Source of the DNA: Pocillopora verrucosa | Taxonomy: Eukaryota > Cnidaria > Anthozoa > Scleractinia > Pocilloporidae | Direction: 5' to 3' | DNA length: 64,000 nt | NCBI RefSeq assembly: GCF_036669915.1 | Contig: NC_089318.1 | Coordinates: 21,999,558-22,063,557 of the forward strand | Shown here: positions 1 to 64,000 of the stretch, piece after piece | Numbering within the stretch: position 1 is the first letter of the stretch | How the letters are laid out: every line of letters begins with the position of its first letter | The notes under the pieces: model-generated | Database searches by the model: none | Seen by the model: only the letters and a program-made list of their open reading frames with translations | Told to the model about the DNA's origin: nothing | Program-made: the position numbers and the translations under genes

Positions 1-84
1 GATTCTGACGATGGTGCTGATCGTAAGAAACAACCGCATAAGAAATTCAAGCCAAGACAGGATGATGAAGAACATGATGACTGA
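1..84 (+). CDS. C-terminal end of an unidentified gene (partial)
   Basis: Frame 1 is open from the first base and stops at TGA 82-84. It encodes 27 residues, very hydrophilic and charged, rich in Asp, Lys and Gln, ending in a run of acidic residues (EEHDD). This looks like the disordered tail of a nuclear or RNA-binding protein, but it is too short to name. The sequence downstream is AT-rich and contains an AATAAA at 321-326, as expected for a 3'UTR. The gene body lies outside the window. Confidence 0.6.
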   Translation, partial: DSDDGADRKKQPHKKFKPRQDDEEHDD

Positions 85-345
85 GAAGGAGGAGTCCAAG
101 GGAAACTTCAGGTGTTTTCAAAACTTTACTGTTGCCGGAAAGTTTACAAATTTTTTTAGCTGAACAAAATAACATTCCTTCATAGTTTTTAATGTTTTTT
201 TTCAACACCTGTAATCGATACTTCGTTACTCGAGACGAAAGAAGTTGTTAGTAAAAAGTATCTTTTTGAGTTTTCAGTTTATTCAGTTTAACATCAAAAG
301 CATTGTGTGGATTAGATTAGAATAAAGCAATTGAAAATGCTCTTT
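85..345 (+). terminator. 3'UTR with polyadenylation signal of the first gene
   Basis: AT-rich non-coding DNA follows the stop codon, with a canonical AATAAA at 321-326. The cleavage site is probably about 15-25 bases further on. Confidence 0.5.
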
Positions 346-1439
346 TGGGTTTTTCTTTCGAAGATATAATTTTGTGATCATCTGAGTAATCGGTTTCTAC
401 CTTGCCGAACCGTTTGAGATGATGGGTTGATTAAGATGTCTCCCTCGTCAAGTAAAAACTACGAAATTAATAATAAAAAATTTGAGCATTGCCAGTTTTT
501 TGCTCAATTAAGTTTGATTTATTCGAATTGTATCGTCTGGAGTGAAATGGTATCGTTACTGAAAAGACGTGCCGGAAAACCATATCTATTACGGGGTCGT
601 AACGAGGTATATGGCATCAGGGATCAAAGGCAAACCCCAGGATGAATACCATTTTGCACATATCTTTTTCGTCGAAAAGAAGACCAAAGAGCCAAAACGG
701 AGGAAGAACCATATTTAGTTTAATAATACGATTCGCTATAAAATACAAAGAAACCACGTTGGCACTCGGCCTTGCAAGTGTTCAAAACAAACAGAAAATT
801 AACTGTAATAACCTGGAAATTAACCGGAAACTTACTTTTTCATTGCCTCCCTACTTTTGTCAAATAACTGGTTAGCAATAACAGGTTAACTTGATTGAAA
901 CTGAACTTAACAATCGAACAACTAGATTACGCGTCTTAATTAAACAATTTTAAAAGGCCAACCTTGCAATAATTATTACTATATATGAATTCAAACGGAG
1001 CGCGCGCGGAAAAGTAAACATAGACAGCGTGCGCGTTAAATTTAACATTTAATTAGAAAAAAAATGAATGTCCAGTGAAACAATGTCGAATGAAAACCCT
1101 CAAATTCTACGATCACGTTAACGTTGATTTCGATCCTTAATTTGGCCGTGAAGTGTAATGCAGCTTCAAAGGAATGGAACGATTGGAAGCTAACAGTTGT
1201 GTTAAATATTCTATATCTATCTGGTGGGGTAAGTCCACCAATCGTCCGATTGTGTATGACACATATGAGAAAGGTTGTGGTTATTCATAGTGGTGAATAA
1301 TAACAGAACTTAAGTTCTTCGTTGTCTCACGATGTAGTCACGTGTGATGTAGATCGCGACGTTTCGACTGCATACTGCTAGTCTGCTTCAGGCGATGAGG
1401 TCGACTGGCCATGTGTGATCTTATAACGCATGATGCTCT
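346..1439. other. Intergenic stretch, nothing recognised
   Basis: Only short ORFs without splice or homology support are present. I see no RNA gene. A short GC-rich patch (gcgcgcgc) lies near 1002. Confidence 0.5.
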
Positions 1440-2800
1440 GCTGTGATAAGTTTTTTTTTTTCAACAGCTCTGATTGGTACATTCGATCCTTGCTGTTCGC
1501 TCAGTAATATGCTCCCTCGGCGGTCCGCTGTCGCACGGCTCTCCTGTTGTTGTGTGTTTTTGAACGTGGGCATCCACGCCTCTGGAATTTTCTATTCCAC
1601 TATCCTTGTTGATGTTGTCAGGGTGAAGTCCCATATGAATGGCCTCTTTGACCCTGCGCGTGTAGTAATTAGGGTCACGATCAATAAACTTTACTTCGCT
1701 CCAGAATGGCTTGTGTCCGGTGTTGTGGGCGACCTCTGAAACTGCAGAGATCTCGGTACCGAGTCGAATGTCTTGATCATGCTTCTTAATTCTGTCTTGC
1801 ATAGGTCTTCCAGTCTTTCCGATGTATACCTTGCCGCATTCACAGGGAATCCTTTAAACTACGCCATCTTGCCAGTGTTTAGCCGGGTCGACCACGTCTT
1901 TTGGTCGTACTAACTGAGATCTTAGAGTAGTCTGCGACTTGAAAACAGCGCGTACGCCTTGTTGTTGTAGGCAACGGCGAAGCTGTTCGGACAGACCTTT
2001 CACATAGGTTTAAAACCGAAGTACTTTGAACTTGTTGGCGGGTTCGGCACTGTTGTTTGGTTTTCCCGGTCTTGGTAATTTTCTGCAAGAAAGAAAAGGA
2101 TAACCATTATAAACCAGAACAGATAACAGATGTTTTTTTCTCCTGGGAGATAACGGAGGATTTTGTTACGAGACGTTTGGTGCGCTCGTTAAGGCACTTA
2201 ACAATACCGCGTTTTACTGATTGAGGGTGGTATGAATCATACGCTAAGTATTGATCCGTGTGTGTGGGCTTCCCGTATACGCTGATGGTGAGGCGGGCCG
2301 TCAGGTTTTCTTAAAACTGCGGTGTCTAGGAAGGCGAGTTTGTCGTCTTTCTCTGTCTCCATGCTGAAGCAGATGGAAGGCTACTGATTGATTATATGCT
2401 GTAAGAAGTCATCCAGGATGGTAAAGGTATCGTCCGCGTAGCGTTTCCATATCCTAGGCTCGTAGGATCAACAGGCGGCCCAAGCTCACGTCCTCGAGAA
2501 AAAGCCAACGATTAATTCATGAACGCGTCACGCGTTGTGTGACTCGGTGTTAAGTTACGAGAGGAACCGTTGAAAATTTCAACACGTTCTAAGGAATAGT
2601 GGGGGAACGAAATATGGTCGATTTACAACGGTAAATATTTCGAATTATGTGCCTGTGTTAGGATGATGTAGTTATCGCCGTTCTTCGAAATTCTCCGTGT
2701 AGAGGTTAGCAATAACAGCGGAAACCGGACTCCCCATGGCGGCGCCGTCTTTTTGCTCGTAATCGATCCGTTATACTGGAAGTATGAGGATCTCATTAAT
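1440..2800 (-). mobile_element. Penelope-like element, decayed RT plus GIY-YIG endonuclease
   Basis: Read on the - strand from 2800 downwards, a reverse-transcriptase fragment appears: a DGAAMGSPVSAVIANLY block at about 2755-2700, then the catalytic YADD box at about 2430, then a KLAFLDTAVLRKPDG block at about 2340-2305 followed by VYGKPTHTDQYL. After a linker, the GIY-YIG nuclease follows at 1860-1460, with CECGKVYIGKTGRP and the downstream helix (YTRRVKEAI). This RT-then-GIY-YIG order is diagnostic of Penelope-like retroelements. Several frameshifts, a stop in place of the first GIY-YIG tyrosine, and about 180 foreign bases splitting the RT (about 2473-2655) show that it is dead. The boundaries are approximate. 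Confidence 0.88.
2473..2655. mobile_element. Non-RT insertion inside the Penelope-like RT
   Basis: Between the FEERR segment and the RIWKRYADD segment of the reverse transcriptase lie roughly 180 bases that do not continue the protein in any frame. They contain a GC-rich acgcgtcacgcg patch resembling the tcacgcaac ends of short repeats elsewhere in the window (22784, 46930, 63900). It is probably a small DNA element that landed in the retroelement. The exact ends are not resolved. Confidence 0.35.
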
Positions 2801-4816
2801 CAGTAAAACATTTAAGATAATGGGTTAATTTAGTGTCTCCTTCATCGAATCAAAAGTATAAATTATAATCATAGGATTTAACCTTGGTCATTGTTTGCAT
2901 TAATTGATCAAGTTTTTTTTTCTGTAATATTTTAATGACCTCGTTTGGAGTGTATAGACATGCCAGAAACCATATCCACCGTCACCTGCGCTGTCGATGG
3001 CATTGTGAGACGATTCCGATGCCGGTATTTCGCATCATGTCTTTGTGTTTCACTTAAAGGTGCGTGGTGTGAGTCAGCCTCCGAGAAGGTCGAGGATCAG
3101 TCATCGTTGCATCGCGGGGGGTGTTTTGTAGCCGAATGATCACCTTTACTGAACTGCTCAAGTGCGTCTTCCCCAAACTTTATTTCGTCCTAATTTTTTA
3201 AAATTGTGGACACGTTAGGTTTGGAGAAAGATTCAAGAATACTAACAGTACTGCTTTTAAGACTTTTATTGAAAAGGTCACCTCTGCACATCAAAAGTTT
3301 CACTTGTTGTTTGAATGTGGAGTTTATGGCTAAAAAATGATAGGTAAATAAAAACAATCATATCAAATTACGCCTTCAATCGAATAAGAGCCACCCATCC
3401 ACGGTCTTCCTTAGACTTAAATAAGCTGCCCGTGCATTTAACGCGACTCATTTATTATATCTCAGTTGGCTTTTAATACATTTTTAACTTGACAGTAGCA
3501 CCAGAATGTCGACCCGTACTTCAAATTTTATCATCAGTATAATACAGCGTAGTAATAAAAAATATGGTAAAAGCTACCACCGTCTTGAACATTGGAATAA
3601 TTGACACTTGAGGAAAGCAAAGTTTCTTTCCTTTATGTAAAATTCACCAAACTTTTAAACGAGCTCCTTTTCTCGATTTTCTTTAGAAGAACAAGTTATA
3701 CCTTAAACGAATTATTAATAGAAAGAGTCAGAGCTCCCTTAAGTTTGTCATCTTTTATGGACTTCAAACTCAAGCGTCATTCGCTAGCGAAGCTGACAAC
3801 TTCGTCGAATCAAAGAGGTCGAAATGGAAGACCATAGCGCGTGGTGATTTTCACTCAACTGTTGGACGATAAAGTGGTGTCTTGCGCTTTTCAAGTCAGA
3901 GGCCAGACCTAAGCGTGCTCTTAAATGGAAAAATTGATTCCGAGACCACTCGTTTGGTTTCAGAACCTTGAAACAGACATCTAATCCACGTCATCAACTA
4001 GGTTTCTGTTTCTTTTGTAATGGAATCCTGTGACGTGGAAGGGTTGCGCATCATCCCGACGAACTCTAAAAAATAAGTAACAAAGTGTCAAAACTGAGGA
4101 TTAAATTTTTATACTTTTGCAACTAACATAATGCGTTAATTTAATGGTCCAATCTAGCGGGAAAGCAAAGTACTTCCGGACTTTTTACTAGCTATCTGTT
4201 GACACTGACAGCTTCATACTACGCAAACCGACTCTGTAGAATAAAGGGTCTTGGGAGAAAAACTTTAAAATATAAATATTTTTGTTTATTTATTTGTTGG
4301 TAATTAAGCGACAAATTACACAATTTGACTCCCCCCTCCCCCCTCCCCCCCGCCCTTCAACTTATGTTTCCGAGAGTGGCCAAGAATTTCTCAAACAACT
4401 TGCAATAGATTTCAAGCAACAACTTTATTCGAGGAGGGAAATAATGGAATTAGGTCATTCTGTAATTCATGGGGTCTTGGAACTTGGAAAATTGTATGCA
4501 ATTTCCTTTCCTTATTTACTCATTTATTCATTACAGAGTCATGCAGGTCTGGTTTAAAAATCAAATTCCTTTGAAAGACTAAAAGATCCACCAGAATCTG
4601 GCCGCCATGTTAGTAGGTCGAGAGTAGCGAGAACTCATATCTGAGAGAAAAAAGCTGAAGGTTCAGAGGTAATTTTGCCGATTTCTTTCGAAATCTCTCG
4701 CGCGCGTCCTCTCACACGCTCGTTCCGTAACACCTTCGCGTGGCTTCTTCTGCGCGTCACGTTCCGCAAGCACGAGTGCTTGATTATATCTAATGTGGAG
4801 TATCAAAACTGATTCT
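2801..4816. other. Non-coding stretch, probably including the 3'UTR of the CUB gene
   Basis: No convincing exon is seen. A C-rich tract lies at 4329-4353. On the - strand an AATAAA complement (tttatt) lies at 4424-4429, about 390 bases beyond the CUB gene stop codon, and is a candidate polyadenylation signal for it. Confidence 0.4.
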
Positions 4817-7800
4817 TCACTTGCCTTCTGGAACATCCAACACGGTTTCTGGACCCAGGCCACTTAGCCCTTCGTCGCCATAACTTTTCCTTAAAATGTC
4901 TCCTATGTGACTCGCACTGAAAGAAATCGGAAATGAAAATTATTTGAAGAAAACGGTTTTTCTGTGATCCAAGGTGAGTTATTTTCTATAAAGAAAAAGC
5001 TGCGGGCACCGTTTTTGCACAAGTAAGGCATTGTGCTGCTAACTCTAGTTTCTTTAGAGAGAGTTTAACACCGTCACTTTTGTTTACGGCAAAAAGTTAG
5101 GAATTCTAATCGTAGTCTGACAGAGATGAAGCGGTCTACTGGCTGGCGCGTTAGACTCCAAGTCGAAAACGCTCAGTTCAAACCCCAGCCAGAACCACCG
5201 TGATGTGTTCTTTGGCGGAACACTTATTTGATCAACCAAATCTATGAATAGATAATGAAAAACTGTTCGAGAGCCTAATTAAATGATTTGGGAGTAACCC
5301 TTGACTGACTAGTAACCCATTTCAGAGGGATGGCAATACCTACAATCACATTATGCTTGAGAAACTGCGGAAAGTTTCGGAAGGATGGCAAGGCATTTGA
5401 AAGGCTGAATTCCCGTTTGTTGAATCCGTTTTTAACTTTCGCTTTTTGATTGGTTTCCATTGTTTGGATGACCACAATTATGGCAGGCCGTTGTACCGTA
5501 AAATGGGGAGGTATTTTCGACAAATGCTCAGTTTAGGTCTTTAGCGCCTCTCTATGTTGCCAGATTTGTCGCTTAGCGGTAAGTCTGTAGATATCTCTTA
5601 TTGTTCTTGATCAACACCACATGACAACAGTGTGATACAAAATTTGAGTAAATATCTTCGCAAGGCAATATAGTAATAGATCGATTAACTTTCTGTTATG
5701 AAACTTTTTAATGAAAAACAGTGACCCCGGGGAGTATGACAGGATGCTCGGTGTAGAGGGAAACCTACCAGCTGTATGGCGGCTCATCTAGGTCTGAATC
5801 CTTATCTAAATTTAGAAGAAAGTCTTCTAGATCAGGAAATATTCTGCGAATAAATAAAACCACAGATTTTTTTAAATTCTAGACACCAGCCAAATATAAG
5901 TTTTGTCAAAACTAAACCGTAAAACCAATTTGTCATCAGAATGACTAGAAGCTCAAATATGTGCACAATTGCTAAAATTGCGTTTATTAGTTGAACATAA
6001 ATTTTAAAGATTTTAATCTTTTTTCTCTCTCTCTTTTTTTTTTTTTGAGACTTACAGGCTTCTATCTGGAATGTCCTCTGATGAAGAGTCCGTGTAATTT
6101 TCACTATCATAGAATAGAACAAAACACACTTTAGCTTGCAAAATGACATCTTGTACCGCTCAGATGAGCCGCACTGACCTATGAGGAACTGAAAACTCAT
6201 CAGGCACCATAATTGTGACTATATAACTTAGTACATACTCTCGTCAACTCACTTATTATCATGAATGAAAGTGATCCTCGCAGTAATGTGCACTACTTAG
6301 GCAGTAGTGAAAATAAGGCCTGAAAAAAATTCAGGCCTGTACGGCATTTGAACCCATGACCTCTGCGATACTGGTGCAGCGCTCTACCAACTGAGCTAAC
6401 AAGCCAACTGGGAGCTGGTCATGATGTTGGTTCCAAATAAACCCGTGAAGTGATGAAATAAACGGTTAAGAATATATGAAAGTCATATATTTGAACTGCG
6501 GATAAAGACGTGAATGAAAGTGATCCTCGCAGTAATGTGCACTACTTAGGCATTTCATTCACGTCTTTATCCGCAGTTCAAATATATGACTTTCATATAT
6601 TCTTAACCTTTCACTTATTATCAGTAACGGATATTGAACACTAGTTGAGGGCCACACTCACAAAAATTTTAGAAAGCTAAATTTTCGTTTGTACCTCCGC
6701 TAGGCTTTGACTTTGAGTGGTATAGAAATAGGGTGGGTAAAAGGGATGAGGGAATGTCAATGGAACCTCCCTTAGACTCGCCAGTGACGAAGCACGTCAC
6801 AAAGCGTTATAGTTTCTCTACAGTTTTCTTGCGCTGGAAGCTAGATAAGCGGAAGAAACTCACCCAAAGTCGTTCCAACGCGGCCCACTACTGTCTTCAT
6901 TTTCGTGGTATGCACCTTGGTCCGGCATCGCCGCCTGCAAGTCCGGTGATTCCTCCACGAGCACAGGGTCCTCATCCTTATGAAAACTGCGTGATGCGCC
7001 AGTGATAGAGGGTGGATGACAATAGAATAGAAATGGGCCCGTGAGATGTACACGTATATGTCAAACTTATTTTCTTTCATGCAAACTATCAAAAACGAAA
7101 TACAGCATCACTTTTGGTGAACCTTTTGGTTTTTTTTTTCGAATGGAAGAGGATATGCTTTACTGTGATTTCAAAGTTTCTACCTGGAAGTTCTAGAAGG
7201 CGAATCCACTGCAAAGTCTGTATCTTCACTCGGCTGCCTAACAAGAATAGCTGGGATCGGTAATCTCCTGCAAAGAGACAATTTTAAAATTAGGTCACTT
7301 GTATGATATGCTAAGAAGGAAAAGAAGGAGATGATGTAACCTCGTCAACCATAAGAGTTGACGAGGTTACGAGAGTTTCCGAGACCAACCTGCTCGGAGC
7401 GTAACGAAGCAAAATCAATTAAAAATCGCTGCAAAGCTTAAAGTCGGCGACTGGAAATTAAACTTTTTTACCTTGCAGGTTTCACAGTATCGTCTGTTTC
7501 TTCTTTGCTATTGTCATCATCTTCCTCTGGTTCGTCGTGAATTTCTTCAATTCTGAACAAAAAAGAAAAAAGAAAAGGGAATTATCACTTCTCTCAGATC
7601 CTCAAAGCTGAATGGTCGTATATTTGCATAATTTTCCAGACGGTAGAAATACAAATACCCAGGTATCTAACGCGCAAGCTTTATCAAGAAATGAGGTACC
7701 GCATAGCCAGATTCCATAACAGAATAGCGGATTTTGCTGGAATAAAGCGGGCAACTCCGAAAGAGCATGTTTGACCCAGGGAGCCAATCAGATCACAGGA

Positions 7801-10800
7801 TTGACTTCATCTAGCCTGACCAAGCCAGCAATAATTATGACGAAGACTGGCTGACGACCTATGGTAAGTATTCCCCTGAAATGTGGTAAATTGCCACTTA
7901 CTGTTCGGGTGAAATGGTCTCGTGCTGAACCAACGGATGTCCTGCTTCTTCATCGATGAATGATACTCGCTTGGAAGCTCTTTTGGACGGGGAACCAGAA
8001 CCCTTGGTCTGACTTTCACTGTAAAGCAAAAATACAAAGCAAAATATAGTATGATAAAATGAAATGATATATAAATTGTGAATAAAAATTGATTAAGAAA
8101 GACTCGCAGGCAACGAGATATTAGTCTTTCTGCTGACAATGCTTTTACAATTAAAAAACGTCTTTGGATCGAGTTGCGTAAAAGTAGAGGCAACAATAAA
8201 GAAAGCAGAAGCAATCAATGCGATCCCGCGAAGAAAAAAAACGCAAACTTCTTGAAGCTCAGGAAACAAGAGTATTTAAGTCGCGATCATTTCAGTTTTG
8301 CACCTTATTGGTCGAGAGCGCGGTGTGAGTTTTCTAGACCTGATCACTGAGCACAGTGAAGCAAAAGCATAACTAGTTTATGTCAATTGTTACCTTTCTT
8401 TTCCCTCCCCAAACATATTAACCAAAGCATCCCTCAGCAACAGAGAGGCTGGGCGAGAACTGGGTCTCGAACCACCTCCAGTGGTAGCCACGCCCGGTGA
8501 CAGGTACGGGCCTTTGCCAGTCGACGACTTTGTCAGAGGCACAGTCTCCTCCGCGTACGAGGATGGACGGGAGGGCCTAGGAGTTCGTACGCTGAAATGG
8601 GAATGTAATGAGTGTCAATGTTTTGGTCGCTCTCAGGCTAGAGGAAACCTGTTTTGGTTAAAAATAAATAAATTTTGCGAAGCATGACAACTATTGTGGA
8701 GGTAAACAGTCGTTTCGCCTTCGAGTCAATTAGCCAACGATAAATTTGCTAACGGTTTAGGTCGGATCGCCATTCTAGAGAGCTGTGATTCCTCACTGTA
8801 TGTAAAGGTTCCTTCCGGGGAAAGCTCCCTTAATGTATGGAATTTAATTTCAGTACTCGTCCAGCACAAAGTACTCAAGTGAAATGTCCGGTGAAAACTT
8901 TCAGTCCCGGTTGTTTGAAAGCTGGACTGACAAGTTTGAGCAGTGGGCTTCGCATTCACTTTTCTAGCACTTTTAAAACGTTATATTTGCCACAAATAAG
9001 CGGACCCCTGCTGACGTGTACAGTTTGAGAAAAAATAAGGCCGTTTGTTTACCCTTCTGCTAACTCCAGAAGTCTTCCCGCAAACGATATTTTCTTATAT
9101 CCTCCAACCATGGGACTGGGTCTGCAGAGTAAATGAAAAGAAACTATGAGTTGATATCAGATCTGAATATGAGTACGTCCTTTTTTATTTCCGTTTTCAA
9201 GAAAGGATTTATTAAGGTGATTATTCTTTGGATCCCTATGCTTTGACTGGAAAATTTTATTTATTATTTTTAGTGAAATGGGTAACTCGTGGACGATCAA
9301 GGAGATGTTTGCATTTGCACGACATATCCATGAGGACACGTACCGTAAAGCCTCAGATTTTTCCGCCAGGGAAGTCAGTGTCAGGCGTCATACACGTGAC
9401 CTTGGATGGAGGTGGAGCACTCAACGGGTATGCGTCCAGGGTCCTACGTATTCTTGGGAGGAGGGGGAGGGGGGGTATGACAGGTTTACAGTTACAGAGC
9501 CCTTATTAGCCTAAACTGTTATTAGTGTTCGGTTAGTTAAGTCTTAATCAGTTCTCCGCTGTATTTGAAACACTTTAGAAAAAAATGTGATCAGAAGTGA
9601 GGTGTTTTTCGATAGCCTCGTAATTCAACTCCAGGTATGTTTGTGACTTACCTTCCTGCATTAGGGTTAGAAGACTGGCCTTTCCAGGTCTTTGTCATCT
9701 CATTATAGAGATTACCTTTACTGCAACAGAAAAGAGAACTTTGTTCAGAGCAAAAACACTTTCCACTCTTCCGGTCAGTAACCTGATAAACCGAAACCGA
9801 GTGAGAATTGACCACTCGCGTTTCTCCGCGCATGAGGTTGTTCACATGCTTTTTATTAACTTGGAGTTCTCATTGTATGATTACCGCTCTCAAATGAAAA
9901 GTTTTTTATGAAGGAGCCTTCGCTGGTTGAGTCCCACTCAGTATTTAAAAATAGTAGCGTCAGTGTTACCTAATGTTGTGCATCGTTCTCTTCTGCCGCT
10001 TTTTGGCTGCACTTTTCTTTGCGTAGGATTCATACCTTAAAAAAATGACACAAACATGTGATCACGCTGAAAATTAAGGATGGCATTATATCGTGGTATA
10101 GAAAACTTATTAAAGTTCGTTTATCAGTGTTCGAAAAATCGAGAAATGAAAGAAATTTCGTTGAAAAGTTAAGCCCTTTTGTTGTTGAAACCCTGTCGCA
10201 CAACTTCTTCTGGAAAAATGTTAATTCAATTTCAGTTAATTACAATCAAAGTATAAACCTTTTTACTGTGCTCTTTTGAACGACATTAGACTGGCTGAAA
10301 GTACGGAAAAGATTCTTGTCATCAGTTACTCTAGTACAATAGCCCCAAAATTCCAAACGAATGCCCTCCCTCCGGACCGTAGTACTATATTACCAAAGCT
10401 TTCCTCAGATTTCACGGCATGAATTAGCAAGGATCAAAGGTTTTCCCCTTGGACCGCAGAATACAAGTTCATTGTGGATTACCCCTCAGTATTTCATTTT
10501 GTTTCCCTGATAAATATTCAGAAGTGAACGCGAACTTATAGTTATCTCGACCGACATGTTGACCCTACTAGTGATCAAGCACAACTGACCTGTTGTGCTC
10601 TTCCGAGTTAAACTTGTAATTCCACCAAGCAATACCAGCGACAACAATGACAAATATCATCACAACAGGTACAGATGGTCCAAGGACTATAATGTCTGGG
10701 ACTTTCTCTTCGACTACCTTCTGTTCCTTAGCCAAAACGGTATGAACCGGTGTTGTCCAAGCACTCCCCGCTCCAGTTGAACTGACTGGCAATGTTCTTC

Positions 10801-13800
10801 TGGGTAACGGAGTCTGAACACCAGTGAGTTCTGTCGGTATTCGTGTTTCTGGTGTAACTTGCAAAACAATTTCCGATGAAGAGTTTATCGGCGCTTTGCT
10901 TGTAAATGTGGGCAAAGGAATACTGAAACTCGACACGTTTAGATTTGAAGACGAGCCAGATGTTGTTGTGACAACGGTTTGATTAACAGATGCTCCAGAT
11001 ACGCCCATCGTTGGAGCAGGTGCTAGTGTATGAAGGGTTTTATAATGAAGTTCGAACCCAGTCTCTTCGCCAGTTGAGTCAGAAACGAATCGAATTCTGA
11101 CCCCAGACATCAAATAAAGAATCTTGTCCGGAGGGCGATTACCGTCACAATATTTCGTGTTGAATCCTGCATTACTAGACGCAGAGCCAAGTTCGCTTAT
11201 TTGGACAAAGTCACAATTGCATTTAATCCCTCCACACTGCTTGGAACTTGATTGGATGTTAAACGATGAAAACCGTAAAGAAACATTCGCTTTTTCCGGG
11301 GGCGTTATAATCCATGTGCAGGAAGAGTTGGCTGGATATGGTCCCCGAAAATTTGGACTTGTTATGGTTCCTTCATCGTCGATAAGTAGCTCTATGCTCT
11401 GACAAGCAATTGGTAACGATCCTAGAATTTAGAGAGTTTACTGAGTCACCAACAATGTAAACAATGGACCAGCTGACTCACCAACCACTAACCAACGGAT
11501 ATAAGTCTACCGGACCAACCGAATGACCGACAACCCGACTGACCGACTCACCGATCGACCGACTAACTGAGTGACCAACAAAATGACCAACAACCCGTCC
11601 GACCGACGCACCGATCGACTGACCCACCGACTAACCGACTGACCGACCGAATGCCCGGATGACCGACCGACTGACTGACCGGCCGACTGAGCGACCGACA
11701 AACCAGCCAACCTGCCGTTGTCAGGCAAACGAGCTTCCACCCCCCCCCCCCCCCCAACCAACATGGCGGGAACTTTCTAAAAACTTACTATGAAGAAATC
11801 CTTGTTAGAGGCCATTCTACGCAGTATTTTACCCAGAAAATGTAAAATTATATTGTTGTATCTTATTTTCAGAAGTTTGGAATCAAAATATTTTTTTTGA
11901 CTTGGAGTCGAATGGAGATACGCATAAATTACGACTTTTAAAAAGTAAGATTCCTCTAGGCAAACTCTTCCAGATAGCCATCAGATTTTTTCTTAATTTG
12001 ATTTTAATCGGATCCCACAAATTTTAAAACTTTTTTATAGTCACGATTTTCTTAAATCGAAACACAATAGCTTTTTCTATAAATTTTTCAAGTTTTTGTA
12101 CAATGATGTAACTCTTATCACTGAGCTGCTTGCTGCGATGTAGAATATTAACAAAGCATCAAACCGCAATGAAAGCTTTTGTCATGATTTGTTTGTACAC
12201 TGTAACTAATTAAGGCGATTTTTTTTCATCTTCTTCCCTGTTGAACATGCCCTTTTCTTTCGTTATGTGTTTGTCACTGTTGCAAATAATTATTTTTGTT
12301 TTTTTAATTCTGTTGTTTTTCGTATGTTACTTTTCTGTTATATCTTTTGTTCACTAATGTGTTTCTTGATTCGACGATAGTTTTAACCAGCCGAATTGCG
12401 TGACATAACGTTTATAAATAGTAACGAGAACAGCAGGCGATCAGGAGATTTGCCAATGGGGTGAGAGGGGGAACATAGCAATGTATTGTTCGTACCCCGA
12501 GGGAAACAAGATTCCAATTCCTGTTTGCCGAATTGCCCCTAATTCTCTCCGCCCCGAAAATATTCGCAGCCAATTTACAATCGGAAACAATAAAAGTTAT
12601 CCCGGTATATTGTTCATTAAAGAAACTATTAGCTAAAACAATATATACTAAATGTAAATATAAAAATACGGAAAATCGGCCTCATGCACCTGCAAATTTA
12701 AACCATACATTACAAGCGACATGCAAGGACCTATATTTTGCGGAAACGGAGTTATATTGTTTGCAAATTTTGCGCAAGTATTTATGATATTGTGTCTTAG
12801 AGGAATATATTTCCATATAGGCGATTCAAACTTACGTAGTGATTCAAAATTCTTTTTAAAAACAAAGAAAAAGGGAAAACCGGTTATGCCTTACCGCAAA
12901 AGATGTTTACAAACTTGTTTGCAAAAAACATCAACGCGTCGTGAAGCGCATTATATACCTTGTTCAAACAGATTAAAAATGTCACTTTGGACAGGGAAAA
13001 AATAAAACGATTTATCCTGCTGACTGCCTAATTCAATATTAAAATTTTCAAAGTATTGTTTTTTTAAGTCCTAAAAAAGCGAGTGAAATATTTACAAAAC
13101 ATCTAGGAAAGAACAATCTCGGATTATGGCGGTAAATTACTTCAATCTGTTTTCGAATTAGCTGTTTTTCCAATCCGAATAAGTTAGTTAATCTAGGCAT
13201 TGAAGAATAAATCCCTTTATCTGTCGGAAAACGAAGGAGAACTAAATAAAAAACCGACAAAATCTACGCACTTAAAAACAGCCCGAGTTCTTGTTGACTC
13301 TAAAATTAGTTTACCGGGAAATCGTGGTTTAGATATCTCTGTCTTAACTTCACTAAGAGAAATCGCGGCAATGTGATCTAATCTCCTACGAATTATCTGC
13401 GCGGCTGTTCGTGTTTGATTATCCCGCATAATTCAGGGTAAGTAATATATTTGTGGCGTTTCGATGGAATTAAATAGATATGTCTAACCTACGCAGACAA
13501 AAGTTGCTGCGAAAGTTGAATAATCTAATTTTAATGAACAGACCGGGGCCGTCGGTGTTAGGAAAAGTTCAAAGCTTGTGTATTGTGCAAACCCGCCGCC
13601 GAGGTCATTACGAATAAACGCTTATCTTATAAGCTTCTTTTCCCAGTTTGCTCCCTCTAAGACAGTTCGGCTAATCCGTAAAAATAACAAGTAAATTCCT
13701 AATTATTTGACGGAGGTGAAATACCCTGAATCTTTTTTAGGGATTCGACAAGTTACAGCGGATGTAGAATTTTGAGACGTCCATTTACGCATATCCTTGA

Positions 13801-13949
13801 AAAAATAAAGTAAGAAACCTCCTAATTCCGCGAGATAATATTAAAAGGAAACGTTACTTACCGGCCTCTCGTGATGTTCTAGGTCTTGCTGTGACCAGCT
13901 GAAGCGCATAAGTAAAAGTGGTAAACCATTTAAAACATGTGAACCTCAT
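4817..13949 (-). CDS. Single-pass membrane protein: signal peptide, CUB domain, TM, long cytoplasmic tail with RVxF-like motifs
   Basis: Exons (- strand): 13949-13862, 11421-10590, 10035-9970, 9720-9652, 9121-9053, 8591-8394, 8018-7902, 7552-7472, 7267-7184, 6986-6864, 5843-5769, 4916-4817; 1902 nt, 633 residues, all with AG/GT borders and matching phases. Residues 1-21 look like a signal peptide. About 36-145 form a CUB domain (SPNFRGPYPANSSCTWII start, six or more cysteines, YCDGN near the end). A Ser/Thr/Pro-rich stalk follows, then a TM helix at about 274-295 (VPVVMIFVIVVAGIAWW). The roughly 338-residue cytoplasmic tail is rich in Ser, Pro and Arg and carries KKISF (361-365) and KRVSF (457-461) followed by acidic residues. 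It ends with an acidic segment and a short C-terminus. Nine consecutive exons are multiples of three with phase-2 borders. I do not recognise the family. The start is the only ATG giving a signal peptide in frame. Exons skipped in some isoforms cannot be excluded. Confidence 0.82.
5125..5215 (+). repeat. Possible tRNA-derived SINE fragment
   Basis: The segment has a tRNA-like layout: a gttagactccaagtcgaa stretch resembling an anticodon arm, then cagttcaaaccccagcc resembling a B box with T-stem. It lies in the last intron of the CUB gene. The A box is weak, so this is a tentative call. Confidence 0.35.
6300..6464 (-). repeat. tRNA-derived SINE
   Basis: On the - strand a tRNA-like head runs from about 6406 to 6334, with a clear A box (TTAGCTCAGTTGGTAGAGCG), an anticodon-arm-like middle and a B box (GGGTTCAAATGCC). 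It is followed by a tail with paired ggcctga/tcaggcc. A second diverged copy with the same head and the same flanking tail is at 21003-21204. It lies in an intron of the CUB gene. A functional tRNA is unlikely because the acceptor stem is poor and the copies share a non-tRNA tail. Confidence 0.75.
6465..6607. repeat. Perfect 55-bp inverted repeat at the SINE tail
   Basis: Arms 6465-6519 and 6553-6607 are exact reverse complements separated by a 33-bp spacer. Part of the arm plus spacer (gtgatcctcgcagtaatg) repeats the SINE tail at 6270-6302. The same sequence occurs as a single, non-inverted copy near 21003-21080. Confidence 0.85.
11480..11757. repeat. Degenerate GACC/GACT tandem repeat with poly-C end
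   Basis: About 220 bases are built from short units such as gaccgact, gaccaacc and gaccgatc, ending in a poly-C run at about 11741-11755. It lies in intron 1 of the CUB gene. Repetitive Ser/Val/Arg ORFs through it on the - strand are low-complexity translation, not genes. Confidence 0.8.
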
Positions 13950-16900
13950 GTCTATCGCGCAATAGACATCCACTCAGCTTATAAGCTCCGCCGACGCATC
14001 AGCTCCAATTTTAAAGGCAATTTTTTGTTATTTAAATGATCAATACTCTCAGAGCGGAAGTCTAGTTTAGTGAACAGCTTGGAAAGAAAATATAACGACG
14101 AGAGCTCGAAAGGGCTCACTGTCTTCGTGACAAGCTGTAGTGAAGTGGACCACAACTAGCTCGTAATAAACAGAATGCATGCAATGTTTACGTTTCCGTT
14201 GAGTTTCAGCAACTGGACGAAAGATACAGCTCTGATTTTGCGCTTTTCTCCGTATTTGCTCTGTAGAATCATACGAAGACGCATTCCTTCACATCATCTG
14301 AGATGAATTTTTACTCTACTCCAACAGCTCTGCTGGAAGCCAACAGATATGCCAAATTCACAATGACCAAACACGAAGGGGTTAAATTAATTCTATGACC
14401 ATCCTTTGTAACATCGTCAATCTGCGGCTCCCGTCGGGAAACAAACTAAGTGTTCACTTCTTCGTCTTGTAAATATTGAACTGGTGTTTGAAAGGCAATT
14501 GTTTACTCAACGCAAAGAACCTTCATCGTGTTATTCGACCGCAAAATCGCGGATGAGTGCCTCGATCGCAGGAGTTTGTTCTGTTGGCCAACACACCAGG
14601 CAAAACCGAACAGATAGCAATTTCATTTATCTCCGCAGAACGATTCGAGCGAATCGAAGGCGATCAAACCTCATTGTTTATCATTCTGATCATACTTAGA
14701 AGACAAGGCAAGTAATAACTTGATTTAGGCTGTCAAAGTGTGCGCGTTTGTGGCGGATAACAATTAAATATCGTCCAGTCACGCAATCTAACTTCATTGA
14801 TTTCAAATTCTGTGCAGAAAATCGTTGCAAAAATGGAAAGAATCGGTGGAAACATAAGTTCAGTCAGATCGGCTATATGCTAATAAATACATTTTGATCA
14901 AAATATAAGGATATAGAGGGCGAATTGAGCGAGAACGAGGAACATACTATGTCTTAAAATTGTCTAATTGAAGGTGACATCTTACGTACATCCCCAGATA
15001 GCGTAATACATTCTTACGCTTTTGTTGTGATAAGAAAAGATTGAATGAAAACTTACTGAAAATGAATTAAGGCCATATTTGTAAGTTTGTGAGTACAGAG
15101 AAGAGCGTTGATGCTGTTCATGATTATCGGCAGGGGAAAAAGGGTAGGGGAGGGGTGGCAAGGGAAAGTATCACTAAAAGCCGGGGAGGTCAGGTGGGAT
15201 ATCAGTTAACATGATGCTCGATCAATCCATTCAGCCGCCCATCCCCGGCCGCCGCAGTTGACCTGAACCTTCATACAGTAGCTTTTAGTGCCAACTACTT
15301 TTCAAAGACGAGGCATAATGAATTTAAAATAAGGTTCCTGTTTTTCGTTTTTCTTCTCTATTGTGAAAACGGAGTTGTCACCTTAGTTTTCAAAATTCGT
15401 TTTTTCTTTCATGTTTTTCGTTTACCTTTTTTGTATGGTACTGAAAAACATAGAACATGCTTCCATTTTCCACTGAGAACTTCTAAACGAAACCATATTC
15501 TGTTTTAAAATGACATCATGTAACGAGGAAATCAAGCTTCATTTTTGTGGTTTTTTTTTAGTTTTTTTGCGTTTTTTTTCGGCGAGGCAAGAGGACGCGA
15601 GCGTGAGGCGAAAGCATGGCGAGCGCGAGAATCAAGAGAAGACACGAGCAAAAGGAGAAGCGGAAGAGAGACCGAGAAGGCTTGGAAGCCACTCCGTCGG
15701 TTCCGTCGGTTTAATATTTTAGAAAACGCTGAGAACCTTGTGATGCACCTCTTTAGAGTGAAGACGAGAAATTTTTTTTTTAAGAGACATGGTACCATGG
15801 TACAAATCCGGTGAAATCAGTAAGCATGTAAAGGAGAAGGAAAAAGCTAAATAAAAGATATGAAGTAATCCAATTCCCCTTTCTTTCCAGCGCGGAGAAT
15901 TGAAATGCCGTTTTTCTAGAGATAAAAAAAACCCTTATATTGGGAATGAAATTTTAACATCTGGTTTTATAAAGCAAACAAAAACTAAATTTATGTCACT
16001 AGAACAAGGCACTGAAAATGGTTTGGCTCCTACTACCTGCAAGGAAAACGGATTGGAATCCAAAGGGTTTCTACAAATAATGCCGACTCTTTCAAGTTAT
16101 AAACAAGTTTATTCATTAAAAGAACGTTTTACGTTTTTATAAATGTATACATACATCTTATGAAAAGCGAGATTTACAGGAGAAACAAATAAAATTCAGA
16201 TCAGAATCTTCACATTGATCGGATCATGGCTGTTTGCCATGAAGTGCTTGAATCGTCCTATTTTTTCTTTAAGAGTCCACATTTCTTTCATTCGCCAACT
16301 CTTGGTGAGTTTTCCTTTCCCGTTTTGCCAGGTTCAGGATATAACAACATGTGGTACGGAGAATGAAAAAAATTACTCGACTTCTTTTCCCTCCACGTGC
16401 ACATACTTTATAACTTGATGGACCCTGATACTGCCTTCTCCCGATTCCAGGAAACCATTCGCCATTCTTCACCCTCTTGTCTACCAACCAGTCGTGTCAG
16501 TATTTAGTTAACAGACCCGATAAGCTTCTCTGAAAATCCTATAAGGTCTGATTCAAGAAGTGCAGTAGCTGTTTTCGGTTCTTGTCTCGCTAGAAAAAAC
16601 ATGGAAAGTAACTTTAACCGCAAAGTAATGTAACAAAGGACAGAGGGGCTGGAACATGAAATTTAAGGCGAATCACTACAGCTGACACGTCAGTGTGATA
16701 AATTTCTGCGAAAAACAAGCCCTGGAAAAAATTGTTTCCTTACATTTTTAGCCGCGATGATTCGCTCGAACTTGAACCCGACGTTCGGAAACGGCGAATT
16801 TAATAATCTATTGGTAAAACTTTACAAACTCGAACAGAAAAAAATGAAACACCTGACAAAATTACACTCCCCTCCCAAAAAATTTTTAAGCATCACATTA

Positions 16901-16950
16901 CATATCATTATGGAGGTACTGATTAATAACAGAATTTCTCACTTTTGCAC
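13950..16950. other. Intergenic region between the CUB gene and the Lys/Ser-rich gene
   Basis: The first few hundred bases above 13949 probably hold the CUB gene 5'UTR and promoter. A purine-rich, GC-richer patch at 15580-15700 (gcgagcgcgag type) has ORFs on both strands but no splice or homology support. Nothing else is recognised. Confidence 0.45.
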
Positions 16951-19900
16951 TCAGTCTTTGTTTACCTCCTTGTCCTTGCTTGATTTTTTAACTTTGAGTT
17001 TGATCTTCTTGCCTGTCACGGCGCTTCTCAGTGCCTCTTCTTTCCGTTTTCGTTCTTTCATGAACTGAAAAAAGATTTCATAAAATGATTCATGCAACTG
17101 AGTTCGACGTAAGTAATCGTAGTGCGCACCGTAAATACAGCAAATTAAGCTTGCGAGGTGTCTCACAAGCCTTCTTTCAACCACTGAAGAAGCCCGTTTT
17201 CTGATAGGAGGTGCCCTCTCTGTTTGATCCCGACTTCAGACTCTCGTTCTTCAGTCTTGCTCGAGATCACCTGGGCCAGTCGCGTCAAAGGCAGAAAGCC
17301 CGATTTATGACCAACCAGAGGCCAGTTACAAACTGTTGAAGAGGGCCAAGTTTTTAAAGAAACTGCGGTGCTGCGTGGGGGAGAGGGGGGAAGGGGTTAT
17401 AACGAGATAATTTGGTTGATAATGTAAATTTGCCAAAGTAAAGAGTTTCTAAAGCTGAAGTTTCGAGCGTTTGCCCTTCGTCTTTCGCTCTGACGAGGGC
17501 TAACGCTAACATTGCCTACTTTCACCATCAACTTAGTTTAAAAAACCAAATTAAACAATTAAAGGGTTTCTCAGCGCTACAAACCTTTGAAAGTTGAACA
17601 GGGCCAGAAGCTTCATCTGTTTCCCTCTTCTTGCTCTTCCTCTTTCTTTTCTTCTCCTGATGGAGATAGAGAAAAACCTTTGCATTTACGACAGAAAAGT
17701 TGGCTCTCTGTCACATTAAAATGGCCAGCAAACCCACTCTCAAATTGCAACTACTGAAGATGTGCATTGTCATAGACAACTTTGCCATGAACAGGGTTTT
17801 CATCAAGAGATGTAGACGTAGGAAAACAGAAAAAGGAAATAGATAATTTTCTCCATTTCTTAATAAAACATTGCTTCAGCCTTCTAAATCTAAGTGGAGA
17901 ATTCTGAGTATTGGCAGAGGCATTTTCGTCAATGCCTGATCAATACCCTAAATAAGATATCTAATTATTAATATTAAATTAATATTTAAGATCCATGCCA
18001 TGTTACCTTTCTCTTCTTCCTTTTTGTCCTTTCCTCTGAAAAGTCAAGAAATGACAGCTCAAATTAATTCTCTCAGATGTTATAGACCTCCAGGAAAACA
18101 GATGGAGTAAACAGTAGAACCCCACTGACTCAAACTTAATTAACTTTAACCCCCCTGTAACTCAACCAAGATCTGATTTGCCTTGATCCCAGTTTTTCTG
18201 TCATCTACTATCAGCTAACTCACACCCCCACTTTCTTGAACCATGTTTTGTTTCTCTTGGGAGTTTGAGTTAGCAGGGTTTTACTGTACAGGCAAATAAA
18301 CAGTAGAAATAGTTAACAGCAAATAATTTCTTTGTACAAGTTTGGTAGAGCAAGGCTTTGCTATTAGGATGAAAGCCTGAGTGGACAATAACTCAGTGAG
18401 TACGAACAAATTTATCCCCCAAATAAAATACTGTTAGCTGGTCCTTTTTCTCCACCATCTGTTTAGGATAGACTGCAATAAGCTGTAAGTGAGCAATGTT
18501 GTTAGAATGTTTTCCCACAGTATCACACCTACAAGTTTAATTTTTATTTTCAGTTTCTGTAAGTACTATTCCTTGAATAAACACTCACTCTCTAATAAGC
18601 ACCCTACCCAATAAGTGCCCACCCCGTTGGCCATGATGTCAAACAAGTGCCCCTCAGCAATACCCCACCCATCTGTTCCCTCACTTCTGTAAATAGTAGA
18701 GATAAAAGGAAACCCTGTTTCTATTGCCAAGTTATATTTATACCTTTTTACGCAACAACTACAGTGGAATCAGAACAGGATAATATGTTCTTTTCCAATA
18801 CAGTTATTTCTATCTCCATGAACTTGCAGAGTTACCTGCTCTTTAAATTTCTGTCCTATTGCTATGCTAACAAAATAAGCCTGACCCTTGATTAAGCACC
18901 CTCCTTCCAATATAAGCCCTGTTGCTTATTTGAGGAAATACAACATACCAACATTTCAATACTTACCTGAGGAATCTGATTCAGAGGCACTTGAGGAGCT
19001 GCTGCCAGTTTTGCTGGATGAACTGCTTTTTGCATATTTCCTTCTTTTCTTCTGTTTTTCTGCTAGCATGGTCAGTGTACAAGAAGACATCAATAAGCAA
19101 CATTAACAAAACAATTCCCATAAAACTGCACTGTTGTTGAAAAAAATGATTTACAACATCAATCCCAAGACAAAATCCTGATGAAAGTGTAGTCTCTGTT
19201 CTTTCCTATCTCAAGACATATTGCATACTACTTCTAAGTATTGAGCACTGTACTATGGAAACACAGACTTCCTATAAATATATTATTATATATATATATA
19301 TGCAGTTAGTTATATATATATATATATATATATATATGCATGTAATAATGAAAAAAAGATTACAAAAAATGTAGTCATGTAGTAGTGTTGTTCTGTCAGT
19401 GTTATAAATATCATCAGTATCATTAATACACATGCCTCTGTAATAGAAGTTTTCATCAAAGTAAGTATCTTTTCTATCAAACATCTAAATATAAGTGTTC
19501 TCTCTTTCAGGGTTGCTACTTCACAATTTTTCAGTTTTTTTAGGCAAGCTGTTTTGTGTGTGCAAAAGCACAGGGTGGTGAAGCTGGTAGAGGTTCAGGA
19601 CAGAGGCTTTTGGCTTTGCTGCTCATTGTTTAGTGCACACAGTATGAAAGCGCCAGTTCTGCTAGCTATGCATTTATAAGTGAATCAATTGTCAAATTTT
19701 GTACCAGAGGGACATTATGATAACACACTCTACTTAACACCAAAATTAGTTTCTCTATTTTCACAGGGTGTTTATCAGGCATTGGGATTTAAGAATTCTG
19801 CGGCTGAATTTTGATGCTCTAAACAATTTTTGCTCAAGACGCAGATAAAACCTAACCTGTTGCTGTGAAGTGACCCCTGGTGCTAAATTTCTTGATGAAA

Positions 19901-20380
19901 ACCCTGTATCTCATAAAATGATTAACGGAGAACGCATTACACACAGATTCGTATTTCTAGATACAGTACCTTGCGACGGCGACCTGTTTCTACTTGAAGA
20001 ACTCGATGAAGAAGAATTTTCTCTTGACTGATTCTTATGCTTCCTTTTAGATTTTTTCTTCGCTGTAGAATATTGAGAGATGGTTGGGATGAAATTATCC
20101 TATAACTAAGAAAATGAAAACTACGCAAGCTCACCTTAGGCTTGTAAATATATATCTTTTTTTAATTAATCACTGGATCAGCCTTAACTGACAGAACATT
20201 TGACAGATACGTACGTCGACTGCGTGAAATCTCTCTTTCCTCTTGATATTTTCTCGATGAATCTTTCTTCTTTTCTGCTGACAGACAATAACACATAAGC
20301 CTATAGGAAGAATGTCATTCAATTATACAAGAAATACAATGCTCACCTTCCCGCTCCGGTCGCCCTTCTTTGTCCGCCAT
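16951..20380 (-). CDS. Small Lys/Ser/Arg-rich (RS-like) nuclear-type protein
   Basis: Exons (- strand): 20380-20347, 20277-20215, 20062-19970, 19062-18967, 18035-18007, 17656-17585, 17064-16951; 501 nt, 166 residues, with consistent phases and AG/GT borders. The protein starts MADKEGRPERE and alternates basic blocks (KKKSKRKHK, KKRKRKSKKR) with serine runs (about eight and five Ser in a row) and SRSR/RSPS elements. It ends in a more ordered-looking basic C-terminus (FMKERKRKEEALR...TGKKIKLKVKK). Composition suggests a nuclear or nucleolar RNA- or splicing-associated protein, but no domain is recognised and no family is assigned. It starts 124 bp from the COA8 ATG on the opposite strand, so the two probably share a promoter. 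The ATG overlaps a YY1-like ccgccattttg. Confidence 0.75.
17425..17545. repeat. Palindromic interspersed-repeat fragment
   Basis: The segment contains taaagagtttctaaagctgaag, then an imperfect palindrome (gcgtttgcccttcgtc ... gacgagggctaacgc). Related sequence with the same taaagagttt-aaagctga motif occurs near 21795-21875. It lies in an intron of the Lys/Ser-rich gene. Confidence 0.5.
18112..18286. mobile_element. Short MITE with about 25-bp terminal inverted repeats
   Basis: The left end (cagtagaaccccactgactc) and the reverse complement of the right end (cagtaaaaccctgctaactc) match with few differences. The right end is followed by TA. The CAGT-type ends suggest a Tc1/mariner-pogo-derived non-autonomous element. 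It lies in an intron of the Lys/Ser-rich gene. Confidence 0.6.
19282..19338. repeat. (TA)n microsatellite
   Basis: Two TA runs (about 19286-19300 and 19312-19336) are separated by a short tgcagttagt spacer, in an intron of the Lys/Ser-rich gene. Confidence 0.9.
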
Positions 20381-20504
20381 TTTGAATGCGAGCCGCATCG
20401 ATGACAGCGGTTATCCCTCTAAGCTCTGTAGCCTAGCCATAATATAGCCGCCATCTTCTAACCTACTCAGCTGTAGTAGTAATCTTTGTCATAAACAAAG
20501 CTGA
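20381..20504. promoter_or_regulatory. Divergent promoter, Lys/Ser-rich gene / COA8
   Basis: Only 124 bp separate two start codons facing away from each other. There is no obvious TATA box. A YY1-type gccgccatctt occurs at about 20449-20459 and a second, ccgccattttg, overlaps the start codon of the left gene. Housekeeping-type bidirectional promoter by inference. Confidence 0.55.
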
Positions 20505-23500
20505 ATGAAACTCTTATGTAGGAACAACTCATCACTTCTTCCGTTTGCGAGAAATTGTCTTTATCTTCCTTCAGTTTTTGTACAAAAAAAATGGGAGAGC
20601 TGTGGCAGGGAAATTAGCACTGACGAGGTACACGTTTTTCCTCGAAGCTTACGTTATGTAAGATTTTGGTTGTAGAAACATCACAAAGTTTGCACAGTAA
20701 ATTTGATTACTTTATTTCAGGTCTCTAGAAGAGCCTCTGCCTCTTCTTCTCGTGGCAAGTTTAACTTGGTTGGTCCTCGACATCACGGCTCAAACATACG
20801 AAAGATAATCTTCGCAAAATTGAAAAATGAATCAACCAAAGTAAGCGCAATATGATTTTAACCTACCCGTACTTAAGCAAAAGACGGCACATTCGTGGAA
20901 TATTGGGAGAAAACGTTGAATATTTAAAAATGAAACGTTCAGTTGGTTTTATGAAACATTTGTGGGTTTACTAGCCCAATAAACGATATATTAATTGACG
21001 ACTGTAAATATATGTGAAAATCATATATGTGAACTGCGGTTTAAGAAATTAAAATGAAAGTGATCCTTGCTGTAATGAGCACTACCCAAGCAGTAATGAA
21101 AATTAGGCCTGAAAGAAATTCAGGCCTGTACAGGATTCAAACCCATGACCTCTGCGATACTGATGCAGTGCTTTGCCAACTGAGCTACATGTAACATGCC
21201 AACTGGAATAATTAACCTTTTTGCTCCCAAGATGTCATCTTGCCAGTATAACTTCTCTGGGGATTATAGAGATGTGCATTCTCTGATTGGTCAAGGATTG
21301 CATCAGTGTATTGATATTGTAAAGCAGATGTTATCTACTGATGGCTCTAGGGAGGAAAATCCAAGGATTGAAAGGGAAATATATATTTACGTGATCATGT
21401 ATCTTAAATTGTTTGTTTTCCTTGGCAGTTTGTGCCTGCTTTTTTTGCATGACTGTCTTCATTAGTGAAAACACACAGAATAAAGGTAACCAAAGCAAGA
21501 AAACTATGTAATATATGTTTTTTTTTCTTTCAGGAGAGATACTTCAGAGAACAACAGCAAGAATTAAACACTTGGAATCAGAATTTTTGGGGGAAACAAA
21601 ATGAAAAATTCAATAAGGTTGGATATGTTATTTTCTATTTCTTGAAAAATAGATAAAGATGGAAATATGGAAATGATTCATGTTTGACACAAGAGATCCA
21701 AATTCTATTCTCATAGACCATTCTAGACCAAAGACTGATAGCACAAAAATACAGCACAACTATAAACTACATGTAGATTTGATATTGTAAATTATCTACC
21801 ATAAAGAGTTTGAAAGCTGACATTTCAAGCATAAACTAATGCTCAAAATGAAAACTTTGAAACTCTTTATAAGGGCCACTATGTTTTATCAACTCAATTG
21901 ATAATACCAAAGTACCTTGTTATACTCCTCCACTGATGCAGCACCATAGTTTTTTTAGAAACTTACTCCTTTATGCAGGTAGATTTGTAGGTTTCAAACA
22001 CTGGTTGGACAGACCTTTCCTGATACCTCATTACACATGTATGTGACTCCTTACTCAATTAAGTATTCAATGTGAAGAGTCACTTTACCATTTCTCATCG
22101 CTTTGAAAAAAATATGTCTGATGCAATGGCTTCGAATGTGTTAGTTGTTAGGTGTGGACTAGAAACACTTCTATAGTCGCAAACGCTAATCACTCGTATT
22201 TCAAACTTTACTAGAACAAACTTGACACATTGTTGAATACGGTAACTGAAAATGACAAAATTACAAACACGCGAATGAGCATAAAATAACTTACATCGTA
22301 TGAGTGAAAGTACTGGAAAACGACAAAGCGAGATAAACAAGGATACTTACAAGACGAATGTGACCAACCCAAAGACGAAAACATGAAACCCAGAGCTAGA
22401 TATGTAACGGTAATTTTCACAAACTAGACAACTAACCAAATAAATTACGCGCAACCAATATATATACGATATGCAAATAAATATAACAAGTACAAACTGG
22501 TAACTGACAAAGGACACTAATGGAAGACGAGAAAATAAACACCTAACACGAAACTATGAAACACCAACACTAACAAAAAATGATAATCCAAATTCTTGCG
22601 CCTACATTCCGGCCCCTTAAATACGAAGATCTAAATCCAAGTATTTACCAGCAAAACACTAAAAGGCGCAAACTTTACAGAGCTAATTGAACTTAGACGA
22701 TTTTTACTTAATGTTCAGACGCCTAACAGAGTCAACAAAGTACTATAAAGTGTCAATTTAAATCTTTCTCCTCAAAGAAAAGTCACGCAATCTTGGTAAT
22801 CACACGATTAAGGAAAGTCAATGAATTTTTCCTTCCACTTGTTCAATTGATTCCAGAAGACATAGTTTACTGATAGGGCGCTCCAAAGTTGATGTCTTGG
22901 TTTTAACCTTGACACGGCGGACAAATCCATATTTGTCAGGAAAAACCTCTGTAATCCGACCAATTGCCCACGCATTCCTTGGCAAATTTTCGTCAACCAC
23001 GATAACAGTGTCCCCCACGGCAAAGTTTTTCTTTGGTCGAAACCATTTCTGACGTGACTGTAGCAGAGGGAGATATTCTCTCTTCCAGCGACCCCAGAAA
23101 ACATCAGCCAAATATTGTACTTGCCGCCATCTTCTCCTGGAGTATGTGTCGCTCTTTAAGAACAAGCCTGGAGGAAGAGGTGTCTCGCTGCGAAGCAGGA
23201 GAAGGTGGTTCGGTGATAGTGGTTCCAAATCCTTTGGATCGTCAGAAACTGTGGTCAGAGGTCTTCCATTGATAATGCTCTCACATTCACACAACAAGGT
23301 CTGAAGACTCTCATCATCGAGACTTTGTTCTTTAACCAGGGCACCCAGAACCTTGCGTGTAGATCTAATTAGCCTCTCCCAGACACCACCATGATGCGAG
23401 GCTCCGGGTGGGTTAAAAACCCATTTGATGCTTTTCTGCAGAAGGGCGTCATGAATTTTAGCTTGATTCCAGCTGTCAATCATGACACGAAGCTCCCTTT

Positions 23501-26500
23501 CACCTCCTACGAAATTTGAACCATTGTCGGAGCGAATTTCTTTAACTTGACCTCTACGAGCGATAAAACGTCTGAGTGCGTGAATAAAAGAGTCAGTGTC
23601 CAGTGAGTGACACACCTCCAGATGAACAGCTCGCAGTGCCAAACAAGTGAAGATTGCACCATAACGTTTGACCATGCTCCTCTTTTGACGAACAAGAAAG
23701 GGACCAAAATAATCTATCCCCACGCACGTGAAGGGGGGTTGATCTGGTGTAACTCGAGGCCGAGGCAGATTTGCCATCTTTTGTTCTCCAACGGGACCTT
23801 GTCGTCGTTTGCAATCAAAGCAGGATGAAAGCACACTTCTAACAGTAGAGTTGGCACGAATCAACCAGAAACGTTCGCGCAACAGAGCCAGGACATATTC
23901 TCTACCAGAATGGCCGCTTTTCTGGTGAAAGTGGTTCACAAGCAGACGAGCTAGATGAGAATCTTTAGGAATGATAATCTGATGCTTAGAGTCGTCTGAT
24001 AGGGTAGCCCTGCTAAGGCGCCCGCCAACACGAAGAAGACCATCGGTCAAGATCGGATCTAATCTTGCAAGTGCACTTGACCCCTTGACGCATTTACCTC
24101 CCTTAACGGCTTCTAATTCTTCTGCAAAGGTGAGATTCTGCTCGAACTTGATAATCTCTTTTCCGGCTTCTTCCAACTCTGCGTTTGTCACCAATTTCGC
24201 TCCAGATGCGTCAGCAGTATCCAAACAATTCTCCTTTGACACTTTTCTCCTCATCACAAATCTTCTCTGGCAGCGAAGACACAGCGCGATAAACTTCAAC
24301 AATTTGAACCATGAAGAGAACCGTTGGATGATAGAAACGATACTTGAATCTTTACTCGCGTGAACAACAAAAGATTTCGGCTCTCGTTTCACCTCTGGGT
24401 CATCCTCTTCCAGTTTTACGCCGCACAGAGGGGACCTTTCCCATTCAGATTTATGTTTCAGCAGAAACGCCGGCCCCTTTATCCAGCGGTCGTTCTTAGT
24501 GAAGGACTCCGCAGTAACTCCTCGTGAAGCATCATCTGCAGGATTAGACTTGGAGTCGATGTGTCTCCACTGTGAGGGACTGGAATCCTCTCTAATGAGG
24601 GCCACACGGTTGGCAACATAAGTGTGGAAGCGCTTGGATTCGTTTCCAATGTAACGCAACACGGTCATACTATCGGACCAGAAAGAGATTGCATCAATCG
24701 GAATCTCCAACTCCTTCTTCAATACTTTGTTCAAACGAATGGACATAGTGGCGGCCGCTAACTCTAAACGTGGGATAGTGACCTGTTTTAAAGGGGCGAG
24801 ACGAGATTTTCCGAGAAGGAAAGAACAGTTGATCTGGCCATCGGAGTCAACCTGTCGAAGATACGAAACAGCTCCAAAGGCCGACTGAGAGGCATCACAG
24901 AAATGGTGAATCTCACTTGACACGATTTTACCAGATCCACGCCTAACGCACCGGCCCATTGACATCTGGGAAAGTTTCGGTAGACCATTTAGCCACACAC
25001 GCCAACGAGATAGGTAGTCGCTGGGAATCTCATCATCCCAACCCAAACTCTTTCTGCACAGATCCTGAAGGAGCAGTTTTGCCGGAAGGATGAAAGGCGC
25101 TGCCATACCGAGAGGATCGTAAACTGAACTCACCACGGAAAGGATACCACGCCTGGTACAAGGTTTCTCCTTAATGTTCACTTTGAAACCAAATGTATCT
25201 GTCTCGACAAACCAGGATACACCTAGGGCTCTCTCTGCAGGAAGCACGTCGTTATCAAGATCCAGATCTTTAACACCCTTCGCTCTAGCTTCTACAGGAA
25301 TGGATTCCAAGACTTCGCGGTCATTGCTGATCCATTTAGTCAAATTGAAACCTCCCCTCAGCATTAGCCGACGAAGTTCTTCCACATGCTTTATTGCAAC
25401 AGTCGCTGAAGGTAAGGACTTCAGGCAGTCGTCAACGTAGAAATTCTTCAAGACAGTACTAACCACGTCAGGGGAAAACTCGTGCCTATGATCTTCGGCA
25501 TTCCGTCGCATGGCAAAGTTAGCACAACTGGGAGACGAAACCGCACCGAACAGATGTACGGTCATCCGATACTCTTCTAATTCCTTGGAGAAGTCACCAC
25601 GGGGCCACCAAAGGAACCGTAGGAGGTCTCTATCTTCTTCTGGGACACGCACCTGATGGAACATAGATTGAACGTCACCCATGACTGCGACTGGCTCCTG
25701 CCGGAAACGGATCAGCACGCCAACCAGATTATTGGTTAAGTCAGGACCTTGAAACAGCTCATCATTCAGGGAAGTTCCTTGAGAATGGGCTGAGCAATCG
25801 AAAACGACACGTATTTTATCCGGTTTCTTATGATGATAAACGCCGTGGTGCGGGATAAACCACACCTTACCATCTGATCTCTCCAGGACATCCAGGGGAA
25901 CCTTTTCTGCAAAACCGTCACCGATCACCTTCTCAAGACAAGCAACATAGTCCTCGCGAAACTTCACATCTTTGGAGAATTTACGTTTAAGATAGAGAGC
26001 ACGGCGTTCTGCTTGACTCCGGTTTGCTGGCATCTGCAAGTTGAGGTCCCTTAACGGTAGAGAAACCTGATAATGACCATCTTCACACTGCATAACTGAA
26101 TCCTCTACAATGTTCATGAACTTTAAGTCATCCCTTGACATGCTTAAACCATCGGAAAGAGTGGCATCTGCAAAATCAGCACATGCTATACACATAGGAT
26201 GAGTCTCCTTACAGTTAACGAAGAAACTAGAAGATGGGACAAACTTTTGCTTTCTTCCAGTTGGGCCATTGATAACCCAGCCAAGATCAACTCTAGTTGC
26301 ATATGGACCCCCATCAGAGGCAGGGACAACTTCTCTCGGTTGTAGGGCTTCAGGTACATTTGCACCAATCAATAGATCCACCTCGGAATTCAATTCTGCT
26401 AGGTATACATAGCCTTGGAGGTGCGGCCATCGCTCCACATCCTCCTGTTTCGGGATCTCGTCTTTCACTACAGGCATAGAAGGTCGGGAAAGAACTTCTG

Positions 26501-29500
26501 GCAAGGAAATGACAACGTTCTCGTCTAGATCAGCCACTTCCAGGTTCGTAACAACGAGACTGTCCACATCGTTGCAGCTATCCATGGTGGTTAGCTTGAG
26601 TCTCATTTCCTTGCCGCAGACTCTCAGACGTCTCAACAGATTAGCCGAGCAAAAGGTGGTGTTAGATCCATTATCCAGCAACGCATAGGTCTCCACGGAC
26701 CGAGGACTTCCTTTGACTTTGACCTTCACAGCAACAATGGGCAATGCAGTCACGGAACCCTCCATTGTGGTTAGGCCACAAAAGTGATCAGCTCTGATCT
26801 TCTCAGTACTGGACTGGTTGTTCTCGCTCTGAGGTCCATCCTTACCACGGTCGGACGCAACAATAGCTTCTGGTGCACTTACATGCATTACAGTAGCGTG
26901 TCTCTTATTACAGTGAATACAGGGCTTCCTTTTGTGACAACTTCTAGACTGATGGCCTCCACCTAAGCACGAAAAGCATAGCCTCTGCTTCATGACAAAC
27001 TCCTGACGATCTGTAGGAGGTACTTTGGCGAAACTGGAACATTCGGTGAGATTGTGATCTGCATTACAAAACAGACAGTTCTTCTTAGAAGAATGAACTG
27101 CACTCAACACATCAGCAGATGAATTGAGAGCAGATTTCGTCTCGGAAATCGTGACGAGGCTTAGCTGTTTTCCACCGGGTCTCTCAGACTTCGATCTCGA
27201 ACCCCTATCCTTGCTGTTCTTCTTCTCCTTTTCCAAACAAGGAAGCTTGCCAAAAACTGGATTGGACAAGGTGCGAGCTTTCTGTTCAACGAAGAGTGAA
27301 ATGTCATCAATGCAGACATCTCTCGCTTCCGAGTTGAGGATCCGATCAGCGTTGTCCCGCCAACTGGCTTGCAACTTCGGGGGAAGCCTCTCAATAATCT
27401 TCCGCATGCTATCCGGACTTTCGAACTTGCTGGAATAGCCGATAGCCTTAAGAGTGTTTGTACAGCTAGAGAGCAAAACGGCAAAGCCTTCTAGGGCGTC
27501 TGCATCTTCAGCTTTGATGACTGGACCATTAGTGACTTTATCCACATATGCCATAGCGATTTTGTGCTTCTGTCCAAATTTGCTCTCTAAGAGTTTCTTT
27601 GCCTTTACGTACCCATCTTCGGCTTTCATGTAGAGGCAACTTTGTACCAACTCTTGAGCTCTGCCAGCTGTGTGCTGTTCGAGGTAATAGAGTCTCCCAG
27701 CGTAATCTAGTTCTCTAGTTTCGATTACGGTCTCGAACGCGCGAATGAAAACACAGTAATGTAAAGGGTCTCCACTGAACACAGGTACACGTCTCCTGGG
27801 TAACAAGTTCCTTTGCTGCTGTTTCACGAACTCTTCCATTACTCGGTTCTGCTGGACGAGAATGCCATAGGCCTGGTCGCTCAGACCTGAGTTGCCAGAG
27901 CTTGAACTTGAATCACTCACAGCACCCTTATGATCTTTAACCGGGTTACTTGACTTCACAGACAATTTCTCTTTCTTATCGGCAGGTACAAATGACTCAC
28001 GTTTTGAACCACCAGTCCTTGACTTTTCAGTGATGGAGGATACGACTGAAACGGGACAACGAGGATCCCTAGAGGCCACGTTGATAGGCGCGAAATTACC
28101 CGCTTCAGCTTGAGCGTAAGCTTCTTCTCTAGCCACCGCTTTAGCGTACTCAGTTTTGAGGTTTAATTCATCTTTCTTCAACTGCAGGTCGTACTCTTGC
28201 CTCTTGAGGCGTAGCTCCGATTCCTGAAGCGAATGGCGGTGTTTCAAAGCGTGTGCCTCCGCTCGAAGTTCCGCGATGCGAGCTGCCTCTTTGGCTCTTG
28301 CAGCAGATATGGAGCTCGTTTTAGAAAAGTGACTCGTTCTCGATCCACACATGGATGGTCTAGACTTGCTACGAACCTCGGACCCAATTTGAGAAGCGCT
28401 GTCGTCAGGCGTTAACAGGTTATCTTGAAGCCTGGCTTCCGTGACACGTAACCAATCATTGACCGTACGGCAGAAAAAATCTAAACTGCTTTCAATGTCG
28501 GCGAAATAGAGGTCTGATTCTTGTCTCTGACTTTCCTCAAACAGAGCTACATTATACGCGTCATGAGCCTCGGTAAATCTTCGAAATAGCGACGTGATTT
28601 CCGACAGCTTTACTTTCACCGTCCCCAAATTATTTTCATCCGTTAAAAGACTATCGATCTCTCGACGCTTGGACGTTAACGAAGACAACACTCCTCCTCT
28701 CCGCTTTCTGAGTTCACGGATGCGTTCAAGAGAGATTCCTTCTTGATCCAAAGAGGTATTCGGTTTACGAGTACGTGAACCGTTTTCGGCAGGTTGGCCG
28801 TTCTTCCCGGCCGAATAAGACAGGTAGACATCAGAACCGTTGCGAGACATCGTCATAAACTTCCAATAAACCAGATTCGTCTTTTACAAAATATAGTCGC
28901 AAACGCTAATCACTCGTATTTCAAACTTTACTAGAACAAACTTGACACATTGTTGAATACGGTAACTGAAAATGACAAAATTACAAACACGCGAATGAGC
29001 ATAAAATAACTTACATCGTATGAGTGAAAGTACTGGAAAACGACAAAGCGAGATAAACAAGGATACTTACAAGACGAATGTGACCAACCCAAAGACGAAA
29101 ACATGAAACCCAGAGCTAGATATGTAACGGTAATTTTCACAAACTAGACAACTAACCAAATAAATTACGCGCAACCAATATATATACGATATGCAAATAA
29201 ATATAACAAGTACAAACTGGTAACTGACAAAGGACACTAATGGAAGACGAGAAAATAAACACCTAACACGAAACTATGAAACACCAACACTAACAAAAAA
29301 TGATAATCCAAATTCTTGCGCCTACAACTTCCTTTCATTATCTCTGTACTCATCCACCCACTGAAGAAAATAAATTATTGGATATTTTAAAAATTGTTTG
29401 TTAAACGAATCAAGGTAAAGACATTAAATTTCTTGTACATATTACTCTATTTAGAATGTGTGACAGAATTGAGAGCTTTGAGGCTATTTAGTACATTTTT

Positions 29501-31413
29501 TAACATCTGAGTATCTTAGCAAAAAGGATTATTACCAACGGTTGTCCAAGTTCTTTATCCTAATATTTATCACTCATAGTAGCATTTATAGGGGAGCATT
29601 TCATTTTTCTGTATAGTTGGGGACCTATAGATATTAATTGAGAACTCTTATGTTGTAGTCAAAAAAGGCCTTTCTCCAATTACGACCAAGAAATCTGGAA
29701 ACAGACACAAGTAAGTGTCAGAAGTAAAATCACAGTCAGTTGCATGTAGACAGAACACAGTAGGTCCTACTTGTTCAGGTTTCACTGACTGATACTATTT
29801 AACCTTGAAGACTGCAGCCCTATATTGAAAGCAAACTCAATCCCCTTTGGAAACAGCACATGTATATGGTAATTAATTTTAATCATCCAAAATTATAAAG
29901 AGAAAGAGTTTAAGAATTTATTTGTAGAAAACTAGGAATAAGAGGTACTGGCTTTATGTTGAGGGACTCAAATTGGAGAAAAACCAGGAGAAATACCCCT
30001 TAAGCAAAGACGAGAAGAACAACGGCAACAAAACTCAACCTCCATGTAACACTTGGTTTGGGAGTGAAACCCAGGCTCCAGCAGTTTGAGGGGAGGTTCC
30101 TCACAACTGAGCTAAGGATCCTTCCCTTTGACGTCTTTTCATCATGTGAAGAATTTGAATTTATCTTTGGTGAGTTGTGTTGCATGCAAGACATTTCAAA
30201 GTGTTTGATGATTCATGGAGTTACTGTTTTTCTGAAAATTTTTTTCAGATAAGGAGTTAGCTGATGAGTTGTCAAAATTTTATCGGGATTTCTTGGATGG
30301 CAACTACAATGTGCATTCTCAATATCTCAGGTAACAACACAAAAACTGATTGGTTAGAATTATTTATTTTTTATACAGTCAACTCTCTGAAAATGGATGC
30401 TCTTGTAAGCAGACAGTTCTACTCATGAACACTTTTTTCTATTCTTCTTTTTGCCACCCACTCAAACTTTGTATTTGCACTTGCACATATTACATACCTT
30501 TAAGTGGACACTCCTTGTTAAGCATTCAAGGACACATTTGAAATTGAAAATTGGATTTTTCTTTGGTTTGCGCTGTCTTATAATTGGACACCCCATGAAT
30601 AATAATTGACTCTTGGGAATAAAAGCTGTCTGGAATTTGCAAATCAACAAAAATATGACCATTGATAGAGCAGCACAACAGCAAGTATCAGTTTTGTGAA
30701 ATCTCCATTTGTCTGCGTGAAAGCAAGCTGTCTATTCATTTGACATAAATAAGAGTCCAACATAACACTCTCCTGTAAGCTGTAATCCACTCTACTTTTC
30801 TTTACTGTCTACCTTTGGCAATAATTCTTGTTGGCAGACAGCTCTACTAACAGACATTTTTTCTAATTTTTGAGGGTGTTTGGTTTGAGAGAGTTAACTG
30901 TAGTTACATTGGCTAGTCAGGGCACAATTTAAAAGATAGATGTACATGTATTTTAGCCCATAATAACATAAAGGGAAAACATTCTAACTACCCAGGGTGT
31001 AAGTAAATGCAGATGACAACTTGCGAGTCTTGTCTGGTTTTTAGTTCAACACATGATTGATAGAGAAGTTGGCACAACCAATCATGGAAAGCAGAGAAAT
31101 TAAACAAAAGCAGTCCCTGGTTATTTTTAACTCTCATGAACAATTTTAGTTGTCTAAGCTAATATTGTATGATTGCAAATTCAGAAATGGCTGGGGATTG
31201 AATTCATATTGGGTCACTTGGATTTTTCTTTTGCTCATATTGGTGAAAAGACTTACACATCTTGCTTTAGCCAGGGTAGTAACAAGAAATTATGTTTTAC
31301 CTTTTGTATTAAACAGAGACTGGTACAGGAGAAATTTCCATCTGTTATGGACAGGGATACAAGTGTCAGTGTTTAGGATACTGAGCAAAATCATGCCAAA
31401 GAGGTCAAGATAA
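20505..31413 (+). CDS. COA8: COA8 (APOPT1), mitochondrial cytochrome c oxidase assembly factor 8
   Basis: Exons: 20505-20627, 20721-20840, 21534-21617, 29659-29710, 30249-30330, 31317-31413; 558 nt, 185 residues (human about 206), phases consistent. Residues 1-40 form a basic, acid-poor mitochondrial presequence rich in Leu, Ser and Arg. Family landmarks are VGPRHHGSNIRKI (vertebrate IGPPDKYSNLRPV), ELNTWNQNFW (QEWNQQFW), ELSKFYRDFL (DFYKEFL) and RDWYRRNF (NRDWYKRNF). COA8 proteins act in the mitochondrial matrix and promote complex IV assembly and protection from oxidative stress. Exon 4 (52 nt) is the least certain. It fits in phase but its protein is poorly conserved. Intron 3 contains a complete antisense BEL/Pao element. 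A polyA signal lies at 31756-31761. Confidence 0.88.
21003..21204 (-). repeat. tRNA-derived SINE, second copy
   Basis: The - strand tRNA-like head (about 21200-21123) has a tgagcta/cagttgg A-box region and a gggtttgaatcc-type B box, followed by the same ggcctga...gtgatcctt tail as the copy at 6300-6464. It lies in intron 2 of COA8 and abuts the start of a ttaacc-type repeat at about 21207. Confidence 0.7.
21768..21985. repeat. Interspersed repeat carrying the gatgcagcaccat motif
   Basis: The right part (ttatactcctccactgatgcagcaccatag..., ending near tttagaaacttactcc) matches a block at 63583-63635 with few differences. The left part is an imperfect fold-back around aaagagtttgaaagctga / tcaaaactctttat-type sequence. 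It lies in intron 3 of COA8, just before the BEL insertion. Confidence 0.6.
22172..22606 (-). repeat. 3' LTR of the BEL/Pao element
   Basis: 435 bp, apparently identical to 28892-29326. On the - strand it begins TGTAGGCGCAAG and ends GCGACTATA, so the 3' end is TA rather than the usual CA. Confidence 0.93.
22818..28856 (-). CDS. BEL/Pao gag-pol polyprotein (2012 aa)
   Basis: Single uninterrupted ORF. Domains in order by approximate residue: N-terminal coiled-coil/charged gag region (1-340); DUF1759 gag-like (about 350-500, start VPVFSGDPLHY); zinc knuckles (about 595-660, CLFC and CFSC...C, then CIHC); retroviral-type aspartic protease DUF1758 (about 725, ALLDNGS, Asn where most have Ser or Thr); reverse transcriptase (about 950-1210, catalytic FYVDD near 1140); RNase H (FCDAS near 1321); integrase with H2C2 zinc finger (about 1630-1680) and DDE core (GIDYFGP near 1713, RSDNGSNF near 1775, GVWERL near 1826); C-terminal DUF5641 (about 1910-2000). 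The order protease-RT-RNaseH-integrase with DUF1759/DUF5641 is specific to BEL/Pao. It begins 35 bp after the 5' LTR, leaving little room for a primer-binding site. Confidence 0.96.
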   Translation of the reverse strand: MTMSRNGSDVYLSYSAGKNGQPAENGSRTRKPNTSLDQEGISLERIRELRKRRGGVLSSLTSKRREIDSLLTDENNLGTVKVKLSEITSLFRRFTEAHDAYNVALFEESQRQESDLYFADIESSLDFFCRTVNDWLRVTEARLQDNLLTPDDSASQIGSEVRSKSRPSMCGSRTSHFSKTSSISAARAKEAARIAELRAEAHALKHRHSLQESELRLKRQEYDLQLKKDELNLKTEYAKAVAREEAYAQAEAGNFAPINVASRDPRCPVSVVSSITEKSRTGGSKRESFVPADKKEKLSVKSSNPVKDHKGAVSDSSSSSGNSGLSDQAYGILVQQNRVMEEFVKQQQRNLLPRRRVPVFSGDPLHYCVFIRAFETVIETRELDYAGRLYYLEQHTAGRAQELVQSCLYMKAEDGYVKAKKLLESKFGQKHKIAMAYVDKVTNGPVIKAEDADALEGFAVLLSSCTNTLKAIGYSSKFESPDSMRKIIERLPPKLQASWRDNADRILNSEARDVCIDDISLFVEQKARTLSNPVFGKLPCLEKEKKNSKDRGSRSKSERPGGKQLSLVTISETKSALNSSADVLSAVHSSKKNCLFCNADHNLTECSSFAKVPPTDRQEFVMKQRLCFSCLGGGHQSRSCHKRKPCIHCNKRHATVMHVSAPEAIVASDRGKDGPQSENNQSSTEKIRADHFCGLTTMEGSVTALPIVAVKVKVKGSPRSVETYALLDNGSNTTFCSANLLRRLRVCGKEMRLKLTTMDSCNDVDSLVVTNLEVADLDENVVISLPEVLSRPSMPVVKDEIPKQEDVERWPHLQGYVYLAELNSEVDLLIGANVPEALQPREVVPASDGGPYATRVDLGWVINGPTGRKQKFVPSSSFFVNCKETHPMCIACADFADATLSDGLSMSRDDLKFMNIVEDSVMQCEDGHYQVSLPLRDLNLQMPANRSQAERRALYLKRKFSKDVKFREDYVACLEKVIGDGFAEKVPLDVLERSDGKVWFIPHHGVYHHKKPDKIRVVFDCSAHSQGTSLNDELFQGPDLTNNLVGVLIRFRQEPVAVMGDVQSMFHQVRVPEEDRDLLRFLWWPRGDFSKELEEYRMTVHLFGAVSSPSCANFAMRRNAEDHRHEFSPDVVSTVLKNFYVDDCLKSLPSATVAIKHVEELRRLMLRGGFNLTKWISNDREVLESIPVEARAKGVKDLDLDNDVLPAERALGVSWFVETDTFGFKVNIKEKPCTRRGILSVVSSVYDPLGMAAPFILPAKLLLQDLCRKSLGWDDEIPSDYLSRWRVWLNGLPKLSQMSMGRCVRRGSGKIVSSEIHHFCDASQSAFGAVSYLRQVDSDGQINCSFLLGKSRLAPLKQVTIPRLELAAATMSIRLNKVLKKELEIPIDAISFWSDSMTVLRYIGNESKRFHTYVANRVALIREDSSPSQWRHIDSKSNPADDASRGVTAESFTKNDRWIKGPAFLLKHKSEWERSPLCGVKLEEDDPEVKREPKSFVVHASKDSSIVSIIQRFSSWFKLLKFIALCLRCQRRFVMRRKVSKENCLDTADASGAKLVTNAELEEAGKEIIKFEQNLTFAEELEAVKGGKCVKGSSALARLDPILTDGLLRVGGRLSRATLSDDSKHQIIIPKDSHLARLLVNHFHQKSGHSGREYVLALLRERFWLIRANSTVRSVLSSCFDCKRRQGPVGEQKMANLPRPRVTPDQPPFTCVGIDYFGPFLVRQKRSMVKRYGAIFTCLALRAVHLEVCHSLDTDSFIHALRRFIARRGQVKEIRSDNGSNFVGGERELRVMIDSWNQAKIHDALLQKSIKWVFNPPGASHHGGVWERLIRSTRKVLGALVKEQSLDDESLQTLLCECESIINGRPLTTVSDDPKDLEPLSPNHLLLLRSETPLPPGLFLKSDTYSRRRWRQVQYLADVFWGRWKREYLPLLQSRQKWFRPKKNFAVGDTVIVVDENLPRNAWAIGRITEVFPDKYGFVRRVKVKTKTSTLERPISKLCLLESIEQVEGKIH
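28892..29326 (-). repeat. 5' LTR of the BEL/Pao element
   Basis: 435 bp, apparently identical to 22172-22606. It should hold the promoter for the - strand transcript and is followed after 35 bp by the gag-pol ATG. Confidence 0.93.
30050..30126 (-). repeat. tRNA-like SINE head
   Basis: On the - strand an A-box-like CTTAGCTCAGTTGTGAGG is followed about 25 bases later by a B-box-like GGGTTTCACTCCC. It is tRNA-like but not a credible functional tRNA. It lies in intron 4 of COA8. Confidence 0.5.
30376..30900. mobile_element. MITE with TA flanks and long inverted termini
   Basis: The left end (cagtcaactctctgaaaatgg) and the reverse complement of the right end (cagttaactctctcaaacca) match. Both sides are flanked by TA. 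Matching continues inwards (gcagacagttctact / gcagacagctctactaacag). About 525 bp, Tc1/mariner-pogo-like by ends and TA target. It lies in intron 5 of COA8. Confidence 0.65.
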
Positions 31414-32366
31414 TTGATCTGCATTTGAAAGTTGCATTTGATTTGTGCTGACTATCAGGTGGATGAACAACACATTTTTGTAAATAGCACAAACCTAAGG
31501 GCATTGAAAAGGTTTTAAAATGTACAATGGATAGTACTTTGACTGAGAAAAGGGATGTAGGCATGGAAAGGACAAGAAAATTATTTTGACATTGCAGGAA
31601 GGTTTTATTTTAATTATTTTTTTGCAAATATTGTGAAGTGAATAATATTCTTCTTGAACAGAGTATTGATGAACTTTGTACAGTGTTTTGAGATTTAAAT
31701 GTGCTGGCATATTATCATCTCCCTAGGTGAGATTTAATGTGATTATTTATTATATAATAAAAAAACATTTGCATGTCTGGATTTGGCTCATGTTATTTTT
31801 ATCTGTATAACACAATTTGAAAATCGTCCATTGTCATAGACCACTTTCCTCCTGCAGGGATTTCTAAACAAGCTAGTGACTGCTTGATATCCATTGGCTA
31901 CTTGATAACATTTTGCCAATTACTCTGGTCAAAATAATTACTTGTTGGCCCTTAATAAATGTTTCACAGTCACCTACTTTTGCCAAGTCTGATGCCTACT
32001 TTTGCCAAGTCTGACACCTAATTTAAATCAATTTGAAACCCTGACTCCCTTGGGAAACATTTTGAGTTACCAGACAATTGGATTATCTAGACTAGACAAA
32101 AAAAAAAAGTCTTGGATGAGTAATCTACCAATTACAACAGATTGAATTGTCTTGACCCTCGTGATGGTCAGCTACTGATCACAGCCTTGTTTCCTGTGAT
32201 GAACAGCTTTATCAAGATGAGTGACAGCAACAGGGTAGTGCCACAGGTCAGGAGATTGTCAGGCAACAAAAAACCTTGCGGTCTGGGAATTTTCCTCCTA
32301 TGATCTGACTGTTAATTTTCCCCTCCAGCTGCAACACATTTCTTTATAAATTAGTTTAACTTAAAT

Positions 32367-32576
32367 TTAACTCTTTAACTCCCAAGATCTCATTAATAAT
32401 TCTCTGTACTGTCTGCCATATAGTTGTCATGATGTTAGTTTGGAGAATTTGATATTGGATCAACTACTAATCCCCGAGCTAATATTTTTCTTTATTCTTG
32501 TCACTTGTCTGCTTGATATTGTGTTGATATTGTAAGGAGAAATTCTGTCTTGGTCACTTGTGGGAGTTAAAGGGTA
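32367..32576. mobile_element. MITE of the ttaaccctttaactccc family, copy A
   Basis: About 210 bp with inverted ends: ttaactctttaactccc at the left, gggagttaaagggta at the right. The interior shares agaattctc-, gtcacttg- and agaataaag-like segments (some inverted) with copies at 34010-34218, 41342-42018 and 45609-45820. Confidence 0.7.
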
Positions 32577-33937
32577 GAGTGATTGTTCAATGCAGATGGA
32601 AGACATTACAAACAGGCTGCTGGGACTTAGGCTAACTTGTTAATAGAGGTGAAAATCACAGTAACTCTGGAAAAAAAAAATTTGGACTTTACACGACTGA
32701 CCCTTGATACAGAGTTACCACCTTCTATGGTGCCACTTAGAACAAGTTTGACTGTCCTTTTCAAGAAAAAGCTGGGGAATTTTGTAAAAACTGGAGGTAG
32801 TATTCTTTGCATGCTATTTATGAATTCATCAAGGTCCATGTTTTCCCTACAGTTCCATTTGCAGAAAAAGTCCAGTTATAGTCACTAATAAAGCACATCA
32901 AGAGCTGAGGCAAAATGTAACCAAAAAAAAGAAAAAAAACTTTTTAAACTCTTCCCCATTTTTAATACAATTTATCACTTATTGGAGTTAAGCATTCCTG
33001 CCTCTGTACTATCTAATAAAATAAACTCCTGAGCAAAGCTTTTCACAAAAGAATTGACAAAAATCTATTACTTGAAACAAATACTATCTTTTAAATACTA
33101 ATAATGCTGAAAAATTGAGATCATGGCTCAATAATATTGATGATGTTTGATATTTTTTCAGTATCTTTCTCTCTTTTCTTAAACAATGTCTACATTGCCT
33201 TGTCTTCATTAATGATAATCTGTAGTATTACGGTATATGATGCAAAGTACTATATAATTATACTTACTGATATCTGCTAAGTTTCTTACAAAATTAATTT
33301 TCATTTGAGTTAACAATCAACTTAAACATGACCTAGATAATAACTTCATTTTGACCATACAAATCAATACTTAATTTCACAAATGTATGTACTATGCTCT
33401 AACAACTAACTGTACCTTCATGTACAAGATCAAATCAATGTAAAGGTAACTTGTAATTTTTTTCTTCAATAACTCTTGTAAATTGATATAAGGTCATTTT
33501 TTAAATATTAAATTATATAATTTATCTATCTGATTGGATAGTTTCTATCAAATCTTACAATAAATATTCCACTCACTAACTTTTAAGGTTACTATGAAAA
33601 AGATCTCTCAGTACAGTTTGTTTCTAACTTGATTCGCAAGTTTGGATGTGAATTTTCAACAAAAATCATTGTGAGAAACCTAAACACTCTTTTTGGAGTA
33701 ACAATTCTTAGTTAGAGTGCACAAAATTCTAGTGATTTCCTCCTCGTTCTTACTTAAAAAAGGGAAATTAAATGGATCAACACTTGCTCTACAACAAAAC
33801 CACCACTTGAGTTACAAACACTTATTCCCCTTACAGGCTTTGGCCAAATTCAAAATTTGCATGCAAATCTCACACACACAAACTTGTGTGCATGCTTAGG
33901 ATGGCATTAGAGAACAAAATTGACTATAAGAGTATTA

Positions 33938-34218
33938 TTGACCCTCTAAGCTCTGAGAGTGACCAGCATCTAATTTTTCATACACTTAATTATTCTACTG
34001 AATCATCTATTAACCCCTTAGCTCCCGTGAGTGACCAAAACTGAATTTCTCCATACAATAGAATACAATATCAACCAGATAAGTGATGAGAATAAAGAAA
34101 AATGTCAATTTGGGGATAGTTAGTCAATTCAATAATAAATTCTCTGAATAACATTATAAGAATTGTATGGTTGACTGTAAGGAGAATTGCAAATTTGATC
34201 TGGGAGTTAAAGGGTTAA
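33938..34218. mobile_element. MITE of the ttaaccctttaactccc family, copy B with adjoining fragment
   Basis: A full copy (34010-34218, ends ttaaccccttagctccc and gggagttaaagggttaa) is preceded directly by about 70 bp (33938-34009) matching the left half of copy D at 45609 (gagtgaccagcatctaat). It looks like two copies nested or in tandem. Confidence 0.7.
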
Positions 34219-34815
34219 GGCATGAGAATAAAAAGACATGATTGATAACGCAGGCTTTGACTGTTAAATGAATTTTCTTTTTCAGCACCAAAGGGAATAT
34301 ACAGAGTTAAGTATGGGGAATATGGATATATTAAACTTAGGGTTCATACCAATAGGATATCACATTCTGCAAATACATAAATTTGTATGATTTTTTGTCA
34401 AAAAAATTGTATCAAGTTGAAAAATAACTTTTTTTCTAAACAAAATTTTGTCTCTGGGATGAAACCTTTAACGCATATTAAGTATTTTTTCACAAATATG
34501 AAGCAAATGGCTCATTCATTTAAAATTGATTACTGCTTTGAATTTTCAAAGATGCACCTATCAACAATTTAGTTGTATGCCTTCTTTACCACATTATGGT
34601 CAGCATTCCAAGCACCTGGACAAGGTCAAGTTTTAGTTCAAGTTGTTTTTCTTTCATTATAGTTTTAGGACCTTGTTAGTACTAAATAATATTACAATCT
34701 TACTTGCTTTCATGCACGAGTGTCCTCTTCCAAACAAAGTTCAACAAAAGTTGGTACAAAGTTACTCAAGTCCTATCACTTGTGAGAATACTTGAAGCTG
34801 ATCAACAGGTCAAGT

Positions 34816-36537
34816 CTAGCGAATCACATTTCCGTTGACCACGTCATCATGAAGAACACTTTGGGTCATCTCCTTTAGAGCATTTCCAAACTCTTCTGTA
34901 ATGATCTGTGGATCTGGTAGCACACTGACATCACTTTGCACTCCAATAATAACTCGGCCAGCATAGGTATAGATGGACAGCCCAATTCCAATGTTGTCTC
35001 TCTGAGGAGGCCAGAATGTTGTGTACTTGATAGGTCGACCAGCCACTGAGAGGGCATGCTGGGGACCAGGTACATTTGATAAAACACAACTTGACTTCTC
35101 AGTGATTACAGTGTTTATTCTCTTAATCATAAATTCAGGGAAAAATTCATTAGACAGCATCATCACACAGGCTGTGGCTAATGGTTCACCAGAGTATTTG
35201 CATTCATCCATACGTGCTTTGGTCTCTTGTAATTGATTCAGAACACCTTCAGTCCCAACTGCAAGCCTAAGGAAGACCAGAGAAAACATGTTTTCGAAGC
35301 TGGGTTCTTTCTTGGGGGCTGAAAGACGGACATCTACTGGAATTGATGCCTTGAAGTCTGGAGGGTTTTCCACACCCTTTCTCTGGAAGCACCTTCTGAT
35401 TGCACGTGAGAGGCAAGACATCAAGACATCATTGACAGTTGTGCCTGTGGCTGCTTTGATTTGCTTGATCAATTTGAAATCAAATTCTTCATTCCAGGTA
35501 ACTTTTTTGATGCCACTCAGCTTTGGCCCATGTAGAATGGATTGGTCAGGAAAGCCAAAAACTAGCCTAAGCATTGAATATGCCATTCTTAATATTGCTT
35601 TGGCCATGAGAGGTACTTGAGAAGTTGATGACGTAAACTTCTTAGTCTCCTTCTCATTTTTTGATTGATCCGGTAGCTGATTCATAAGGAACCTTGTCAA
35701 GGACACACCATCTGCAACACTGTGAGACATCCTGAAGACTGCCGCGAAATCCTTGTCACCATAATTTGTAGGAACACAGCAGAAATACCAAGGGGAAACT
35801 CCTTCTTTAAAGGGTTCATTACTCAGCTTAGAAACGATCCCTTCTAACTCCTCTCTGGAAGAGGGCACTTCACCATCCCACTTAAACACATGGTTTTCAA
35901 TGCGAAAAGATCTGTCTTCCTGAAAAAAGTACTGAAAGTAGCCTGGGCGAATGCAACAACGGGCCCTCGGATAAAGTAAGGTTCCGTCCGACTTCTTAGC
36001 GTTCACCATGCGATCTAAAACAGCTTGTCGGAAATCTCGAAGAGCTTTCTCGAAGTCCGTTTTGTTCTCCGCGCAGTAAAATCCGGTAATCGCTAGACGA
36101 TTCACGTCACTTTTCTGTTGCCAAAGCGCATCCAGGCCGCTCAGGTGAAGGTCGCCAGATGTCCAGTAGACGAGATATCGTTCGATCACCTTTAGACTGT
36201 AGTATACCACAATTAGTGGAACCAAGGGCAGAACGGACGTGAAGAGAAGCACGTAGGACAAGAAACAAACTATGACGAACCATAGGAATTTCAGCAAGGA
36301 CAGGATTCTAGAGCCCTCCTCTCTTCGAGCTCCTAACTTGGGCGAGACGTTCTGTGCGGCAGAACTGTTTGCCACCATTTTGGTTGGGTTACCGTTCATT
36401 TTACTGCTACAGTAGCCATTCTTCACAGTTGTTGATGCATCCATTGCCGTGAGTGAACTATTCAGTAACACCACTGCGCGAAAACTCAACATTTTCTTAG
36501 CCACCTGAGGTAGATCAAAGGTTCCTGATGAAAACAT
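34816..36537 (-). CDS. WS/DGAT-family O-acyltransferase (wax ester synthase/diacylglycerol acyltransferase-like)
   Basis: Intronless ORF of 573 residues. Two hydrophobic segments at about 80-118 should anchor it in a membrane, probably the ER. The acyltransferase half carries SHSVADG at 271-277, the equivalent of the family HHxxxDG catalytic motif with the first His replaced by Ser and the second, catalytic His kept. The C-terminal WS/DGAT domain shows NVPGP and a GIGLSIYTYAGRV block typical of the family. Such enzymes esterify fatty alcohols or diacylglycerol with acyl-CoA, for storage lipids or wax esters. A second in-frame Met at residue 32 is an alternative start. The lack of introns in an intron-rich neighbourhood suggests a retrocopy or an ancestrally intronless gene. 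It faces AP5M1 across 384 bp. Confidence 0.85.
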   Translation of the reverse strand: MFSSGTFDLPQVAKKMLSFRAVVLLNSSLTAMDASTTVKNGYCSSKMNGNPTKMVANSSAAQNVSPKLGARREEGSRILSLLKFLWFVIVCFLSYVLLFTSVLPLVPLIVVYYSLKVIERYLVYWTSGDLHLSGLDALWQQKSDVNRLAITGFYCAENKTDFEKALRDFRQAVLDRMVNAKKSDGTLLYPRARCCIRPGYFQYFFQEDRSFRIENHVFKWDGEVPSSREELEGIVSKLSNEPFKEGVSPWYFCCVPTNYGDKDFAAVFRMSHSVADGVSLTRFLMNQLPDQSKNEKETKKFTSSTSQVPLMAKAILRMAYSMLRLVFGFPDQSILHGPKLSGIKKVTWNEEFDFKLIKQIKAATGTTVNDVLMSCLSRAIRRCFQRKGVENPPDFKASIPVDVRLSAPKKEPSFENMFSLVFLRLAVGTEGVLNQLQETKARMDECKYSGEPLATACVMMLSNEFFPEFMIKRINTVITEKSSCVLSNVPGPQHALSVAGRPIKYTTFWPPQRDNIGIGLSIYTYAGRVIIGVQSDVSVLPDPQIITEEFGNALKEMTQSVLHDDVVNGNVIR

Positions 36538-36921
36538 AACCTGTGATTGGTCAGTTAGAATTCACGTGGTAATAATTTCGTCACGCACAAGTCACAGACA
36601 TTCACGTGTGTGAGGGATGTATCCTGTTTTGGCTCTATATTTGACTCATCAAATGCTTGTATGGAGCCTATGCCAAGTCAGATTTGCATTTGATTCCAGC
36701 CTTATTTTTTTTCAATAATTTTGGCGGACCAAAACGTTTAACCGAGTCCTCTTTCGACTAAACAGGAAGTGAACTATGTTCGAAAGCCACCTTCACTGAC
36801 CTTGCTTGACAAAGGACTGGGTATAAGGTTTCTATTTTGAACAAAATGGCGGACGGACTTTGCTGTCTATCTGTCGGCTAAGAAAATTAAGCATGGCTGG
36901 AGTTGAATAGAGATTAGCTCA
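36538..36921. promoter_or_regulatory. Divergent promoter, acyltransferase / AP5M1
   Basis: 384 bp between opposed start codons. It contains an inverted CCAAT (gattgg) at about 36544 and a YY1-like aaaatggcgga at about 36843-36853. No TATA box is obvious. Confidence 0.45.
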
Positions 36922-39900
36922 ATGAGCTTACGTGGTATTTGGGTTTTTTCAGCCCTTTTTGAGTCCGACGGTGTCCTGTTTTCTCGGTAAGTGGAATGTT
37001 TCACGTGCTACCCTCAGAAAATGTTTCACGATACATTCTCACCGTTTGTGACCGTCCGAGATACGTATGTAATGAGTTATGCTATTCGTTTTTTGTAAAC
37101 CTTGCTCTTGCTTTTCAAACTTTGGTTGCTAAAAAAATGAATTAATTTCCTGGTGGGCGTGGGTCAAAGGGTACACAGAGGCATGAAACGAGAACTTTGA
37201 ACTGAGGAATTGGAAGGAAGCGTGAACGGACTGTGGACTATGCAGACCGAGTGAAATATGAACTAGGGTGTTAAAAAATGTGTCTGTTGAAGAGAAATTT
37301 TCAGTTCCATACAATCCAAAGTAGTCCCGTGAGCAGTGCTAAAGAACATTTAAATACATTCACAACCTCCAAGAGTAACTAGACCAGTGTCTCGTATTTC
37401 CTTACAATGTCGCTCCTGAAACAAACATTATTGTTATATACTTAAGGACTCTCAGGAAAACAAAACTGTTTCCCTTGGGACCATACATTAAGTGTATACT
37501 GGCATGAGAAGAGATGAAATGATCCCAAACTTGAGAAGTATTGATTGTTGAACAAATTACCCCAGTCATTACCATATGTAATTTGTGGCGACCAGTATGG
37601 AGAATGTACATGCTGATGTTAGAATTTTAGGATTAAGTGGCTATCTCCCCATTTAATTGTCACTTCAGGGTGGGGCTGTTGATCTGGAATTGGGTATAGG
37701 CACTTTTTTCAAATTTCACCCTTAATGTGGGATCTTTTGCTGAGGAGGTAGAAGGGCAGGTTTATTAGAATCACCATAACAGAAATTTTTGCATTTTGTA
37801 TAATCTTAAGGTGTTTTCCAACTGTTGAACGACGAGCAGTTCTACATCAGGGAGCACTTAGTTTAACACCAATCCCTGGCGATAAAGAATTATGTGAAGC
37901 TGTGCTTAAAGAGCTGGGATGTAGGAAAAAGCAGGGAACTTCCCTTGATGAGGTTGTGTCTTCTTAGTTCTGGTTATTATCACACTACACCTCATTTGAT
38001 AGCTTATGTAGAGCAACAACTCAATTAGTTTGCATGAAGGTAAATTTGTGTGGCAGGCACAACCTGGAGTGTCAGACTTAGGCAGAACATAGGTGAAAAT
38101 CGGTGACAGTCAGCATCAGCAGGTTATTGTTCCCCTTAATCATATTGATAGCTCTGATAAAGCAAAGTACTGTTTTCAGCCTCACTGTAGTTCTGTGCAA
38201 AAATAAAAGCTGGGATTTTGCTAAAACTCTATATAAAGTATACTATAAATTGTGCATGCATTTCTTTGGATGGAAAACCTAATTGCAAAATGAAAAAATA
38301 TCTACTAATTAAACAAAGTTTTCAAATGAAGTTAAGTATTTTGAATTTTGAATGCCTCTCAGGGAGCCCAGATGTTTTAACTAATTTAATGTAGAGCATA
38401 ATTACAACATTATCTCACTGCTCTCTGATTTTATTTATTTTGAGGGAGGTAAGGAAGGCATGTGCTTTTTGGAGAGGGGCTCAATGCCTTGATTTTCTGA
38501 TAACAGTCGTTACAATATCATATTTTCTCAGTTTGACAAAGATGTGGATTTGTGCAACAAGCTTGAACAAAAACCTGCACATGAAGTCAGATTGAAGAGT
38601 GGTTTATTATGGCCAGTTGTTATAATTGAAAAGGTAAGGCAGCATTAACAACATCATCAACCTTGTTTTTTCAAAAACCATTTGGCAAATCATTAAGCAC
38701 AGTTAAGTATAGTTTGATGACGATTTTTGCTCTTCCAACTTCATGTTCACAGTTTATGCTGAGTATTGTTTTGCATTCTTTTTTATTTTAGTTTGGTTTG
38801 GTATTCGTGTGTCTGCCTTTGGTAGAAACTGATCTTTCACATGGAAAACCTCCCCTTGTTAAACTGTAAGTCAATTCTGTGTACTTAACCCCTTAACTCC
38901 CAGATCAAATTTGTACTTCTCCTTTTGAAGAACAGCAGGTTTTAAATCATTTTATTCTGTGATTTAGTTATACTTTTGTACTTTTAATTGATTTTATCTC
39001 TTATCTCTTGTATTTTTATTTGTTATATTATCTCATAGTTATGCCATAGTTTTTAACATCCATATTGTACATAATTTTAGAGGGCCACTGGTTTGTTAGT
39101 ATTTTTATACTATTTGAGTGCTACCCTCTTGAAATTAAGTCTTTACTTACTTACTATCTTTAAGTTAAATCATGAGAATAAATGACAGTTATGTGCAGTT
39201 CCTTACCTTGTTGGACACAGTATTATAATTTAAACAGAGGTTCTTGCACTTCTTATATATATTGATGGTGGTACATTACTAATTGGCTGGAATCAAAATA
39301 TTATCAATGCCACTGATGAATTCTCCTTTCTTCCACTTAACTTTTGCTACAAGTTTTCCTCCACACCCCTCTCAGGCCAGTAAAAATTATTTTTGACAAA
39401 ATTTACCCTCATTAGTATTAATAAACTGAAGGTAATTGATGTCAGAGACAACACCTGACTATTTTTCCTAAAATCAGTATTAAGCATATACCACACAGGC
39501 AAATATTGCTTAGCTTAGTGCTCAGTGTTGATTGGCTGGTTCAAAGGTGAGCAGCCAAAGAGGCAAGATCACACAAACATCCCTGATTTGATTTCTGACT
39601 CTTTTCTTTTGTATATTAACAGAAAGAAAGTAAGATTGTTTTTTGGTTTCTGTGTAGTATACACCAAAACAATTATTCACCTCAGTTCAGTGTTGGTCAA
39701 AGTGGTGGATATTTACCTCCACTTTGTTCAGGAATTGTTAACAATCCTTGCTGATTGTTTTTGTGTATGGTTATTTGTATTTTTCTTGTAATTGCCATTA
39801 TTGCAACTATTACTGGTAATAATGTGATTTCAAGTGCAATTTGGTGCTAATGGGCACAAGGAAAATTTTTCAAAGACAACAAAACTACATGAACCTGTGG

Positions 39901-42900
39901 TGCAAGTGCAATTTGTAGTCTTTGAAAAATTTACACATGCTTATTAAACCAAATTGCAAGAGAAATCATGTTATAACTTGTTAACAATGTACAAGAAAAA
40001 ACATCACAGAAAGTCAAGACAGACAAAATTTTGAAAGTGTGCGAGCCCTTTTTGTAATTTGCATTCATTTTACAACTTTGCACTCGTGTTACATGTGAAA
40101 GCACTTGCTTTCAGCCAACAAGAAGCTTGTAATTTTTCCGTGCACATTATAATAATTATGGTTACAAGCTATTGATATCTATTTAATATTTATTTTCATT
40201 TTCAGGCCTGGTGTGTCACTAGGATACTCCTTACTTCACTCCATGGTTGACTTTGTTGGAACTTGGACCACCAAAGAGGAGGTACTGAAACTCTGCTTTT
40301 GTTATAAAGTGATACTGCTTTTGAATTGGAAGATCTGATTGTTCATAATTCCTTTAGACTTTTCTCAAAAAGGTGATGCACTGCAAATCAATGAGAACAG
40401 TTTTGTTTTACATCAGGGTAATGCTGTTTAGGTGATAAATTTGTCTTTTCTCTTTACATGTCTTTGGGATAATATGTTAGATTTGATTATTGTAAGATGT
40501 TAGCAGTCTATCAATCACTTTGATTGCAAGGAGGCAGCATGGTGGAGTGGTGAGAGTATCAAACTTACAATCCATATTTGAAGGTCTTGGGTCTTACTCA
40601 GACTGCCAGATGGACTGATTTCATCATAGTCCTTTTCAACTCCTTGACCACACTTTTTAACAGCTGACTGGATTACCTTCAGCCATGAAGGGTTCTGGGA
40701 CATTTCAGGGTTGACATAGATTATTTGAAGGTGGTTATTTAAGTAGAGTACTGAAAAACTACAGTGTAGCTGAAGAAGCAAAAGGTCATTTCCATCATTA
40801 AAATATTAATGCTGACAAATTTTTAAACATTTAGTTTCTGTGTTGTGAGCCCCAAATGATTTGTTTATGTAGAGATAATTTAATTTTTTTCAGCTACAAT
40901 CTAAGATGAATGAGCTGTGCAAGTTCCTTTGTGTAGCTGCTCCTTTTGGTACTCCAGTTGACACAAATGTGGCTACAATTCAGTCACTTGTCAACTTAAA
41001 AGATGTGACTGTACCTCTTAAAAGCAAGGTTTGTAGTTTTGAAGTTAACATTGTACTTATTTAGATAATGGTAATGAAATGCCTAAATTCTTAATGGTTT
41101 TGTCACACAATTTTCACTGAATGCATATATACAATAACACAACAAGGTGTTTGTATTAAGAGGGTGGCAGTAAAGCAGAATGAAATTGTGAAATTCCTTT
41201 TTGTTGTAACTGTTAGCAACCTGCTTGGAAGCCTGTTCAGTACAAAGGGAAACAGCAACTTGTGTTTACTGTTAAAGAAGAGATCAGAGCTGTTCAGGTG
41301 TGTGATTGTTAATAGTGATGACTTCATTCAGAATTTGATAGTTAACCCTTTAACTCCCAAAAGTGATTAATATGTAACTTCTCCTTAGTATATCAGGGCG
41401 TGAAATTGCGCCTAATACAGGCGCCAATGCAACTAAATTTTTCCCTTTGGCAACCAAATCCTGAAAATTAGTTGCCAAATTGGCGACCAGAATGTTTCAT
41501 CATAACCTTACCAAGAGATATCATGAATTTAAAAGATTTGCAAAGATAAATCCGCGGCAAACTTCCTCATTAAGTTTGTTTCCAAAACGCAGCATGTGCA
41601 TCTTGATCGATAACTAGACGCCATCTTGAATTTAGGTGAGCTTGAGAGTTGTATATCATCCCTCCTAGTGTCCATTTTGTAGCACGTTAAAGATCTTTCC
41701 CCTACCTTGGAGGGTTTCTCTAGAATGCTGACAGCATAAAAAAAGGTTTTGTTTGTCTTTGAAAATGGCGACCAACTTTTTTTGAATTGGCTACCACTTT
41801 GAAGAATTTAGGAGCCAAGTGGCTATCCGAAAAAAAAATTAATTTCATGCCCTCTATATCCATACATTATCCTGCAAAATGGTAAAGAGAATACTCAAAC
41901 TTATCTGGTAGAAGTTTTTATCTAGATCTAACACCAAATTCTTGTCACCAATCTAAAAGGAAATGTGTACAGGATGAGGGGAGAATTAACAGTCAGATCT
42001 TGAGAGTAAAAGGCTTAAACTTAAGAGTATGTTTCCATAACCAACCATCTTAACTTTGAGCAGTATTTGAAGTTTTATTCAGTAAGGGTGAAGTTCAATC
42101 TTTACCAAAAAGTTCTCTGTGGTCACAATTTTCCAAATTTTGAAATTTGAAAATTCCAACTAAGCTAAAGATATCACATAAACAGGCTTGGCTAATTAAC
42201 CTCTTGGACTCCATATTTTTATTCTCTAAGCCTCAAGTTATGGAGAGTTTCATTGTCATACAATGAATATAGAAAATTCAGAATGAAATATTGATATTGG
42301 GCTGTGTAGATATGAAAGTTTAGCAGTAGTCCTGGGTAGTTTGAATGAGATTTCAAGAAATTGTGGCTCATAGGAGGATTTACTTAGTTGAAAGAGAGCC
42401 ATAAAGGATACTTGCCCACTTAGGAAGTAAACTTACTCTAGGGAACTAAATGTTTGATCTATCCTTATCAAGAAGTTTTCCACTCTGAAGCTATAGTAAC
42501 TAGATGCTGGCAATCAAATTGCAAGTTAAAAAAGCTTTTTTTTAACTGTATTTTTTTTTTCATGTCAGCATGTGAAAAAAGAGGTACAAAATGAGAGGCA
42601 ACTGTTTGGGATCATTTTATGCAGGGTAAGTAAAAAGTTTGTGGTTATTCATCATGGATATTTTGCCATTAAGGAAGAGACTACAACATTAGGTAGTAAC
42701 TCATTACTACTATAAGACTTGAGTAAATAAATAGTTTGTGTTCCAGACATATACACATCCATGACTGGATGATATAAAGACTTTTCAACAATAATAGCAT
42801 ACTTTTTATTAAGCTATCTTACTTAAACTTTTACCAGGTGATCATAACTATACAAGTTACACAACTATTACTCATGAATGATAGGGAAAATTTACAGTAT

Positions 42901-45900
42901 TGATAATGCAGACAACATTTGATTGTTTTGGTAAAAACAATATTTATTTAGTATGTCTCTTAATAAAACTGAGAATTCAACCTTCAAATGACCATGTGGC
43001 CAGCAACCAATTACCCTTAAATTGATTAACAGTAAAAAGACCCCTTTTCCTTCTGTTGGGCAAATTATGTTAAGACCCATACTAAGACCATTGTCTGATG
43101 ACTCTTTTTGCCAGGCTGACTTGGAGGGTATCCCAGAAATCACACTGAACATCACCTCCTCCACCCTGGATTTTCTTGTGGTCCACCCCTGTGTGCTTGA
43201 AGGAGATACTCATGTCCAGATCCCCTCCTTTCAACCATCCCAGATGCTCAAAGGGCCTGAGTTGGTAGGTAGGAAAGTAAGATTCAGGCCTCCAACAGAA
43301 TCATTCCCTCTGTGTCACTATTCTGCCAAGACTCCACATGGCTTGCCAGTCCAAGGGATATACCAGATGCAGGTAAAGTGTGCTTCCTTGCATAGTATAG
43401 GATTTCCATCAGAGGAGACGAGTGAAAGGGGTTACGAATGATTGTTATGTATGGCTCATTGCCTACTGTACCTCCCTCTTAAATGCCCGTTGCTTTTTTG
43501 CTCATTTCTAGCAAAGAATGAACCTTTATCACTGGCCTTTTTTACATACATAATGAGGTAACCTGTTAAAAAGGCAACAACCACTAGATTTTTGTAGGAC
43601 TATGATATGCCATTTAAGAGTTTCAATTGGCTCAGCTATCATGGTGCATGAGCTGTTAAACTATGCTGGAAGGAGAGAAATTTTTATATAGTCCTAAGTT
43701 TGTTTTTGTTGTTGATGTTACAACAATAAGATTTGTCAATTCTTCATATTTTTCCCATGATTAACACCATTTATAAGTAATCTGACTTATGTTGGATGTG
43801 AGCTGTGGATAGGCCATGCATGTTCGATGCAGTATATGTATCAGAGAGTTATTGTAGTATTTTTTAATAGTAAAGTGAAATTGGCAAACAAAGATATAAG
43901 AATTCAACAGAAATCCTGCCTTGATCTTACGTTAGGGAGATGCAAACTCTGTGCAGGTTTCAGTCCAGTTAAGACTCAGCAACAAAGTCAAGAATTCATT
44001 TGAATATTGTGAAGTTCATCTTCCCTTCTTTCACAGGTTAGTTACTTTGTGCCTCTGTTCTGCTCCATGATGGAACTTTAATGAGTTATCTAGTTGCATG
44101 AGGCACCAAACGGCACTTTTATTAACTCATTTTGGTCTGGAATTTTTATTTTTCTGATCCAAAAAAAAAAAAGGTTAAGACTCAATGCACTGCTTGGAAC
44201 TTGAGATTAAGACTTAAAAAGGTCTCTTTTTTTATCATACAAGAACTTTTGTAAGGCTTGACATGGACGAGAGGACGATGAAATATTGTAAGGGTTTTCA
44301 GATGGACGCCATATACTTAAGATTCTCGGAATGTCCCTTCCCCCTCCCCCCCCCCCCAAAAAAAAAAGAAAAAAAAAAAGAAAGTTATTGGTACCGCACT
44401 AGGCTGTTCATATCATTTAATGTAAGTGCCTTTTACGTTTTTCAGGGGTCCCGTTGTAAGAGTGGATTCTGCTGGTCCATCAACTGGCAACATTTTGCTG
44501 TCTCCTGATAAAAGACGCCTTGTTTGGGATGTAGGTCAGTGCATCAATAATTTTCGTATTTACTTATTTGTTGGGTTTTATTCGCAAGGTATTGCAGAGA
44601 CTATACCACCAGAGATTTTACCAAAAAAGAAAAGTGCTCATATTCGAAGGGGAAAACACTGTATACGAGGCTGACTCGCACGAAAATTCATGCCAGATCC
44701 CCACGGAACCCACGCACGCACGCTTCGCCCGCCAGTTTTAATTTCACGAGCTCTACCGCTGGTGGGGTAGCGCTAATGAGAGCTTGCTTGCAGACCCAAG
44801 TGTTTTGACCCAGAACACAACGCAGTGACTCTATTCGGGGCTCGAACGCGAACATTGCTATACGGTTTCCAGCATCTTATACATTGTATTTGTAGGTCAG
44901 AAGTTTCCGTCCAAATCCCTTGAAGTTTCCCTGAGTGCCACTATATTTTTCGGTGAGAAGAGGCAACAACAGGTAACGGCAGACGGTCTGCAGCCTACCT
45001 TTGTAGAGGATCCTTTCTGTACTGGAATCAACTCTTATGCGCAGGTGAGTAACAATTTTTTTTAAGGTACACGAAAACGACAATACCTTACAAGCTTTCT
45101 TGGAAGAGATGAGGTATTGGGAAAAGTAAAGACCAGATATAAGACTGATAGAAAAGCCTGCGCCAACTACGTCACCAGTGAGGCCAATCACGCACCAATC
45201 ACGATGTGGTCATTCGCGTTTTCCCCTTTTACTTGGGTGTTTTTCCGAGGTCTATTTTGGTACACATGTCATGAAGGTTCTTTTGGAGATTCAATGAAGA
45301 CGCCTCCATTTATCATTAAAGTCCTCTCATTAACGATCGTGTTCATCCTATTCGGTGTCTGACGCTATTCAAAAACATTATGGGCTTGAGATTTCTGTCG
45401 GGCTAACAGCTGATGAGGGCGAAGCACGAATCAATTGTCACCCAAAGAAATTGAGAGCGAATGATCCAATTGTTTTAAAATGAATCTTCTAGTCATTCGA
45501 AACTCAACAAGACGGGTACGTTTTTATTTTATTCTGTTTACGAGCGCACTCAGTTGGGCGATACCCTTAACTTGCAATCTATGACGGAATAGATAGCGAA
45601 TAGTGTAGTTAACCCTTTAACCCCTAAGAGTGACTAACATCTAATTTCTCCTTACAAAATCACTACTGAATCACACATTAATGTCATGAGAGTAAAGGAA
45701 ATGATCACCAACTAAAGAAACTCTCAATGATTAGACAAATTCTCCTCATCAGCACCTTAGTAAATGTACAGAGAACAGTATGGAGAATATGAACTCTGAT
45801 GTTAGGGTGTAAAGGGTTAATCAGGTTGTAGCATTTGTGACGGAACATCATAAAATTTCTACCTAAAGTCGATAGCCATTCTTTTTTTTTTTTTTTTTTT

Positions 45901-46392
45901 TTTTTCCAAACAGGTCTATTTCAAGATACAAGACTTCACTTTCTCAGGATGTGCCATAGATACCAGGTCACTAGCAGTTTATCCCGTAGGGAAATTCAAA
46001 TTGAATATCTGTAAGTATCAGTGTTGCTCTCTTAGTGACACTCTGACCTGTTGACATGTTCTCAGGATAGAGAACAAAATTTCTATCTTTAAAAATCTCC
46101 TATTTCCGTGGCAGTGGAATTTGTGAAAGCGGCACGCTCGTGACGAGACGAATAAAACATCTTTCTCAAGTTTATCTGTGAGCCTCGGGGACTCGACCCA
46201 GTTTTCCTGGCTCACCCCTGAACTCAATCAACATGAGTCGCGCATTAATTTCCTCGTTGGGTACGTTTCTTTCTTTCTTTCTTTTTTTTTTTTTTCGTAG
46301 CATACGAGTTCTTATCGGCAGACTACAAGATATGGAACACCAATGGTGAAGCCTTGTTCGCATTCCCTCCTCCAAAAGCAGAGTCACTGTGA
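36922..46392 (+). CDS. AP5M1: AP-5 adaptor complex mu subunit (AP5M1)
   Basis: Fourteen exons: 36922-36986, 37811-37952, 38532-38633, 38792-38865, 40206-40281, 40894-41028, 41217-41297, 42569-42625, 43115-43372, 43936-44036, 44446-44534, 44896-45044, 45914-46010, 46301-46392; 1518 nt, 505 residues (human 490), all phases consistent. The N-terminus (MSLRGIWVFS, then SRCFPTVERRA) matches the family. QPAWKPVQYKGK and the following segments form the mu-homology domain (about residue 240 to the end), closing with DYKIWN. AP-5 works with SPG11 and SPG15 on late endosomes/lysosomes in retrieval to the Golgi; mu-5 is its medium chain. A polyA signal is at 46815-46820. Its 3' end faces SELENON. Confidence 0.93.
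39827..40010. repeat. Imperfect fold-back repeat
   Basis: A segment with aaatttttcaaagac is followed by its inverse gtctttgaaaaattt, with caatttggtg / ccaaattg near the outer ends. It lies in intron 4 of AP5M1. It is probably a MITE remnant. Confidence 0.5.
40531..40760 (+). repeat. tRNA-derived SINE with conserved tail
   Basis: The head (ggcagcatggtggagtggtg as A box, caaacttacaatccatat as anticodon arm, aggtcttgggtcttactc as B box) is followed by a body with tagtccttttcaactccttgacc. It is diverged. It lies in intron 5 of AP5M1. The tRNA-like layout is visible; assignment to a specific tRNA is not possible. Confidence 0.65.
41342..42018. mobile_element. MITE of the ttaaccctttaactccc family, copy C, split by another element
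   Basis: The left end ttaaccctttaactccc (41342) and the right part ending gagtaaaaggcttaa (42018) belong to one copy, interrupted at about 41395-41853. It lies in intron 7 of AP5M1. Confidence 0.65.
41395..41853. mobile_element. Nested hAT-like MITE
   Basis: About 459 bp with terminal inverted repeats agggcgtgaaatt ... aatttcatgccct, flanked on both sides by tatatc (41389-41394 and 41855-41860). The interior has repeated ttggcgacca / ggcaaccaaat segments. The (C)AGGG-type ends suggest hAT. The duplication is 6-7 bp as visible, rather than the canonical 8. It sits inside copy C. Confidence 0.65.
45609..45820. mobile_element. MITE of the ttaaccctttaactccc family, copy D
   Basis: About 212 bp, left end ttaaccctttaacccc, right end gggtgtaaagggttaa, in intron 12 of AP5M1. 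The interior (gagtgactaacatctaatttctcc) matches the fragment at 33938. Confidence 0.75.
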
Positions 46393-46439
46393 TGAGAACG
46401 CGCAAGGCATTTTGAACAAAGATTTTGTATAAATAATAA

Positions 46440-46445
46440 TTTATT
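46440..46445 (-). terminator. Candidate polyA signal of SELENON
   Basis: tttatt on + is AATAAA on the - strand, about 125 bases past the SECIS-like structure. Confidence 0.5.
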
Positions 46446-46570
46446 TCATACTTCTACATTCTGTGTAAACTTTCGACTTACAATTATGTGACTGGTCAGA
46501 GGCTTTTTAAGGTACAACATAAAACTGTAACACGACGACAATCGAAACTACTAAAAAGATTTCGGGTCGT

Positions 46571-46660
46571 TTCATTCATATTTGCCAGTACATCAAACAA
46601 CTTTCACACGAAGTTTCGCGTTTGGAAAAGTCATTGTCATTTAGAGTTAGTATGAACGAA
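46571..46660 (-). promoter_or_regulatory. SECIS element of SELENON
   Basis: Read on the - strand. Helix I is a 10-bp stem (46660-46651 with 46580-46571, one G-U). An internal loop of about 10 and 10 bases follows. The quartet is ATGA (46640-46637) opposite TGAT (46595-46592), which gives the G-A/A-G tandem. Helix II has 10 continuous pairs (46635-46626 with 46596-46605, G-U allowed), one mismatch and another pair. The apical unpaired AA/AAA is at 46623-46621, with a possible 3-bp mini-helix beyond (type II form). It lies about 620 nt past the SELENON stop codon. SECIS recruits SBP2/EFSec to decode UGA as selenocysteine. The fold was done by hand. Confidence 0.8.
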
Positions 46661-46904
46661 CAACACTGATGATAACAACAACAAAAACATCGACAATAGC
46701 AGTAATGATAATTATAGAAACAACAATACTAATAATTGACTCGACTGTAAGAGGAAAACGGAAGCCAAATGTTGGTCCTCTACATTACATTAAAGAATTG
46801 TGAAATTAATATAAAATAAAGATATTGCTTGTAAGACCTCTTAGTACCGTCTGTTTAGCTTGCAGTCTACTGTTTGGATTTCACCTTACGGTCCTTCTAC
46901 TACA

Positions 46905-47005
46905 CTCCTTCACAGCCGTTCCTAGACTCGTCACGCAACTTTCCTCCCAAAGAAGGGAAGGAACGTTGCGTGACTGAAAAGAGTACAAGAACTGCTGTGA
47001 AGGAG
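46905..47005. repeat. Long hairpin in SELENON 3'UTR
   Basis: The outer stem ctccttcacagc (46905-46916) pairs with 46994-47005. The inner stem gtcacgcaac (46930-46939) pairs with 46965-46974. It lacks the SECIS quartet. The gtcacgcaac motif recurs elsewhere, so it is probably a MITE remnant. Confidence 0.7.
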
Positions 47006-47278
47006 AATACTCTTATACAGGCGCGGCCGCCTAGTACACAATCAGCAGCTACTTATGGAAAAAAGTTATTGAAACTCCTGAAATGGTAGGGAAAGTTAGA
47101 AAGAGAACACCCTAGCTGTACTTTGAACGAATTCTTACGATTTGAGAACTGAATCTTGCTATTAGTTAAGATATTGTGTAAAAAAAAAGTATCAAAATAT
47201 GCGAAGAAATTTGTCTACATGAAACGATGTAGCTTTTTTACGATAGTCAGTCGTTCACTTGTTAATTTTTTTCTTAAG

Positions 47279-50200
47279 CTAGAGTTCGTTGAATTTCTTG
47301 GCTCCAGTGATACCTTCTTCCAGAAACTTGTAGTAAATATGCGACAGTAGATCATCAAATCCTGATGGAAGTCTGAGGAAAAACAAATGAAAATCAAGGA
47401 CTTCTAGTTCTTGGTACAACCTCCTCTTTCAATGTGGCTTAATACAGGATTACGCTTCTTTACGTCGTGATTAGATCATCCATGAAAAAGGGTGCAATAT
47501 TATGTAATTTGGACGAAAATTACCCTTGTGAGTTTCTCAGGAGTCAAGTAATGAATTCAACAAAAAAGCCCGTTATCTTACATTTCTTCGCCTGATTGCC
47601 TCTCCATTAAATCATTTGCGTTCATTTTTGACACAACCGTTCCGTTTGGAAGAGAGACCACTGACATCACGGGAAACCTGCAAAGAAAATTTCGTGAGAA
47701 ACCGTCGTGTATGTCTGGTATAATAATGTCTACTTCGAACGCGCGTGAGACCCTCCATAAACATTTCCCAATAAACAATAACAATAACTTCATACTTACC
47801 TTAAGAGAGGTGTAAACAAAGAGACTTACCCCCCCTCCCCCTCCAACCCTCCCATATTGGTCTTGTTTTCGCGAGGTCATTTCTCGTTCTCGAGCAGAGA
47901 TATATCTCAGTGATATTAAAAAATTGGTTCATGTTTAACGTGCGTATATAGAGTTATGGAGTCACGCGGGAAGTTTGGAGAGCACGAGAGAGACTTGATA
48001 GTTGCTCTCGGCGGCACCACGAGAAACTCTAGCTTCAGCGACAACAACAACAACAACAACAGAAAAGGAAGCTAAGAAATAATTATTGCAAGTTCACTGA
48101 GTTCAGGGCACAGAAGTCTGATTGCAGGCGCGCGTTCTGATATGAAGGTAATGCCAAAGGTTTCGATTTTTATTAAAAAACTTAGTTATCACCACGTGCT
48201 TCCACATAAGATCAAGAGAGCAAGTTCTGCTAAAACGTATCTCAAATAGCACTACAGTGCACCATCTTGCCAGATGGCGTTTCTAAAATTTATATATATA
48301 TATATTTTTTTTTTTACCAAAACAGAAAAAAAACAACACCGACACACAAAAGGTCGGTCAGAAGAGGGGAAACAAAACATGTAATGGGAATGGCTTGGAA
48401 AATGTTTGTGGGTTACAAGAAGGAGCGAAGCTTTAGTAAGATATGCAGTTTGTTAGTTTTATCTCCTCTTGCTAATTTATAGATGCACTATACAGCTGTA
48501 TCTTAGGTATAAAGTGTCCTCACACAAACCTTTTCGGTTTCAGTGAGGTGGGCAATGACGGGAAGCAAACGAGTTCATTTCCAAAGTAAGTATTACGCCC
48601 TGGGGAGTATATTAAATTATTTGAGAAAGCTTTTCGTTCTGTGGTGAACGGAAAAGTCCTAATACATAACAACGGGCATAATCCGATTCCTATGAACTCA
48701 AAATGTTTTTTAAAACTCTTAGATTGACCAATGAATGTATTGAGTAACAGTTTCAGCCTACTTGTAAATATCTAGATGTGCCTGGGCTGCTTTAGTCACC
48801 TCCAAGTTGGTCCCATTTGCTGCTATATCCTGTGAATACGATGAGTGAAGAATCTTAGAACTTCCTTATAGAAATATTCAAATTAAAAAAAAAAAACAAA
48901 AAACAAGTGAAGAAGTTTATACATTACGCAGAAGCAGAAGGAAGGCTTCCTTTTGCTTTAAGGAAGAAAAAGCAAAAAACAGCCAATGAACTGATGGAAC
49001 GACGAAACTGCGAACAGACAAGCGAGCAGCAGTACATATTCTAGAAACAATATGCCTTTTTAGTTACAAACCTTTAGCTCTGCAACAAGTGTCCAGCTGC
49101 TGATAAATTTCTTCTTCAACATGTGGACCACGGGCGGGCTCTCCAACGGACCTTCTCGGAGAGTCCGCCCCGAACCTGTGAATTCAAGGCAAATCAATCT
49201 TCTAAGGTCGCGCTTTAATTGATAAACGTGAACCAATTCACACAAATCACTGCACTCTTTCCAACATTGAATAACTCTTGTCAAATCTCGCTAACTTTCG
49301 TTGTTTATCGTCGACTAGCATTAACTCTCGTCGACAAAAAAAAAGGGTGATTGGTATAACAAGCGACCTGACGTTCTATTTTCTTCTCGCATAACATGAA
49401 GCACACTCCGTTGAGCCTGGGGGAGGGGGGCGAGGGGATACGGGAGGGGGGGGGGTGGGAGGGAACTGCGTAACCAAACCAAACAAATCACAACGGCCAG
49501 TCGGAAAGACGGACACTGATACAAGCGATCATAAGACAACGCACGTTAAGAACCTCTGTCTTAAGGTATTTAACTGAGTAACTACAAAAAAGTCTTAGTG
49601 AAACATTGGATAGGATTAAAGATTATACCTCAGCATGATTGGTCGTCTAAGGCTCCCCAGAGCAGAATATGATGAACCAATTTTTTTTCTTCTTTGGCCC
49701 TATTGAGTGCATCTTCAAAGGACACGTAGGGAACCTGAAATGTAGATCAAGGAGATCAGCTTTGAATTTTGGAAGCCGAGTGGTCCGTTAGAGCCTCCTT
49801 TTACCTTTAATCACTTCAACAAAGCCATGAGCTAGTAAGTGCACTTTTCGATAGAGCGTCACATAACTAAAACCATAGTAATCATAAAAGTCGCCAATTT
49901 GCACGAAGGGTATTCATCTCAAAAATCCAATGAAAACTCGACGTAAAAACAAACAATTTGCCAGATGCGCAGGATAACGCGAGTTTTCAAGTTGCGATTG
50001 GTTTTAGTTTTAAATCTGATTGGTCGAGAAAGTGGCGCGAGTTTTCTGAGTAGAAGATCATTTGGGATTGCTTTGGTTTTGGATTACCTCGCTGTGCGAT
50101 TGATTCAGAAAACTCGCGCCACTTTCTCAACCAGTCAGATTCAAAGCTAAACTGACCAATCACGACTTGATAACTCGCGTTTTTCCGCGCATCAGTCAAA

Positions 50201-53200
50201 TGGTTTTGTTATTACTTCTCGCCTTATCATTTGAATGCTCTTGAAGCATTTTTCTGAAAATGTATGGTGTTGCATTTATCCATTTGCTTATTTACTTAGT
50301 TATTCAGTTAATAGTTTGTCAATTTTAATGACCCAGCAACTAAACCTTGACAGTTGAGTTTATACATGCAGTTTACCTCTTTAAAAGAATAGAACGCATC
50401 TTCAAGCGCTTTGTAAGCCTTGTCAAATGAAATCTCTTTGTCCCACTTGATAGTCTTGCTGGTGGATTCTACTTCTTCATCAGTTTTTTGTTGACCAGGC
50501 AGAATCGAAGGCATGACACTGTTAAGCTCCATTTGGGGTAGAAACCCTGAGGAAAAAAAACATTTATACTTAGAAGTTGTGAATCTGTATTAGGAGATAG
50601 CATAAATATTTCAATTGAGAGCGGGAAAACCACAACTGCCAATCAGGCTGAAGAAAAAAAAATAACATAGGAATCAATGAACCCTCACAGTGAAAACAAG
50701 CAAACTGTCTAAATAAGGTGTGGGAAAAGGTAAGGTATCAAATCGTAATTTGTTTTGAGTGGTCTTACATCTCAAAAATTAAGAGGATCATGCAACTTTT
50801 GTTATGTAAAACTTATCGTGATCTTGAATTATTCCTGATTGTCACAGTAAATTGAAACGGAAGGAGAAGCGTATCTAGAGTAATACTTGCTAACCTTTCA
50901 TTTTTTCAATAAGTTTTAGGACTATGAAAAGTTCTACTAACCAATGTCTACTTCCATGTCTCCAGGCCCCCCACTGCTCTCATAACTTGTGTCTACATTG
51001 CGAAAGAAATACAGTAAAAACCCGCGTTTAAGAACCTCAGGTTTTTTCAAGTTAGCCTCTAAAGGTTTTATATAAATGGTGTTTACTGGGAAATTAGGCT
51101 ACCTGGGTTCTTAATCAAGTTCTTAATTTTTGATTTTGCTTTTTTTGTAGACAAAACAACTTTTATTGGTGGGTGTAGTTGTGATACTCCGCTATATGCC
51201 AGCCTCATAGTGTCCTTCTTATATGGTTAACTTATACACACAGTCGGATGTGTTGCACAGCTATGGATGTATTGACAGAACAGTATCGTGGTCTTACGAC
51301 ACTGCCGTTGTTCTAGCTAGTTTTTGAAACCTTTTTTGTAACGCATGCGGTATACAGTATCAAATTTGAAAAACTCTAAATTCTAAAACAAAGAACCTGT
51401 ATTTAGATTTTAGCCAAGAATGGTTCTTATAATTATAAGATAGGTGCTTAGCTGGGAAATTTCAGCCCAACAGGTTCTCAAATTTTAGGTTCTTATACGC
51501 GAGTTTTTTTCTGTATTACGAGGAAACAAGCTCTGTCAACTGACTGAAATACCCTTCCCTCGGCCAGTTCCTGATGTATTTCTCATAAGTAAATAATAAA
51601 TAGACTGCACTTTCTATTAATTCACCGGCGTAATCACCCATGCACTTGGGATGTTGGGAAAACAAGAGAAAAGTTTGTACATCACTAGCCATAGGTTTAC
51701 AAACTTTTCCAGTTTTTGATTGATCAGAGCGCTCGTAATTTCTCCGTTATTGTATGGGTGGTTTTGGTTATTCAAGTGCTGCGTAAGAAAAGTGAAAACT
51801 CGGAGTGGTGTTCAATAACAACGTACGTTAAGTGAAATGTACCTAAATAACTAGGGATCTGTTATATGTTTGGCCTCTAAATATATCTTATTAGACGTTT
51901 TGGTGTGTAGTATCGCTAAGTATTTTTACGAGTTGTGCCGTATTTTACAATACAAACAACAAGTTAAGATACTTAGCGATACTACACACCAAAACGTCTA
52001 ATAGGTTATCTAGCACCCCATTGCTATTTTTTTTCCGCTAAGTCTTTCTGCTCATTTCTTATAAGGCGGGAAAAGCAAGGCGGACAGAGAAGCGTAGCGC
52101 GTGCAGCCGACTGGTTAAACAGGTTTTTTTACAGTACAAAATAACCAACCGTCCAAATAACCGTACAATATCGCGGGATATTTGTGCTCTATTCGCGCGT
52201 TATTTGTACTCTACTTTGTGCAGTTGGATTCGATTGTTTGTGTATTGAGCATTTCAGTTCTACCTGTGTCCCCTTCCGCTACAGTGGAGACAAGCCATTC
52301 CATATCTAAAATGGACAAGAGAAAGCACATTTTTAAAGTCATACAATTCTTGTAGGAAAGAACTAAACAAGTTAAAACATGGAAACAATTCACTTGAACT
52401 ATAATAGTTATAGTAATAAGCTACATCGATTTCAGAATAAAAAAAACCTGATGTTTTGATGTGTAAACTATATTAATAGTAATAATAGTTCCCTAACCAA
52501 ATTAAAGGCCTTGGGCATTTCACTTGGTGAATATATTTTGTATATTTATTTCACTATCTTATAGTCAATGAGTAAATAAATCACTGCAGTGAGACTGCGT
52601 TTCCGTCGCTCCTGGTTTTTTGCATGGTTTGGCTCCAGTTCTCGATCATATTGTTAGCTCTCAAAAACGGGCTGTAAATGAAGTAACAATTTAAGAGGCT
52701 AGGAAGAGTCGAACCTCGGACGACCATGCAAAGAATCCTAGCTCTGTCGCCGACTGAAGTAATGCGTCACAGATACCAGTTTGGCACTCAGATGTTTAGG
52801 GCAAGTCAAATTCAAGTGGATTCTTGGAGTCCCGTATTCAAAAGAAATTTCTCTTTTGTTGCGCAGCACTAGTGTGCTAATCTTCTACACTATTGGATTG
52901 TCAACTTAAAGGTGTCAATTACGTTATTAGGGGTGAAAACATGAGCGCTCTACAATGTACCCTAGTTTCTTTAATAATACTCACCCACGTTCAAACTTTT
53001 ATTATTAGGCACAGCCAAGTGAAAAGACTCTACATGAGTCCCATCTTTTTTTATCACAATATTACCCAAGAACTGAGCAGGAGTGAACCAAAATGGCAAT
53101 AAAGGAGGTTCATTCAGCTGAAACTCTGCATGTATCCTGGCAAAAGGAAAGTCAAAATGCCCTTCAAGCACTAAGTGACGAACGTGAACCATTACAAGTT

Positions 53201-56200
53201 CGCCCCAACCACCTTTGCAAGTCAGTCGTCCCCTTACGTAAAACGAGTTTTCCCCCACCTTTACCAGTTCGCCTTCAAATCATCCAACTTGGTCTAAGAG
53301 ATTAAAAACTACACTATCTAGAAAAAACCATTCAATGTATTCGATTACTCAGACTAAGGTGTCTTCCAAATTGCAATAAAACTTATGAATTAAGAGACAT
53401 CCTTGAGACTCTTCTTAGCGACCGGTTAATACGAAGTTTCCTTCTAATCCATTGATGAGTTATCACATGCTGAACTTCTGGCCTCTTAAAAGTATCTGCA
53501 GCCATTGTATTACAAATATCATTGGCTACTTGATTAAATGAACTATTTCAAGCCACATTTTTCTTACTCTCATTCTGCTTCTGATGATCACTCAATGGAA
53601 AATTGGCGTATTTCAGTTAGTAGTTTGTGGTTCAAAATCTCTTGTTGCTAAATCTAGCTCTGCTGAGCAAGAGTATACTATTGGTTTAAAACCTCTTTAT
53701 AGTCTAATTCAGTGGTGCTTTGCAAGATCAGCTCTTGCAGTTGCATAGGGCTATTGAGTATAAAAAATTGCTTTCTGTTAAAGTTAATAATGAATCATAA
53801 TGGCTTTTAGAGGTTGTTTACTTGACATGCAACCCAGCTGGACAATTGGATTTCTCATATAAACATATTAAAACACAAAAAAGTGAAAACCTGAAAACAA
53901 TGTCCAAGTAGTCCTTGCTCTCTGCTCGGACACAGGCAACTGTTCCTTGTGGACCAAACCTGGTCAGCAAAAATGGCCGTGGATGGAACATACTCAACAG
54001 TTTGTACAATATGGCTAGTCTCCCTTTTACAGGGGTGGGGTAGTGTCTATTGCTGGTCAAACCTGGACCTGCGCATTTAAATTCATTTATGACTATGAGC
54101 ATTGGACAGCAGGGTAATGAAGTTACAATTTAAAAAATACCAGCAACAATTTGTGACAGCATTGGGGCGGGATTAAGGGAAGAGGAAAGAGGGATGGACA
54201 ATAGAAGGCAGAGTGCCTAGCTAATGTATGATCATTCTAAGTTGCCATTAATTTGGAGATCCAGAAATAATGCAGTTTTACAGAAATCACCGCAAGAAAA
54301 AAATTGCTTTTTTAGGTAAGCAATCTTAAACAATGAAGGAAAAAGGGGTAAAGCCTCAAAAAAAAATTGATTACGTCCATTAAACAGTAGTTAAAATAAA
54401 TCTTGTTACTTAAAATGGAAGGATTTTCCTTCATCTACCTCCATCACCTTTTTGAGATAAATACCACATTTATCAATTTATCAATTTTGTATATAAAAGT
54501 TAAAATAAAAATTGGCACACTGTACCATCTTTATCAATCCTGGACTCTACAATGTGCCATGGTTGGCCTAATGGTGGTTCAAGGACTGGGTAAGGTAGAA
54601 ATGCTCTAAATTCATCTACTGAGTATGTTGCCATGGGAACTGAAGAGGTGTTCCATGACTTCAGTCCCTGCATTTGAATTTCATTTCCCTAGGAAAAAAA
54701 AACCACACAAGTTTATAACTTACAACTTCAACAGACCACTTTGTTGTAATTTACAGGGGCAAAGTCAGATCCCTTGATTCAACAAATAAAGATAAGCACA
54801 ATCTCTTTTTAACTAGACTATGAGAAGTCCCTCCTGTTCTCCCAATTCTGTCATGCAATTTAAATAGAAAAATCCGCGAACAAAAAAACTGATGTTAGCA
54901 CACTGCATGGAACTCTGGGTGAGGCACATGTTTGGTGCTGACATCAATTTTTTGTGTGTCTCAATCCCTGAGTTCTGTGCAGCCTGCTAACATCAATTTT
55001 TTTAAAATTTTTTTCCTTGATTGACAGACTTCACTGAAAAAGAAGGGACTGCTTGTTGTCTAACTTTCAAGTTTCAGTATAATTCAATTTAAACATACAA
55101 GTACGCCAATATATGACTTAGTTGGAAATTCAAAAGGTCAAAAGTATTACCCAAAGTAAATTTTGTATAAATCTGTTCATGTGTAACAGATATTTCTAAA
55201 TGGTTTTATTAAAATATTAAGCAAATTCAAAATGAAAAAAAATCTTATTTACTAGACTCAGTAACTACAGTATGTAGTAAATTTTTTACATGAATATGGT
55301 AGATTTTGTTATTCTTGTCCAAGATGCATGGCTTACTTAACTCACATCAAAATTAATACTCACATCAAACCCTGAAGAATGATCATCAGAATACTTGGTC
55401 ATTGATGTGAGCACCAGCGAAGTAAAATTACTTATTACGATCAACTGTTCTATTGCAGCCATGTGAGTCACATCTGGTGCAGAAGTATCACTACTGCTGT
55501 CAGCTACTTTCATTTGATGAGGTCCTTCAGCAGCTGGTGCCTGAGTTAAAAACATCAGATGTTACCTTTTGACCCCTTGGAGTGACTCAATGGATAATTC
55601 TGTTCTGCTTTCGGCATTTGGGTTAGTTATATATATATGGATGTATTTCATTTTGGTTTTTTAATAATTAATTAAGTTAAGGTCTCAGGAGTGTCTTGTG
55701 ATTCAACAACATTAACATTCCAGGCCATGCAGTGAGATCACTTATAGGCCCAAAAATATATTAAAAGGCACGTATAATTTAAGCTTCTTGGTTCACCTAG
55801 TAGTTGCTGAAGAAATAGCCTTTAGAGCAGAGCTGTTAAAAGTTGATGATGTAGCTTATCTTTTTGCGACTAGCATTAAATTTCTTGCCAATTCCTCCTC
55901 AAACTCCAACACAAGATTAAGACAAACATTACTCCAGCTGAAGTATATCAAACTCTTTGAAAGCATACTTTTTAACCCTCGACCCAACCTAACTCAAATT
56001 TTTTGATGCAAAAACTAAATTACATCTTCAGCCAATTCTGGCATATCAAGGAGACCATCCATTAGTTTTCATCACAGGATTCAAAATAAATGTTGTTCCT
56101 TAAATTTTCATCCACAACACCACGTCTTACACTCAGGTTTTACATCTCACCACTTTGCTTGTGAATTCAAGCTGAATTTTTGTTAAGCCAAAATGATTCA

Positions 56201-57362
56201 AAAGAATAGCAACAGTTGCAACCAATATTGTAATAAAAGCATTTAGTGTCAAACACTTCATTCTGTTGTTGAGAGTTCAAGGATTGTTAGGGTTTTCCTC
56301 AGCTTATTTTGCCGCATCTTTCCTTTTTATACTCATTTTTTTTGTTCTTTTAGATACAACCAGCATTGCTGCAGTGTCACTCTACACAACTGAGCTGATA
56401 TAGCGAAAAAAAAATTGTTTACAACATTCAAGGAACTACGGATTTTTTTCCGCTATAGTAACTGTCATAGTTGTTAAGGTATAATTAATATTCTCGTAAC
56501 ATTTGTGAGGCTTGTTTGTTAAGCACTAACCACGTTTATTTCAAACTTCAAAGTTCAAGGTCTTTTAAGGATTTACTATGTTTTTCCATTTGACCCTTAA
56601 ATGCTTAGGATCTGAAAAGCACAGTGAAATCCAGAGGGGTAAGGAGAGTTTTTCATGCAGCACTTTCCTCATTCTAATGTTCAATTAGTGCACGCCAATG
56701 ACTCATCAACATCCTTAGTCAGCGAGATCCCTAACACCTACACATAACAACGATTGAGCTTTAACCGCATGCGGCTTTTACTAGTAGACTTAGAGTGAGG
56801 ATAAGAGGTAGGAAAAGCAACAGAGAAGTTGACGATGAAGCTGTGAAGGCCGAAGAAGTAATGATCAAATATTTTTAAACTGCAGAGCCTGTTAAACCTT
56901 CAGCTAAGCATGATTTTCTTTTCAGTCCCCTCTCGTGTTCCCACACAAGATTGAGATCGTTCTGCGTGTATCCACAAATGAATTTCTACGAGTTTCAAAA
57001 AAAAAAATTAAAAAAATAACAACGCGATTACTTACTTTTCGACGCAAAATTCTGTTCGCAATTCGGATAAATTCCGACAAATCCAGAACCCCATCCAAGT
57101 TTTCATCGAATGTCACAAACAGGCTAAGCACTTCTTCATCAACGACATCAAATCTTACGCCGGCTTCACTGTTACCCTCTGTGTAAGAAAATTGGCGTTG
57201 AATTCGCATTATGACGAAGCGATCAACAAAAACAGCAACTATTGCCACCAAAAGTGTCGTGAAGGCAATCGTCATCTTCTTCGTTTTGTGACCGGAAGTG
57301 AAATCTTTAGAGCGATTTTCCACTGCAGCCGTGGCTGTGTATTCGCGGTTTTCGATCAACAT
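47279..57362 (-). CDS. SELENON: Selenoprotein N
   Basis: Thirteen exons (- strand): 57362-57036, 55540-55364, 54688-54526, 54068-53891, 53136-52985, 52305-52264, 50992-50942, 50546-50377, 49734-49629, 49175-49072, 48829-48762, 47677-47582, 47372-47279; 1728 nt, 575 residues counting UGA as Sec (human 556-590). A signal-anchor TM lies at about 31-52 and an EF-hand loop [12 protein letters not shown] at 86-97. Conserved blocks are [39 protein letters not shown] and [12 protein letters not shown]. The redox motif is SCUG with U455 encoded by TGA at 49632-49630, then SGRTLRE and SLPNGTVV. SelN is an ER membrane glycoprotein that senses luminal calcium through the EF-hand and activates SERCA by redox action. 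The upstream frame is open without an ATG before 57362, fixing the start. No second UGA is present. Confidence 0.95.
49630..49632 (-). other. SELENON: In-frame UGA selenocysteine codon
   Basis: In exon 9 the frame reads Asp-Asp-Gln-Ser-Cys-TGA-G, and the next exon continues -GT TCG GGG CGG (Gly-Ser-Gly-Arg). This reproduces the SCUGSGRT motif of SelN. The UGA lies one base before the exon-exon junction. Reading it as a stop would remove the conserved C-terminal 120 residues. Confidence 0.95.
49967..50190. repeat. Fold-back element
   Basis: The left arm (about 49974-50062, with aacgcgagttttcaa, gattggtc and agtggcgcgagttttctgag) is mirrored by the right arm (about 50107-50190, with cagaaaactcgcgccact, gaccaatc and ataactcgcgttttt). 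It is an imperfect palindrome of about 220 bp in intron 8 of SELENON. A partial similar end (ctcgcgtttctccgcgc) is at about 9815-9831. Confidence 0.7.
51012..51513. mobile_element. Tc1/mariner-pogo-like MITE
   Basis: 502 bp with inverted ends of about 27 bp (cagtaaaaacccgcgtttaa versus cagaaaaaaactcgcgtataa), each flanked by TA (51010-51011 and 51514-51515). No transposase ORF is present. It lies in intron 7 of SELENON. Confidence 0.75.
51889..52003. repeat. Perfect 35-bp inverted repeat
   Basis: 51889-51923 and 51969-52003 are exact reverse complements around a 45-bp loop. It lies in an intron of SELENON, near the MITE at 51012. It is a probable small fold-back transposon. Confidence 0.85.
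54885..55015. repeat. Imperfect fold-back repeat
   Basis: aaaaaactgatgttagca ... ggaactctgggtgagg is mirrored by ctcaatccctgagttc ... tgctaacatcaatttttt. It lies in an intron of SELENON. Confidence 0.65.
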
Positions 57363-57644
57363 CGCGTTCTTTCGAGTACAAGCACCATTGCTGCAACTTA
57401 ATGCAACAGCAGGGAAGTAGTGGAAGGACCACACCGGTTTCAAATTTCAAGGAACTACATGTTTAGTGTACTTTAAAACGCTGCACTAGCCTCGCTTAAG
57501 TCCGGTGTTGCTTTCGAACTAACAGCGCGCTCTTTTTGTTCTAATGATAATACACCCCTTTTGATTGGCTAGGTTTTACACTCTAGCCAATCACAATTAT
57601 CTTTAAAACAAAGGTTAATCTTGAGTCAATGATAGTTAGTAAAC
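57363..57644. promoter_or_regulatory. Divergent promoter, SELENON / C1orf198 homologue, with paired CCAAT boxes
   Basis: 282 bp between opposed start codons. It contains two CCAAT boxes in opposite orientation within an 11-bp inverted repeat: tgattggctag (57562-57572) and ctagccaatca (57583-57593). A YY1-like catggcggccatt overlaps the right-hand start codon. No TATA box is evident. NF-Y control of both genes is inferred. Confidence 0.6.
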
Positions 57645-60600
57645 ATGGCGGCCATTATCTCTGAAGCGGAAGTGGCCGCAGCCATCGAACAGGCGTTTGC
57701 TGAAAGAATCGATGAAATGGAGGAGTCAATCGTGGACGAGACAACGAATGAACAGAAAGTTCCAACCATGCAGTGTTCTTTTGAACCGAAAAATAAGTAT
57801 GTAAGCGGTGTCGAAAACATGAATGAATACGTTCTCTCGTACTTCGAGTCTTTGAATCATATGAGTCGGAGAATCATCACTGAACAACGCGAAGTGATGG
57901 CCGAGCAAGGCAACAAATGGGATAACTTAAGTCCCGACGAACAGGATAAACTCATAGATGAACGAATGGTCAGTCCCAAAGTGAAAAAACACTATTATTT
58001 AGATGATTCTTTTTCAACGAGAAAGCCAGATTGGTTTCCAGTGTTGAGATTGGCCCATGGCATTTCAGGGTCTGAAGAGCCGGGCAATTTTAACCCGAGA
58101 GATAGCATAACATCTGTCACGGTGAGCTTTTGTGTTTCATTTTCAAGGTTTGTTTTATAGTGAACATTTCCACATGGTTAAGTGCTTCCAGGAAACAAGC
58201 CTTCGCTAAAAGCTTTATTTTGCGAAAGGGTGACGAATATACCTCAAAAATTCCTCTTTATTTTAATCCCTTCAACCGTCACACTTTCAGTTCGATCATG
58301 AAGCGTGATTCATTTACTAAAGTAAGCTTGGGCGTGGTTGTTGTAAACGTTTTGAAAAAGTATGTCAAAATGATTTCGTTACACACGACGTAGATTTGTC
58401 GGCTTGAAAAGTATTTTGCTCACAATCACATGTACGTAGTTTGTTCACCAATATTACTTTTAAGTTCAGCTATCTGTAGAAACTTTTTCATGTTAGCAGA
58501 AGGCTCGTCGAGTTTTGTTCATAATTATTCGCGAATCGTGGAATGACGTAAGTTAATTTGATTATATTTCGCATGTTTTGAAGAGTGCATTTCAAACATT
58601 GTTTGAGATGTCATGAGGGTTACAATTAATAAAGAAATTAAACGTTGTATCGGCCGAAGATCGTCGATGTTTTATTGTGTAATTTTCACAAAATTTAACA
58701 TAAAGTTTTGCGACTAAAATTTTTAGAGCCACCAACAGGAATTCTAGAATGGTCTAGGGAGGTTGAACTTTTTGAAGACTGGCAAGCATTAATTCACATA
58801 CTTTGTGAATGTGAAATAAGACTGAGTGAAATACTTGATTGTGAACTTAGCTCTCCAGCTAGTTGTGAGCACAAAAATCTGTTAGTACACGCAACTGCAG
58901 GTTCTAAACTTGGGTGCCTGACAGGGTTGAAATGTGTTTTAACATGCATGTTACAGCAGCTGGCGATAAAATCTTTATCAGGTAAAGTTGAGAGAATAAG
59001 AAAGATGCCATTGGTTTCAGTCACTGAATAGGAAAAGTTGTTACCCCTTTATATCATGAGTGCAATACAAAAAAAAGATCTGAGCCCCCTCCCCCCACCC
59101 CACACTCCCTTTTATATGAGGAGTCAAATCCCAGACTTGTGGATTACCAACCCTCTTGGCCCAAAACCCAAACTCAATTTCCTATAATCCTATTACACCA
59201 ACAGTACTTTCACCTTTTACACAAACAGACTTATCCAGTTATTTTTTTGTAACAGTTCAGTTTGTTTAGCTTTAATGTATGTATTTTGATTATTTTTAAT
59301 CTTAATTATTGCTAATATACATGTGATGTATACCTACTCATTTAAACAAGTACCTATGTTGCATTCTACTAACATTTTGAAAAGTCAAGTGGTTAGTTTA
59401 TGCAATGGAATCATTGTGTCTTGTGTGACTGAGCACCTTATGTGATTTTTATACCATTTTTATTTGGTTTTGTTATTTTAATAGGAAATCCATTCCAAAG
59501 ATCAATTTTCATCTCCATGGTCCTGGGAAACACGAGTGAGTGTTGATAATGCATTTTTTTTGCAGTCTGTGGTTTGGAATTTTTTTATGGAGTGTGTTGG
59601 TTGTTGTGATTCCATACCCTAACAAACATTTTCATTATCAATGTTTTAATCCTTTCACCTCACTAAATTTTTTTTCATTTTTATCAAGTGACATTGTGCT
59701 ATTCTAAAAAAGTGAATATTGCAGTGTGATATAAAAAAATGACTTATGAAATGCATCGCTGTGGACTGGGAAGGCTGGGGAGGGGCTGGTGTAAGCAAAG
59801 GTAATGGTGCATTTAAAAACTATTTACAACATCCAAGATGGTGACACCTCACATACTGATGTGTATTTTGCAATAAGTATTTACATTTGGACAATTTCAA
59901 GTCCAATAACCATTACAATTTCCTTAAATGTAATTGATGCATTAGCTTCTTTATATTTCACTAACCATTCTGTACAGTTGTAAGTGGACAGTGTAATTGG
60001 ACAGTTGGCTGTAATTGGACACCTGTAATCGGACAAGCAGTCAATCATACTAAGTCAAAACAGCTAAATCCACCAATCACAGAATTGAATAGAATCATAG
60101 CTACATCCACTTATTCTAAAAAAAAACTGGAGAATTTCCAAAATGGAGGAATTTATTTGTTTTTTCAGAAATTGTAACGGTTATTATCAATTGGTAAAAG
60201 GACTTCCTGTTGTCCAATTCTGTCTGTAATCATATTCGTGATTGACAAATCAGACTTCTTTCTAGCAGTCATCCAATTTTGGTAATCACTTGTATGATTA
60301 CAGACTGAATTAGACTCTACTCAGTCCTATTACCATTATTTTTCATTATAATATGACAAAACCATGTTGAAACATAAGGAATTGATCAAAGAGGCTGCAA
60401 ATGCATCAGAGTTACATACAACTTTAGGGCTGTTCTTTCAAAAGCATGTAATGAGGAGGATGGTTCATAGCTTCCAAAAGTCATGGGCCATAAATAAGCC
60501 CTTAAACTTGCATTCTGCATCACACATTAATCACTGTTATCACTAATTTCATCAGCTGTACCAGGAGAAATTGTTGCTAAATTTTTTACAACGATTTCTC

Positions 60601-61822
60601 TTTCCAATTATCTTTAGAGCCAACAAGATCTTCATTTACTGGAGGAGGGAGAACTTGAAGAGCAACTAAAACGTGCACTAGAAGCTGATCTAGAAACACT
60701 AAATACTGTAATTGTACCAGTTGAGGTTAAAACAGAGAAACAACATGACTCTGACACAGACTCCAAAGACACAAGCATCAGCAGGAGTTTGCCTGGTTCA
60801 GAGCCTCTGTCACGAAAAGAGTTTCTTCTTGAGGGTCAGAAGTTTAGCCCTAGTAATAGTACCCAAGGCAGCAAAGGGAGCCTTGCATCCACACCTCCTA
60901 AAGGAAGCAAGGCAAGTCTAATATCAGAAACACCACCTAAAGGAAGTAAAGGCAGTCTTGCATCAGACATACCTCCTGGATTAAATAAGAGAAATTTGCT
61001 GTCTGACACACCTTCAAAAGGAAGCAAGACAAGTCTTGCGTCAGAGACAAATTCAAAGGAAAATAGAGGGAATCCTTTGTCAGATACACTACCCAAAGAA
61101 AATCATTCAAGTGTAGCTAAAGAGACACCACAGAAGAAAGATGCAAGTAAACTAAATCTTGAGTCTGAGATGCCACAGTCATCAGCTGTCAGCAAATCTT
61201 CATCCCCAAAAGAGCAGAATGATTCCAAAGAAGCTGCTCCAGCTGAAACAAAAGTAAGTACTGAACCTAATCCATGTGTCTTTTGCTAAGTACATCTCCT
61301 TATGAATGTCAAGCAAAGTTCAATTGTTATTGTTAACAGGAAAGAATTATTTAATTTTGAAAATCGACAGCTACCACCACCCAAAAATCACCCAGCAGCT
61401 TTTAGTATGAAAACTATACAGATTGGAACCTTTCTGTTGTTATTGTTGCAGCCTGATATTTTTGTTGTTTAAAATGACTGAAAGTTCTCTAGGGAACAAA
61501 AATGTACTTTTCTATTAAAGCAGTGGTTGAGGAGGAGGGAAATGTAAGTTTGTTTTCAAATTTAACTAACTACTAGTGGCACATAGAGACCCCACGGGGT
61601 TGATGATTGTTTCGGTGTTGAATGAGTCCCGGAAAAACATTTGGAGTTACCACTTGATTGTTATTAACTGTATCCTCATTTTTGTGATAGCATATGTGCA
61701 TATTGTACTGCAAAAAATAATTTAACATAATAATTTCACTTCATTTTTATTTCTTACAGGAAGTGGATATTGGTACTGCTTCCAATTCAAATGACTTGTT
61801 GGCTTTTCTTGTTAATTGGTAG
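57645..61822 (+). CDS. C1orf198: DUF4706 protein, C1orf198 homologue
   Basis: Exons: 57645-58121, 59485-59535, 60618-61253, 61760-61822; 1227 nt, 408 residues (human C1orf198 327), phase 0 at every junction. The conserved N-terminal block holds YFESLNHMSRRIITEQREVM and WDNLSPDEQDKLIDERMV (human YFSSLSPMARKI, WARLPPAQQDEIIDR). SPWSWETR (169-176) matches the human SFSWETK region. The protein ends NDLLAFLVNW, like human FDFLDNW. Between them is a disordered region with imperfect repeats of the type TPPKGSKxSLxSE (60885-61140). The function of this family is not established; it is predicted soluble. Start: first ATG, in a catggcggcc context, with no upstream in-frame ATG seen nearby. Confidence 0.88.
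60885..61140 (+). repeat. Imperfect coding tandem repeat in C1orf198 homologue
   Basis: About six degenerate units of 16-18 residues built on (T/D)xPPKGSKxSLxSE, recurring about every 48-54 bases and decaying towards the 3' end (SKENRGNPLSD, PKENHSSVAKE). Rich in Lys, Ser and Pro, predicted disordered. Confidence 0.75.
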
Positions 61823-63587
61823 CTCAGAAAGCTTTTCAACACATGGTGATGTCTTAACAGTTATGTGGCATACATTTCATGAAAAAAAAAAAATTCAATC
61901 TAAAAAAAATTTTTCCAAATGCCTGCAGTGTTTGTCAGCATAAAAAATATATTCTAAATGTTGCTGATTAGGTGCAAGTTAACATTTAGTTTTAATGACT
62001 GTTTAGTATTATTGACCCTGTTTATTCTTCTGTTGTGGTTTTGTGGTGAAGTTCTAGAATGAAAGATGAAATTAATTTTGCATGCATTTTTAATATGCTA
62101 CAATTGTGATAGTATATAGATAGGTAATGTTTTGAACCTAAGAGAAACAGTTTATCATCTAGTTATATTGTCATGGTTGAAGTTCCTGAGACAGTTGTTG
62201 TCGTTATTAGTGACTGACATTTTGACAGCCCTGGCAGAAGTCAACATCTCACTTGACTCAGATGAAGACTTCCACTCAGGTGTTCAAAATGTCAGTCATT
62301 TGTAATACTTTACCCTTGACCGAGACTAAATTTTTCCTTACAACATCAATACAGTATCAGGCAGGCAAGTGACAAGAATAAATAAAAATGTCAATTAGGT
62401 TAATATTAGTTAATCCAATACCAGAACCATTATCCAAACTAACATCACGTTTTGTTTAAGACCAAAAAATTAGCAGATTTTTTTACATTGTTCATATGGG
62501 CCACATCCACATCGAGGAAATTTTAAACAGATTTATCGAATTATATTTTTGTAAATACTTTTTTTACACCTCCCATGCATTTACCATGGATTTCCAAATT
62601 ATAGACCATGTACAAGGTGACAGGTTCAAAGGAACACCACGTTCAAGATGCTAAATAGTGTTCTTTGGTGAAGACTCGAGTCCCCAAAAGTTATGCCACT
62701 TTGGGCCATGCATTTACATATAGGCCAAATATGGGAGTTTCTCACTCTGTCATCACCCATCAGCATGCCCTAAGGTAAGGTGAAGAACCCAAGAGGTTGA
62801 TCTAAGTTCACAAGGAAAAAAGCCGTTGTGGTTGCTTTAATCTGTCTTCTTTTTGTGTTAGTTATCTTTTATTCACTGTAATCCTCTTGTTGGAGGCTTC
62901 TTATGAAGGAAGAAATAATTAATTGAAAAGAATGTGTGCACTTATTGAAGGAGTTATTAAAAAACGATCCTTTTGATTAATTTTATTTTTCACACAGTGA
63001 CTGAATTATGTAGTAATTCTTTAATTTGAATTTTGGCTGACCAAGTTGTTGGACTGTCTGGTTTGACAATGAAACATAAATATGCTGTACCCTTTGGTAA
63101 TCAAGGAAGCCGCGAAAAGAGCAGGATAATTGTCCCTCCGAATCCATCCCAAGAAAATACTCTCGCATGTCGTAGCATGCTTAAGGTTGTTCTTTGAAAC
63201 ATTATGTAAAACATTTTATTAAAAAAAAACTTTTAAACATTTAAAAGTTACCATAAGTGGTGATAGTCTTCATTTCATCAATTGATTTCAAAAAATTACA
63301 AATAATCTCAATAGAAAATATAAACCATTCGAATCTATGTTATTATAAGAATAAGTTACACATGTACATTGATTTTTGCAGCGTATGGTCTGCAATAGAA
63401 ACTTGTTGGTTTTGATGGATAGTCAATTTGCTCAATTTTTTTCCTCAATCATAAATTAATTTTTAAAGTTTGAGAGGTTTCTCAACTTTCATAGCTATGT
63501 ACAAGAGATTTAGTGTTAACAACTGGGTTGAAAACGTGGCTAATTTACGTTTTCAACTCAGTTGTTAACACTTAATTACCTGCTATA

Positions 63588-63632
<45 letters not shown>

Positions 63633-64000
63633 TTTATTCATATGTACAAGAGAGACAGATTAAAATAGAAATGGCGCAATATGTAAAAATAAATTATAAA
63701 CAGCCTAAGTTTGAAAAAAATTCCTCTACTGCTCAGTTCCTAGGGAAAAGTTGAAAGAAGAAGAACTTTAAAACGTCTGCTGTTGGTACAAAAAATGGTG
63801 GAAGCAAATGCAATAAATTATATTCCTAAACACTTAAAGCCAGGTTTGTAAGCTTTCGGTTCTTAAGGAAGAATTGTGGCGTGACTTATGTGTAGCTTGT
63901 CACGCAATCCGTCCTTTTTCAATAAAACAGTCGTTTATCGCGTGTTTGCAGCTACGCTCGTCTCCAACTTTTGCCACTCTGATAGCAAGGTATCATTTCA
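61823..64000. other. C1orf198 3'UTR and repeat-rich intergenic DNA
   Basis: AT-rich. About 62310-62460 resembles a degenerate copy of the ttaaccctttaactccc MITE interior. An inverted repeat and a dispersed gacgcagcaccac motif are at 63512-63640. No exon is supported. Confidence 0.5.
63512..63572. repeat. 26-bp inverted repeat plus dispersed motif
   Basis: 63512-63537 and 63547-63572 are reverse complements with one mismatch. Immediately downstream, 63583-63635 matches 21914-21970 (gatgcagcaccat...tttagaaactta). Together they look like one end of a dispersed repeat. Confidence 0.75.

Follow-up and report, generated by a model that had tools for sequence, protein, structure and literature searches.

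The window, a stretch of 64,000 nucleotides from Pocillopora verrucosa, contains on its minus strand a receptor gene that runs from exon 1 at 13949 down to the end of exon 14 at 3998 and encodes 669 residues in 14 exons. Exon 1 (13862–13949) carries the start codon, a signal peptide and the stretch ARPRTSREA; the homologue P0001 has the same start and order, and its structural model has a helix at residues 2–19. Exon 2 (10590–11421) holds a CUB domain, a Ser/Thr-rich stalk and a transmembrane (TM) helix. Exon 3 (9970–10035) encodes a basic juxtamembrane stretch, with a Tyr motif, RYESY (residues 307–311; RYEEI in anemones), lying across the exon 2/3 junction. Four exons then encode the first motifs of the tail: exon 4 (9652–9720) encodes SKGNLYNEMTKTW, with LYxxM at residues 333–337 (9710–9696); exon 5 (9053–9121) encodes KKISF (361–365; 9096–9082) and the helix FAGRLLELAE (9084–9055); exon 6 (8394–8591) encodes RTPRPSRPSS and SRPASLLLRDAL (residues 420–431; 8458–8423); and exon 7 (7902–8018) encodes SKRASKRVSFIDEE with an RVxF motif, KRVSF (457–461; 7972–7958). 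An acidic stretch (exon 8, 7472–7552), IPAILVRQPS (exon 9, 7184–7267), exon 10 (6864–6986) and exon 11 (6056–6103) follow. Exon 12 (5769–5843), supported by its splice sites and by a tblastn match to P0001 (100% over 24 residues), encodes DLEDFLLNLD (596–605; 5833–5804). Exon 13 (4825–4916) ends in a GC donor (GAAG/GCAAGT), and the last exon (3998–4065) ends in KETET rather than the KETDLVDDVD of the homologues because it has two extra bases relative to their reading frame.

The gene is real and encodes a cell-surface receptor. An earlier, sequence-only reading had joined 12 exons between 13949 and 4817 into a protein of 633 residues with a signal peptide, one CUB domain, a Ser/Thr stalk, one TM helix and a long tail. 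These exons do join in a single frame through GT-AG sites, exons 3–12 of that model all starting in phase 2, and spliced homologous sequences agree on the architecture from signal peptide to long tail. The joined product is 624 residues, however, and the gene does not end at 4817: the TGA there is intronic, exon 5843–5769 and the GC-AG intron between exons 13 and 14 having been overlooked, and the homologues run on beyond it. P0001 (177 member sequences) has an exon order identical to that of the window gene, and its source contig (3366 bases) is too short for a gene of roughly 10 kb, from which we infer that it represents spliced RNA. The corrected gene model also exposes a gap in a database entry: the Stylophora protein P0003 has the same false 'VPEGK' end, its C-terminus missing at the same GC-AG intron.

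The CUB domain (residues 42–156; 11042–11386) matches Pfam PF00431 at E 6.2e-18 (65.6 bits versus a cut-off of 21.4) and contains an extra cysteine pair (CGGxKCxCD); the cysteine pattern is present in 28 of the 39 proteins fetched. The TM helix (about residues 273–296; 10622–10693), with a Kyte-Doolittle peak at 273–291, is the single outstanding TM stretch of the protein by hydropathy and falls in invariant alignment columns. Together with the same architecture in the spliced homologues, these features bear out the description of the protein as a CUB transmembrane receptor. Pfam returned one CUB and no other domain above cut-off. Receptors of the NETO and neuropilin types have at least two CUB domains plus additional ectodomain modules, of which none appeared above the Pfam cut-off here. 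The astacin protease domain of Tolloid/BMP1 was likewise not found by Pfam; P0003 is annotated in Stylophora as 'Tolloid-like protein 2'; the CUB domain is shared, but the name does not fit, since no protease domain was found in the window protein. The CDCP1-type CUB model PF23665 matched the window protein weakly (14.5 bits versus a cut-off of 27, E 0.026) and is listed for the relatives P0019 and P0020, both from Nematostella.

We collected 22 homologous proteins; the seven that bear names are all from stony corals or sea anemones (six species). The receptor is single copy in its own genome: the whole CUB-stalk-TM piece matches one place only, exon 2, in a genome with at least 150 CUB matches. 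A tail profile search yielded no additional named protein, and the same profile against the PDB gave two hits only (E 0.41 and 3.5). A further protein search returned ten proteins, comprising five already known, three fragments resembling anemone members (P0035–P0037) and two weak CUB hits. The coral members, themselves part of its query, did not come back; the protein searches thus fall short of a full survey and do not prove that the receptor is absent outside Hexacorallia. No paper on this receptor was found in the literature searched.

Conservation of the tail was assessed in three nested sets. Motifs were tallied in the 17 of 22 homologues that reach into the tail (P0012, P0014, P0015, P0016 and P0018 end near the TM helix; P0023–P0039 lie outside the tally). 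Alignment A3 comprises 14 of the 22 (nine coral and five anemone rows, excluding P0003, P0007, P0012–P0016 and P0018). Window scores and identities were computed with seven of the nine coral rows (P0001, P0004, P0005, P0006, P0009, P0010 and P0011), among which P0004 (Oculina) alone is named and the other six are taken as corals by similarity. An AlphaFold model of P0001 (mean pLDDT 46, below 50 around 595–599), used only to separate helix from disorder, shows CUB strands, helices at 365–375, 423–435 and 595–602, and an unstructured RVSF region, all of the tail at low confidence.

Between corals and the four anemones, the best-kept tail block is LEDFLLNLD (window score 4.89), encoded in exon 12 and absent from the earlier model, followed by SRPASLLLRDAL (4.47), LYNEMTKTW (3.85), FAGRLLELAE (3.31) and RVSF (1.81). 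SRPASx[LI]LRDAL, on the low-confidence helix 423–435, occurs in 17/17 tails. LYxxM occurs in 16/17, with Y and M constant and both x positions variable; Y334 and M337 are invariant in all 14 aligned sequences. LEDFLLNL is a near match to the LD consensus, LDXLLXXL, quoted in PMC7703752, with E for D and F for L, on the low-confidence helix 595–602; the LD pattern applied to shuffled tails was drawn up after the sequence was known. Searched against PDB sequences, the LD-like peptide returned no paxillin; its one match, to galectin-1 (E 0.0044 for the sequence, E 40 for each stretch), was dismissed as chance.

The sequence-only reading had also proposed two motifs for docking protein phosphatase 1 (PP1), and both are present where it placed them. 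The first, KKISF, was rejected as a conserved second PP1 site: KISF is found in 9/9 coral rows of A3 and in 0/5 anemone rows, which read PRRTF, RDSSL, TKRSF or NKRSF and have no RVxF match, whereas the adjoining FAGRLLELAE helix (365–375 in the low-confidence model) is kept in anemones. Other resemblances were also set aside: DILR near the C-terminus is unlike the SILK pattern, [GS]IL[RK]; RIRF lies in the CUB domain and is extracellular; RVTF belongs to the stalk in two homologues, P0002 and P0003; and RPISF, later in the Nematostella tail, is unrelated.

The second motif has fared better. KRVSF satisfies the strict five-residue RVxF pattern of PP1 regulators, [HKR][ACHKMNQRSTV]V[CHKNQRST][FW], which occurs in 12/17 tails. 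It falls short of the extended six-residue form given in PMC4794898, [KR][KR][ACHKMNQRSTV]V[CHKNQRST][FW], as SKRVSF has S where K or R is required. The same source puts the simple RVxF pattern in about 25% of all proteins, and shuffled P0001 tails (378 residues) contained at least one simple match in 18% of cases, two or more in 1.4% and the strict form in 1.6%; a simple match can easily arise by chance. Eight of nine coral rows in A3 keep KRVSF (the other has KGVSF), as do Actinia and Actinostola. Between the seven coral-type sequences and Actinia/Actinostola, SKRASKRVSF shows 87% identity amid flanks of 23% (12 residues before) and 10% (12 after), and no more than 1.6% of 10-residue tail windows match the conservation of this block in that comparison; this island supports a functional motif in the coral and Actinia/Actinostola lineages. 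The motif is not universal: the site reads NRISY in Nematostella and is a gap in Exaiptasia isoform X2. When all four anemones are included, 10% of tail windows reach the conservation of the RVSF block, and 28% of tail positions score higher than its centre. Docking of PP1 at RVSF is plausible and unproven, at roughly even odds; since the motif is not universal and is outscored over the four anemones, its conservation does not establish PP1 docking as the chief role of the tail.

KRVSF can also be read as a site for a basophilic kinase. It could be a plain substrate of that kind, or a match that arose by chance and was then inherited, on a tail that would serve as a cytoskeletal anchor through its helical motifs only. 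The rank of RVSF below the helical blocks over all four anemones, its degeneration in Nematostella and its loss from the Exaiptasia isoform favour this explanation. We nevertheless consider it unlikely, as KRVSF itself is 97% identical between the seven coral-type sequences and Actinia/Actinostola, where its block (87%) outranks FAGRLLELAE (80%) and LYNEMTKTW (56%), and the strict pattern turns up in shuffles with a probability of 0.016.

It is similarly doubtful that the tail is a phosphotyrosine/phosphoserine scaffold like that of CDCP1, with Src-type kinases acting on the juxtamembrane Tyr, LYxxM recruiting PI3-kinase, RxxS binding 14-3-3, and RVSF serving as a kinase site and not as a PP1 dock. 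The constancy of Y and M within the otherwise variable LYxxM would suit such a scaffold, as would an excess of RxxS/T (8 in the tail versus 3.6 in shuffles, 1.8% of which are as high), and passages of PMC4395315 describe CDCP1 as a CUB transmembrane protein and Src-kinase substrate that binds SHP2. However, 18% of shuffled tails also contain YxxM, and Y and M may be structural, because the spacing of L, Y, M and W in the block would put them on the same side of a helix which, in the model, extends on from the TM segment. The kinase and SH2 readings of these patterns are putative, and the V and F of KRVSF, needless for a kinase site alone, are conserved. The coral receptor resembles human CDCP1 as a membrane protein with a CUB ectodomain and a motif-bearing tail, but the tail described in PMC4395315 has ITAM-like YXXI/L sites. 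The coral protein combines one CUB with an extended tail bearing LYxxM, RVSF and LD-like blocks, and YxxI/L fits only one (YKKI) of its 11 tail tyrosines, so that there is no CDCP1-like pair.

Shedding of the ectodomain, to leave a protein that is mainly an extracellular matrix component, for example of the coral skeleton, is highly improbable: passages of PMC4890752 do place CUB proteins and, separately, transmembrane proteins in the coral skeletal matrix, the latter yielding extracellular-side peptides only, but the skeletal CUB proteins described there have a threonine-rich part and lack a TM domain, 'tolloid' (as in the Stylophora homologue's name) is absent from the main text of PMC7115838, no literature passage found names this protein as a skeletal matrix component, and anemones, though they build no skeleton, conserve the tail as well.

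The reading we prefer, with a probability of about 45%, is a type I receptor of Hexacorallia, encoded by a single-copy gene, with a tail that is a multi-motif scaffold combining anchoring through helical motifs with PP1 docking at KRVSF. The single CUB domain, with its six cysteines, is carried on a Ser/Thr-rich stalk and would bind an extracellular protein. The long, mostly disordered tail would be anchored to cytoskeletal or adhesion proteins above all by DLEDFLLNLD and SRPASxLLRDAL. KRVSF would dock PP1, and a basophilic kinase would switch PP1 off by phosphorylating the Ser of this motif. An RVxF-type motif in a cytoplasmic tail is described in PMC8998116 for mGluR7b (KSVTW) and mGluR1a (KSVSW), but these are seven-helix receptors with reported PP1 binding, and docking by the coral receptor is a prediction. 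PMC4794898 reports a crystal of PP1 with the peptide RRVSFA, from which KRVSF differs by K for R; no other PP1 motif was established in the coral tail. A PDB sequence search with the RVSF peptide gave no match. DLEDFLLNLD, a candidate LD-type motif, resembles those of the paxillin family as a predicted short helix in a mostly disordered tail, but occurs in one copy and on a membrane receptor; the partners of LD motifs include FAT, talin, parvin, vinculin and GIT.

A more specific version is rather improbable: a hexacoral-specific receptor holding PP1 and an LD-motif adhesion partner on one tail. The extracellular CUB ligand would then steer the phosphatase towards substrates in adhesion or the cytoskeleton, docking would be turned off when a kinase phosphorylates RVSF, and splicing would remove the motif, as in Exaiptasia X2. 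The tail motifs of the receptor keep their letters from coral to anemone while the surrounding tail does not; this, with its single copy, makes it a tractable candidate for a hexacoral receptor link to phosphatase and adhesion machinery. The genome contains PP1 catalytic genes, with near-identical C-terminal pieces, and a partial FAT (Focal_AT) match (profile positions 69–130 of 133, 89.7 bits).

The exons of the sequence-only reading are present on the minus strand at 13949-4817, with GT-AG joins in a single frame and phase 2 shared by exons 3 to 12. Joined, these exons encode 624 residues, not the 633 proposed, and the TGA taken as the stop near 4817 is intronic, since a GC donor (GAAG/GCAAGT) closes exon 13 at 4825. 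Mapping the homologous protein P0001 back onto the window located a missed exon (minus strand, 5843-5769), which codes IFPDLEDFLLNLDKDSDLDEPPYS, and a last exon (minus strand, start 4065, end 3998) also absent from that model. The corrected gene has 14 exons, encodes 669 aa and has its 3' end at 3998. P0001 (674 aa, 177 member sequences) aligns over its full length to the window protein; its longest contig is only 3366 bases, and we therefore infer that it represents spliced RNA. The two differ at 12 residues ahead of the C-terminal end. Over aligned columns the window protein is 98% identical to P0001 and 84% to the Stylophora protein (94% and 74%, respectively, by BLASTP), values that point to a Pocillopora-like sequence. 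The receptor is real and its earlier gene model wrong, and its multi-motif tail is kept between corals and anemones.

At 3998-4003, in the last exon of the gene, the window has two surplus bases compared with the reading frame of its homologues; as a result the conserved LVDDVD end is lost and the protein ends KETET. Eleven coral-type proteins extend this far, and DLVDDVD or a close variant forms the C-terminus of 10 of them; the eleventh, Stylophora P0003, terminates at a false VPEGK. The two extra bases may be allelic or stem from an error in the assembly.

The window protein contains one Pfam CUB domain (65.6 bits). Among 42 PDB relatives listed at E up to 1, the best by sequence are CUB regions from cubilin, neuropilin-2 and MASP-1. 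CUB domains usually have four cysteines; this one has six, the extra ones coming from an added CGGxKCxCD pattern found in 28 of 39 fetched proteins. The 11 proteins lacking the pattern include three without a CUB domain, fragments that start downstream of it, and two weak, unrelated CUB matches. Clusters P0006, P0007 and P0008 lack the CUB domain, their signal peptide being joined straight to the stalk, which may reflect alternative splicing or a CUB-less lineage.

The homologue search returned 22 proteins, seven of them named (Stylophora pistillata, Oculina patagonica, Actinia tenebrosa, two from Nematostella vectensis, Exaiptasia diaphana and Actinostola sp.). With a tail-only profile and a limit of E = 1, 33 proteins were recovered, none adding a further name, among the 7995 candidates scored (those sharing most words). 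A restriction to Hexacorallia is not proved, because the scoring covered these 7995 candidates and the third protein search overlooked members contained in its own query. In the species' own genome (353 Mb), the CUB-stalk-TM piece matched a single locus with a score of 602 bits; with 140 of 291 candidates scored, a further 136 matches reached at most 56 bits and none extended beyond query residue 190, short of the TM start near residue 243. CUB matches in the genome number at least 150.

KKISF (361-365) and KRVSF (457-461), both proposed as PP1-docking-like motifs, lie at the positions originally assigned. Shuffled P0001 tails contained at least one simple RVxF in 18%, two or more in 1.4% and the strict form in 1.6% of cases; one simple match is thus unremarkable, two are less so and a strict one is uncommon. 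The simple pattern is reported in about 25% of all proteins (excerpted text of PMC4794898). Conservation says more than these frequencies. Docking at two sites is unsupported, KISF being found in 9/9 coral rows and 0/5 anemone rows.

KRVSF fared better in part: it is 97% identical when seven coral-type sequences are compared with Actinia and Actinostola, but its position reads NRISY in Nematostella and is a gap in Exaiptasia isoform X2; one coral-type row has KGVSF. In the former comparison the SKRASKRVSF block is 87% identical, the 12 residues upstream 23% and the 12 downstream 10%, and only 1.6% of 10-residue tail windows are as conserved as the block; when all four anemones are included, 10% of the windows equal or exceed it. 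A strict RVxF occurs in 12 of 17 tails (absent from P0010, the truncated P0013, P0019, P0020 and P0021). Pieces of the PP1 catalytic subunit matched two loci at 80% or more, on contigs 2 and 7, among 18 genome matches in all, the weaker ones at other sites. The C-terminal part of both loci, which holds the RVxF groove, is 94-98% identical to the query fragment, and a PP1 partner is therefore available in the host. In the excerpted text of PMC4794898, RRVSFA is a peptide in a PP1 crystal, and SKRVSF does not fit the extended six-residue RVxF pattern given there. In our judgement, PP1 docking at KRVSF is plausible at slightly less than even odds.

A PP1-docking receptor would not be new in kind, because RVxF-type sites have been reported for other membrane receptors, as in KSVTW of mGluR7b (PMC8998116, in part). 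The open-licence literature yielded no paper joining CUB domain, RVxF and transmembrane, or CUB domain, anemone and protein phosphatase 1, and nothing on 'tolloid-like protein 2' of Stylophora or on four gene identifiers; the available part of PMC8005653 does not mention PP1.

The LD-like exon is a stronger lead than PP1 docking. Against Actinia and Actinostola, LEDFLLNLD is 100% identical, followed by SRPASLLLRDAL (90%), SKRASKRVSF (87%), FAGRLLELAE (80%) and LYNEMTKTW (56%). With all four anemones, window scores are 4.89 for LEDFLLNLD, 4.47 for SRPASLLLRDAL, 3.85 for LYNEMTKTW, 3.31 for the FAGRLLELAE block and 1.81 for RVSF. SRPASx[LI]LRDAL occurs in 17/17 tails, LYxxM in 16/17 (P0003 lacks that exon) and the LD-like block in 15/17 (excepting truncated P0013 and isoform P0020). 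LEDFLLNL is similar to LDXLLXXL, the consensus of LD motifs, for which complexes with FAK FAT and with alpha-parvin are known (PMC7703752, in excerpt). Shuffled tails matched a narrow LD-like pattern in 0.2% and a loose one in 6% of cases, both patterns being post hoc. The AlphaFold model of P0001, of low confidence in the tail (mean pLDDT 46), has a long helix from the TM to LYNEMTKTW and short helices at FAGRLLELAE, SLLLRDAL and LEDFLL, with no structure around RVSF. An extra SF[ED]xKLV block, similar in form to SFAGRLLELAE, was seen in anemone tails P0017, P0019, P0020, P0021 and P0022 and in none of the coral-type tails.

Elsewhere in the window, an uninterrupted Bel/Pao-type retroelement frame of 2021 residues (22818-28883, minus strand) matches Pao peptidase, DUF1759, DUF5641 and integrase zinc-binding domains above cut-off, and RVT_1 and rve under it. 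The minus strand also encodes a wax ester synthase/diacylglycerol acyltransferase-like protein with WS_DGAT domains in one frame of 581 residues (34816-36561) and a GIY-YIG-like fragment (1461-1853; weak match under cut-off), possibly a retroelement remnant. An exon-like plus-strand frame (57636-58160) matches DUF4706. Intron 10 of the receptor gene holds a 42-base direct repeat (6262 and 6511), a 64-base inverted repeat (6456-6519/6553-6616, 95%) and the sole tRNA call in the window, a predicted minus-strand tRNA-Thr (AGT) at 6333-6405; the segment 6262-6616 resembles a mobile insertion, part of which is a tRNA or derives from one.
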